DNA from: Owenia fusiformis
Taxonomy: Eukaryota; Annelida; Polychaeta; Sabellida; Oweniidae
Direction: 5' to 3'
Assembly: GCA_903813345.2 (NCBI GenBank)
Contig: CAIIXF020000009.1
Span: 20,609,759 to 20,673,758 of the forward strand
Length of the DNA: 64,000 nucleotides
Both the position numbers and the translations under genes were made by a program. Below, one piece after another: positions 1 through 64,000 of this stretch; positions within the stretch are counted from its first letter, which is position 1, and each line of letters begins with the position of its first letter. Below the pieces are notes generated by a model that did not search any database, was not told the origin of the DNA, and saw only the letters and a program-made list of their open reading frames with translations.

Positions 1-331
1 TGTATGCATTTTTACTCAAGAAAAACACTTTTATAGCTTTGACTCAACTTTTTTTCTTGTGACTCACTTTTTTGAAACTACCTGAGTCATGATGACTCAC
101 AAAAATATATGCCTACCGCCACCGCTGTATATGCATACTTTCAATACTTTGCCAGTAATCAGACCAGCTTCTTCAAAATCTTCGATTAAAAAAATCAGCA
201 AGTATAAACCAAAGTGAAGAATTTACAAACAACTTTAAAGGAGACCTAGATTCAACATTTCTCCTGTCTCTACTGACAATTCAATTCTGTAATCCTTTTA
301 ATTGTAGAACAATTCAATTTTTTAATTTTAG
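1..331 (+). other. SNX14 intron, 5' part cut by window edge
   Basis: No exon or recognisable element is seen. The stretch ends in the acceptor TTTTAG at 326-331, just before the first visible SNX14 exon, so it is the 3' part of an intron whose start lies left of the window. Confidence 0.6.
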
Positions 332-3300
332 GACACAGTGAACAACCTCCTTCTAGTCTTCTTTGATGATACCCCAGTAAGTATTCATAGCTGGCTACAG
401 AGAACAGTACCAGAGTTCTTGAGTTGAGAAAAATGAAAATAAAAACATTAAATTAAGTACAAAATAAACTATATTCTTACACCCTATGTCATTCTTCTTG
501 ATTTGTGTAAATACTATCATCCAACTCTCAGAATGTATGATGGCTTTTATAATGGCTGTCATTAATAATTTCTAAATTGAAACTGACTGTTTGTGTTCCA
601 GCCCCCTCCCCCCACTGAGCCACCATCAAAACAATGGACCATTCTTGCCAACTTTGCCCAGCCTCGATGTAAGAGACAATCAGTAAGTAGGAAAAAATAA
701 AAAATCTGAAATTAAAACCTTAACAAAGGAATTCAATTCTCAAAAGTTAGTGAGGAATTTAATTAAAATGTGAAAAGGCAATTATCCAAGATTCCAAATA
801 TGAAATAAAATTTGTTCTGTCTCATCCTAATAAAGATACAATCTTGGCAATTTTACTTATACTGTTGGAATATTGAACGAATTGAGTAGGGATTTGACTG
901 TTTTAAACATTTTCAAAAATGCAACAAATATTCATTTCCGAACATAATCAATTTCAGCTAATATAACAAAGATGAATGTATCCTAAAATTCTACTGTTGG
1001 TCATTTTAGTCTCTACGTGTTGAGCTGGCTGACATTCTCAATAACCAAGATGTCCTGTTCCCCTTCATGCAGTTCCTCAAGTCAGAGGCCTCAGTGAATG
1101 TCTTACAGTTCTGTCTGTCAGTTGGTGAGTATTTGAATATTTGGTTGTTAGTAGTTGAATATTTGTCAGTGATTAGCTGAATATTTTTGGTGAATTGTTG
1201 AATCTTTGCTGGGGAATAGTTGAAAATTTGTCAGTGAGTATTTGAAAATTTGCAAGTGAGTAGTTATTTTTGGTGAGTAGTTGAACATTTATTGGTGAGT
1301 AATTAGTGACTATTTGTTGAGAATTCCATATTCATGATCTTTTTGTATGAAAGAAATTTATCATTTACCTTTTTGTACATGACAAACTAGTGTTACAGGG
1401 ATTCATTCTAATATTATACTTTATTTGAAAGTGAATAAATATGTTGAATTTCCAGAGGACTTCAACCATAGGATCCTAAACCCTGAGTTGTCCTCAGAAC
1501 AGACCCTGAGTCTACATACAGAAGCCAAGGAGATATATCGCATGTACTGCAATCCTAATGCTGTAGACAAGATTATGTTTGATGATGACATCATAGAAGA
1601 ACTACGAGAAAGTAAGTTGTTATTCCAAGCATTTTATTCAATAAGAATTTATATTTTAAAATCTTTCTTAAGAATAAATTAACGGTTTCAAGTTTACGAA
1701 ACTAGAGTTTTTAAAAAGTATGTTGTTCGTAATTTGTTATTTCGTTCATTGTTGTCTTTCAGTTACTGAAGGTCCACCAGAGGGCGTAGTAAAGCTCCGT
1801 ACTACAACACCATTATTCCGGGCATATGAACACGCCTACAATCTGCTTGAAAATACATTCCTGCCCCTCTTTCACCAGAGTGATGATGTAAGGGTTGTAT
1901 TAGTTGAAAATCCTGAATGTTTTAGTCATTATATGTTAGTCAATTTATGTAAAGAGATAAAAAAAAAGATTGAAAGAGAAGTATATGTTAACTGATCACT
2001 AACAGTAAAAAACTGTAAGATCAACCCTTGTACTGTACATGTACATGATATCAGCCATTGAAAATACATACTCAAGTGATCTTTACAGAATGCAACAAAA
2101 TCCTAATTTTACATATTTTGGTCATATTTAATCATTTTGACATATTTTCAACAAGATGGCATGCAAAATGTTCAACAGGGTACGTGGCTCGGGTGCTCTT
2201 ATGAATGGGAAATCACTGAACATGCTTAAACCCAATAAACAATATGAAATGGCAAACAACCATAAATAATGCCTAAGATGTATATACGAGTATGTATGAA
2301 GGTGTTATGATTGTTGCTTTTGTTTTCCAGTACTACACCATGTTGTGTGGAGACCGATTGCAAAACAGGATTTCCAGAAGCTCCTCAAGGTAGATGCTCT
2401 TAAACTATCAACTCACAATCAGTTCACATTCAAACAATCATTTTACATTCAAACAATCAATTCACATTCAAACAATCAATTTGCATTCAAACAATCAATT
2501 CACAATCGAACAATAACACACTCAACTATATAATTAACATGGAAAAAGTCGACTCTCAAACGTTTCTCTTACACTCAAGCAATCAACTCACAGTTGAATA
2601 ATTAAATTTGCACTCATATATTCAACTCACACTAAAACAATCAATTCACACTCAAGCAATCTGCTTGCACTCTAGCAACCAACTCAGTAGGGTTATTCAG
2701 GGTATTTTTCCTGAATTTCATTTGATTAGGTCAGAAAACAATACAGTATTTTATTGTTTATTTACCATAGATCTTACTTCTATTTTGAATTCTATATCAT
2801 GAAATTAATTCAGCCTAATTTAAACTTCACCACTTGATGGTAATGTTAGCATGTTTTCATAAAGGACCAGGTATGGTATGATTTTAGACTGTCATACCTT
2901 TGATCATGATTATTTTACCACCATAAAAACATGTCTCATCAAAATAATAAGTTTCTCCAATTAAGGATAATACAATTATGAATTTGACTCTTGAGTCTCG
3001 GAAAGACCATGGATTAGAACCCTACCTCAACACATTTTTCAAAATATCTGACCCATGTTCTCAAAAAATTATCTTATCTCATTTTTATTCAATAAATACA
3101 ATATACAAGGGGAGATCGATACCATACCATACCATACCATACCTTGTCTTTTTGATTAGCACATTGTTACCAATTGACTTGTTAATTAGCATCCTACTAT
3201 GACATCATCGTTGTTATTAATTAGATTGTTTTTGTGGTGTCTTTTTTACTAGAATGTTAAGATGTTTTCATAAATTTTGATTATCATGTTACCATGACTT

Positions 3301-6300
3301 CATGATTTTTTATTAGCATTCTATTTTGATCAGCATTATTGAATAGCATGTTAACCATGAAATGCACATTATTGATTGAATTGTTACCATGACTACATTT
3401 CATGTTACCATGATGAAAACATTGTGTGTTACGATGAATACATTGCATATTACCATTACTCAATCCATGTTACCTTGACTATAGTGTATGTTACCATGGC
3501 TTGAGTACATATTACTGTGACTACATTGCATGTTACCATGACGACATTCCATGCTAACTTGACTACATTCCATGTTACCTTGACTACATTGTGCGTTACC
3601 ATGACTACATTGTAGAGCAAAAATGCATGCTGGGGGAAGGTACAATGTAACACATCTGCAGTTTATACTAATACTGCTTTTATACCTTAGAATTTAAACT
3701 CACCCAGATTGATAAGTGCCATCTTTAGTCTCAGTTTGCATTTTACACTTTGACTTAAATCACTGTAAATGCTCATTTGGGTCATCTGCAAGTTATTGAT
3801 GTTACATCACAGCATTCGGGTCCACTTTCATTTACATTTTTCTCAGTTATCCTCACATGCACAGTGATCTCTCCAAGCATCAACTTAAGTGCATCACCGT
3901 AATTTATATGTCCATTAGCACCCATATGAAATTTTAGGAATATTCTATAAGGCACATGAGGTAAATCTCTCAAGAAAGAAAAATGTCAGGGAGATCATTG
4001 ATAATCGAATTATGAAAGTTTATGATTTTGACTCATATCAGATTTTGGATACTTGATTCTTTGTGCATTTACAGTGTTTGTTTGTTTAACACAGTCTTCA
4101 ACTTTGTTCTTAATGATTCATAATAGTGCATACTAGGCCATTCAACATATAATGTACTTTGAATGGCCTTTTATGAATACAAATACAAAACAGCTTTCTA
4201 GATGGTTACAATTCATTCTTTACAAATTACCCTAGTTTAGTTTTATAGTTAACTGATTTCATTTTAAGGTAAGATAAACATAAATGTACGAGTATTTGAC
4301 ATCCATATTTTATGTTATATTTTATATCATTCAATACAATTATAATTATATTTCTTCACTATTATTTAATATATTTGAATTAACTAGCTTTTGGGCAGTT
4401 GCAATTTGCGGAGCCAGTTTTGCTTGAATGTTGGTTTAGATTTTATCAATTGCAATTTTATATTGCTTTCTTATTTTGCTGCTTGATTGGTTATAATAGC
4501 AATTCACTGAACCAAGCACCTGTTAAAACATCAACTAGGTAAAGTTAAGTTGCGAGGCGGAGTTACGTATTGTGTGATATATTATTTTGAAGCCCCATGT
4601 GACAATAGATTGCAATAGTTATATACCAAACCCCAAATCCTTATGAATAAAATTTGTGAATACTCCAGCATTTTGGACTAGACTTAAGATTAAAGAACAG
4701 GTTCGGATCCCAGACCTTTAATCTTCAGCCCCGTACAAGTTTACATGCTACCAATTTGAACGACACTTTATTAACAAATAGGTGCTCAACCTAGGACTTA
4801 AAGTCGATCACCTTATATGGAGCTTGACAATAGTAAATCACCAATCATGTAATTTTGCTTCAGCAGCACGTGATTCATGTCATTGGTGTTTAGTAATATG
4901 GTGCTCTTTACAAATACCAGCTTAGTCTAGATTTTGTGCCATTAATTAATTACTTTAGTTTGGGGTTATCCTTGTTTTCAACTTTGTATGTTGTCTCCAT
5001 CTTAGATTTGTGTGTAGACATTCTACTATATGTCCATGTTTGGGAGGGCATTAGATAAATTACATAGTATGATATTAGAATTAAAAATAATGATATTGGA
5101 ATTGAATATTATTGTATTGAGTTTATTTCTGTTGTGTTTTTTGTATGTGGTTCATGTAAAACATATTTCAGGGTCTAGCTTTTAATAAACTATTAACTAA
5201 TATGCTTTATTCTGGCACTTACTAATTAATTACTCATTTAGAGCACAGTTTTATTCTCATGGTAATCTGTAATAATTCATATATTCTTGTCAATGATATT
5301 TTACTTGCTAAGTTGTTATTTCAATTTTGATCTCAAATTATATTTGATTGTTTTTTTTAATATTGTAGTAAAAAGGGCAAGACTACTGCTGAGCCATTGA
5401 CCCTGTCCAGACTTGGGAGTAAGATTAAGGGTGTCTTTAAGAGTACAACAGGTAAGGGGCTTACATGTTGTAAATCAGGGATTGGGACATGGGGAATATA
5501 GGATATCGCGAATGTATCCATACAACTATCCAGATGTAATTGAAACTTCATTCTTTCAAAAAAGATGGCTGCCATTTTTAAAGATTGTGGCCATTTTATA
5601 ATATTTGTTATTACATGTTTTTGCTATAATACAGTATACAATTGTTGACCTCTCCAGAGGTCAACTGGCAAAATTGTATACCAAGACTGTAAACCGAGAA
5701 TCTACTGTTGACAGAGACTGAAGGTCGAGGTCAAAAGTAGTTTCAAGGTTTACAGTCGGGGTATATGATTTTGACGGTTGACCGAATGGAGAGGTCTACA
5801 ATTGTTTTGTTAGTCCGAAAAAACTAATAATCCATATATAGACGACAATCATCAATCGGCATGGCTTCATTTCACAATCTTTTCTCCGAACCACGCCAGC
5901 AATAATTTTTCAAGAAAAACTGAAGACAGTGGTAGCTAAACTCTCTGTTTTCGGCACATCACTGCGTACTCAATAGTAAATTAATGTTAATTTTACATTT
6001 CTATTTGTTTTTTGCTATCCTTGTTGTCTAGCATAGTCAAAATATCACTTTCATCAACGTTTACAAAATGTCCGTCTACCATGTTTTTTTTCTGAAAACA
6101 TGATGACGTCATATTCCCCATAATTCACAAGTGTAGTACAGTAACATACGCGGTCAATAATATGATATCCCATGATGCACAGGTGGGGGGTACAGGCAAA
6201 AGTGTTGACTGCTAATTGACCAATCAGATGCGAGTATTTACACTGAGGTACTAACAATATAGTATGGATTGAATTCCCATGCTATTTTAAGAGCAAATAC

Positions 6301-9300
6301 ATGAACCATGGGAAATAATTTTTTATATTTGCACAATAATTGCAGCCATAGTTTTATTTGTGGCTAATGGAGTGAGTCATCATACTTGTTTTTTCAGTTG
6401 AAGGTGCTCTTGTAGACAATTTAGCTGTTGATGATGCTGATGAGCCTGATGGTGTCAGCATAGTAAGTCAAAGATATTCTATGTCACTCTGAATTATTGA
6501 AGAGAATACTGGGTTTTCTCAATTCTCTATTTCCATTATGTATTTCAAATCATTTTAAATCAATGTTTTACAAAGCAATATTGATGATTTTTTATAAAAA
6601 TTTGCAGGTAGCCAGTTGGGATTGGCTAAAAGTGTTCTTAAAAGTGTTCTAAAGTAGGCGATAGTTTATCACAAAAATGGGTTTAAAAATGTTCACATTG
6701 GAAGGTAAAAAAATAAGGATAAAACCTCTTAACATACACCCTATATCTCACAAAACTTTTATCTTGTTATTACAGGCCTCTGGTATGACTGAAGATGAGG
6801 TGCCTGTTGCCATGATAGAAGATGATGGCCCCCTTCGTGATCTCAGCACATGGAGAGTGTCCATTCCTCACGTGGAGGGACGCCTTGAGCCTGATAACCC
6901 TAAGAAACAATTCTATGTGTTTGTTATTGAAGTAAATAGGGTGGATGTTGCTGTGGAAGGTATTCTTTTGATTGAAAATGAGTCTTCTTGAATTTAACAT
7001 GTGCTAAAAGGGCAGAAAAAATATTGACAGGCATGTAACTTTGTGGTCAAATTCCTAATACACATTTTTAACATTGTGCTTTAATATTTTGAACTGAACT
7101 TAATTTACATATTATATAAAATTTCAATCCTTGTGAGTGATAGTAATATATCATGTTCTTTTTATGTCACCACCAAAAGTGGTGACATATTGTTATGGTC
7201 TCTGTTTTTTTGTGACGGCGGTTGGTGGTTGGAGGTTGGCGTCCGGCGTCCGGCGTCTGTAACAATTTCTTACAACTTCCTATAACTTTACAAATACTGT
7301 TTAGACTGACTTCAATTTTTTTCTAAATCATCTACATGTTCTCAGAAGTTCAAATCTGACTTTAGATTTGACCTTCAATGACCTTCTCAAGGTCAAAAAG
7401 GTCTTTTTTCAACTTGCTTCACATTGACTAAATTTTTTTCAAAATCATCTACATGTTCTCAGAAATTCAAATCTGACTTTAGATTTGACTTTAGATTTGA
7501 CATTTGACCTTCAAATCTGACTTTAGATTTGACATTTGACCTTCAATGACCTTCTCAAGGTCAAAAAAGGTCAAAAAGGTCTGTTTTCAACTTGCTTCAA
7601 ATTGACTAAATTTTTTTTTCAAAATCATCTACGTGTTCTCAGAAATTCAAATCTGACTTAAGATTTGACTTAAGATTTGACATTTGACCTTCAATGACCT
7701 TCTCAAGGTCAAAAAAGGTCAAAAAGGTCTGTTTTCAACTTGCTTCAAATTGACTAAATTTTTTTTTCAAAATCATCTACGTGTTCTCAGAAATTCAAAT
7801 CTGACTTAAGATTTGACTTAAGATTTGACATTTGACCTTCAATGACCTTCTCAAGGTCAAAAAAGGTCAAAAAGGTCTGTTTTCAACTTGCTTCAAATTG
7901 ACTAAATTTTTTTTTCAAAATCATCTACCTGTTCTCAGAAATTCAAATCTGACTTTAGATTTGACTTAAGATTTGACATTTGACCTTCAATGACCTTCTC
8001 AAAGTCAAAAAAGGTCAAAAAGGTCTTTTTTCAACTTGCTTCAAATTGACTAAATTTTTTTTTCAAAATCATCTACATGTTCTCAGAAATTCAAATCTGA
8101 CTTTAGATTTGACATTTGACCTTCAATGACCTTCTCAATGTCAAAAAAGGTCAAAAAGGTATTTTTTCATCTTGCTTCAAATTGACTAAATTTTTTTTTC
8201 AAAATCATCTACATGTTCTCAGAAATTCAAATATGACTTTAGATTTGACATTTTACCTTCAATGACCTTCTCAAGGTCAAAAAGGTCTTTTTTCAACTTG
8301 CTTCAAATTGACTAATTTTTTTTTTCAAAATCATCTACATGTTCTCAGAAATTCAAATCTGACTCTAGATTTGACATTTCACCTTTAATGACCTTCTCAA
8401 GGTCAAAAAAGGTCAAAAAGGTCTGTTTTCAACTTGCTTCAAATTGACCTTTAGGTGGTGACAATTTGTCATGTTAATGCCTTGTCTCTTTTTGCTGGGA
8501 ATTTCACTTTTTGTAGAATTGTTGAAATTAAGAGTTTGCTTTCTTCTAGGACCTTCTCATTGGTTCGTTGATAGACGCTACAATGAATTTTACGCACTGG
8601 AACAGAAAATGTCAGAATTCCATGGTAAGATTCGTCAGAATATATTTCATCAAAGGTTGATATTGATCATTAACCAGAATTGTTGTTTCAGATGAAAACC
8701 TATAATACGAGTAATATAATGGTTGTTCAATAAATATTGATACAAACGCTCTTGTTACCATAGTTATTGAACAATCCTCGTAGCTGTGCATGAATATAAG
8801 CATAAATTACTATTTTGTATTTTTCTTCATTTATTCAAGAATAAGTTTAGTGTTCCTCTTTTTAGGAGAGTTTCTTGATTTCAAACTCCCAACCAAGAAA
8901 CAGTTTGGGACAAAAGCTAAGGAGTTTCTAGAGACCCGAAAACAGCCATTTGAAGAATATTTAAAGGTAAATTCATATATCAAATAAAAGTTTTCTTGGA
9001 TATTTTCTTGAATGTTCACTTAGATGTTTTCTTTTTCTTGCTCGGTTCTGTAACAATTTTTGGTTCTTTTCCTTTGGCACTTGTGTGTACATATTCTATC
9101 TTGAGTTTGCATTATACTTTCAATACTTTCAATACATTATACTTTCAAACAAGCACCACATACATACATGTTAGTAGATGCTCTTAAAGGTCGTTCTATT
9201 TTTTATTGTAAAAACTAGTACTGAACAACTGCAGAGTGTTGACATATTACATTTCTTCTTGGCATTGTAGAAACTGCTCACTAGACCAGAACTAAAGGGT

Positions 9301-12300
9301 AGTGAATTATTACATAACTTCCTGACCTCTGAGAACCAGTTGACTACCAGTCTACTGCCAGATATCAACATAGGAAAGATGTTCAAGTCAACAGCTATGA
9401 TACTCATCAAAGAGGTAAAGAGGTTAATACTCTCAACAGATCTTCATATATAAATGCCATGAGTATTATCATGATTACCCATTATGGTCCCACTAGAGAG
9501 CTTATCATTATTACCCATTATGGTCCCACTAGAGCTTATCATGATTACCCATTATGGTCCCACTAGAGAGCTTATCATTATTACCCATTATGGTCCCACT
9601 AGAGAGCTTATCATTATTACCCATTATGGTCCCACTAGAGAGCTTATCATTATTACCCATTATGGTCCCACTAGAGAGCTTATCATTATCCCAACGAACG
9701 AAGTTCGTTAGGGATATAGTGAAGCCCTCCGTCCGTCCGTCCGTCTGTCCGTCAGTCCGTCAGTCCGTCAGTCAGTCAGTCAGTCCGTCCGTCTGTCCGG
9801 AAGATAACTCAAATACTAGTTGACAGATTTTCTTCATATTTAGTGGAAAGATGTATATTGGTGAATAATTTTACGCAAAAAAAAGTTTTTTTCAAGATGG
9901 CCGCCGCTTTAAAAATAACGGGACTTTTTCGCAAAAATCATAAATTTTTCATTCTAAACCAAAGTAATTAATATTATTGTTTGAAATTTTGGTAGTGTAT
10001 TCACAACATTTATCTATTTCACATATATTCCGTGTTTTTCATCCTGACCCCCAGGGGCCATGTATGGGAGGACAGGAAAACAGAAATTTTCGCTAATTTT
10101 TAGATCTTTCTGAACTATAGCTTTATTATACTCAAATGAAAGGCAATTAAGAGTAGATTGCAAATATTGTATCTTTTTTCTGATTCGAGCCTCGTAAAAT
10201 TCAAAATGGCCGTCTAATGTACGATTTCGCAATAATTTTTCGATCCCTTCAAAGTATGGCTATATTATACTCAAATTGAAGGAATTTTGGAGTAGATCAC
10301 AATTATGGTATTGTTTTTCAGATTTGTACCTCAGAAAATTCAAAATGGCTGCTTTGCAGGAATTCGCAATTCTAAAATCTAATTTTTTCATTTTCAACCA
10401 AAGTAATGAGTATAATTGATTGGAATTCAGTAATTGATATTTTGTTCGTTGGGATTTGCTACTCCGCGGAGTTGCCGTTATCTAGTTATTACCCATTATG
10501 GTCCCACTAGAGCTTATCATGATTACCCATTATGGTCCCACTAGAGAGCTTATCATTATTACCCATTATGGTCCCACTAGAGAGCTTATCATTATTACCC
10601 ATTATGGTCCCACTAGAGAGCTTATCATTATTACCCATTATGGTCCCACTAGAGAGCTTATCATTATTACCCATTATGGTCCCACTAGAGAGCTTATCAT
10701 TATTACCCATTATAGTCCCACTAGAGAGCTTATCATTATTACCCATTATGGTCCCACTAGAGAGCTTATCATGATTACTCATTATGGTCCCTCTAGGGAG
10801 CATATCATGATTACCCATTATGGTCCCACAAGAGAGCTTATCATGATTACCCATTATGGTCCCACTAGAGAGCTTATCATGATTACCCATTATGGTCCCA
10901 CAAGAGAGCTTATCATTATTACCCATTATGGTCCCACTAGAGAGCTTATCATTATTACCCATTATTGTCCCACTAGAGAGCTTTTCATTATTACCCATTA
11001 TGGTCCCACAAGAGAGCTTATCATTATTACCCATTATGGTCCAACTAGAGAGCTTATCATTATTACCCATTATGGTCCCACTAGAGAGCTTATCATTATT
11101 ACCCATTATGGTCCAACTAGAGAGCTTATCATTATTACCCATTATGGTCCAACTAGAGAGCTTATCATTATTACCCATTATGGTCCAACTAGAGAGCTTA
11201 TCATTATTACCCATTATGGTCCAACTAGAGAGCTTATCATTATTACCCATTATGGTCCCACTAGAGAGCTTATCATTATTACCCATTATGGTCCAACTAG
11301 AGAGCTTATCATTATTACCCATTATGGTCCAACTAGAGAGCTTATCATGATTACCCATTATGGTCCCTCTTAGGGAGCTTATCATGATTACCCATTATGG
11401 TCCCATAAGAGAGCTTATCATTATTACCCATTATGGTCCCTCTAGGGAGCTTATCATGATTACCCATTATGGTTCCACTAGAGAGCTTATCGTTATTACC
11501 CATTATGGTCCCACTAGAGAGCTTATCATTATTACCCATTATGGTCCAACTAGAGAGCTTATCATTATTACCCATTATGGTCCAACTAGAGAGCTTATCA
11601 TTATTACCCATTATGGTCCAACTAGAGAGCTTATCATTATTACCCATTATGGTCCCACTAGAGAGCTTATCATTATTACCCATTATGGTCCAACTAGAGA
11701 GCTTATCATTATAACCCATTATGGTCCAACTAGAGAGCTTATCATTATTACCCATTATGGTCCCACTAGAGAGCTTATCATTATTACCCATTATGGTCCC
11801 ACTAGAGAGCTTATCATTATTACCCATTATGGTCCCACTAGAGAGCTTTTCATTATTACCCATTATGGTTCCACTAGAAAGCTTAACATTATTACCCATT
11901 ATGGTCCCACTAGAGAGCTTTTCATTATTACCCATTATGGTTCCACTAGAAAGCTTAACATTATTACCCATTATGGTCCCAATGGAGAGCTTATCATGAT
12001 TACCCATTATGGTTCCACGAGAAAGCTTAACATTATTACCCATTATGGTTCCACTAGAGAGCTTAACATGATTACCCATTATGGTTCCACTAGAGAGCTT
12101 ATTATTATAATTATTACCCATTATGGTCTCACTAGAGAGCTTATCATGATTACCCATTATGGTTCCACTAGAAAGCTTAACATTATTACCCATTATGGTT
12201 CCACTAGAGAGCTTAACATGATTACCCATTATGGTTCCACTAGAGAGCTTATTATTATTATTATTATTACCCATTATGGTTCCACTAGAGAGCTTATCAT

Positions 12301-15300
12301 GATTACCCATTATGGTTCCACTAGAGAGCTTATCATTATCACCCATTATGGTTCCACTAGAGAGCTTAACATTATTACCCATTATGGTCTCACTAGAGAG
12401 GTTAACATTATTACCCATTATGGTCCCACTAGAGAGCTTAACATGATTACCCATTATGGTCCCACTAGAGAGCTTAACATTATTACCCATTATGGTCCCA
12501 CTAGAGAGCTTATCATTATTACCCATTATGGTTCCACTAGAGAACTTATTATTATCATTACCCATTATGGTCCGACTAGAGAGCTTTCGATATAAGTTAT
12601 TTGGAACATGTATACGCAAACTTGTATTTGTACAAGTCAGGTATAGCATGGGGGAGGAACTCTGGAAATGAAGATAGGGTGGTTTCATTCTTCAAATCAA
12701 AACAAAATCTTTGGCAAGTATGTAGTTTGTGACAACTTAAGAAATTAAATCTGCCATTGCTTGGATATTCACAAATCAATTCCCTCGTTTAAGGGAACGA
12801 AAATTTTTCTAATGAAAAAATGTAATTCACCTTCCTCTCTAACAGATCAATCAGTAAGTAGCAGCGACCCTCTGATTTAATTGATCTACAAGAAAAATGT
12901 GCAACCTTTTGATTGGCATTTTGATATATTCAGGAGGGATATAACCATTTGAAGAAAATGAACTACATGTATAGTATGTATATTTACATTTAGATACATT
13001 GCTTCATCATGCAAACATAGATTCCTGTATATCTGTACATATCTGTTTGTTATTACAGAAAGGGCAACATTTAGACTCTTTCATTCAGTCATTTATAAAC
13101 TCCACCGAGGCCCCTAAACCTCGCCCTGGCAAGCTAGAAGATAGAGACTCAGATACAGTATCCATCTCAAGTGAAAAGGTACAGTGGAACTCCTTTGCTT
13201 TCAAATGTGAACCCTTTAACATGGTCTCAGTAGCAGCATTTCACTTTAATATGATTTCTACTAGTTCAATTAAGGCCCAGAGTGATAAAATAGAGCAAAA
13301 TGGGACATTATGGTATCTATAGATTCAGATTGTCTTGTATTGACTTGAATTTATATATTTTATAGACTAAAATACAAGATAGAAATAATCATTATGTAAA
13401 AGGTTTATATACTATAGATAATGTACTTTGATTGAATCATATAATTGATATTGGAGTAATATTGTTAACCAATTCTAGCTGGCTAATCCAATGTATGAAG
13501 ACAATGCTAGTCTGGACGTTTGTGATATCCAAGCTGAACCCAGAGGCAATGAGGGAACAGAGGACATTGAGGGTGCCTTTGATACAATACTCTATAGGTA
13601 TGATTGCTCAAGGTATACTGGGAAATCTTTTAGGAACATATTCCTACAATTAGAAGTCACAGTTAGTTGCTGTTTGGTATGTCACCACCACAACAAGTGG
13701 TGACATATTGTTATAGTCTCTGACTGTAGATGGTGTTCGGAGTTTAGCTTCTGTAACAAATGGTGGGTGGTGACAGTTTGCATGCTAATGCCTTTCAGAC
13801 TTGTGTTACAACTGTTTTTAGTGAAGAGATTTTTCAGGGTAGCTATAATTATACAAGAAGTAAATAAAGAATGCAATATAATTCCAATATTAATTAGAAT
13901 AATTTCAGGAATAATATGTACATCAAAATCCACACACTTTATGTACTTGCAGCTAAGAATGTGTTCCAAATAAAGGACCAGGTTCACCATCTGCTGATAA
14001 CAGCTCGGATGCTAGTTAAACATACATTAGAGAACTATCTAGACTGGTACATAGGCTTTAAGCTGGAGCAGGTCACTCAGGAGCACAGAGTTGTGTCTCT
14101 TATACATTTACTTAGAGGTAAGACAACATACTAGCTTTGCACTGGATTATTGATTCAGGGCTACATTTATTTGTTTCTGATGCAGTGAATTGTTTTTAAA
14201 AATACGGCAGCACAATGCTAGGGAATTCTTTAAAATTGAAGACAAAAACTTTCTTATTACATATGATATTACATGTAAGTACTGATTTTCTAAATATGGC
14301 AGACATAATTAAAAATTCTATGGTAGTGACATCTTTAAATAGAAGGAAAAACTTTATTATCATATCAAGGTATATGGATGAGCTATGCTTTAAGTCATCC
14401 TTTGAATACATCACTGAAAATCTCTTGTTATTTTCTTGTACCTTAGAAAAAACAGTCTTCTTAGATGTGTAATCTGTGTTTATGTGAAATGTTACTATAA
14501 CACAGGGTGTTAATGTGTTTGTTTAGATCTCCTATTCTTTGATGATGATCCCTCAAGAACTGATGAACAAAAGCTAGAGAGGAAAAATAAAACATTTGCA
14601 GAGCTAAAGAAATTCCTACCAGGTTAGTATGTGTAGTTTATAATGAGTTTATATTTTGTTAGAAAATTTATTTGGGATCAAATTATGCAAGAACCGTTAT
14701 TTTACAAAAAAATGCACTTGCAATTAATTATTCAAATTAGATATGTTTTTATAGTACATGTACTTAATTTAAATCATTTAAACAAATGAAGCACATTGGC
14801 TGCACCAATAAGTACAGTTAGGAATCATATTCTGAATTAACATTTAATTCAATAAATACTTTAATATCTGAATCTTCACCATAATGATAAATCCATAGTT
14901 TACATAGAATGTACATCTTGTAAAATCAAATATTTAGAATAATATATTCCCTGCTTCACTTCTGTAGGGGTGCTACCTAAGATTACTGGGGAAGAGGAGT
15001 ATGAAAAAGGCTGCAAAGTTTTCTTTGACCTTCTACAATATCCTAAATTAAATAAACAGGTAAACCAATGTCTATTTTTATTATTATATCAAGACTGGAT
15101 AGATTTCGAAATATTTTGTTTTCTTTTTCCATTAAACTTGTTAATACATTGATATTTAAATGTTTCAATGGTGAATCCTCAAAAGTATGTGATGAACCCA
15201 TGCCTTGATTTTTATTAGTTTAGTTTTAGAGTACTAACTTTGAAAATTGAAGTAAAGCAAAATTAGTTGTTGTTGATGAATGTTTAATTTTTTGTTTTGT

Positions 15301-15383
15301 TTCAGCTGTCCTATGTCTTGCTTGATATACTACTACTAGAGCTCTTCCCTGAGTTGAATGATGATAATACTGCAACACAATAG
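332..15383 (+). CDS. SNX14: Sorting nexin 14, 18 C-terminal coding exons (RGS, PX, Nexin_C); 5' part outside window
   Basis: SNX14 is an ER-anchored protein acting at ER-lipid droplet and endolysosome contacts. Exons: 332-376, 602-682, 1010-1124, 1456-1611, 1763-1887, 2331-2389, 5369-5451, 6398-6462, 6776-6959, 8550-8624, 8866-8966, 9271-9414, 13059-13178, 13479-13597, 13909-14117, 14527-14622, 14968-15059, 15306-15383 (stop TAG). All introns are GT-AG, phases agree, and the exons give 648 codons. RGS domain: exons 3-6 ([18 protein letters not shown]). The linker [19 protein letters not shown] nearly matches vertebrate SNX14. PX domain: exons 9-12 ([18 protein letters not shown]). [15 protein letters not shown] follows, and Nexin_C lies in exons 15-18 ([10 protein letters not shown] to [15 protein letters not shown]). 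The membrane segments and PXA domain expected upstream are outside the window. The exon 15 acceptor was chosen by phase: the nearer one at 13951-13952 gives an immediate stop. Confidence 0.95.
1125..1320 (+). repeat. Imperfect repeats starting at an SNX14 donor site
   Basis: About seven degenerate copies of a ~24-bp unit (GTGAGTAGTTGAATATTTG) begin at the 5' splice site of the third visible exon. Several copies keep a GTGAGT-like donor core. Confidence 0.6.
2400..2690 (+). repeat. ~19-bp imperfect tandem repeat in SNX14 intron
   Basis: Units of the type CAATCAATTCACATTCAAA recur about a dozen times with substitutions. The short open frames here come from the repeat and are not coding. Confidence 0.7.
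3118..3615 (+). repeat. (TACCA)n microsatellite and ~18-bp TGTTACCATGACTACATT repeats
   Basis: A short (ATACC)n run lies at about 3120-3142. From about 3340 a decaying ~18-bp repeat with core GTTACCATGACTACATT continues to ~3610. Open frames on the minus strand here are repeat-derived. Confidence 0.65.
3616..5368 (+). other. SNX14 intron, no recognised element
   Basis: AT-rich intron sequence. No exon, clear repeat unit or transposon end was recognised. It ends in the acceptor TTGTAG at 5363-5368. Confidence 0.4.
5639..5804. mobile_element. Foldback/MITE-like inverted repeat, ~166 bp
   Basis: CAATTGTTGACCTCTCCAG at 5639-5657 is mirrored by TGGAGAGGTCTACAATTG at 5788-5804, one mismatch inside. 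An inner arm GTATACCAAGACTGTAAACC at about 5676-5695 is mirrored by GGTTTACAGTCGGGGTATAT at about 5747-5765. The whole segment can fold into one imperfect hairpin. No target duplication was identified. Confidence 0.65.
7165..8487 (+). mobile_element. Non-autonomous element with internal ~130-150 bp tandem repeats (copy 1)
   Basis: The left end is the palindrome TGTCACCACCAAAAGTGGTG and continues into GACATATTGTTATGGTCTC, then a (GGCGTCC)n stretch. The interior (about 7300-8450) is roughly eight copies of a unit containing CATGTTCTCAGAAATTCAAA, a TTTGACATTTGACCTTCAATG motif and AAGGTCAAAAAGGTC. The right end is GGTGGTGACAATTTGTCATG then TTAATGCCTT. Three shorter copies share both ends (13680, 51326, and right end only at 54766). 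The structure resembles the bivalve pearl/HINE class (Helentron-associated elements with central tandem repeats). It lies 62 bp upstream of the first PX-domain half-exon at 8550. Confidence 0.7.
9469..9689 (+). repeat. 36-bp minisatellite, left block (~6 copies)
   Basis: Unit begins ACCCATTATGGTCCCACTAG and continues AGAGCTTATCATTATT. The block is interrupted at 9690 by the Helentron-type element and resumes at 10490 in register. Confidence 0.95.
9690..10489 (+). mobile_element. Helentron-type non-autonomous element inserted in the minisatellite
   Basis: The 5' end CCCAACGAAC and subterminal 3' GTTCGTTGGG (about 10444-10453) are inverted repeats. Near the 3' end is the 12-bp palindrome ACTCCGCGGAGT (10461-10472), followed by CTAG (10482-10485). 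A (CCGT)n/(CAGT)n microsatellite lies at about 9725-9800. Removing 9690-10489 restores an exact 36-bp unit, so insertion was between two Ts without target duplication, as described for Helentrons/HINEs. An alternative reading as a Helitron (TC at 9689 to CTAG at 10485) leaves three extra bases. No protein is encoded. Confidence 0.8.
10490..12588 (+). repeat. 36-bp minisatellite, main block (~58 copies)
   Basis: It is the continuation of the left block, inside the SNX14 intron between 9414 and 13059. The unit is a multiple of three and stop-free in several frames, giving long but meaningless open frames on both strands. Variants are clustered: CCCACT/CCAACT units dominate up to about 11850, while GGTTCCACT...AAGCTTAACATT and longer (ATT)n spacer units fill the right end. 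Confidence 0.95.
13680..13797 (+). mobile_element. Short copy 2 of the GTGGTGACA-ended element
   Basis: It starts with TGTCACCACCACAACAAGTG then GTGACATATTGTTATAGTCTC and ends TGGTGGGTGGTGACAGTTTG then CATGCTAATGCCTT. It has the same ends as the 7165-8487 copy but no internal array (118 bp). It lies ~110 bp upstream of the SNX14 exon at 13909. Confidence 0.7.
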
Positions 15384-16170
15384 GATTACTTCACATTATG
15401 TAGGGTGACATCACACAATGTAGGGTGACATCACAGAGAGTAGAATGACATCACAAAGAGTTGAGTAATATTGTACACACTAAGATGGCATCACACACAA
15501 TAGGATGACATTCATTTGTTGACATCATACATATTAGGATATCATTACACCATATGGTGACCTCACATAAAATGACATTTTATAGAACAGTATTAGAACC
15601 ATCTTCGACTTCCAAGGTGCTATAACACATTTGGAGCAAATGAAACCTTGTGAATTAAGATGATTGGAACAGTATTTAAGAAGTTCGTGAAGTGTGGTAT
15701 TTCTCATCTCTATGAAATTGTTCTTATCTTGTTACATCATATTATTACAAGTTGCTATCATTGGTCATTTATTAATTACTCATCACATCCTTTAAGAATA
15801 TCATTGCAGTACTTAAAGAGGGTGATCAATACATAAAATGGACTATAATATGTACAATGCGGCTGTGAAATAGCATTGTTTTATTGTATTCATTGTTTGA
15901 TAGTAGTACTGCTTCATTCATTTAACTGAATCTGTTTGTTTCATGAATATACAATGATTTTATTTATAAAGTCTATGACTATGATATTCATAGTGTTACA
16001 CATAGTCTGCATAATGATGAATTTCTTGTGTTTGTTAGTATTAGGTCTGAAGCAAAATGTGCAATATTTTTTTACTTTTGCCATCCATATGGAGCTAAAG
16101 TAACTAATGAATGTGATACATTATTATATAAACTTGTTATTTAATTGTAAAATAAATTAAAAAGTAAACG
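15384..16170 (+). other. SNX14 3' UTR with ~20-bp repeats and poly(A) signal
   Basis: Downstream of the stop, a decaying repeat with core GGGTGACATCACA runs from about 15390 to 15560. AATAAA at 16151-16156 is the likely poly(A) signal, which would give a 3' UTR of about 0.8 kb. Confidence 0.6.
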
Positions 16171-16483
16171 TACACTGCCATTGATTGTTATTATTATTAG
16201 AATATAATGATGCATATTTTTCATGATTTTATTTTTGAAGGACTTGTTATAAAATCTAACGCCATCTTCAATAACCAACAATATTTTTATCACACCATCG
16301 GTGGGGTATAGTCGTCAGGATGACTGTGCGATTGTTATTGTGATCGTCCGGTTTTTTGTCATCGCAATTTCAGGAAAACTTCATTAACTCTTCAGGCTGT
16401 CTGGGGAAAATCTCTGTTGTCAAAACACATATTTTAGCATTGGAAGGCGAGGATCGAGGAGAGGAAAAACTATACACCAGGCT

Positions 16484-16615
16484 CGTAGGGGGGGGGGGGG
16501 GGGGGTTCAATGGACCCCTCACCTCCCCTGGCCAAAATTTCTTTCAAAATCATGGAGCACTTTTTAAGTGATTTTGGACCAAAATTGTCAAAAGTGAATC
16601 CCCCTTGGAATTTTT
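16484..16615 (+). repeat. Dispersed repeat, related to 24391-24597
   Basis: It shares TTTCTTTCAAAATCATG, GAGCACTTTTTAAGT and CAAAATTGTCAAAAGTGA, in the same order, with the copy at 24391-24597. This copy is shorter and lacks the right-hand inverted end. Confidence 0.65.
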
Positions 16616-17084
16616 ACTGGCATCTCTATTTGAGATTGCATCAGTACAACTGGATTGTATTTTACGAAAAAACTATTGAAACAACCCCATGTAATTTCAC
16701 ATCAAGATAAAGTGTTTGTATTGATCAAAACATCACATCGATGTGTTATTTCAATGTCATGTGTTAATAATCGATTAAAATCATATAAGCGTGTGGTACA
16801 CCTATACTTTACTTCGTATTTCGTTGAACATTTCACATAACAATATACTGCACAAGTCGCACGACGCCCTAAGTAAAATGGGCGTATCAGTGCCTCTATC
16901 AAATGGTGTGCAATGCAGAGCAACCAATAGAAGGCATAGTGGAGGTCGTCGTCGCTTTAAAACCGATGGTCAGATCGTGAAACCGCGGAGGCGAACTAGG
17001 ACTGGATTCTGTTATGGAGATGATATTTCAAAAACGAGTTGGGCAGGATAGGAGTAAAATTGGATCTTTCTAGCGAAATTAAAG

Positions 17085-17290
17085 GTGAGATTTTGCATTT
17101 CCGAAAACAAGAATTTGCGAGGGGAAGGTCATGGGTTCGATTCCCGCACTGGACACTGAATTTAGCACACTCCCTTTCAAATCTGGCTCGGTACACTTCA
17201 ACTCCCCGACGGACGTGCTCCAAGGGTCGTTACAATAGCATATCGTTCCCAAATGTTGAGGGTGTAGCTAGACCGTACCTTTAATATCTG
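17085..17290 (+). repeat. Possible tRNA-derived SINE fragment
   Basis: GGGTTCGATTCCCGC near 17130-17145 matches the tRNA B-box (GGTTCGANNCC). The reverse translation reads CGNRTHDLPLA, a signature often seen when tRNA-SINEs are translated by chance. No convincing A-box or 3' tail was identified. Confidence 0.4.
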
Positions 17291-18727
17291 TTGGTTCCAC
17301 ACCCCAGAACATTTGGTTTACATTCAGATCCCAAGATGCGCACATGTAACTTTTAAGCAATTTTTCATTGATTGTGATACTTTGTGTTCGGAAGCTACAT
17401 ATTCAAACTTCTTTGTCCCAAAAGGACTTTCTCATAGTAATCTGTTAGGCACTCTTCCTGTCATTTTTGGGCTGCCAATTGATCAAAAGTATGTAGACTT
17501 CAGCACTACGTCACTCCTCGCCCCATATAGACGGTGATTGTTGGAAACTCTTGATTGCTGATGCCATGTGCCCGAGGTGCGGTATCATTGGTCATTTTGA
17601 ATTTAAAGTGATATATCATAAACTAAGCTGTGTATTCAATTATATTCATACAGGGGCAGACAACACTTTAAAATTAGATTTTTAATTCTAAATGAGACCA
17701 TTTGCATATAAACTGTGACTTCGTAATGATATTTTTGTAGACTTTTTATATTATAATTGCTAGCAAAACTCTCAAGATTAGGCACTATTATCTTTCCAAT
17801 TCCAATGGTTCCAAATTCACGAATATGTTGTAGCTGTACATTTAACCTTTTATGAACCTTCTTAGCCTATAGGCCTACTGCTATATCCAGTATTTAATAC
17901 AGGATCGACGAGATTACTGTCAGATCAGTTCTGAAGCGTAGTTGGACTGTCGTTGAGTATTATCCCCCCCCCAGGTGAGTGGACGCATACATTTTCTGAA
18001 AAATGCAAATCCCTTTTCAAATATGGTCCGACGCCCCTATGGAGCATTTCCTGTCATTGATGTTCCTCAGTAGGCTAAGTGCGAAAAGCGAACAATACGA
18101 ACAATACCAGACCTTTTGATACCAGTTGCTTTTTCCATCTCACTCTCACGAGAGGATTTGTTCGCAAGAGGATCATCATCTTCACTAATAAGTTGTCCTA
18201 CCTTGTCTTTATTTAATTCTGCCGGCCCTGTGTGTGTCTACCACCCACATGCTTTCTTGGTATTGGCTCAGTTTTTCACAGTTATCACAGTTGCAAACTC
18301 TGCTTGGAATACAGCTGTAATACACCAGTTGTATTTTTCATTTACTGCATTATTTTATCGTTTCTAAAACAATTTGATGGAAGGTTAAAGGCTTGAAATC
18401 AGTTGTTTTTACACTTGATCTTTGTTGTGAATTATGACCCCTTTTGGAGCGTGTTGCACATCCGGTTTGGGCACATTCTGGTAAAATATGTTTTCCACAT
18501 TGAAAGGGTTTTTTGTCTCGTGCATTATTTGCACGGCCTTGTTTCTTCATTTTTCCAAGAACTGCATTCCAAGGAATCTAATTTTGGCCATTGGCTTTAA
18601 AAGTTTAGGACGTCCTGTCGAACTGTTTCTGTCATCAGAACAAAAGTGGCGTTGACCATGTTGACCGAGTTCTTTAGTTAGTGTCAGAATGCGAATCCCG
18701 TGTGACTTACATTTACCAAACATGCTC

Positions 18728-19672
18728 GGGAAGGGATCCTTTGTATTATGATATTAACATCTCTGACATGAACACATTGTCGTCATATTCCAAGAGTTTT
18801 AAGGTTCACTCTGTCTTTTCATTTTCCTTACGGGAAGGTGTCCTTTTGTAATATGATATTAACATCTCTGACATGAACACATTGTCGTCATATTCCAAGA
18901 GTTTAAGGTCCACTCTGTCTTTTCATTTTCCTTACGGGAAGGTGTCATTTTGTAATATGATATTAACATCTCAGACATGAACACATTGTCGCCATACTCC
19001 AAGAGTTTTAAGGTCCACTCTCACTCTTTTCATTTTCCTTACGGGAAGGTGTCCTTTTGTAATATGATATTAACATCTCTGACATGAACACATTGTCGTC
19101 ATATTCCAAGAGTTTAAGGTCCACTCTGTCTTTTCATTTTCCTTACGGGAAGGTGTCATTTTGTAATATGATATTAACATCTCAGACATGAACACATTGT
19201 CGCCATACTCCAAGAGTTTTAAGGTCCACTCTCACTCTTTTCATTTTCCTTACGGGAAGGTGTCCTTTTGTAATATGATATTAACATCTCTGACATCAAC
19301 ACATTGTCGCCATATTCCAAGAGTTTTAAGGTCCACTCTGTCTTTTCATTTTCCTTACGGGAAGGTGTCCTTTTGTAATATGATATTAACATCTCTGACA
19401 TCAACACATTGTCGCCATATTCCAAGAGTTTTAAGGTCCACTCTGTCTTTTCATTTTCCTTACGGGAAGGTGTCCTTTTGTAATATGATATTAACATCTC
19501 AGACATGAACACATTGTCGCAATACTCCAAGAGTTTTAAGGTTCACTCTCTCTCTCTCTTTTCATTTTCCTTACGGGAAGGTGTCCTTTTGTAATATGAT
19601 ATTAACATCTCTGACATCAACACATTGTCGCCATATTCCAAGAGTTTTAAGGTTCACTCTGTCTTTTCATTT
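18728..19672 (+). repeat. ~107-113 bp satellite, about 9 copies
   Basis: Each unit contains CGGGAAGGTGTCCTTTTG, ATGATATTAACATCTCTGAC, ACACATTGTCGCCATATTCC and TTTTCATTTTCCTTACGGG. Copies differ by a few bases and by short CT insertions. Repeat-periodic open frames on both strands are not coding. Confidence 0.92.
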
Positions 19673-20951
19673 TTTTCGTTTGAAATCTCTTATATACCAA
19701 ATCGTGAAAGTTTTTGAACCACTTCTTTTACTCCGCTGTTTAATTTTGATAAAGTTGATAAAGCGAGTTGTTGTGACAATGTAATTCAACATTATATTTT
19801 CATTAATCTACTACTTATCCCTTCTTCTTGTCGAACCATTATTTGGCTTCCCAAAAGAACTATCTCGCTCAATCAAAGAAGAAAGAATAATGTCGTTCCT
19901 TTGGAAATTCAATGCATTTGACTTCTTTGAGGCCAAATATATTGAAATGTAATATTTCAAACTAATACTACATGCCAGGCATTTCGTTGAAGGTTAGGAT
20001 AATCAATTAACAATGTCATAGTTGACAATACAATCATATCATGAGTACAATCTCTGATCAATGTCACAGTTCATATTTGTCTGCAATCTAGTTTTATATT
20101 GTCAACGACACCTGGTCCTTTATTCACTATATACAGAATATCAGATCATTTTAAGCGGTATCATTTTATCGACGAGTTAATAGTACAATAACGTCATTTC
20201 GAAGGGCAATGTAGTTATTGTCCGCAGAAATGACGTTATTAGTATTATAACCACCGTTAATGACCAGGACAGAAATAACAAGAAAATCTTACGCACTGAA
20301 CGATATCTAATTTCCCGGGGAAAATTGCCGGTCGTTAATTGCATTCTTGACCGGCAGTATTGACCGCCACTATGACGTCACATATAATGTCAAATATGAA
20401 CTCAAGTGACTGAGCGAAAAACATGGATTTACATGTACTTTTTTCACAGTCACCCGTAATATGTTTACGTAATCAAAAAATACTTTTTTACATTCAGGAA
20501 ATGGGGAGTATGCCTCTCTATATGTTCTCGTTGTATTTTCAAATATTAGTCAATTCCAATATACAAATATAGTTACATCTGATCACTTATGCTTAGAATT
20601 TTGAAGCTTTCAGTTTACTTATTATAGATTATCTTATATATACCAATCTTACTTATTATTAGATTATCTTATTTGTGGGGATTATTTCAATTAAGTTAGA
20701 TTATTTTAAGTTAAGTCAGAACTGATTAACATAGCAAATGATTTCAAAGATCCAAAAATAGAATAAATGCTTCGTCCATTGACTTTAGTTTTGAAAGCCC
20801 TCTCATACAGCGGCCGTGGTCAGTCCTTAAAAAAAGAAGATAACTCCTTTTGATGCACCCGTCTAAAATAAACACATAGCGAGAAAACCGAACATGTGAA
20901 GGCCTAACTGCCTAATCATCCCCTTATCATATCCAATGTGCCATCATGGAC
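19673..20951. other. Non-coding stretch downstream of lectin gene A
   Basis: No gene is visible. The only structure noticed is the small inverted repeat at 20187-20240. Any 3' UTR of lectin gene A (minus strand) would fall in the right part. Confidence 0.45.
20187..20240. repeat. Short perfect inverted repeat
   Basis: AATAACGTCATTTC (20187-20200) and GAAATGACGTTATT (20227-20240) are perfect reverse complements around a 26-nt loop. The flanks continue with weaker symmetry. Confidence 0.6.
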
Positions 20952-23900
20952 TCAATGTTTTTGGACATCACAATAAATCCAGCTTGCATCAACTATTATA
21001 TCAGCTAATGATACATTCAACCTGGTCTCAGATAGAAGATCACAATTGTTTGCAGCTAATTTTGGTTCAAAATTGAATGCAACGCAAGACTTGTTTGTTT
21101 TGCAAAATCTTGCGCAGTCTAGTATAGATGGCGCCCATGTTGTCTCCAGATTATGGTTCACCAGTCTTTCTCCCTCATCCAGGCAAGAGGCAACCATGTC
21201 ATACATATTTACTGCAAACATGATATGATCAAAATACATGGTTGTCATTTTATCTAAATATAGGTTACACTAACTACAGAAAAATTATTTATTGAATTGC
21301 ATGGGTATTTATTTCTTACTTAGATGTGTTTCGCACAAGAATCCCTTGGGTGACGAGCATGGTGCAGTTCCCCACTTGCCAGATTTGGACACATTAGCAA
21401 ACACACAACTGTCATCAACTGGGAGAGAGTTAGCTGGTTCAGAATCCCATGCAGTGTAATCTGCCATAGACATATTATTCCAATAATATAGTCCTCGTTG
21501 CATACCATACCAATTTGGGCCTGTCCTGAATCGAAATAAAAGATCATTTAATAATTTTATGAAAATGCACATTTCAATATTTGAAACAAAAGAGAAATTG
21601 AAGAAAAGAGTACTACTCGTCACTATATAACTACGATAACATATATGAAGGCAATCAAAATTACTGAACGCAGCTGACTCAAAAACAACTAAAATTCTCG
21701 AAAAACAAAAATTGACAGCATTTATTTTTTGTTTCATTTAATAGTAAAATACAACAAAAATACAAGATGCGTATAACAATGAACGAAAAAAAATGTTTGG
21801 GATAGTGTGGATTTGTTTTCCCTATGATGGTCAACGCTCCTATGTTTCTTTAAAGTGATGTGTTTTTGCAATTCCTTTTCGCCTTTCCTCTATTGACTCT
21901 TGCGCTTATATCGGTATGTCTTATGAAACGATGTTTGACTATTGAATTAATTGTGTCTATGGCAATGTGTCCCAATCTCCGAATTTCAAGTGGTTTAAAC
22001 CTTGAGAATCAAGATCATGTTTCCCCTACAAAGCTTAGATCAATAAATGTGGGCCTGCTTGTACTACTTACTGTAAACTCGCCACTTCTTGATTCTCCTC
22101 ACTTGAAGATATGGTTACTAGATGGCCACCAAGGTCAACGCATGCACGTTTACCATTCACCCAGGTCTTGTCTACCAAGCCAAGTGTTTCAGTGGATACA
22201 TAGCAGCTATTCTCAAAGATATACCATCCTGCGGGGCAACTATCATTGTTCTCTGACAAATAAGGACATTATATAATGAGAAAAGAATGGACCTTATACA
22301 ATGGATCTTATTCAATGTATTAATTGTTTCGGTTTTCTTGCAGCACCTTGGTACTGTCCTCTATTACAGTAAACCTGTCTATTTTGAACGCCACCTGGAC
22401 AAGGATCCAAAAGTGTTCGGATTAACAGGTGTTCTAATTTCAATTTTTAGAATATATGTGAGACAAAAGGGGTCAGGGGTGTTCATCTAAGAGAAATGTT
22501 CCTTTAGGAGGAAAACGATATTTTTTTCAAATAATTGAAATTCGAATCAATATTTTCAAAAACCAAGCCAATGTTTTCCTACAGTCCTAATTTTCTCATC
22601 TTTGAAACTAAGGAAAATATTTACCCGAAATATATAAATCGACTGGTGTGTTGTTCTCGTATTCCGCTGTATATACGCACGATCCATTTATCTCAAGTCT
22701 GGCCTCAGTATCAGACCTTGCTACCCATGGATGTGTTGCATAGGTAGACGTTTCCCTCTGTTCCCCCGCGGGTATAGTGATATCCGTTGATTCTATGCCA
22801 TTGTAATCAAGCCATATAAAATGTACGGGGTGGCTAAGGGTGTTTGTCACTCTTAATGTTACGTTTATTGTATTGGATATGGATTTTGCCTTTTCTGGAT
22901 CAACAGCAGGACAAGGTTCATCGTTAGGGGTATCATTCGGACCCCAAGCGGCTACAAAGAAATATGATTTTAAACTTTGATTATTTTGAGACCATTTTGG
23001 TACACCCAACCTATTAAGGTTTGCCTAAAGAAAACAATACAAATTAAATTTTTTGAAATATTTGGCTGGATGTGTAGAAATGCCTTAATCACTTGTAGTT
23101 TTTTTTTTTTAGGTTATTGTTATTTATTTCTATAATATTCAACATAATTATTTACATAGATTGTGAGGGGCCGAGGCTACATAGCATTATTGGCCCCCCT
23201 CTAGAAAGTTAAAAACATATAATAAATCACTGGAGTGTGTAGGATTGCAACGGACAGACGGTCGTCCACCAGGTCTTGCCCATGATGATGTATATGAGTG
23301 TTAATGAGAGATGATGTGAAATGAGGAGAATGGTCATTCTAAGATGGTATCGATATAATTTGAAGATAGTTGAAGGCATTTTGTATTCAGTTCACTATTT
23401 AAATTTTCATCTCCATAAAGTATAAATTCTATTTTTTGCTTTCTGGTTTTTCCAAAATAGCACATAATATCAAGATTGTCTAACTTTAGGATGTTCTGTA
23501 TGTAATCATTTCTATGTATGGCGGTTAGAGGGCAGTCGAGTAAAAGATGAATCTTATCTTGATTTCGGTGGCCGCAGGGGCAAGAAGGATCTATGATGTT
23601 GTTGAAATTATGTCTAAAAAAGTCACTTTTAAGGGCAAGGTCGCTTCTTATTTTATTAAGTTTAGTTTCAGAAGACCTTTTCAAATTAAGATTTTTTGTT
23701 AAAATATTCTTTTTATGAAATGTATATTTCTTATTATAGTTTTTCTTGAAGATTGCTAGGGTTGGCGATGTTTTTATTTCAGTTGAAAGATTTTTCCAAA
23801 TGGAGATAGGCTTTATGGCTGGTGAATTTAGGTATTTCACAGACGCTCTCACTGGTAAAACATATTCTCTTCTGGAGCGGAGCTCCCTTTCGGCACCAGG

Positions 23901-26900
23901 ATTGGACAGTTTTTCATATATAGAGACTACATAAGAGGGGGTCAAATTTGATCGGACTTTGAACATGTGAATACTTTGTTTTTCTTCTCTTCTCTCCGCT
24001 AGGGTTTTCCAGTTTAAACATTTATATAATTTTTGCTTGCACGTACCATAAATCGCCCCGGAAACTATCAGGGCTGCTCTGTAATGGAGTTTGTCTAGTT
24101 GTTCCAGAGCACCTTGTGACGCCGAACCATAGATTAAAGAGCCGTATTCGATTTTAGAGAGGATGAAAGAAGTGTACATTGTTTCAAGATGTTTTGAGTT
24201 TACTCTCATTTTCAATGCTGATAGGGGATTTAGTAGTTTGTCAATTTTTGCTCGGACTTCGTTTATATGAGTTTTAAAGTTTAAGTTTTTATCAAGAGTT
24301 ACGCCTAAATGTTTATGTGAATCGACTCGGTCACTTGTAGTTGTACAATAATTAAGAGATTGCACTTGTTACATTGCTATCGGTGAGCCTCCAGGCCCGT
24401 AGTCAGTGGGGGTTCGAGCGAACTCCCCCCCCCAGCCAAAAATTCTTTCAAAATCATGCGGTTTTTCACCATTCTGAGCACTTTTTAAGTAATTTGGGTC
24501 ATTTTTGGACTAAAATTGTCAAAAGTGACCCCCCTGGAATTCTTCAAAAAGTGAACCCCCTTGGCAAATTCTGGCTACGGGCCCGGCCTTTATTGAGGAG
24601 TTACCTTGTTCACAAAGACTTGGACGTGTCCCAACGCCCGAACTATCTATCCATTCAGAGAATTCGCCGTTGCTGGGGCGCGAATACATGTGCCCACTGG
24701 GCTCGTTGGTCGCCCATTTGGTAAATGTGAGAGATTCGCCTGTTACCCAGCCAAGTTCCATGCTCTTCTTTAAACCCATCCAGTAGTTTTGAGGAGGACT
24801 ATTATTTAAAATAAATGATCGAAATAATTGAAATTAGAAATATAGCCAAGATATTGATACCAGTTTTTCAATTTCACTGATTATTTTTTCCTTTAAGTAA
24901 TCAGGGTATTTATATGGTAATAATATTTAAAAAAACACGCGCAGACTGGAAACTCAGTTTGAAATATCGCATATTTACAAACATTTGTATTTGCTTCAGT
25001 ACTCTGGATCCCCCCCCCCCCCTTATCTACTTCAACACCAACAGCGGTGGTGGGTGTGTATGTATGGGGGGTCACAAGAGCTTGTATGTAAGACTACACA
25101 TTTTCATACCTTTTCTAAAAGTCCAAGCTTTCTGACTTATTGGCAATATGGAATTGGGAAAAGAGAAAGCCGTCATCGCCAATTTTATTTCTTAGGAACA
25201 CAATGTTCCTCAGTTCTTAGAAAAATTATGTTTTAAACCATTTACGAAGTAACGAAGAATTTTGACAATAGAAGTCGTAAAAAGGAATTTTGAGATGTTA
25301 CACAGCCAGGGTGAACCAAAAACCGGAACCCTCCAAAAATGTAATAATTTATTTAGCACATATGTAATCAGCTTCATTTTTCATTTACAGAACAATTTCT
25401 GGATCCAAATTTGCTACATAACATTCAATATTCTTCTTGTTATGGCCATTTCAAAAATGTTCCCAATTTTGAAAGAAAAGAAAATGAACGATTTTCATGT
25501 CAACCACATTGATTTTTTAAACCCATCACATTCTTTTAGCTGCTTGTTAGACTGCATTTTGCTAGTATAGAGGGTAAGATCATTAATGAGGAAGTCTTCC
25601 GACAAGCTTGAAGTCATCTTTAGGTGCGGTTGCACCTTCTGAGCGATATTTTGGAACTTCGTTCAATGTAATCACACACAGTGCTTTCAGGTGTTCTCAT
25701 ACCCTCATTCTTAGAAACCTCCCCAGATAGGTGTAAGCTAATCATTTTTTCATTCATGTGTTTAACAATTCTCTCTCCCTTCTTCTTTCAACTTATTATG
25801 CAATGGTCTTGACTGATCATTCTGCTGTCTTAATGATTTCTTGAGAATTCAACCAATGGATGAGGTATGAGATGTTCTTGCTCAGAGGCCAGGAATTTCA
25901 GTCATCTGATCTTTTACTAGGTATTTTACCATTGTCTATTTTTTATTTTAAGGCAGAATTAATCTGATCTATAGGGACTGACAAAATTAAAAGCAACGTG
26001 TATAATTGACCTACCAATCTATTCCTTACAATAGCAAATACAATATCTCCCAAAAGATTCACAATGTGTTATAAATTGGTGAAGTTATTAATGATTCGAA
26101 GTGCAAAAATGAGTGAAAAATGTTTAAATTCTCCCAAATAAAAAGAATGGTAACCATTCTTATAGAAAATCAATACATTGTTGTAAAAATCTTTAGTTTT
26201 CCTGGAATAAAGTATGCACTTTTGGGATTTTTAGAAAATAGACATGACAAGGAATGACATGAGACAAAAATATTCTAAAATTGAAACAACTTTTTGTTTA
26301 GCCTGCTCGCTATATCTGATTCTCTCTTTAAAATATCAAATTCTTTCATTTCACGTCTTCTTTGGAATTTCCTTCTGAATTTCTTTAAAAATCTCAAGAA
26401 ATGATTTTGTCTCAATGTTGATTTTCCGAAAATTTGACAAATTCTAAAATCATCCATGATATCACAAATAATCAATATTGTGAAGCAAACTTGATATCAA
26501 ATTATCATCCATAGATTCTAGTTTATGCACATAAAAATTGGATTGATAGTATAGATATTTAAGAAATAATTAAACTTTAAGAGGGTTTTGCTTTTGGGTC
26601 ACCCTGTGGCATTCTTACGAAGCAAATTGTCAAAATGGTTCGTGACGAAGTTATTAAACTTGCCGAGTATTAAAAAGGGACCATTGTTTATTTTGAGGTG
26701 TTTTCGTTAGATTGTCATTAGAAAGCAACACGTGTTGTTCATTCTTGTCGTAACGCTATTGCTAAATGAAATATGACCTACTTCATAATGTTATTGAGAA
26801 ACTCGAATTTATCTGGCGAATCGATGGTCGCAAGATATCCACCAAATGCACTCTTACAAATATCTTGGGCGTCCGACCATGTTTCAGGAGAAGAGGAAAA

Positions 26901-27188
26901 ATGATAGCAAGAACCATTGTATTCCGCACCAATAAGACACCGGTATTGTGCTACAAAAATGGTTGAATATATATTTATATATATACATAAATTTAGTAAT
27001 TGAGATTCACGAAACAAAAACACACGATTGGTGTTTAATTACCTATGAATTAATTACATATTACATAAATATTTCTTTTGTTGCTTTGGTAGGAAAGGTT
27101 GCAAAAACAAATCTAATATCATGTGAATGAACTTACCACGAATGTTGATAACGTGTAAAAGTAAAATCCAAATCACTTTGTTTAACAT
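20952..27188 (-). CDS. Secreted protein A: signal peptide, CTLD, VHL beta-like domain, CTLD, PAN/apple domain
   Basis: Exons in transcript order: 27188-27137 (ATG, hydrophobic signal MLNKVIWILLLHVINIRG), 26950-26782 and 24798-24605 (CTLD1), 22951-22625 (VHL beta-like), 22252-22072 and 21525-21320 (CTLD2), 21211-20952 (PAN, stop TGA). Phases match and give 462 residues. CTLD1 shows ETWSDAQDIC and NYWMGLKKSMELGW but only the outer cysteine pair, with EPS where calcium-binding lectins have EPN or QPD. CTLD2 keeps all four cysteines (RACVDLGGHLVTI, DDSCVF, APCSS, GFLCET). The PAN domain has six cysteines (DCARFCKTNKSCVAFNFE). No transmembrane segment follows the signal, so secretion is expected; ligand and role are unknown. 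Protein B, directly upstream, is a tandem paralogue without the VHL exon. Confidence 0.9.
22625..22951 (-). CDS. VHL beta-like domain exon of protein A (phase 1-1, 109 codons)
   Basis: The exon contributes WLDYNGIESTDITIPAGEQR and TSTYATHPW, matching by eye the von Hippel-Lindau beta domain (WLNFDG, LPPG, HSYRGHLW). In that alignment the hydroxyproline-pocket His115 and Trp117 are conserved, Ser111 is Thr and Tyr98 is not kept. Acceptor TTTGTAG and donor GGGTAAAT have the same phase at both ends, so the exon can be gained, lost or skipped without a frameshift. Protein B lacks it. Confidence 0.75.
23101..24330 (-). mobile_element. 5'-truncated non-LTR retrotransposon (jockey/CR1-like), 3' part of the RT ORF
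   Basis: An open frame of ~330 codons runs on the minus strand from the right end to a stop at 23334, starting DRVDSHKHLGVTLDKNLNF, the usual C-terminal thumb region after the LINE reverse-transcriptase core. It ends with a zinc-knuckle-like CPCGHRNQDKIHLLLDCP. A poly(A) tail appears as T(12) at about 23099-23110. The 12-bp TCACTTGTAGTT at 23089-23100 is repeated exactly at 24331-24342: a target-site duplication that fixes both ends. The catalytic FADD part is missing. The intact frame and perfect duplication suggest a recent insertion. Family assignment is by eye. Confidence 0.88.
24391..24597 (+). mobile_element. Dispersed repeat with inverted ends
   Basis: The left end AGGCCCGTAGTCAG and the right end CTGGCTACGGGCC are imperfect inverted repeats. 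The core shares several motifs with 16484-16615. It lies just 8 bp upstream (on +) of the 24605 splice donor of lectin A, so it is immediately intronic. Confidence 0.6.
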
Positions 27189-27727
27189 CGTCTCATATGT
27201 AAGAAGCATAAAATAAGCAAAAAAGATATATACCTCTCCATTTATAAAGCATTTATTGAACAAAAAACAATCACATTCAAAACCTTTTAACATTCTTTTA
27301 ACCACTCAATGTAGAATCACTTTTCAGGAAGCTGTAACAAATAAGAGACATTGTACGTAGACATTGACTGCCCTTGACAGTCGATGTTATTTCATTCTAT
27401 TGGAATGTTAAGGGCCGGGGTCCATTATAGGATTTTTGTTTCAAGAACAGTAAAATCCATATGCATGACGTAAATGTGCTCAACCAGACATGAGGCGAGG
27501 TAACGACCTCATCAACATTTTACAGAAATTCGGTGTTGGGAGATGTGTAGTTTGGGGGGGGGGGCACAGGGGCTTATATGAGACTATAGTTTTAGACTTA
27601 TAGGCTACTGAAGATTATGTTCCTTGTTACTGTTACACATTGGCTTCAATTTTTTATCGTCTATTAAATTTGCCTCGTCTGTTTGTGGTTCTGGTTCCGC
27701 CGGGCCCTGTTGTAATATAGAGTATTT
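27189..27727 (-). promoter_or_regulatory. Short intergenic/promoter region of lectin gene A
   Basis: Only 539 bp separate the start codon of gene A from the stop codon of gene B. A TATAAAT element on the minus strand (27246-27240), about 52 nt before the ATG, could be a TATA box; this is weak because the region is AT-rich. A poly-G run lies near 27555. Confidence 0.3.
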
Positions 27728-30700
27728 TTAATTGAATTGGACATCGCAATAGACCCAGCGTGCAACACTTATCATATCAGACGACGATGCATCAAATCTG
27801 GACTCCGACAGAAGTTCGCAATTGTTAGCAGCTACATTTGGTTCAAAATTGAATGCAACGCAATATTTGTTCGTCTTGCAATTACGTGTGCAGTCTATAA
27901 TAGATGTCGCCTCTGTTGTCGCTAGGTTATGGTCTTTCAGTTTTTCTCCCTCATAAAAACAGTGGGCGGTCACCACATTAGGATTCTCTGCAAACATGAT
28001 ATGATCAAAAGTTACTTCCTGCGAAAGCTATGTGGATTTTGATATAATAGTTTCAAACTCTAACATGGCTCTCCAAGTGAGTAAGATCAAAAGTATGTAA
28101 GGATGAAAAGCTACTTAAATAGGCTAGTATTTAAATATAGATAAAACGAAGAAAATATTCTGAAATGCGAAAGTATATAGAATTTTTCCTACCCGCGTAT
28201 GTTTCGCATAAGAACCCTTTAAGCGAAGAGCATGCTGCAGTTTCCCATTTCCCAGAATTTGACACATCGGCAAACACACAACTATCATCGATTGGTAGAG
28301 AGTTGCCAGGTTCGGAAATCCATGACGTGTAATCTGCCATAGACATACCGTTCCAATAAAATAGTCCCCGTTGCATGCCATACCAGTGTGGAATAGTCCT
28401 ATTTTGAAAGAAACGTTTATGGTGAGAAAATTGTGGTCTAACATATGACTGTCTAAAATCATTTCCCGTACCATTCCTGGTCCTTTGCAAAATATGACAT
28501 CAGAATGAATGTGTGGACTTTTCACGAGGGGAGTACAACCTACCTCCGAGCAAAGACCCGATGATGTCTAAAAATGTAGGGGATAAGTTAATAAACTCCT
28601 GTTTATATATTGAAAATCTCAATATGAGATATAGATAAAACACAGAATTATTTGTAACAGATATAGTTTTTGTTCCAGGCACTCATGTTTGCAGAATAAT
28701 GAGTACTTTATGCAATATTTACTATCGAATCGCTAAATTCAACTTCTAATTATTAGAATGATGTTTTACATCTTAAATAAGTAAGAACCATGGCTGTATT
28801 ACATGCATTTACCGACCCAGGTATGTCTTATGTGTGTCTCGTTATCAATTAAAGCGAATATGAATGAGAAAACAAACCGAAACATACGATTTACTTATCT
28901 CTTAATTTGTACATAAACATATATTTCAACTATAATTCTAGGCCAATTCCGCCTGCTAGAACATCTTAGTAACGATTCTAACCATCCAAGGGAATTGATA
29001 GAGGTCCAATATTACCTTTATTGTCCATATTCCAATGAGATGTAGTTTACCAAACATTGGATTGGCGGTATATGCGTGTCTTACTCGGCGGTAGGTTGTA
29101 TATACGCGGGTAGACTTTCCCCTCGTGCTTTTGCTACATACAATGTACCAGATAAGATTAAGACTGTGGGTATATTTGTTATGACTGACATTTTGTCTAC
29201 TTCATAGGTTCCAATTACAAAAATTTAAATATCCGACACTCCAGAGCATAGACCCTGGATAAAAGCTAGCTTGTAAATATAAAGTTTGGAGGCTTTAGAA
29301 AGATGGGATATTTCTCAGGCCATCAGCACACGGAATAAATTAATTTCTTTTAATGAAGGGTAACCACCGATAATATTGGAGTTTTTTTTAAGCAAACTAC
29401 AACTATTTAATCACTATTTTTCAACGAAGTGGTGTGCAAGCAGTATTAATAAGATATATTTTTCGCATTGGGCATAATTATGCAACGTCCAATCACCAAG
29501 TTTTCACTTTGATGTGACCATTATTGGAAAAATAATGCAAATGTGTACGCTATATACGCAATATAACAGCATTGTCTTCCACGCGTTTATCTCCAATATG
29601 AAAATCAATTAAAGAGCCCTTAATCAACTCTGATTACTTCTGTCCAATGTTTTAATTACAAGTTTGTCAACATTGATCAAGCTAAAGAGCTTTTTTTGTT
29701 CACTTCCTTCCAGGCTATGATATACGACACTAAATTAAACTTCATTTTATATGTGATTTATTAGGCCTTCTTGGAGAAATTATGGATTTGTGACGTTGGA
29801 TCCAATTTTTATGTTAGTTAAATTCTTTGATAATACTTGTTGTGACAGGAAGAAAATGTCTCAATGTATTAATTAACCACCCCATGCAGACAGATTGCCT
29901 AAAATTACATTCGTATGATGCGAGACTCGACATTCAACGGGAAACTGGAAACAATTTGTCACCAATGTAGCAAATTATTTTTTACTGGTGAATAAATGGT
30001 ATATGACAGTCACATTAAGTTCTACAAGTATGAGAGTAACAATCTGATATTTCAAGGTAACTCGTTTGAAAAATGATGGCGGTGATTGAAATTACGATGT
30101 AAAGATAAGACAGCAACGAAATATTTGTAGATTTCTTTGAAAAACTATTAAGAAATATACATCAGATATCGGATTTTTCAAAACAGAAAAATATGTATAA
30201 ATAGTAAGGACCGTAGGACCAATTCCCCCTGGTAGCATTAGTATTGGTCTCGTATATGTCATACAATTAATATTTGAAACACAACTATTATTCGAGTTTA
30301 TGATTGGTCATAAGTATGATGTTACTTTTATTTTATTACCAAGAAGTACACATCATACTTATGTCCGATCATATGTTCGAATATAGTTGTGTTTCAAATA
30401 TTATTTGTATGACATACACGAGACCAATGCTAATGCTACCATATGGAATTGGACCTGCGGGCCTTACTATTTATACATATGTTTTCTGTTTTGAAAAATT
30501 CGATATACGAGTATAATGTATATTTTTTAGTTTTTCGAAGAAATCTACAAATATTTCGTTGCGGTTTTATCTTTACATCGTAATTCCAATCACTGCCCTC
30601 GCTTTTCAAACGAGTTACTTTGAAATATCAAAACGTCATGTTATTCTCATAAAACCTTATGTGACTGTCATTCCCCATTTATGAAGCAGTAAAAAAATAA

Positions 30701-33654
30701 TTTGCTATAAGGAGTAAAAAATAATTTGCTACATGGGTGACAAAATATTTCTAGTTTCCCCTTGAATGTCGAGTCTCGCATCATACGAATGTTATTTTAC
30801 GCGATCTGTCTGCATGGGGTGAAGTAGGAGCTTTGTGCTTGGTAGGGCGATTCTTTAAAGGATAAAAGAATCGGATTCCTTCACAAGTTTTTTATTCTAA
30901 AATCGAAAAATGATCCGTGAACAGTGATTGATAAATTACACTTTTCCTACAAAATATGATACTATGATTTTATGAAAAGCATGAGACAGTTTGGTTTTTC
31001 AAATATGAAAAGCACACAATTGTCAGTAGGAAAACGGGACTCAAAATGTATTTTGATAAGAAGAGGTTCTGATAAGCGCCAGGTGTTATACAGGTTTTAC
31101 TGTTTTACCCGAACACATCAAAATACGTTGTTAAACTTGGTACCAATGACGATGACAAACCAGGACAGGACTTGTCCAAATTAAAGTGTACTACTCACTG
31201 TAAACTCCTCACTTCTTGATTCTCCTCCCTTGATGATATAGTTACTAGGTGGCCACCAAGGTCAAAACATGCACGTTTACCACTCACCCAGTTGGTGGTT
31301 ACATTCCCCAACGTTACACCAGTGCTGGAGACGTAGCAACTACTATTAAAGCCATGCCATCCTGAAGGACAACTCCCATTGTTTTCTGAAAAGTAACCAT
31401 TTACAATACAAAACAATACCGTACCATAATTTACACGTATATAAAAACACCTACAACCCACATTGTCTTCGTACATTGTTCAAAAAGCATTGCTGGTCAA
31501 AGCTATTTTGGAGGTTTTCTACTGGTGACTGGCCATTTTGATGAAAAATTGATCAAAATGGCATGTTTTCATAATAGCATAAAATGGACTGTATCAACAC
31601 CCTCTTTGCTATGTTTTATGCCATTGTGAAGCCGATGAAAATGTATTTCAATTGCATCCAACGATGTTCCCCTTGTGATTTCTACAATATAGCATTAAAT
31701 TATTGGTACAAATTGTGTGACAATTATTGCACACAACCCGGTGTAAAAGAAATTATGATACCCTGGGGATTATGGTCCCCTTTCCTTACGGCCCTTGCTG
31801 GCCCTGACTGTGTATAAGATAATAAGGGAAAGGGTTGTATTTAGGTCACCATATAAATAAATAGAGAGTAGGACCATAATTTGATAGGACCTCCTACCCT
31901 TTTACACCGGTGTAAAAGAAATTATGGTACCCTGGGGATTATGGTCCCCTTTCTTAAAGGCCCATACTGGCCCTGATTGTGGATACGATAATAAGGGAAA
32001 GGGTTGTACTATTTAGGTCACCATATAAATCAATGGGAAGTAGGACCACAATTTGATAGGGCCTCCAAGCCTTTTACACCGGGGTTGGTCAGATACGAAG
32101 CTCTTATTTGTTTTGTACATAAAGATAGATCTCTATTGAACACTTTCTATCCTGACAACGGCAACGTCAGATTCCGTTGTCACAAATGGCGGACTTCAAT
32201 TTTCTTCCATTGCATAGAGCACGTAAATTAAAATACTTGTACAAAATGAGAAGAAGCGATTGGAGAATTGACAGAACGGTGTTACGTCCACTATTTACGT
32301 TGCCGTTGTTAGGGTATTCCGGTGTATTGTAGGTTCTCATTCAACCATCCTCTGGATTTACCATCTTTTTCACAGAGATATGGCCGATAGCCAGTGCCCG
32401 TTGCGTCACTCCATTGTAATAAGATGTCTGCGGATCGAACGTATTTGCCTCCATCTGGCTCATTGGTAGACCAGCTAGTAAACGTTGTCACTTCACCCGT
32501 TATCCAACCAACGTTCTCAGTTTTCTTCAATCCAATCCAGTAGTCGTGAGAGCCACTTATCGGAAATGCAAAATTGAAAAAATGCATTTAGAAGTTCATA
32601 TTATTACATCACCCATATGTGAAAACGTCGGTGTAGGTTGAGAGATGATATGGCTATGAATAAAACTAATAACAGAGGTTTCTTAAAATCTCTCGTAATA
32701 ATTTTGAACTTCACTTCATCAATCTTAAATTTTATGTAGTATTCAATCTGATTTACTACTAAGCTACTACAGTCCCTCCTTATCTGTCATAAAGCGCCTG
32801 TTCTCTGGAAGATATAATATGGGCCATTGGGTATTGGCTTAATTATTTTTTCAATGGCGTCCCTGTTGCTTATGTTTTATTTTACATTTATAGATCCATC
32901 GTTAAAATCAGCAATTTATTCATTTTGTAAACTTTAATAACAATATTGCCAAATATATGACCTACTTTATTATGTTATTGACAAAGTCGAATTCGTCTTG
33001 TGAATCAATGATCGCGAGATTTCCACCAGAGTATGTTTTACATACATCCTGGGCGTCTGACCATGTTTCAGGCGAAGAAACAACGGCATAGCAAGAGCCA
33101 TTGTATTCGAGACCAATGAAGCAGCGATTTTGTGCTAAAAAACAATGATAAAGTTTACTCATATTCGGTTGTCTTTGTACAATTTTTGGGTTTGGAAAAT
33201 TATGTCATAACAAATTGTAGTCTAGTTGTTACCCATATCCTAATTCAAGTGTGTGCTTACGATACACTGATCATCTTTTGCCCCATACTCCCAACCCCCA
33301 GGAAAAACCTCTAATGAAGCGATTTTAATTTTTCAAAACATTTGATTTTGTCCATGACAGTCACTCTGCATGCCAGTCAGAGACTTTAATTACATTATTT
33401 TATCAACAGTGTAACATATCAAAAAATGAAACTTGAATATTAGAAACTCTCAGATAATGATTATGATGATTTTAATTCTTTAAACGCTTCACATAAAATT
33501 TTCATCATCCTCGCTTGCTCCAATAGTATTAAAATTATACATGCGTTCATAGTCTATAAAGCTATTCTGTACAACAAAGAATTAATTATAACTATCAATA
33601 CTTACCATGAATGCCAATAATGTGAAAAAGTAAAATTCCAATGACTTGTTTCAT
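27728..33654 (-). CDS. Secreted protein B: signal peptide, two CTLDs, PAN/apple domain
   Basis: Exons in transcript order: 33654-33606 (ATG, signal MKQVIGILLFHIIGIHG), 33134-32966 and 32555-32362 (CTLD1), 31385-31199 and 28398-28193 (CTLD2), 27987-27728 (PAN, stop TAA). Phases match and give 354 residues. Four of the five shared domain exons have exactly the same length as in protein A (169, 194, 206, 260 nt) and one differs by 6 nt. CTLD1 has NEPDGG and QWSDATG near the usual calcium site but lacks the inner cysteine pair. CTLD2 has all four cysteines. PAN reads DCTRNCKTNKYCVAFNFE. The CTLD1 donor joins directly to CTLD2 in phase, where gene A carries the VHL-like exon. No VHL-like sequence was seen in that intron (31386-32361). 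Likely secreted; function unknown. Confidence 0.92.
29878..30821. mobile_element. 944-bp near-palindrome (foldback element) in a lectin B intron
   Basis: Ends CACCCCATGCAGACAG and CTGTCTGCATGGGGTG are perfect inverted repeats. Arms of roughly 440-470 bp match throughout with substitutions and small indels, for example GATGCGAGACTCGACATTCA against TGAATGTCGAGTCTCGCATC. The arms meet at a ~24-nt loop near 30324-30347. No coding capacity or clear target duplication was seen. Confidence 0.9.
31738..32082. mobile_element. Head-to-tail dimer of a ~175-bp MITE
   Basis: Each unit starts CCGGTGTAAAAGAAATTATG and ends CTTTTACACCGG. Unit 1 is 31738-31910 and unit 2 is 31907-32082, sharing one CCGG at the junction. 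Internal motifs CCCTGGGGATTATGGTCCCC and AATAAGGGAAAGGGTTGTA occur in both. It lies in the lectin B intron where gene A has its VHL-like exon. Confidence 0.85.
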
Positions 33655-33934
33655 AGTGATGTAAATATCTGTCCTAGCAATGGTTTACATCCTGAAAAAC
33701 GAACGGTCTGCTTTCCATACCGTTGAAGCTCATCCCATTCGACTGTTCTTTATCATTATACAGGCTAGGCCAAAATACGTTCACATTCTCTTTTTGCTAC
33801 AATATTATCGTTACGGGTAAAGGAATCAGTTGACTCAGTTATCAGTCAGTAAGTGAGTTATTTTCAGGTGTGTTTGTAAAAGAAAGTGTTACACATGTCT
33901 GACGGCTCCAGAGATTCACCTCTCAGACGTCATC

Positions 33935-34395
33935 ATTGATTGTGCTAGATCAGATAAATGATCACTCAGACAAAAAAGGCTGATTGTGCTTAATCAGGAC
34001 ACTAAGCATTAGGCTAAATCATTAGAATTTGATTGTGCCAGATCATATACACCACAAAGTATCGATTGTGTTACATCAAATACACCACCCAGGCATTAAA
34101 GGTTGATTGTGCTGGGTCAGATACACCACAAAGGCATCGCGAATCGATTGTGCTACATCATTGAAATACACCAACCCAGGCATCAAAGTTAGTATATTTG
34201 CACTGAGCAAGCATGAGCCATCTTTAGATATCTCTCAGGAGATAGTTTTGTGCAAACTAAGTAACATCAAAGGTTGATTGTGCTAGATCAGATACATCAC
34301 AAAGGCATCATGCACCGATTGTGTTACACCAATACACCATCCAGGCAGCGAAGCCCATCGAAGGTTAATTGAGCTAGATCAGATTCACCACTCAC
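33935..34395. repeat. Degenerate GATTGTGCTAGATCAGATACACCA repeats upstream of lectin B
   Basis: About nine copies of the core GATTGTGCTAGATCAGATAC, several followed by ACCACAAAGGCATC, are spaced 40-65 bp apart with an alternating CACCCAGGCAT variant. They start ~280 bp upstream of the lectin B start codon. Confidence 0.75.
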
Positions 34396-34689
34396 TATAT
34401 TCTCATAAATCCCCGGGATATTGCTTTGCTACACAAACATTTCGTTCATAGCTCAAAACCCGGAAGTTCATGTAGGTACTCAAAATAAAATTCCTTTTAA
34501 AAATTTAGTAGAATTGCTCAATATCATGTGTACGTGTCATGTATAAGTATGACTTATCATATACACTAGTAAATATGTAAGCAATGTGATCATTTAATAC
34601 CACTGAAAGTCAGTAATTCAACATGGAAATGATTTATCCTGACCAAACTAATTTCATGGATCATCAATTTCAGATTTTTTTTACAACAA

Positions 34690-35060
34690 TACACTCACCA
34701 CAGGCACAGGAAGATTTAAATCCCCCCCAGTCACTGTATAGCTAATGTAAAAAATACATTCTTTTTTTCTACCTAATACATAGTGAGTGGGAGGGGGATG
34801 AACTCTTGTTCCCTTGTCTGTGACACTCACAGTCACAATCACAGGCCCAGGGAGAAGATTTAACCCCGCCCCAGTCACTGTTTAATGTAAAAAGTAATAC
34901 ATAGTGAGTGGGAGGGGGATGAACGATGAACTCTTGTTCCCGTGTCTGTGGTCACAATCCCAACCCAGGAACAAGAGTTCACCCCGTACCACATGTTATT
35001 ATTTTTTTGTTTAGTGCACAGTGAGTTGGGGTTGAATTCTTGTACTTGGGCCTGTAGTCA
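34690..35060. repeat. ~130-bp imperfect tandem repeat, about 3 copies
   Basis: Shared motifs are CATAGTGAGTGGGAGGGGGA, GAACTCTTGTTCCC, TGTCTGTG, GTCACAATC and CCCCAGTCACTGT. No gene is visible between 33655 and 35950 apart from these repeats. Confidence 0.65.
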
Positions 35061-35694
35061 CATTGCGATATATGAAATCATTGCTTCCCAAATTTGCACT
35101 GATCAAGGTTACTTCGGTCCAAAGCCTTCTCTATATTCCGTATATTATGTAAGCTATAGACTCGAGTAAATTGCTGTTATTGCTTTTCAGCAAAAGTACA
35201 TGTATTGGATTGTTTCACCACTTTATCATAGTGCTAATTTTTTCAGTCATCTGTTTGGGTAGAAATATATTTTCTACATGTAGCTATTTTTAAATGTGTT
35301 GCTTTTAGCTGCTAATTCTATTTGTACATGGCATGGTTGACCACTGAGGCCCAGGTATACTGTCATTAATAAAAAATCAGTCTTATTCTTATCCATTAGC
35401 TTATAAAAATCAGTCTTATTCTTATACATGTAAGTAATCTATAATATAATATACATGTATACAACACGCATTAACAACTCATTAACAACTAGCGAACATT
35501 TTAAACATTTTGAACGTATTCCTTGGCCTCAGGTTGACCACTGATTGTTTTTATTGCTATTATCACATTTAGCACTAATTTTGATCAAAGTAATATTTTG
35601 CACCTATGGAAATTAACCTACATGTTGTTCAAACATGTCAAAGCAAGTCTCTTCTTTGCTCTTTCACCAAAGGGTGAGATAACGTTTTACCTAC

Positions 35695-35845
35695 AGGGGC
35701 ATAGGCAGCTTTCAGTCAGGGGGGTGCGATTGCCAAAATAATTTCGGTTTTCAGTCAGGGGGGTGCAATTGTGGCATAAACAAGCCAAAAAATAGTAGTA
35801 GTAGTAGATCACACCCATCACAACCCCCCCTGGCTACACCTTTGA
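35695..35845. repeat. Dispersed repeat with GGGGGGTGC repeats and GGCTAC end
   Basis: TTTCAGTCAGGGGGGTGC occurs twice 40 bp apart. The segment ends with a (TAG)n run and CCCCCCCTGGCTACACC, whose end resembles the right end of the 24391-24597 repeat. Family not recognised. Confidence 0.4.
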
Positions 35846-35962
35846 TCTATAATTAAGCTATTATGAACTAGATGTAGATGCAGGAAACATGTACAGCTTG
35901 TTATTTTATAACTATACATTTATTTCACTCTTGGCCATTTCTTATTTTAGATAAATCCAAAA

Positions 35963-38900
35963 ATGGCGACAAATTCAACGCACAAATGCTGCTGCTTCAA
36001 ACAATGCACTACAAAAAGTGAACTTTTAGATCCAGAAAATTCATCCAGAGTAGAAGTGAAGACAACTTTTCCTAAGTCTCTGATAAAAAGTAAATCATTA
36101 ATAGACTGGTCATCTAAAGGTGAAGCTAAATTCCATCTTGCTTGCTGGGAGCTTATTCAAAATGCATCAAAATCTAGGGGCAGAAAACAAAAGATCAGTT
36201 TAACAAATCAAGAAAAAGCAATGGTAAAGGAGGCTTCTGATACTGCAGAATTTCACGACTCTCATGATGTGATTAAGGAAAAAGCTGCCAAAGTTGCAGA
36301 GCTAATTAAGAAAGCGAAACATTGTGTGGTTTTTACTGGAGCTGGTATATCAACAAGTGCAGGTATAGGTGAGAAGCATTCATTTATTTATTTATTCTTT
36401 TATCCATGTTTTTGCAGTTTGTATTTAAACATTATTTGTCAGGAGCTAAAAAAAACTTGAAATATGAATATTTGAAGTGGGCGTTTTACAGAGAATTTAT
36501 TAAAAGACTTTATGAATTTTATGCTTTATAATGGCTCCATATATTTAAAACCTTCATGCATTCCTGTAACATTTTTAATATATGGTTAATTTAGTCTATT
36601 ACATCTTTCAATGAAGTAATATGTTTTATTTCATTCTACAGTAAAATGTGTGTGATCAAATAGCTTTGGTGTCTCAAAATAGTGTGAGGTGTTCATTCTA
36701 CAAAGGTTCATTTATTAGATTAATAAATTTGGAAGATGTTCCAGTTACAGAGGTGTTCCAGATTCTACTGAGAACATTATATGTTTCAGGAGACTACAGG
36801 GGTAAAAGTGGTAAATGGACTGAGATGGATAGACAGAACGACGAGCCAGAGCCTAAGAAACAATGCAAAGAGCCTGAAGATGAAGCAGGTACATTTTCCA
36901 GGTCATTTCAATATCAAGTTGAAAATTGTAACACTAATTAAATTGGAGTCAAAATATAATTTATATAAATGATGTTTTTTCATGGAAATCATAATTTTGA
37001 CCTGACTACTTATGTCCTCTCTTAGGCATCAGTCACTCAGATTCCGAGGATGGTGAGCTAGTACTTCCTGATGAAGATGGTGTTGATTATGAAGACTTGA
37101 GACCCACATACACACATGAAGCCCTCAAAAAGCTTGTGGACATGAATCTATTGAAATATGTCATCAGTCAAAATGGAGATGGCTTACATGGTTTATCAGG
37201 TTGGTTTATTCATGGGCTTTCAAGGCCTCTTGAAAGCCCATGGTTTATTTAACAGAATAATTATTTCGTTTCATAAAATTTCACTTTTTGTGCATATGGG
37301 TTCATCTGAACAACCTGAGCACCTAGTTTGGATGATATACTGAAACTTATCAAATAATATCAATATACATGTATTTCTAAAAGTTCGAAAAATCAAAAAG
37401 CAACCCCCTCATTTTGGATTAACTTTTTGGAATCTCATGAATTTTCTTGAGGAGCGCATGAAACACTGGTGTACTAACATAGCAACAATCCCTTTGTATT
37501 TAGAAGAAATAATTATTTTTATTTAGGTATCCTCTCGTGTAAAATCATCAAAAGATATTCAATTTTCTTAATTTTGAATTTGTGTCTTTGACATTTTTTG
37601 AGACATTCTGGGTTGCTTTCATAAAAATTGTGAATAACATATCTTATCATGGATGTTCTATTAGAAAGTTAAGAGGTCATGACCATATCTACTCACGTAT
37701 ATGGAATAATTTTGTTAATTATGATGAAATGACTTGCTTATTTCATAATTATTGACAAAGACAGATTTCCGAACTTGCGTGACTTTGAGTGATTTGGTGT
37801 GGGAAGATGCCTTTGTCTCACCATTGTGTCCCATATTGAACACTATCCACACAAGAATATTCATGCATATTCCATGAAAATGTTATATGAAAAATAGAGG
37901 GTTGCATTCAAGTTTGTGTCACCCTATATTACAGTTTATGATTTTTATAATTTCAGGGATTCCAAGAGAAAAACTAGCCGAGTTACATGGCAATGTCTTC
38001 ATAGAGAAATGTGAAAGTGCCAAACAGTCTATGAAAGAGATCATTACGTGTTAGATGACCATTGCAGCTTATACTATGAGGAACTAGAGGAGAATGGAGA
38101 AACTGACATTATAAAACCTAAACATGCAAAACAATGCTCACTGTGTCAGTTGAGCCATAGGACAGGCAGAAAATGCACCAAAAAGGTAAGTTCACAGTCA
38201 TTCTGTCATTACAGGGAAAAATGTACACTAAAGGATTTAAGCCAGGGCTTAATGGATTGTGGATGATTCCATCATGGACTTTCAATAGATTTTGTATCTG
38301 AGTCGTGTAGTTAAATTCTTTTCACACTTAGCAAAAGATTTTTTATGCTATCTGAAAAAGAATTAAATTCAACCAGAAACGTTTTTGCAAAGTCAATATG
38401 TTTACCTGGACCTACTTATCAGGACCTGCTTTAGTGGAATGTACATGTGACCACAAAAATGGGTTCCACTTTGGAGATGTTCCACTTATAGAAGTTCCTT
38501 TGAAATTAAATCAATTTGATCTGGGAACTTTGAAAAGTGTTCTACTTATGTAGGTGTTCCACTTCTTATCATTGAATTTATTTCCATGCATTTTAACAAT
38601 TTCAGGGCTGCAAAGGCTACCTAATGGACAGCATTATTAACTTCCGAGACAATCTTGATGATGCCATCTTAGATGGTGCCATTAACAATGCAGAGATGTG
38701 TGATGTTATGATCTCTCTTGGAAGCACCATGACTGTAACACCTGCCAATTCTCTAATAGATACTAGTCCAAAAATGATGAGCCTGATAATATGCAACAGG
38801 TAAAGTATATCGCTTCTCTGGGACCTAGATGCTAGAAGTAATTTCTACTTAAGCGTATATGATGCATAATCAGATTACTGTATTGCAAATGGTAGAAAAT

Positions 38901-39466
38901 CTAAGTGATGTGTTTGTAAAGAACATATTTGCAAGCTAAATACTCAATCAAACCAGCAATAAAGTTTTGATATTTATGAAATCCCCCAAATATTCCATTA
39001 ACATTTTGGTCAAAAGAGCTAATATTGACAAATTTGTTTGGGCATTATGTTATTCTGGGTGGTTAATTGAGTGGTCCATGACTCGTATAAAAGACTGTAA
39101 CTTGAATGTCTGTTTTGGTGTACATAAAAGAAACCAGGGCTCCTCCAAGGAAGGGTTTCTGACTCTGTCTTTGAGTGTAAAATTAGAAATAACCCGTAGA
39201 GGCAATATTCACCAAAATATGGGGGTAACCAAAATACAATACAATAAAGTACCCCATATTATATTTATGCTTTCAGGCAGGTGACAGATTATGATCATAT
39301 ATGCCAGGGAAAGGCCAGGAGGTTCTCTGAAGGTGTTAGGGTGTTTGGGGACTGTGATACCCTCATGAAGGAGATAATGCCACTAATACTGACAAGTAAA
39401 GAACTGAGTGACTGGGAAAATGAGCAATCTTTGAGATTGAAGCAATATAATAGTAAACGAAAATGA
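35963..39466 (+). CDS. Divergent class IV (SIRT6/7-type) sirtuin with N-terminal Cys-rich domain; apparent 1-nt frameshift
   Basis: Sirtuins are NAD-dependent protein deacylases. Coding exons: 35963-36368, 36790-36888, 37026-37199, 37957-38185, 38606-38799, 39277-39466 (TGA). The acceptor at 35949-35950 implies an upstream untranslated exon. NAD-site motifs: HCVVFTGAGISTSAGI, GDYRGKSGKW, KYVISQNGDGLH (usual QNCDGLH), the catalytic-His motif AELHGN, and MISLGSTMTV. The zinc site is partial: KCES lacks the second Cys of the usual CxxC, while CTKKGC is kept. An acidic insert (DSEDGELVLPDEDG) splits the cofactor domain. Residues 8-70 hold CCCFKQC and FHLACW, a possible zinc finger. Summed length is one base short: the frame ends ITC-stop at 38049-38054, while the frame one base over continues HCSLYYEELEE into the next exon. 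Either an assembly error or a damaged copy. Confidence 0.82.
36639..36775 (+). mobile_element. Possible decayed pogo/Tigger-like MITE fragment
   Basis: ACAGTAAAATGTG followed by AGGTGTTCATTCTACAAAGG and AGATGTTCCAGTTACAGAGG resembles the interior of the clearer MITE at 63230-63496. The right inverted end is not convincing. It directly precedes the sirtuin exon at 36790. Confidence 0.35.
37204..37250. repeat. Near-perfect hairpin just after a sirtuin donor site
   Basis: GGTTTATTCATGGGCTTTCAAG and CTTGAAAGCCCATGGTTTATT pair over ~22 bp with a tiny loop, starting 4 nt after the exon end at 37199. A related hairpin is at 44541-44581. Confidence 0.7.
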
Positions 39467-39773
39467 TCCGAGACAATCTTTGAACTCCAAACATACTCAC
39501 ACTACCATACCTCCAAACTGTAGCCTGTATCCCTTGAAAAAGAATACAAGCTCCAGTGAAGTTGCAAATGGAGGATCGTTTGTTTATTTCCATATTTCTA
39601 GATTTTACATATATTCCAAGTGTTTTACTATACATTGTATAGATTCATAGAGCAGTTTGCGGTATATTACCAAACAAGCCCTATATACAAAGATAGAGAA
39701 TATTCACTCCATTTGCAACTTTGCTGTATCCCTTTTAAATGTGGTCACAACTGGTACGGTAGAATGATACTTC

Positions 39774-39779
39774 AATAAA
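39774..39779 (+). other. Poly(A) signal of the sirtuin gene
   Basis: AATAAA, 308 nt after the sirtuin stop codon; the first canonical hexamer on this strand after the stop. Confidence 0.55.
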
Positions 39780-41404
39780 ACTAATGTTTCTGATGGCATT
39801 TATTCTATAAAATGACAATCATGTCCGATGTATATATTTTACATAATATTTATTATACATGTATGGTAACTACCGTATGTTACTCACTGACAAAAATTCT
39901 TAAAAAATGTGATATTCATATTAAGGCATTTTGTACTCAGGTTGAATGTTTTAGAAATATTATGATGTATTATTTTCTGATAGATCAACAGTATGGCACA
40001 TTCCCTACTAACCTGTTATTACTGTCTTAATATGGTTGCTATAACCAATTAAAATATTGTCAAATTCAATGAAATAATGAAGACTAGGTTTGGTCTTTGA
40101 TCATTTAAAATGATAAAATATCTAAAAAGATACCTAACAGAAGTGATGTCATCAACTCTATTTGCATCAAACCTTGAAAGACAGCAGTATACTAAAAATA
40201 AATGCTGCGTTTTTATCATTATTAATTTTGAACATATCATTATGTTATGTTAGCAACCATATCGAGATAGCAATACACAAACAGGACTTTCACGCCATAA
40301 ACTGTCTTCCACTAGGTGTGCTGTTGCGCATAGCAACGTCCTATACATGTGTATAAACGTCCCACGTGTAAGTACTGGGTGTGTAGGGTTGGAACCTGTG
40401 GAAGGAAAATACCTTGAACCTTGCAGCATGCCCAATTGCTAACATGTCAATTGACGTCAAAAAATCTTTGAGACATAAACAAACAATTATGAATTTTTGT
40501 TGTCTGCATTTATCTGTATTTACACAGCAATAATTACAAATGTTAACTACAAATGTCAATCTCAAATATACTACTGTAATGTAACAGTATGAACTAAAAC
40601 AAGCTTTGATCTGTTGTTTTTCTACCGTAACTATAGCAATTTACCCGTACATCTATGTATTTACATTGTTAATCTTTTAAAGAGAGGCACATGCAGATTA
40701 CCAAAATACACAGAGATGGCTTGAAGGTAAAATGAAAAGAATATTCACATTTAAAATCAACTTGAAAAAGTTGATTTGTATCGGTATCGAATGAGTGTGT
40801 ATTAACCCATTTAACATTTGCTCACTAAATGCTAATGAAACACTATGGTGCAAACATTTAGCAAGGCAAACATATATTCCATGTGTCATGTAAAAGAGAT
40901 GAGTCGTGTAAAAGAGATGGGTCGACTTATAAATGTGCCACCTATAAAACTACTATGAATATAAAGCTCAATATATCATTAAGTTACTTATTTAGGTAGA
41001 AACATTCATACTAATAAATGTCTTTTAATAATCAGCACGTGTCTCTTAAAAAGCCCTACATCAAAATACATGTAAACAGATTAAAATACTACTTTTGACA
41101 TTTATTTGGAACATCAAACATTTGCGGCAATTCCCAGCATACAGATAATTTCACAAAGCAATACTAGGCTCACATCCTACATCATATAGAAACACCAGCA
41201 ACACATTGCAATAGCCTTGTATAAGCTAATAAAGGATACTGCATTAATTTCTGATAGAATCAAAATTATTGGATTTTTCCACTCTGGCAGTGATCTTAGA
41301 ACATTATTTCTCGACAAATATTCATACATTTAGAACCTGAGAACCATATATACTACTGACAGTAATGCTTGTTACAATTTATTTTTACATTTCATTTCCA
41401 AATA
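39780..41404. other. Intergenic, nothing recognised
   Basis: AT-rich sequence without a supportable gene, RNA or transposon end. Confidence 0.45.
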
Positions 41405-41994
41405 ATGAACAGGTAGCACATAATGCAGCACATGATGAACAATATAGCACATAATGGGCATGTAGCACATAATGAACAATATAGCACATAATGGGCATGT
41501 AGCACATAATGAACAATATAGCACATAATGGGCATGTAGCACATAATGAACAATATAGCACATAATGGGCATGTAGCACATAATGAACAATATAGCACAT
41601 AATGGGCATGTAGCACATAATGAACAATATAGCACATAATGAGCATGCAGCACATGATGAACAATATAGCACATAATGGGCATGTAGCACATAATGAACA
41701 ATATAGCACATAATGGGCATGTAGCACATAATGAACAATATAGCACATAATGGGCATGTAGCACATAATGAACAATATAGCACATAATGAGCATGCAGCA
41801 CATGATGAACAATATAGCACATAATGGGCATGTAGCACATAATGAACAATATAGCACATAATGGGCATGTAGCACATGATGAACAATATAGCACATAATG
41901 GGCATGTAGCACATAATGAACAATATAGCACATAATGGGCATGTAGCACATAATGAACAATATAGCACATAATGGGCATGTAGCACATAATGAG
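41405..41994 (-). repeat. 37-bp tandem array, about 16 copies
   Basis: Unit: AGCACATAATGAACAATAT followed by AGCACATAATGGGCATGT. The unit is itself a diverged dimer of a CACATAATG half-unit. Occasional GCAGCACATGATG variants recur. Because 37 is not a multiple of three and no frame has a stop, three overlapping ~200-codon open frames of nearly identical sequence result on the minus strand; they are artefacts. Confidence 0.95.
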
Positions 41995-42480
41995 GTGGTG
42001 TTTAGTTCTCAAGTTGATATATTTCTATTTTTAACCTGTAATCACACCATTAAAAGTATGTAGCATTCTCGTATGGAACTTTCAGAATACTCAAAATGTT
42101 TTTGAAGTGAAGCTGTAATGAGTGAAAGGATCGGTTTATGTGAGTTTTGAATGGAGTATGTTTGGAGACAGTATGTACTGTTTGGTATCTCAGAACACTA
42201 ACTTCAAAAAATCAGTCCTTGAACTTGAAACAACATAGTTTCTTTGACATTTCAATATGACTAAATGCACAACATCAAATATTGGCGACAAAATATGAAT
42301 TCGTTAAAGTTAAAGTTGCAACAGAATGTGTTGATTTCATATAATTCCGCCAATGTTTATAAAGCACAAATCATCATGAACACTGCTAGATTTGAACACT
42401 ATTAATAATAAAAATACACTTGTGTGTACATCAAAAGCGCCATCTATAATATATTCAAGCCCCTGAACACACATCTAAAA

Positions 42481-42591
42481 AATATTATCTTTAATCTTGC
42501 ATCAAGTCCTTGTGCCTCCCTTTATACTCCTTAACACATAAGCTTGGGAGAGTAGAAGGGGGCAAGCACTGACCCGATGCAAGATAATATT
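42481..42591. repeat. Foldback element, ~45-bp arms
   Basis: Left arm AATATTATCTTTAATCTTGC continues ATCAAGTCCTTGTGCC. The right arm, GGGGGCAAGCACTGACCC then GATGCAAGATAATATT, is its reverse complement with a 5-nt indel and a few mismatches. Confidence 0.7.
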
Positions 42592-44540
42592 ACAGTATCT
42601 TATGTACATAATGGTTTAAGTAAGAAATTGGACATCATAGCTCAAGAGAAATGATAACAATATTGGAGTATTTTGGATACACTTCTCAAAACATTCCTAA
42701 CTCTATTGTTGGCTAATTGATAGCATATTAGCTTTTATTATGATTTCCATGGTTACCAAAATGAATGCAGTGAATGCAAGAGTTTCTTAGTTAAGTATGT
42801 TTTGAGAAATATAAAACTCCAGAAATGAAAAATGGCGACCTGTGTTGTCTTTCATCATGTGCCTCTCCTTCCTCTTCTCACAGATGAGGTTAACCAGGAG
42901 ACAAAATACTTGATGCTAGACAATCACATTTGAATCACCATCAGAGGCATAACCGGTATTATATGTATGATACTAGCGAGGCAAGTGCTTTAGCAAAATT
43001 TAAATGACATTTTTTCAGCCTTTTTTAAACTAAAGTAATACAAATGATGTCTTGTGGTTTCTTTCTATCTCATTAATTAATAAACTTGCCTCACCTATTT
43101 AAAGTTGCCTCGCCTCTTATTAAATCGTCACACCATGACAATACTCTATATCATACTATGTATACAGTTCAATGATGTACCTGACTTAAAATAAGCAAAT
43201 TCAGTATTTGGAATTTCTAGAGATGTTTCTAATATGTCGGATAGTTTGATCATTCTATGAAGTTTCATTAAATAAATTTATGTACACATTTGTTAAGTCA
43301 CTGCTTATAAAAGCATTGTTCTGGTTTTCCTGATATGAACAATAGTTAAAGAATACATTGTAAGTCAGAACAAATCCACAGACTCAATCTTACACTGTGA
43401 ATTTGTACAATCCCCAAAATTATCCAGATAAATTTCCTGGGTAAATAAATTTTTAGTTAACTAATAATCTGGTTTTCAATCTAAAAATCTTTTATCTGGA
43501 TCAATCCAAGGATTATAATACTTAAGTAATTCACCAAAAAGTTCAAACAATAATTTTATACTTGGATATCTGGATAATTTTAGGGTTGTGCAAAAATCAT
43601 GGACATGGATGATACAGATTGCAAATCCCTATATTATGAACAATGATTCTTTCAAATTTTGGCCCCTTTTTAGGCAACTTTTAACACTTGGTTAAATCAT
43701 GTTAAAAAGCTCAAGGTGAAAGCAAACAAAGTGAATGTATATAACATTTGAACAGTTTTGGTGAGGTACAAGTATTTGTTCATATGTAAAGTAAGTACCA
43801 CCAGGATCAACAATATGATCAACATTGTTGTCACTAGTTGGTTCGGCCACACTGATTATAACATTACACATCACAAATCACAAGTTTATGTATTATGAAT
43901 GTGCTCCTCTCTAATTCAATGTGCAGAGGTTTCTATGGCAAACACTGAATCCAAAGCACAGATGAAACCAGGATATAAAACCAGGATAACACTTCATTTA
44001 TCCCATGATTTGTATGAAAGTTGATGAATAAATAAAAAATCTGACTTTACTACAAAAATAATTGTTGATCATGTGCTATCTTGCATGTCTAGTATGTCAA
44101 GATGAACAATCTTACACAAGTCAGAAGATAATAGAACTTGACAATAGTGCTTGAAATATAAATCTTATGATAAACACAGTTATCCTTGAAAAGGGAATGT
44201 TGACGATTGAGGGTTTGAACACATTGACGCATACAACATCCATGGATGGACTATTTATATGGGTAAATGATATGATAGGTGCTTGATGAAATGAGGGATG
44301 AATGGTTTATAATAATGACTCTCACTATCATTGGTAGGTGAAGTTGATCTCTATAATGTCCATTCATATCATTATGATGAGGCTGCTACTTCAGCTATAC
44401 TTTGTATCCCTCCAATTTGTCTGAAATATAGAAGAAACAAGGTAAATCTCCTTTCATTTTCATTTGTTTTTTTGCTTTTGTTGCTTTTGCCAATACAATA
44501 TACTCTACAGCTAGGTGAAGATAACAGAAATACTTCTTAT

Positions 44541-44581
44541 AGGTTATACCATGGGCTGTCTTGAAAGTCCATGGTATAACT
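44541..44581. repeat. 41-bp hairpin related to 37204-37250
   Basis: AGGTTATACCATGGGCTGTC and GAAAGTCCATGGTATAACTT pair with few mismatches. Both hairpins contain CCATGGGCT/CTTGAAAG, suggesting a common small element. Confidence 0.55.
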
Positions 44582-44680
44582 TAATAGAGTTGTGAATTAA
44601 ATACTATCCCATACAGCTATACAGTGTTAGTAAAGAAGTTAAGTAGCTCCCACATTCAAATAACACAATTACTGTTACTA

Positions 44681-45530
44681 TTACATGTACGACATACCGG
44701 CTACAGAGTTGATACCATTCTCTCTTAGAGCATCAATGAGTTTAGGTATATTGGCATTCCTTCCTTCTAGATCTTTCCACCTGATGAGCATTTGGTATAC
44801 CTGCTCACGCAGATTTCGTTCATTAGAGTAATACACATCTTCTATTTCATCCTCATCAATATTTAATGACCTTGCAATGGATTTCCAATTTTTCATACAG
44901 TTTGAATTACGAGTGATGATTTTGAATGTGCGATCATCGAGCGCTAAAATAAAGAAATATAGGTATTAAATTAGATGCATAGAACTGATATTATTAACTT
45001 GGTTTTTTCCAGAGGTCTTTAATCATACTATCAGGCACACGAGGCTTAATTCAAATCAAAGACAACAGCAAAGAAAATGATTTGAATCATAGATGGATTA
45101 TAAGACTGGGAGGACAAAGAGAAATTTCAAGCCAGGAAGATGTCCCTCAATTTTTCAATTTATTTTTAAACAGTATCTCAAAACAAGTGAACATTATTAA
45201 CTTACCAGTCATAGGGTCTTTTTTCTTTTCATTCTCAGTATTCTTCTTAAACTGTGTCACGTCAGTGTTATCAAGCTTATCGGCCAACCAATCATATTTC
45301 ACTGAGAGGGCTAATCTGAAGCTGCTATATGCTTTTGGACCACATGTTGGGAGTAAATCACAAAGTGCAGAGGCCTGGTCCCGCCATGATGTTTTACCCA
45401 GAATATCCTGTTTCTGGGTGACTGTAATTATACTATCTGATAACAGTGTCTCAACAACATCTTCTGGTCTCAAATCGTCTGTTAATGACTCTCGATTTGC
45501 AGTCAGTCTGTATCGATCCTCACTTAGCAT
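44681..45530 (-). CDS. CRADD: CARD plus death-domain adaptor, CRADD/RAIDD-like
   Basis: Two coding exons: 45530-45206 (CARD) and 44943-44681 (death domain, TAA), joined in phase 1 by GTAAGT and TTTTAG; 195 residues, against 199 in human CRADD. The CARD, residues ~5-95, reads LRPEDVVETLLSDSIITV, ILGKTSWRDQASALCDLLPT and CGPKAYSSFRLAL, close to CRADD's LLLDILPSRGPKAF. The death domain, residues ~109-190, reads NWKSIARSLNIDEDEIEDV, REQVYQMLIRWKDLEG and IPKLIDALREN. CRADD bridges PIDD1 and caspase-2 in vertebrates by CARD and death-domain contacts; that role is inferred here only from architecture. The start at 45530 is the first ATG in the CARD frame. Invertebrates may hold several CARD-death adaptors, so one-to-one orthology is not certain. 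Confidence 0.85.
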
Positions 45531-48500
45531 GGTCTTGGATTTCAATACTGATTAATCATTCCACGGTGAATTGAAATCCTCGATAAACATTGGAACACAC
45601 AGGATTTAAATGTGTGCACACGGAAAAATATGTGCACTGAACACAACACTGTGGTAACCAGGATGAAGTTGGACTACATTTTTACCTGTAATGAATCAAA
45701 TAAATACAATAGATGAGAATAATCACCAGTTAGCTAGCTCATTTTGGTTCTTATTTATTTTTCGTTTTATCAAACATGATTGTTTGAATGGAAATCCCAA
45801 AAGTACACTTTCGGCCAAAAATAAATGAGAAGTTTTCTATCACAATTTTTTCAAATGAAGAAATTTTCGTTTTTGATTGAGAAAGATTCCATAACTTTTC
45901 AAGATGGCGGTTGGATTTAAAAGGGAATTCCCCATTTGACTGGCCCAGAAGTGGCTCGGAAGTACTAATAAATGGAGGAATTTGACGGTTGATATAAGTT
46001 AAATATTACACGCAAATATTGCGATCTTAAACGAAAATTTCTTTCTTCTGCCAATAAACCCTTACAATTTTGGATTCAACTACACGAAAAGAATGCTAAA
46101 ATACCAAGGAATCAATTGAAGTAGGTATCTAAAGTGTAAGGGACGTAGATAATTCTCCCAAGTTGTAATCGTACAGGCAAAAGATTGGGCTCGTTCCAGG
46201 ACAGTCCTGGCACGGGATAAATGACAGTTATTGCAATTGCAATATAATATAGCATTGTAACGGTAATACCAGGCTTTCACGATAACACTACCACGGTCAT
46301 GGCAGGATCCTTGTGCAACTTAAAAACACTTAATAACATTGTGACGGTTGTGCCAGGCATAAGTCTTGCAACAGATAGGGTCTCAGTTTACCATTGGTCG
46401 GTGTTTTGTAAGAAACATTTAGGGATAGAAATGATGTGGTGAATCTTAGCATTTCATTCATAACCTTAAGTATGTTAATACCCTTGTATTTGTGTGTATA
46501 TCACAGTCTATGTATTTCTTTATAGATTGTAAAATGAAAAACAAAGGAAAACATGGAAATAAAAAATACTATAGTTTCCAAAAGTGACTTACATTACGAA
46601 GTAACACAATAATCATGAGAATATGACACTGAACATTACCAGCTAGTTTGGAACTATACTTTAAGTATTTATTTAAATCTGAATTATTCATGGAAACATC
46701 AAAAAAGTGAAAATACCTGAATTTTTCAGAAAAATATTTATTAGTCCACCATTTTGTTGTCACGTGATTTCAACGTGAAAACTCGATAACACAGAGACGA
46801 GATTTCATTTTTCTGGAAAAGGTAAGTGGTGCTCAAAACACAGTTTATTCTCTTTCGTTTATTACCAGCTTTGTAATCGAAACGACTATTTAAAGTACAG
46901 TGTAAGAGATAAGACAATAAATATCGTACTGACATAAACAGCTAAAGTTTATCTCATACGAGCAGCAAGATATTTGGTCTTGAAGTGGAGGCATGAACAT
47001 TTTGAGTTGCCAAAAAATCACAGCAACTTTTCCAGGTGACCTGAATGCAAGTGGTCACGTAGACCTGGTACACTTTACTACCAATGATATATTATTACTT
47101 GCATACGTGGCTTCCTTGCTTTAGATACCATACCTCTCACAGAAGTTTTTGGAACTATCTTTTAGGAATACTTTCTTCCAAACAGGTAAGGAAACTTTAT
47201 CATCAACTTTTTGGCCCCACCCTCATTTTGCCATGGCAGGGACTGACTCACCTCATGAACTGTGACAAATACATTTATTTTGTGATATTCTTTGATTATG
47301 TAGACATTCAGATAAATTTTTCTTCAATCTTTTGAAAATTATAACATGTTTTGGTCTGGTTGGTTGGATTGGTCTCAGTCAAAATGTAGATCATTCAAAT
47401 TCAAGTAACATGTGTAGCCTATAGGCAGGGATCCCTCCTAAATTATACATTTGTAATTTCAAACAATAGTTATATCATACACTTTCAGACCTGTCTTTGA
47501 CAATTTGCAAGTTATAACTAATATTTATAACAGTAGTTCAAACGTGACACTCAATTGAATTGGGAATTTAGTGAATTTCAAAGCAAAACTTGGTTCATGC
47601 TCCTGTTCAGGTTTACTCACACATGTAGATGATTAAGGATATAAGGTTACTAATTCTTGGACATGGATATATGTCTCTACCTGTTCAACTGGTCTTAAAG
47701 TACGATCCATCCTTCACTCATAGTGACCTAGATTTGAACTAGTATATCTACTAGATTTAAAGAGATTCTAATACAGTAGATAGAAATGACTAAACAATTG
47801 CAGTTTCACTGTTTTCTGGGAAGAATCTGAAATACAAAATTGTTGACATATTTGTGAACCTAACCAGAAGTGTATTCTCTGATATTCGGTGTATTTTGTG
47901 ATAAATTTTATTAAAAAATCTGTGCTGGATTCAATTTTAAACGCCTTTTTATTATAATCTTCTAATGATCACTATGATTTCTATTATTTTGACTTCCCTG
48001 CTTGATGAAATGAGCCCCATCACTGTTCTTCCTACTCAATAGTTTAGTGAACCCTTATTGAGATATACATGAGATGAAAATTGTGCATTTTAAATACATT
48101 TTAATCCTAAATGTAAACATGGCTTTAAAAGGTCTAACAGCTGTCTTTGAATGGATTCTCATATAGAAATCAAATCATGAGAGAATGGTCTTGAAACCAG
48201 AAAACATTTCTTATAATTTTCTAGAACAAATGTGAGGGATGATTGCTTTTGTTCACTATGGAATTTATAGTTTAAATAATGATAAAATGTAATTCTAAAT
48301 TATTTTTTGGAGTGCAATCAGTAGATAATTGATTGAAGCATTCGAAATATAAAACCATATGAACATATGTGTGAAGTTTTGATGACATAAATTAATTGTA
48401 CTGGACTCTAACACAGTCAGTCAGATTACAATCTATTAGAAAATCTCAATTCAGTGTTCCATCTTTTTATTCTTCTAAATGTAGAAATTCTATTTTTCAG
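45531..48500. other. Intergenic and 5' flank between the CARD-death gene and P4HA
   Basis: The two genes diverge, so both promoters should lie here. A CACGTG E-box at ~46762 followed by AAAAG/GTAAGT at ~46819, and AACAG/GTAAG near 47184, are possible 5' UTR exon ends for P4HA, but nothing confirms them. No other gene was seen. Confidence 0.35.
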
Positions 48501-48614
48501 GTATGATCTAACGAAAGTCCTTGGATTCAGGAGACTGGATAGTAAAGACCGACACTAATAAACAAACTTACCAGAAGAACTATTTATTATAATATATATA
48601 AAAACTATAATATA

Positions 48615-51600
48615 ATGTCGTCACAAAGGACAATACTACATAAAGTGTGTGTTGCACTGACACTGTTAATAGTGGGATTTATACATGTGGCGAGGAGTGA
48701 GATGTTTACAGCCCTTGCAGATGTAGAGAGAATCCTACATGTAGAGAAAGACATAGCCAATGATCTCAGAGAATATATTGCCAGCGAGGAGGCTAGGCTG
48801 GAAAAAATTAGAAAGTAAGTTTAGCATTTATATTTATGGGAATACTGTTAGTTCAGTTTGACTGATTGCACATAACAATTTTCGATGTTATTTGTTAATG
48901 AACAAGCAGAATTATATCAGATGAAACTTTAATTCACAGATATGAATGTTATGGCTATCTTAAAATAGCCACTGAGTTTGTTTATTGATTTAGGTACATA
49001 TCTTAGGTAATTCAACATTTAGTATTTATCTTATCAATGAACATATCACCATGTTGTATTATCATTGACAAACATACATGTTACATGTATGGCCTCACAT
49101 CACATTTTGGGATTTCCAAGTGATAGTCTCCAAGTGATTGCTGTAAAGTCAGCCATCTACTGAGCAGAACTACAGGATAAATAAACTTCATTATACTTTA
49201 TTTAGCAACCCCAATTTTAATGAAAATGATCAAATTGTCAAGTATGGTTTCATCAGCAGCTGGCAAGATGATTTTCTCCATTTGCTTTCACCTAAATTGC
49301 CTGGTATTTTTAGGAATTAAGTGGAAATTAGACTGTCTACTCATTTTGTCTGATCAATGTATTTCATTGTTTTGCCTGTTACCAGACATTCTAATGTTAT
49401 TCATGGTCATTGAAGGCAGTTTTGTAAAGTTTAGAAAAGTTTCTGGGTTAGGGAAATCTTATGAAGAACATTAAAATATTCCAAATTCTCAGATTTGAAT
49501 TTTGTAATCACGTACCAGACATTGAATGAAACTGTCAACACTTGGTAATAAATAGAGCTGTGTGGAGGATGCAACACTAATCAAGGAATACATAAATCAA
49601 AAGCCTCATATTATCAGAGACATGTGCTAGGTAAGGTATGCATGTATGGTCTCACGTTTATTCTCTTTTAAACCTCTAACAATCAATCATGATCCGTGAT
49701 GACAGCACATGGTGATATGTGTTAGATATTCTATTGATACATATAGCTGAGGAAGATTTTTCAGTAATTACATCACTTTTTACCCAGCTTTTATTATTTT
49801 GATAATAAATGTCTTAATCTATCTTACATGTATACACCAACTCAAAAACTGTTTTGGCTAATATACATATTTTTGTTCCTAAAAAACTATTTTGACTGCA
49901 TCAAAAATGACGTGGTCACTGTGGTTGTTATGGTTTGGAAACCACATTTGAACCATCTGCCCTGCATTAAAAAGTGTTCCATGAAAACCCCCATTGCTTT
50001 GTCAGCTTGTTTTTGGACTAGTAAGCGATTATCTTATACTAGAAACCCAAAGCCATCTTTCAAACTACATTGTGTGTAGTCTCCTTGAAGATATGTTGAA
50101 ATCTGATATTTAGGTAATAATTGCAGAGTAGCCTTGTGTTCTAGATCATGTTGCATGTTTTGTCTGTAAGGGAGGCATTGGGCCAGATAAGTGTATATTA
50201 AGCCATGTTTGATTGTTTTATATTTTTAAGAATAAAATGTTCATTCAAGAGAAATAATTATCTATATAAATAATATATTCACTATTATAAAATTTGAGTG
50301 GTACTAAATTAGACACATGTAATTGTATGATTTTATCTTGCATAAATTTATAATATTCAATCTTTCAATTTTTATTATCATATTACAGTACTTGAATAGA
50401 ACAAAGAGACAATTCAAAATATATTAACTAAATATTTCCTGTTGGAAGCATGTGGTTGATGTACGTGCAAAAAAGTGAGCAGTTTAGTCGTGATTTATTT
50501 TTTATAAGTCTAGTCCCTGTTTAGGTTAGCTTGACCTTACATATGTGCTTAGATGTTTGAAGAACAGCTTGCTGTCTACCTTTGAGTCTAAAATGACCAT
50601 GTTTGCAAAATATAACATACCACTGGAGCTTTAAAATGAGTTTGTTCAGTGCTTAGTACCAGTCTTATTCAAGTACATATTCTTTGATAAAACAATGGGA
50701 AAGTATAACAAGATCTTTTAAGTGGTATAATTTACAACTTTATAATACTCAGTTGTTTTGCATTGTTTATAAGAGTATTTCAACACTTGAAGATGATTTA
50801 TAGTTCTTTCAAGATGTTTTACTATTATCCTGATTCTACTAAATTGTCCACTTTATACCTCTTAAATTCTACTGTATGTATATTCACATAAAGATATGTG
50901 ATTCTCTTTACATTTCTTAACATTACATTTACACAGTTCAATGGCTCTTGCCTAATAGGAAATTATAATGATAGAGGCTTTATATCATATCATAGTTTCT
51001 GAAGACAAAGGTTTTTCACAAGTCCATTTTCATCTACCCTTGTGATTTAATCAGAAAGAAATTGACCAGTAAAAAGTATTTTTATGAATTCATCTTTCGA
51101 TGCAGTTCAGACATGATACTATGTAATAGTAATTGTATACTCAGTGCACAGTTGTTTATACCTCTTTCCCACCAGGAGTTTTTTGGTTCTCAACTTTGAA
51201 ATTCTAATTTTACCAATTATACAAAAGAAATACATTTACTTGTCAAATTATCCTGACATTTCATAGTTTTGCAAATTTCCTATTGGTTGGTAATTGGTTT
51301 CAACTGGACTAAATTTTGGTCTTTTACTTCACCATTTCCGGTGGTGACATATTGCTATAATCTCCAACTATTTTGTGAACGTTGTTTGGCAGTTGGTGTT
51401 TGGGGGGGTCAGCATCTGTAGCAAATGGCAGGTAGTGCCACTTTGCATGTAAATGCCTTGTTTGCATTGCATATGCTGGAGAGATCATCATATTATGCCT
51501 TTCTTATATTACAGAGTGGCCGATGACTATGAATCCCATAGTAATGAAGGTTTAAGTGATATTGTCCACCATGTGGGCCATCCTGTTAATGCATTCTTGC

Positions 51601-54600
51601 TTGTGAAACGATTCACACTTGACTGGAAGAATGTTGAGGACCTTCTCAAGAATGATACATCTCAAGGTATTGACTGCATACATATACAAAATTGTGGTTA
51701 TAGCCACACTTTTTCTTCACTACTATTTAAATTTTGAAATCGCTGACGCTTTGTGGTTCATTAGAATGAAGATTTCTATCTTGAATGAAATATATTTTAT
51801 GATCTGTTATATTTTCTAGATTTAACTATTTTACCTCTTAACAGAAAATACTTTTCGAACATGAAACTGCTGAATTACCACGTGTGTATTTGATAGTTAT
51901 GAGTTTCATTTCTCTACTTCAGAAATTATTAATCGTATAAATGGGCATCAAGAGAGATTCCCGGATACAGAGGATCTAGGTGGCGCCGCTACAGCATTGT
52001 TACGTCTTCAAGACACATATGAGATTCCTACTTCAAAGTTGGCACTTGGGGAGGTGGGGAAGAAGAAATCTAGTCCCATGACAGGTAAAATTATATCAAA
52101 TTGTTACTTTTTTATTTAATCAAAACTCGAGATCAAAATAACAGTTAACTTGAAATGCTTTTCATTCATTTATTTTCTCAGCAAAACATACTTTATGTCC
52201 AGTTTTATAAACGAATATACTGTAAGTTTGTATTTTGTTGAGTTTATTTTAAATTGTGTGTAAAGGTTAAACTTAAAAATTGTTTTCTTTTTGTTCTAAT
52301 GCATTTTTATACATATGTATTCATGGAAAAAGAACTGTATTGCCTTGTGAAATTCAGAAATACAGACATAGTAAAAATGGTCATTAAAGTTGTAATTAAC
52401 ATTTCATAAGTGCATTTTTAATATTGCCCCAAAGCTACTACAATTTTTACTAATTCTAACCTTTCATCAGTTACCACATATCATAAATAATATGTATGTT
52501 AATTGGTTTAAAAATAAAATATTACATTTATTAAACAATTTTGCAAAGAAAGTGTTTGTTTTGATCACTAACTGTCAAGAAGTGAACCTAACCGCATGTG
52601 AAGATGAACTAATATTTTACACATAGTCACCACTTGTAAAATGGAAATAAAATTTCAAAATATTTTATATTTCCATATCATTCCCTTGAAGTAGAAATAC
52701 ATGATCATAAAAATTAATTTGAATATAAATGTTATTAAATGAACTATAATTGGATGGTGTACATGACAAAAGGCACAGTTTAGTGATTAGATGTGTGTTC
52801 ATGACGACAAACAGCTTTATTCCAATCAATATATCTTTCTCATGAAAAAATATAAAATCATTGTTTATTGTTTCAATATTAAAGTTTTGATGAATTATAA
52901 AGTATTTTATGGATTCATGATTCATGTTTGTGTTGGATCCGCAAAAAGATTTTAGATATTTGATCAAATATGAAAACTATAGAAGAATTAAGACACAGAT
53001 TAATTATTGATGAAAATCAAAATATTTAGGGGGTGATCAATAAGTAATGGATGTATTTTACACAGAGATTTTTTTCGTATACACATTTTATGAAACAAAG
53101 ACTTTTAGGAAAAATGTATAACAGAGAATGATTTGAGCTTAAAATATAATGACAATTTTCAAAAGTTACCTTCTAATAATCTATCCTACGTTGCCTCTTA
53201 CATTTATTTGATTTAGAACTAACACTGCATGGTTTGTGTCATTCATTGATTGATACTTAGATTTACTAACCCTGCATGGTTTGTTTCAGCCAATGACTGT
53301 TTTGAACTAGGCAAATCAGCATACCTGAATGGTGACCATTACCACTGCATCTTATGGATGGACGAAGCTATAGATATCTATGAGAATGAGCGTAATAAAA
53401 CAGTTGATAAAGCAACTGTGCTTGATTATTTGTCATATTCACTTTATCTGGTAAGTGTGAATATTTATTTACACGAGAGCATGTTGTGTTGTCCCAGCAT
53501 GTAGAATGTGATGTGTGTGATTATGCTCCGCATGGATGAATGCCTGGCTTTTACCCCTATAACACCAAAGATAGAACCACCTCCTTCCATTTTGGACTAA
53601 CCCAACTGACTTTTGAGGGGTGTGAGGGTGGACTGATGAGATGTCGTCTGTAACTTTTAGCTGATGAATGCTTTGAGCTGGGGAGGTTTGCCTACAACAG
53701 AGAGGACTACTATCACACTATAATGTGGATGCAACAGGCACTTGAGATGTGGGAGGATGAAAGAAACAAAACTGTAGAGAAATGGTTAATCCTTGATTAC
53801 CTCTCTTATTCTCACTCCATGGTAAGGTTTGTTGTTGGCCTCCTAGATGGAAATGGTGGAGCTTGTTTTGAGAAGTGGTGGTCTCACTGGTCTATGTGGG
53901 AATGTGATCCTAAATGGTGATTAATCTATGCGACTATGTCACCTAAGTTGCGATGTGATTGATCTATGTGGTAATCTGACCTAAGTGGTGATGTGATTGA
54001 TCTGTGTGGTAATCTGACCTTAGTGGTGATGTGATTGTTGATCTATGTGGTAATCTGACCTAAGTGGTGATGTGATTGTTGATCTATGTGGTAATCTGAC
54101 CTAAGTGGTGATGTGATTGTTGATCTATGTGGTAATCTGACCTTAGTGGTGATGTGATTGTTGATCTATGTGGTAATCTGACCTAAGTGGTGATGTGATT
54201 GTTGATCTATGTGGTAATCTGACCTAAGTGGTGATGTGATTGTTGATCTATGTGGTAATCTGACCTAAGTGGTGATGTGATTGTTGATCTATGTGGTAAT
54301 CTGACCTAAGTGGTGATGTGATTGATCTGTGTGGTAATCTGACCTAAGTGGTGATGTGATTGTTGATCTATGTGGTAATCTGACCTAAGTGGTGATGTGA
54401 TTGATCTGTGTGGTAATCTGACCTAAGTGGTGATGTGATTGTTGATCTATGTGGTAATCTGACCTAAGTGGTGATGTGATTGATCTGTGTGGTAATCTGA
54501 CCTAAGTGGTGATGTGATTGTTGATCTATGTGGTAATCTGACCTAAGTGGTGATGTGATTGTTGATCTATGTGGTAATCTGACCTAAGTGGTGATGTGAT

Positions 54601-57600
54601 TGATCTGTGTGGTAATCTGACCTAAGTGGTGATGTGATTGTTGATCTATGTGGTAATCTGACCTAAGTGGTGATGTGATTGTTGATCTATGTGGTAATCT
54701 GACCTAAGTGGTGATGTGATTGTTGATCTATGTGGTAATCTGACCTAAGTGGTGATTTGATTCATCGTTTGGCTGTTGGCATCTATAACAAATGGCAGGT
54801 GGTGACATTTGCATGACTTTATCACATGCTCTCACATGTAGTTGTCATTTTCTGTTAAAAATTGTTTATAGTACCATATGTATGGCCGATATCATTGAAT
54901 ATATAAAAAACAAAATAAAAATCTCAGTGGTATTCAACACTATCTGGCCCCTAGTGAAATGTTTTTCTGTATTTTACTTGAATCATTGAATAACATGTGG
55001 TACATTAGTTGTTGCTGGTGGCAAGGTGACTTTGTGTAAATGATATGATAGCTTAGCGAGTGGGTGACAGATTGATTGTGAGATGACTTGTGATTATTTT
55101 ATTTGCCATAAAATATTTTGTGAAATGACATTGAAAATCATATCACATCAAAGATCTATTTTTAAGTGTAAAATTCAATATTGTATGTTATTTTATGTAG
55201 AATATAATCGGCTAGATTTAAAGATTTAATGTCAAAAATAATTCTTCTCAGATTGTTATTTTAAGGATAATTGTTAAATTGTTATTTTAAGGATTTCATA
55301 ATTTGACAATTCAATATTTATGTCTGTAAACTTCTCTGTGTGAATCTTCTTTCTGAATCCTCATTTTACACACAATTTTTTAATTCACACTGATCTGTAT
55401 AACTTGTAAAGGTGTTTTAATCAGTTATTTACATGGTTAGAATAGTGAATTGCACAGTTACTAACATAAAACAGAAACCATTAGGTTTATTACCTCACAG
55501 AATCTAAAACTGCTACCTTGTTATCTAAAACTGCTTCTTTGAGGAAATCATCAATATTTGAATTGTTGGTGTTTAACTATGATGTGGCCAGAAACTTGAG
55601 GCAGCCTAGCATCAATTCATTGGGCCCCTCATTCTATTTCCACCACACAATTGAGAGAATGTGGCATGGGTTCAAATATGGGCAAAAGTCATGAAGACAA
55701 AACTGTCCTAATACCCATATTGTGAAAGATAATACAGTCAACTCAAACTTGCCAAAATAAATCAAAACACATTTCCTCAAAGTAGTTGCTTTCATAAATT
55801 TAATTGTAGAATCGCGTTGTTTACATGTGTTCACTCAACTTTCAGCAAGGCAATGTGCGTCACGCACTCGTTTTGACCAATGAGCTTATCTCGCTTGGTA
55901 AGTTACCTTTAGAAGCTAACCCTCACCTTACATCCTTACATAACATATCAGCCAAGCAGTCACTATAAATACACATGGTATATTGCAATTAAAAGAAAAA
56001 ATATCTGCCTAGGATATAAAGTTATTGTCTTTGATAAGATCCCTTAAATGTACCATCTCTATTGCACTTTTTACAAAGATTGATGTATTATATTAAGTTT
56101 TAAATATTGATTGCAAAAAGTGTGTTTTGAAAATTGATGCGCCAGATAAGGGGTCTTATTAGGACAGTTCGTTTCAAGTCATAAATTTTGTGTGTCTGCA
56201 ATGATATGTAATGGAAGAACTGCAAAAACTTAGTTTTGACATTATCAAGAATGTATCACAAATTAAAGCTATATTTGTGATATCATTTTTGTTGATGTCT
56301 CTTATTGTATACCATCTTCTGAATATCTGTTCGTCTGAGTATCTTTTCTGTTTTCCATGAAATAACCCTCTTACCCCACATGACCATGATAACCCATTGT
56401 AGATAGTCTTTCATAATACACAGATATACTTGTAATCATATACAATATATTGATGGCCCTAGATTCTTTAGAAAGGATTTAATCGCATCATTGAATTGAC
56501 GGAAAAATATTCTGTATAAGAAAGATATATGTTTCAACAAAGGGACTATTCAAAATAATATGTACCAAATATTTTCAAAACTTTCCTACACTTTGGGGCT
56601 GTTTCAAAACTCAATCAACTGTTAGATAATTTTTGGGAGAAATGAGTATGTTTTAATAACAAATTGTGAAGTTGCCTCATGGTTTCTCAAGTAGTGCATT
56701 CATGTAGAGGAGGGGAAACGATTAACCAGTATGGTTTCTGGGTTTTGGTTAAAATTGGGATGGTAGATGTCCGTGCTATAATTGTAAGACTGATTGACTT
56801 TCCAATGTAATTCATTCCTTCATATAAAGGCCTCCTTCCCCGGTTGATTAGAAAATGATGAACATAGTCAATATTTGTACTGTGTAAGAGTATATCTGTG
56901 TAAAATAGCATTACACCATCTAACCACTTCACCAAGTTTTCTCATCTTCCGATCTCCTATTGTGCCCACTAAAGCGCCCACCAATAACTACCCCTGATGA
57001 AGATGGTGTATTCAATATGTACATGTATAGTTAATATTTCAGCAAGGTAATGTGAGACCAGCACTGAAGTTGACCAATGAATGGTTACTACTTGGTAAGG
57101 CATACAATCTGAAGTTTATATCATCCAGTGGTGATTTGGTAGATCAAATGGGGAAAGTCAATATATCTATCAGGGGTTATTCAATACATCAGCAAAGGAT
57201 CATTCAGTTTGTCAACCTGGGGTCATTCCAAAAATTCAGTATATCAACAAAAGATCATTCAGTGTTTCAAACCAAGAGAATTCTAACAAAACTGTATGTA
57301 TGTTTTAAATAATTGTCTACCAATGAGCTCTGTTCATTTCCCATGGAAAGAGGAAGAATATATTTTTAAGTGTTTTTTTCCATATAGTTTTACAAATGAT
57401 GACAGCTAATTCTAAAATATTAGCTGGTCCTATAGATTTGAGATTAGAATACAAATTGAAATCTGGAAGATTATAAACACAAGACACAAAAACAAGGAAC
57501 TACCAACCAATAAGACCAACAGTCAAATCCAGTTTTTTATAATACTTATTTTATGACTTAAAGTCCCCGATAAATCGGGCTACGTATACCGCCGTGTTTA

Positions 57601-60600
57601 CATTAGGGGATTAGAAGAGTTTATTCTTTATTTTGGTATGCAAGCTACGTATATCAATATTAGGCCTTCATTCATGTACTCGTGTGCATGTAATCAGCAT
57701 GCCCTTCAATATTATGTAAACCAGGCTATTCAAGTACTGTATAATGTACACTATTTATGTGTGTACTACATACAATACATTTCCCTGGGAAACAAAACAC
57801 AAATACTTTTTATATGTTCAAAATGAGCCATTTGATTGATGCAAACACTAAATAGCTTCATAAATAACATCTACAAAGTATATCTAATAGTAATTTTCAA
57901 TTTCAATGGTGAAACTTCCCTGGTTACGATTATATGGGAAATCATCACGAGACGAAGATCGTTCGCCTTCCTGGCTTACCTCTGAATCGTGTACCCGGCA
58001 ATCTCTTTATATAGTTTAGCGAGAGCGGTGCGCCTGCGCAGTTTTAAACTTTGGCGCACACTTTAAAGAGATGCTCATGCAATAAGTAGGGTCACTGACC
58101 CTTAAAATGACTTAAAATAACTGCATTTATAAAAAAAATACAATAATTTAACAAGTATCCCTTTAAAAAGGACCAATATGACACTAGTTTGTCAATGTAT
58201 AAGAACAAGAATGGTTATGATTTTGCAATATGTTGTAAATTTTGGAATTTTCTTAACATCTCAAAATTCTAAAATGGTAAACATTTGCACATTTGAAGTT
58301 TAGTGCTCTGATTCATCTCTTTAAGTCATCCACATTTGTAGTTGGCATTAAGACAAAAACATTTAAAATGTGATTTCAGTCAGTATCTATTTTCTATTTT
58401 AGTGCCAGATCACGAGAGAGCATCCAACAATAAGAAATACTATGAGAGTCTTATAGAGAAAGAAGAAAGTGAACCTGGTAAGCGTGGAGACTCTGGGGAG
58501 AAAGTGAAAAATGAACGGCCGACTGATGAATACAAACGTTCAACAGAGTTTATTGTGTATGAGAAACTGTGCAGAGGAGAGGATACACATGTAAGTCTTT
58601 TTCTGAAATTACAGAATTTAAAAATACAAAGCAATAAAAGTATAATCTGTCAGAAATATATGTTGAAATTGTGTTTGTTCTGCTACTAATGCCTGTTGGT
58701 ACCACACAGGCTCGTGATATTTAATTACATCTAAATTTTATTTCATAAGTGCGTTTCAATATTATTTTTAGGAAATCCCATCACCACACACTCTTGCATG
58801 CAGTTACAATGACAATAACAGTCCATTTCTGAAGCTACAGCCAATCAAACAAGAGGTTGTGTTCCACGATCCTAGAATCGTAATCCTTCATGACGTTATG
58901 TCTGACAGTGAAATTGAGGTTATAAAAACTTTAGCAGCTCCCAGGGTAAGTATTGTGCGAAAATTATAATGTTGATAGCTTGTTTGATGATTAATTTGAA
59001 CAACAAAACAATTAAATGCCAATTTAGAAAATAATTGTAGACAATGAGAGAAATTGATATTTTTTGAATTAGAACAATCAATTATTTTTTCATTCAAATT
59101 CAATTAATACTAATGTCATACAAATGCACATCCCAAATGCTTCATGTAAAAAGCATGGCTTATATTAGACAAATTGTTAGAAATATTTGAAGGCAGTGAT
59201 GAATCCATAATGATTTGTAGTTTTGTTTGAAATAAATCTGTGATCCTCTACTGATTCGGATGGGCATCTTTCACGCTGAACTGATTTTTGGCAGCAGTTT
59301 GTGATCAACCAATCAACAAATTAGTGGCAAGTTTTTGGTACTAAACACATTAGGTTGTTACATCTTGATATTTGAACTGTCACAGCTGGGTTACAGAATG
59401 GCTGACAGCTGAGAGTTACAGAATGGCTCACAGCTGAGAGTAACAGAATGGCTCATGGCTGAGTAACAGAATGGCTGACAGCTGAGAGTTACAGAATGGC
59501 TCACAGTTGAGAGTTACAGAATGGCTCACAGCTGAGAGTTACAGAATGGCTCACAGCTGAGAGTTACAGAATGGCTCACAGCTGAGAGTTACAGGTTGGC
59601 TCACAGCTGAGAGTTACAGAATGACTCACGGCTGAGAGTTACAGAATGACTCACGGCTGAGAGTTACAGAATGACTCACAATTGAGAGTTACAGAATGGC
59701 TCACAGCTGAGAGTTACAGAATGACTCACGGCTGAGAGTTACAGAATGACTCACAATTGAGAGTTACAGAATGACTCACGGCTGAGAGTTACAGAATGAC
59801 TCACAATTGAGAGTTACAGAATGGCTCATGGCTGAGAGTTACAGAATGACTCATGGCTGAGTTACAGAATGACTCACAATTGAGAGTTACAGAATGGCTC
59901 ATGGCTGAGTTACAGAATGGCTCACAGCTGACAGTTACAGAATGGCTCATGGCTGAGAGTTATTTGTTCATGAATGTTTCTCATAACTGATCTGGTAGAT
60001 TTACTTTATGATATGATTCGATTTTAACCAATCTCACATTAAAAAGGAATTAGAAATGCAATTAATGCTTAATAGGTTCTTGATCAAAATTAAAACATCC
60101 TTTTGTGAGTCTGGTGGTATTTGTCCCATTTGAAGATGAGAAATGAGATAAAGTCTAGCATTGCACGATGTAATGCATGCTTATATAGAGATCAATTTCC
60201 CAGATTGTAATTAAACCATATAACGTATTGATTTGAACTGAAGAACTGACTTTAGTGAGCTATTACTAATATCCTGCTGAAAATATTGCAGATACTAGTC
60301 TGATTCTAATTGAAATTTAATATGAAGCAGCATGGCACGGATGTTTTCATTGTCTCTACCAAAATGAGCAAAATAGTTTTCCTTATATAATACTTAAAAT
60401 TCAGACTCATTATTGGTTTATTTTCAATGGTTGCTAACTTTTATATCATGTTGTATAACTTATTTTAAGTTAAACTTATTTGCCATTATTAAATTATTAT
60501 TTCCACTTAGTTTTTTGATAACCTTAATAAAAGGGATGGTGTACAAATGTTGAGAATTGTGGAAAAGACAAAATTAAATTAAATTAAACTCCTGTTGGAA

Positions 60601-63600
60601 TGCTATTTACTTGAATCACACTTTAAAATCAATGAAATCTCCATTTACTTCATACTCCTAACAAAATTAACTTTTTCCCACAACTGTTCACCATTGGACA
60701 CCATCCTTAACATGGTGTTATTCCACCAATAGCTTAGTCTTGTAATGTTATGATTTCCAACTCCCTTTTTATATGATATAATTTGGAGGTAAAATTTATG
60801 ATTTTTAAAGATTTTGTTTTATATATTTAGATTGTTTTGTATTATCATTTTGTCTAACATACATTATACAAAGATATTCTATAGAAATGATGAAGTTAGT
60901 AGGCCAAGAATCCTTTAAACCAATTCTTTGCGACAGAATTGAAGAAGCATGCTTTGTGACATCATTGATGAGACATGCTTTGTGACATCATTGATGAAAC
61001 ATGCTTTGTGACATCAGTGACAAGAAGCATACAACCTTGACATTAATAAAGGGCCATACCAAGTCATATGAATTCTTTCTATGTATGTTACACATGTCAA
61101 TATTTTGGGATAAATGCCCTTGTTGATCATGAAATGATGACCATCCTCATTATTACAAGATTGACAGGGTAGAGACGTAAGCTTGTATTATTTCATTTGA
61201 CCCATATGCATGTATTAAAGCACTACCCATGTATTTGGCTTCAAGTCTCGTACTAACCAGCACACTAATAGTGAGCATACTAAAGCTTGTAGTGTTTTCT
61301 TGATAACAGTTTTATTTTGAACGCATCGTGTAGGGAAATTCCTCGCTACTAAACTCTTCTGATTAATATATTGAACACATGTTTTGAGACCAATCAAGTT
61401 GATTTTATTTTTGACAATTAAAATGATGAAAAAAAGGTGCTGGGTTTCATTGAAATCAAGATATTTACAATGTATGTACATGGATTGATTTTAATGAATG
61501 TCCCTATATGTACCAACATTGAAATATGTAAATGATTTTTATTGACATTGATTTGCTACCAAGATGTTCATTTATTCTTGATCTTATTTACTAACATTCA
61601 ATGTATCTTTCTCTGCATTACTTTACAGCTTAATAGAGCCACTGTCCAAAATGCCAAAACAGGACAGCTGGAGACTGCCCAATATAGAATCAGTAAGAGG
61701 TATGAAGTGTTCACTTCTATGCTTATGCTGTGGATACTTATGGCTTATTACTACTCCATTTTGTTATTATATGGATACAGTAACCAACTTTGTAGAGTCA
61801 GTCTTGTGACTGAGAAAAATGACTGCGGATGTTCTTTGTAGACACCTATGGGCAGCCTATATTGACTTCCTTAGTTTTGGTTGATATTTGAAGGGGCTGG
61901 GCAATGTTCTTCTTTTTTGGTTACTGTTTAAACTGAATGGAGTTGAATGCCATAAGGTAGTTGTTGCTGACTGTTTATAAATGAGGCATGGTCCAAATTG
62001 TGTTTACAGCTTCAGCGTGCAACAGCGCGTAATATTGTAACTGGAAAATTCGAGCCAGCTCATTATAGAATAAGCAAAAGGTAAGGTGAGATTTCTACAG
62101 CCTGTTGCATAAGTTTGGAAACCCTCTATTCCAATAGATGTCGTACTGATTCAATATGGTGGTGATTTGAAAATGAGGCTATCAGTGACATCTATGTTTT
62201 CATTACCACTCTGCTGTAGATGTGGTCATTTTGGACAATATGGTTCAAAACCCATATGTGACACATAAGATGCTAGCTTTATTACAATCATAAACAATAT
62301 TTGACAAAGATAGTCTACTTGTTTTTGTAATGGGCACTGTGTCTGGACAGGGGATCCCCCAGGATTTATACAACAGTGGGTGATAATGGTTTTCGCTGTA
62401 CCCCCGGAGGATCCCCATTTAATGTTGTAAAGGTATGGTATAATTCCTTGAGTGGTGATGATGAAATAGACCTGGATTTTGGCAGAGCTTGATAAGAAAT
62501 TAGTATATTTTACTTACGTGTATCTCTCTTATGTACTTTTTCTCCCTTTTACTATAATGTATCAATGGCATGCTAGCCATGGGTCACAAACATTTCAAAT
62601 ACATGTACATCAATTTTTCACTTTTGGTCCTTATTATAAGGACTGAGAAATTGAATTAAGGAATAAAATGACATATTTGACCATTGTTTTGGAAAGCTTT
62701 TTAAGCATTGACAGAAAATTTACTATATTGGCTAGCATGCTTTAAAAATGTGGTTCTCTGGTTCTTTCATGACACACTATATGTAAATGCAGCCTCTAGT
62801 CTTAGCTAATAGCACACTGTAGCTCATATAATATGTGTATAATATATTCTCACATTTAACACACCACAAGCTTCATCTACAGTGGTATACATCCCCCTCC
62901 CCTACAATACAATTCCCTTAGAATGAAGTTACCTATAAAATTCTCTTAGAATGAAGTTACCTATAAAATTCTCTGTTTTCGTTTCAAAACATACTGCAAT
63001 ATTTCACTCTTTGGGATATTTAGAGATATCTGTGAGGTAAAGTCAAAATTTTGTAGCTTAACCTCCCTATTAACTCATGAGCCACCTTGATTAGTGTTCT
63101 ACAAATATGGATCACTGTTTGAGATTTTTTCAGTGTGCTAAAGAGTGATTTTGTAATATGTCTTGTAATATCTTGCATTGTGTTTTTCTATTTTGGTTGA
63201 TTTCACCCAGTCATTCTCTATACAGTATACAGTAAAACCTGTTAAGAACACCTCTTGTTGTGTAAGTGGAATACCTCTCATTAGTGGAACACTTCAGAGT
63301 CCCATGACTATTTCATTTACTGAAGAATGTATAGTTGACTTTTGTAAGTGGAACAACTCTCTAAGGGAACACTTCAGAGTCCCATGACCAGTTGACTCAG
63401 TGAAGAATGTATAGTGCACCTCTTCAAGTAGAACACCTCTCCAGTTGAACACATTTTAGAGGAACGAAATGTGGTTTACTTACACAGGTTTTACTGTAGT
63501 AGTTGCCCAGAAACTCTTTTTTTATTACCATGTAGATGGTGCTACTCAAGACTGGGTAGTGCTGGTCCAATTTCAGTTCTCACAGTTACATCTCGATCTT

Positions 63601-63884
63601 GTTCAATCAAATCCTAAATCTATACTTTAAAGAAACCAGGGATTTTTCTATAAATTGAGTATAAAACAATGTTCATGATGTTTTGAGCATCTAGATTTTA
63701 GCATTAGGATTCGATTTAACAAAATAGAGTGAATAGAATAACCTCTATTAATGTTAGGATTTGTGAAACATAGTTGCATGTCATGCATGTTTTTGTAGCT
63801 GGCACGATCAACTGTATTTGACCCTAAAAAGAAAAACACACAAGGAGCATCAGCCAATGTGCAAAGCTATAGAACTAGTAAAGG
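48615..63884 (+). CDS. P4HA: Prolyl 4-hydroxylase alpha subunit with three duplicated exon positions; 3' end outside window
   Basis: P4HA hydroxylates X-Pro-Gly prolines of collagen-like proteins in the ER lumen as a tetramer with PDI. Exons: 48615-48814, 51515-51666, 51923-52084, 53290-53450 or 53661-53821, 55846-55897 or 57043-57094, 58403-58590, 58772-58945, then 61629-61699, 62010-62080 or 63799-63884. Exon 1 encodes a signal peptide (VALTLLIVGFIHVA) and EMFTALADVERILHVEKD, the family N-terminus. The next exons give the dimerisation region, then the TPR-like peptide-binding domain (ANDCFELGKSAY, TVLDYLSYS, QGNVRHALVLTNEL), the linker YEKLCRGED and HDVMSDSEIEVIKTLAAPR before the catalytic domain. 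One path gives ~387 codons, against ~534 residues in vertebrates; the HxD...H iron site and 2-oxoglutarate lysine lie beyond the edge. An acceptor at 48499-48500 suggests an upstream 5' UTR exon. Confidence 0.93.
51326..51460 (+). mobile_element. Short copy 3 of the GTGGTGACA-ended element
   Basis: ACTTCACCATTTCCGGTGGTG then GACATATTGCTATAATCTCC at the left, and GGCAGGTAGTGCCACTTTGC then ATGTAAATGCCTT at the right, match copies 1 and 2. It ends 54 bp before P4HA exon 2 and supplies no exon itself. Confidence 0.65.
53290..53450 (+). CDS. P4HA: P4HA peptide-binding exon, copy 4a
   Basis: 161 nt; enters in phase 1 and leaves in phase 0 (GTAAGT). It encodes ANDCFELGKSAYLNGDHYH through LDYLSYSLYL. 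It aligns residue for residue with copy 4b. Confidence 0.92.
53661..53821 (+). CDS. P4HA: P4HA peptide-binding exon, copy 4b
   Basis: 161 nt with the same phases as 4a, 210 nt downstream of it. It encodes ADECFELGRFAYNREDYYH through LDYLSYSHSM. DYYHTIMWMQQAL is closer to the vertebrate DYYHTELWMEQAL than 4a is. Joining 4a to 4b would shift the frame, so they should be mutually exclusive. Confidence 0.92.
53890..54765 (+). repeat. ~38/41-bp tandem array in the P4HA intron after exon 4b
   Basis: About 21 units of GGTGATGTGATTGTTGATCT followed by ATGTGGTAATCTGACCTAAGT. A 38-bp form lacking one GTT (GTGATTGATCTGTGTGG) is interspersed. It runs directly into the right end of the GTGGTGACA-type element (54766-54830). 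Confidence 0.93.
54766..54830 (+). mobile_element. Right end of the GTGGTGACA-type element (copy 4)
   Basis: GTTTGGCTGTTGGCATCTAT then AACAAATGGCAGGTGGTGAC and ATTTGCATGA match the right ends at 13797 and 51460. The left end is not visible, so the upstream 38/41-bp array may be the interior of this copy. Confidence 0.55.
55846..55897 (+). CDS. P4HA: P4HA peptide-binding exon, copy 5a
   Basis: 52 nt, phase 0 in and phase 1 out, encoding QGNVRHALVLTNELISL. Acceptor TTTCAG and donor GTAAGT. Confidence 0.88.
57043..57094 (+). CDS. P4HA: P4HA peptide-binding exon, copy 5b
   Basis: 52 nt with the same phases as 5a, encoding QGNVRPALKLTNEWLLL. Both copies match the vertebrate QGDLDKALLLTKKLLEL segment. 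A series join of 5a and 5b would shift the frame. Confidence 0.88.
57550..58110. other. GC-richer intron segment, possibly an unclassified insertion
   Basis: CCCGATAAATCGGGCTACGT, ACGAAGATCGTTCGCC and GAGAGCGGTGCGCCTGCGCA stand out against the AT-rich intron. No ends, target duplication or coding frame were recognised. Confidence 0.25.
59385..59955 (+). repeat. 25-bp tandem array, about 22 copies, in a P4HA intron
   Basis: Unit AGAGTTACAGAATGGCTCAC plus AGCTG. Subtypes GGCTCACAGCTG, GACTCACGGCTG and GACTCACAATTG are interleaved in a partly regular order, so there is some higher-order structure. Confidence 0.93.
60946..61020 (+). repeat. ~28-bp repeat, 3 copies
   Basis: Three consecutive copies of CATGCTTTGTGACATCATTG followed by ATGA-type spacers. 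Confidence 0.8.
61629..61699 (+). CDS. P4HA: P4HA catalytic-entry exon, copy 8a
   Basis: 71 nt, phase 0 in, phase 2 out. It encodes LNRATVQNAKTGQLETAQYR then ISK, matching vertebrate LARATVRDPKTG...YRVSK. Acceptor TTTACAG, donor GTATGA (weakest of the three). Confidence 0.9.
62010..62080 (+). CDS. P4HA: P4HA catalytic-entry exon, copy 8b
   Basis: 71 nt with the same phases as 8a, encoding LQRATARNIVTGKFEPAHYR then ISK. Acceptor TTTACAG, donor GTAAGG. It is 310 nt downstream of 8a. Confidence 0.9.
63230..63496. mobile_element. MITE with pogo/Tigger-like ends and TA target duplication
   Basis: CAGTAAAACCTGT at 63230-63242 and its exact complement ACAGGTTTTACTG at 63484-63496 are flanked on both sides by TA. 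The interior has 2.5 copies of a ~100-bp unit with GGAACACTTCAGAGTCCCAT and GAAGAATGTATAGT. It sits between alternative exons 8b and 8c. Confidence 0.85.
63799..63884 (+). CDS. P4HA: P4HA catalytic-entry exon, copy 8c (longer)
   Basis: 86 nt with the same phases as 8a and 8b, encoding LARSTVFDPKKKNTQGASAN then VQSYRTSKG. It is five codons longer in the loop between the conserved DPK and YR/SK parts. Its LAR and DPK are closest to vertebrate LARATVRDPKTG. Acceptor TTGTAG, donor GTAAAT. Further copies may lie beyond the window. Confidence 0.85.
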
Positions 63885-64000
63885 GTAAATGAGAATGTGA
63901 CACTCTCGTGTTTATCAGGTTTCTGAAAATCGCAATTTTCTGTTGCACTTTGAAGTAAATCAACAAAAAAATTGTCATTCACAAATAAGGTTTCTGGAAC

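Follow-up and report, generated by a model that had tools for sequence, protein, structure and literature searches.

The part that the docking domain of collagen prolyl 4-hydroxylases plays in the choice of the chains to be modified has been studied through human isoenzymes, which differ from one another at many residues. Alternative splicing of the vertebrate genes is also on record, in that exons 9/10 of P4HA1 were reportedly described by Helaakoski in 1994, and exons 12a/12b of P4HA2 are said to have been described by Nokelainen in 2001; we know of no alternative exons in the peptide-substrate-binding (PSB) domain of vertebrate P4HA1. Human C-P4H-I splice variants alter the hairpin loop (PMC9676403), and ten groove residues of the PSB domain are named in PMC12433258. 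A larger scheme of this kind is that of insect Dscam1, with its exon clusters 4/6/9/17 (PMC8042237).

Here, we analyse a P4HA gene in a 64,000-nucleotide stretch of DNA from Owenia fusiformis, referred to as the window, in which three substrate-binding elements appear each to be coded by alternative homologous exons, with one copy used per transcript; judging from the sequence, we put the probability of this reading at roughly 0.76. Alternative splicing of P4HA, so far placed at two active-site loops, would thereby reach the docking groove.

The Owenia P4HA gene

An earlier, sequence-only reading had named the gene as P4HA, and this identification holds. Residues 1-458 of the 611-residue public Owenia fusiformis P4HA protein are read letter for letter from window exons (Table 1), and in the two partial (386-aa) isoforms scanned Pfam finds P4Ha_N (E 1.1e-36 in both) and TPR_P4H, the PSB domain (E 6.8e-35 and 8.2e-34). 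The best PDB sequence matches are human P4HA1 structures with a PSB domain, and from such matches to solved structures the predicted PSB fold is clear. On visual inspection, the His-x-Asp and distal His that we take to be the motif of the 2-oxoglutarate dioxygenase catalytic domain are present in the last 153 residues of the public protein, which are coded outside the window. As the protein match is to Owenia fusiformis, an annelid, the mollusc setting of byssus and shell proteins suggested earlier falls away.

Table 1. Exons and related features of the Owenia P4HA gene, in window positions
Feature	Position	Strand	Description
exon 1	48615..48814	+	start codon, N-terminal region
exon 2	51515..51666	+	N-terminal dimerisation domain
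exon 3	51923..52084	+	N-terminal domain; phase 1 at end
exon 4a	53290..53450	+	161 nt, phase 1 to 0; PSB domain, Tyr199 of P5 proline pocket kept; in public Owenia model
exon 4b	53661..53821	+	161 nt, phase 1 to 0; PSB domain, Tyr199 to Ser; not in public Owenia model
exon 5a	55846..55897	+	52 nt, phase 0 to 1; PSB helix H10, Leu214 type
exon 5b	57043..57094	+	52 nt, phase 0 to 1; PSB helix H10, Trp214 (annelid) type; second AG 4 nt inside
exon 6	58403..58590	+	single copy; groove residues Arg223, Asn227, Tyr230, Tyr231, Ser233, plus linker
exon 7	58772..58945	+	catalytic domain begins
exon 8a	61629..61699	+	71 nt, phase 0 to 2; active-site hairpin loop, standard type; not in public Owenia model
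exon 8b	62010..62080	+	71 nt, phase 0 to 2; active-site hairpin loop, standard type
exon 8c	63799..63884	+	86 nt, phase 0 to 2; hairpin loop, longer 'RS-V ... YRTSK' type
82-nt in-frame segment	62351..62432	+	joins 8b to 8c in public gene model

Statements of breadth are drawn from 167 proteins, representatives of 90% clusters with names as given by the source, and the searches behind them list the best 120 of 1071 and the best 120 of 2201 matches; for animals other than Owenia, proteins only were used. A region-limited protein search with 4b/5b (25 candidates, 15 matches) yielded too few for breadth, and the larger search was used in its place.

Homology and constraint within the exon sets

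Every copy in sets 4, 5 and 8 is flanked by AG and GT, the phases agree within each set, and all 12 exon combinations are open as far as exon 8, where the window ends. In tblastn searches against the window, 4a and 4b are 59% identical over 51 aa (E 4e-20), 5a and 5b 72% over 18 aa (E 1.5e-4) and 8a and 8b 62.5% over 24 aa (E 2.5e-6), identities reached by none of 20000 residue shuffles in any of these pairs. The same search gave no match at E<1 between 8c and either 8a or 8b; 8c is instead recovered at E 4e-11 by a profile of 18 'RS-V' type exon-8 segments that includes Owenia 8c itself, its homology to set 8 thus resting on a profile of its own type. Six-frame profile scans of the window place two exon-4, two exon-5 and 2+1 exon-8 copies above noise, and no further copy of these exons nor a bII-bIII exon. 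With consensus splice sites, matching phases, pairwise similarity beyond chance and 8c joined by profile, the observation of three tandem homologous exon sets is confirmed.

Were one copy of each set an unused, decaying duplicate, the absence of 4b and 8a from the public Owenia model would be accounted for. Yet none of the seven copies has a stop, splice-site or frame defect in the window; in the three comparable pairs, third codon positions are far more diverged, at an identity of 0.28-0.47, than the first two, at 0.70-0.83, and protein constraint therefore acts on both copies; and the 4b and 8c types occur in other phyla. Decay is, in our judgement, the least probable of the alternatives considered here.

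Reading frame and the joining of copies

It had been proposed that including two copies, or none, breaks the frame. This is borne out for 4a+4b and 8a+8b, where the frame is broken and stops are present, and for the loss of either exon 4 or exon 5 on its own; it does not extend to 5a+5b, which are in frame when 5b enters at the AG 4 nt downstream, or to the joint skipping of 4 and 5. Joining 8a or 8b to 8c shifts the frame without a stop inside 8c, and any stop would fall in exons beyond the window.

The public Owenia model (P0001) fuses 5a with 5b, entered at that inner AG (5b'), and, through segment 62351-62432, 8b with 8c, and drops 4b and 8a, an instance of the damage that automatic annotation may do to such genes; the segment itself is probably a prediction artefact. 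Taken at its word, this model reads, exactly and in frame, as serial splicing, with both the PSB domain (5a + 5b') and the hairpin region (8b, the segment and 8c) lengthened. Six other lophotrochozoans have models in which two full exon-4 segments follow one another, a single residue separating the copies in that of Tegillarca, whereas the fillers in the Lingula, Pinctada and Biomphalaria models are odd, as gene prediction would give, and the isoforms that NCBI names for Mytilus galloprovincialis and Haliotis asinina hold one exon-4 copy each. Together with the broken frames of 4a+4b and 8a+8b in Owenia, these points make serial splicing improbable. Under the preferred reading, one copy per set would be used in Owenia, wrong joins being mostly cleared, we infer, by frame shift and decay.

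A switch of the whole domain can also be envisaged, since phase 1 is common to the end of exon 3 and the start of exon 6 and the joined frame stays open through 8a, such that transcripts skipping both 4 and 5 would code for an in-frame enzyme with the PSB domain largely missing. Of the 167 proteins, none looks like such a form: the first 130 all contain an exon-4 match, 34 of the other 37 gave an exon-4 segment, and TPR_P4H is listed for the last three. The weak point of this count is that searches favour full-length relatives. We consider this switch very unlikely, if marginally less so than decay.

As to how copies might exclude one another, three candidates were rejected. For docking/selector RNA pairing, no best duplex in 9 intron pairs fell under the minimum of 8 shuffles, a weak negative given that number of shuffles, at most 600 nt per intron and introns from Owenia alone; the intron after 8c lies outside the window. 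Steric exclusion by a short intron is not indicated, the 4a-4b intron (210 nt, vs 256 nt for the exon 2-3 intron) being not unusually short for the gene. Minor-spliceosome incompatibility fails in that all sites are AG...GT, with acceptors that look ordinary by eye. Like insect Dscam1 (PMC8042237), Owenia P4HA would multiply its isoforms through more than one mutually exclusive cluster, although it has far fewer copies and no docking/selector pairing was found in those intron pairs.

Set 4 and the P5 proline pocket

Choice within set 4 would swap most of the PSB domain ahead of helix H10. Of the ten groove residues listed in PMC12433258, 4a and 4b disagree at one only, Tyr199 in the P5 proline pocket; Tyr158, Asp192, Tyr193 and Tyr196 of the P8 pocket are present in both. 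The switch would thus keep the P8 pocket and offer Tyr199 (4a) or Ser (4b) at P5, and 4b may relax the need for proline at this site and so shift which collagen stretches are gripped. With a native exon pair of one enzyme differing at a single pocket residue among the ten published, the role of the P5 pocket is therefore directly testable with two native exons.

The same exon-4 arrangement is seen in annelid, brachiopod and molluscs. Six further lophotrochozoan models have two full exon-4 segments, and in every one of them the first copy has Tyr/Phe at residue 199 and the second a non-aromatic residue; the position is aromatic in 41/42 arthropod and 6/6 vertebrate segments (named proteins among the matches listed). 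These counts exclude 5 of the 167 proteins, which gave no exon-4 segment (Haliotis asinina X2, Plakobranchus, Potamilus, Dreissena and one more); exon 4 of Haliotis asinina X2 was read separately in the comparison of isoform pairs. Ten proteins in all carry two exon-4 segments, and four of them are insect models with an aromatic residue 199 in both, which by our reading are two whole genes fused. By eye, the Aplysia and two Nucella two-copy models have the same order; they are cut short by the segment rule and were not counted.

Nine protein pairs were compared, those of Dermacentor, Babylonia and Capitella not being informative isoform pairs. Between the NCBI isoforms X1/X2 of Mytilus galloprovincialis, and likewise of Haliotis asinina, only exon 4 differs; in these and in Physella X2/X3 the alternative exon 4 carries an aromatic or a non-aromatic residue 199, as in Owenia, while no second exon 5 was seen in those proteins, and the isoform labels come without a description in the literature searched. 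Set 4 is therefore not Owenia-specific, being already present, unremarked, in NCBI-named bivalve and gastropod isoforms. The view that the extra PSB sets were undescribed stands to the extent that the literature searched contains no description of PSB-domain splicing, and gives way in that set 4 exists in mollusc isoforms at NCBI.

An IQ-TREE analysis, with residues 199-200 left out, covered 40 hand-picked exon-4 segments (38 out of 172 and the Owenia pair, with species holding both copies and outgroups). In it Owenia 4b joins the 4b-type exons of molluscs and Lingula, in a group (support 88/81) that takes in 14 of the 16 non-aromatic segments; two from the annelid clade (P0008, P0043) fall outside it. 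The tree has 52 columns, omits two nemertean segments and leaves 24 of 37 inner branches open; the bootstrap had yet to converge, and there is no star on the 88/81 branch. It was relied on rather than a FastTree of exon 4, in which, with weak support, Lingula, Tegillarca, Babylonia, Tubulanus, Lineus and annelid-clade non-aromatic segments lie partly outside the main 4b group. Forcing Owenia 4a and 4b into one clade is not rejected (AU p 0.068), and the pair may for this reason have arisen in Owenia alone. Set 4 looks like an ancient splice switch that Owenia has in common with molluscs and brachiopods and that takes out a lone proline-binding tyrosine.

Set 5 and helix H10

Set 5 would swap helix H10, outside the groove lining: exon 5 holds none of the ten groove residues given in PMC12433258. 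Among the 167 proteins examined, a second exon 5 is seen only in Owenia and the Trp214 type of exon 5 only in annelids. The two exon-4 types, by comparison, recur across lophotrochozoans, which supports the earlier proposal that sets 4 and 5 were duplicated separately.

The two sets adjoin and code for one domain, and their choices, if real, may be coupled, 4a with 5a and 4b with 5b, to give two forms of the PSB domain and not four. Across annelid-clade species all four combinations of residue-199 and residue-214 types occur (18, 8, 4 and 3; 33 of 34 proteins scored), which speaks for compatibility, not for independence within one gene. Coupling is unlikely on balance, yet carries appreciably more weight than any other alternative. 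The annelid-clade label denotes, for many sequences, grouping with Lamellibrachia, Helobdella and Capitella; Owenia lies outside this clade of the tree, beside nemerteans (weak support, 0.64).

Set 8 and the path to the active site

Set 8 would swap the active-site hairpin loop, the one that closes over the substrate. Like exons 9/10 of vertebrate P4HA1, it provides alternative homologous exons for this loop, two segment forms being found among frog proteins of different species; unlike that pair, it has three copies, of which 8c is of a longer type also present in Lingula, Lamellibrachia and Helobdella. The exon-8 segment is homologous between frog and Owenia proteins and is assigned to the hairpin loop from PMC9676403, which agrees with the earlier equation of set 8 with the vertebrate mutually exclusive pair.

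As a whole, the sequence-only reading is partly supported. More tentatively, and with somewhat less than even confidence, we suggest that an ancient lophotrochozoan splice switch sets whether the P5 proline pocket of collagen prolyl 4-hydroxylase has Tyr199 and does not touch the P8 anchor pocket, and that, with alternative H10 (in Owenia), hairpin-loop and bII-bIII exons, splicing makes the enzyme's peptide path modular, from the docking groove up to the active site, so that one gene could serve several collagen classes (e.g. cuticle, fibrillar, tube or secreted).

Exons 12a/12b of vertebrate P4HA2 follow the same logic as the Owenia sets at the other substrate loop, bII-bIII. The Owenia bII-bIII exon differs in lying outside the window, with one form in the public protein; the bII-bIII site is also variable in the Mytilus trossulus, Biomphalaria, Physella and Lingula protein models.

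The P4HA gene and its tandem exon sets

The right end of the window carries, on the forward strand, exon positions 1 to 8 of a gene for the alpha subunit of collagen prolyl 4-hydroxylase (P4HA), for which the top match in a protein search is P0001, a protein of Owenia fusiformis. Because residues 1-458 of the 611 in P0001 were rebuilt letter for letter from the window exons by script, the DNA is that of the annelid Owenia, and the mollusc setting supposed in the sequence-only reading falls away; the remaining catalytic domain lies beyond base 64000. Up to 12 isoforms had been proposed from the alternative copies of exons 4, 5 and 8, and an open frame is indeed kept in 12 of 12 one-copy-per-set combinations as far as the window reaches, namely to exon 8.

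Tandem exon copies of the Owenia P4HA gene (positions within the window)
Exon	Position	Strand	Boundaries
4a	53290-53450	+	AG...GT
4b	53661-53821	+	AG...GT
5a	55846-55897	+	AG...GT
5b	57043-57094	+	AG...GT
8a	61629-61699	+	AG...GT
8b	62010-62080	+	AG...GT
8c	63799-63884	+	AG...GT

The view of these copies as tandem homologues holds for exons 4, 5 and 8a/8b, where similarity is above chance, but 8c is unlike 8a and 8b in a simple search; in a profile comparison it fits an exon-8 type of its own, shared with Lingula X5, Lamellibrachia, Helobdella and further annelid-clade proteins. In the three comparable pairs (4, 5 and 8a/8b), identity is 0.28-0.47 at codon position 3 against 0.70-0.83 at positions 1 and 2, a divergence pattern which argues that both members of each pair have long been maintained as protein. 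A six-frame profile scan of the window found no extra copies of exons 4, 5 or 8 above noise.

Consequences for the substrate path

As described in excerpts of PMC12433258, the groove of the peptide-substrate-binding (PSB) domain is built mainly by helices H7, H9 and H11, with human PSB-I having a P5 pocket of Tyr196, Tyr199, Asn227, Tyr230 and Phe231 and a P1 pocket of Tyr230 and Tyr233. In our human-Owenia alignment, exon 4 holds Tyr158, Asp192, Tyr193, Tyr196 and residue 199, and the single-copy exon 6 holds Arg223, Asn227, Tyr230, Tyr231 and Ser233; 4a and 4b differ at many sites, but among these ten groove residues only at 199, which is Tyr in 4a and Ser in 4b. Exon 5, which by our own assignment from the alignment probably forms helix H10, has none of the ten, and its residue 214 is Leu in 5a and Trp in 5b. 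Exon 8 encodes the hairpin loop above the active site; this and the bII-bIII loop are the two substrate-binding loops, altered by splice variants of human C-P4H-I and C-P4H-II, respectively (excerpts of PMC9676403). With groove residues in exon 4, the hairpin loop in exon 8 and neither in exon 5, sets 4 and 8 thus act directly on the path of the substrate, and set 5 changes an adjacent helix. Exon 4b would weaken proline capture at P5 while P8 would still anchor the chain, so that the resulting enzyme may tolerate collagen stretches poorer in proline or let go of its products more quickly.

Exon switching in P4HA is an established theme, which the Owenia sets extend as a real finding; no description of alternative PSB-domain exons was found in the titles and abstract openings of the papers listed on P4H splicing and mutually exclusive exons (20 of 26 in one listing), annelid mutually exclusive exons and Owenia prolyl, subscription journals being mostly outside this scope.

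Age and spread of the exon pairs

The greatest value lies in a feature absent from the sequence-only reading, namely a pair of exons, one with and one without Tyr199, which is met repeatedly among lophotrochozoans. The 172 exon-4 segments obtained from 162 of the 167 listed proteins (90%-cluster representatives from the best 120 of 1071 and best 120 of 2201 matches) have Tyr or Phe at 199 in 141 cases and another residue in 31. Among the named proteins listed, 199 is aromatic in 6/6 vertebrate and 41/42 arthropod segments, the sole exception being a Topomyia protein; the other 30 non-aromatic segments belong to molluscs, Lingula, nemerteans and the annelid clade, and have Asp192 (30/30), Tyr193 (29/30) and Tyr or Phe at 196 (30/30). 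Two complete exon-4 segments occur in six of the lophotrochozoan models (Tegillarca, Lingula, Pinctada, Candidula, Bulinus and Biomphalaria), and in all six residue 199 is aromatic in the first copy but not in the second, the same order as Owenia 4a-4b.

In a likelihood tree built from 40 selected segments without residues 199-200 (52 columns), 14 of 16 non-aromatic segments, from molluscs, Lingula and Owenia 4b, formed one group (support 88/81, unstarred). The two outside it are from the annelid clade, and a single clade of all 16 is unrejected (AU p 0.44); Owenia 4a and 4b as a clade is disfavoured yet unrejected (AU p 0.068). In a FastTree of all segments the 4b-type ones are more scattered, with weak support. 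The simplest reading, which 52 columns do not prove, is that exon 4 was duplicated once, early in the lophotrochozoans.

Two exon-5 copies were seen only in Owenia, in a comparison that covered genomic DNA of Owenia alone and proteins of the other animals. Trp214, the 5b type, is present in 21 of the 161 listed proteins whose exon 5 could be read. These 21 all belong to a 34-member clade including Lamellibrachia, Helobdella and Capitella, and among its 33 scorable members the residue-199 and residue-214 types occur in each of the four possible combinations (18, 8, 4 and 3).

The bII-bIII loop, likewise splice-variable in human C-P4H-II (excerpts of PMC9676403), differs from one protein model to another in Mytilus trossulus, Biomphalaria, Physella and Lingula; its site is outside the window, and the public Owenia protein has one form. 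Two such segments stand in series in the protein models P0034 (Lineus), P0061 (Amblyomma), P0072 (Rhipicephalus) and P0066, which suggests that alternative bII-bIII exons also exist in nemerteans and ticks.

Strictness of the proposed exclusivity

The proposed frame lock stands in part: joining 4a to 4b or 8a to 8b, or losing exon 4 alone or 5 alone, breaks the frame with stops, but there are three leaks. A second AG four bases inside 5b (CAG/CAAG) lets 5a and a shortened 5b run in frame, as the public Owenia model uses them; an 82-nt stretch (62351-62432) joins 8b to 8c in frame in that model; and a joint skip of 4 and 5 is in frame and would delete most of the PSB domain. The public model lacks 4b and 8a, and is probably an automatic prediction with homologous exons set in series. 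Exon-4 copies also stand in series in models of other lophotrochozoans, most of those inspected having odd filler between them; in Tegillarca the spacing is a single residue, which gives no argument for an artefact in that model. The NCBI-named isoforms X1 and X2 of Mytilus galloprovincialis (541 columns) and of Haliotis asinina (538 columns) carry one copy each and are identical outside exon 4.

Most likely, ordinary splicing regulation would pick one copy per set, with most wrong products removed through frame shift and decay. No pairing above shuffles was found in nine intron pairs.

Other features of the window

The 4b-5a intron holds a 41-bp minisatellite (53941-54762, ~20 copies) starting ~120 nt past exon 4b, and the intron ahead of 8a a 25-bp one (59380-59962, ~24 copies) with 21 TTACAG words, which resemble the 8a/8b acceptors but lack a pyrimidine tract. 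In a 36-bp tandem repeat (10486-12586, ~58 copies), either strand has long open frames, which merely track the repeat; further arrays lie at 7518-8448, 18727-19673 and 41423-41993. An open frame at 35951-36457 (+), without a Pfam match for the piece alone, contains VVFTGAGIS, which we take to be a sirtuin-like motif. On the reverse strand are a VHL beta domain in an open frame (22611-23024, Pfam E 2.3e-6), two alike C-type lectin domain pieces (21312-21737 and 28134-28499), perhaps a tandem gene pair, and, upstream of the P4HA gene, a CARD domain open frame (45150-45551, Pfam E 3.7e-11).
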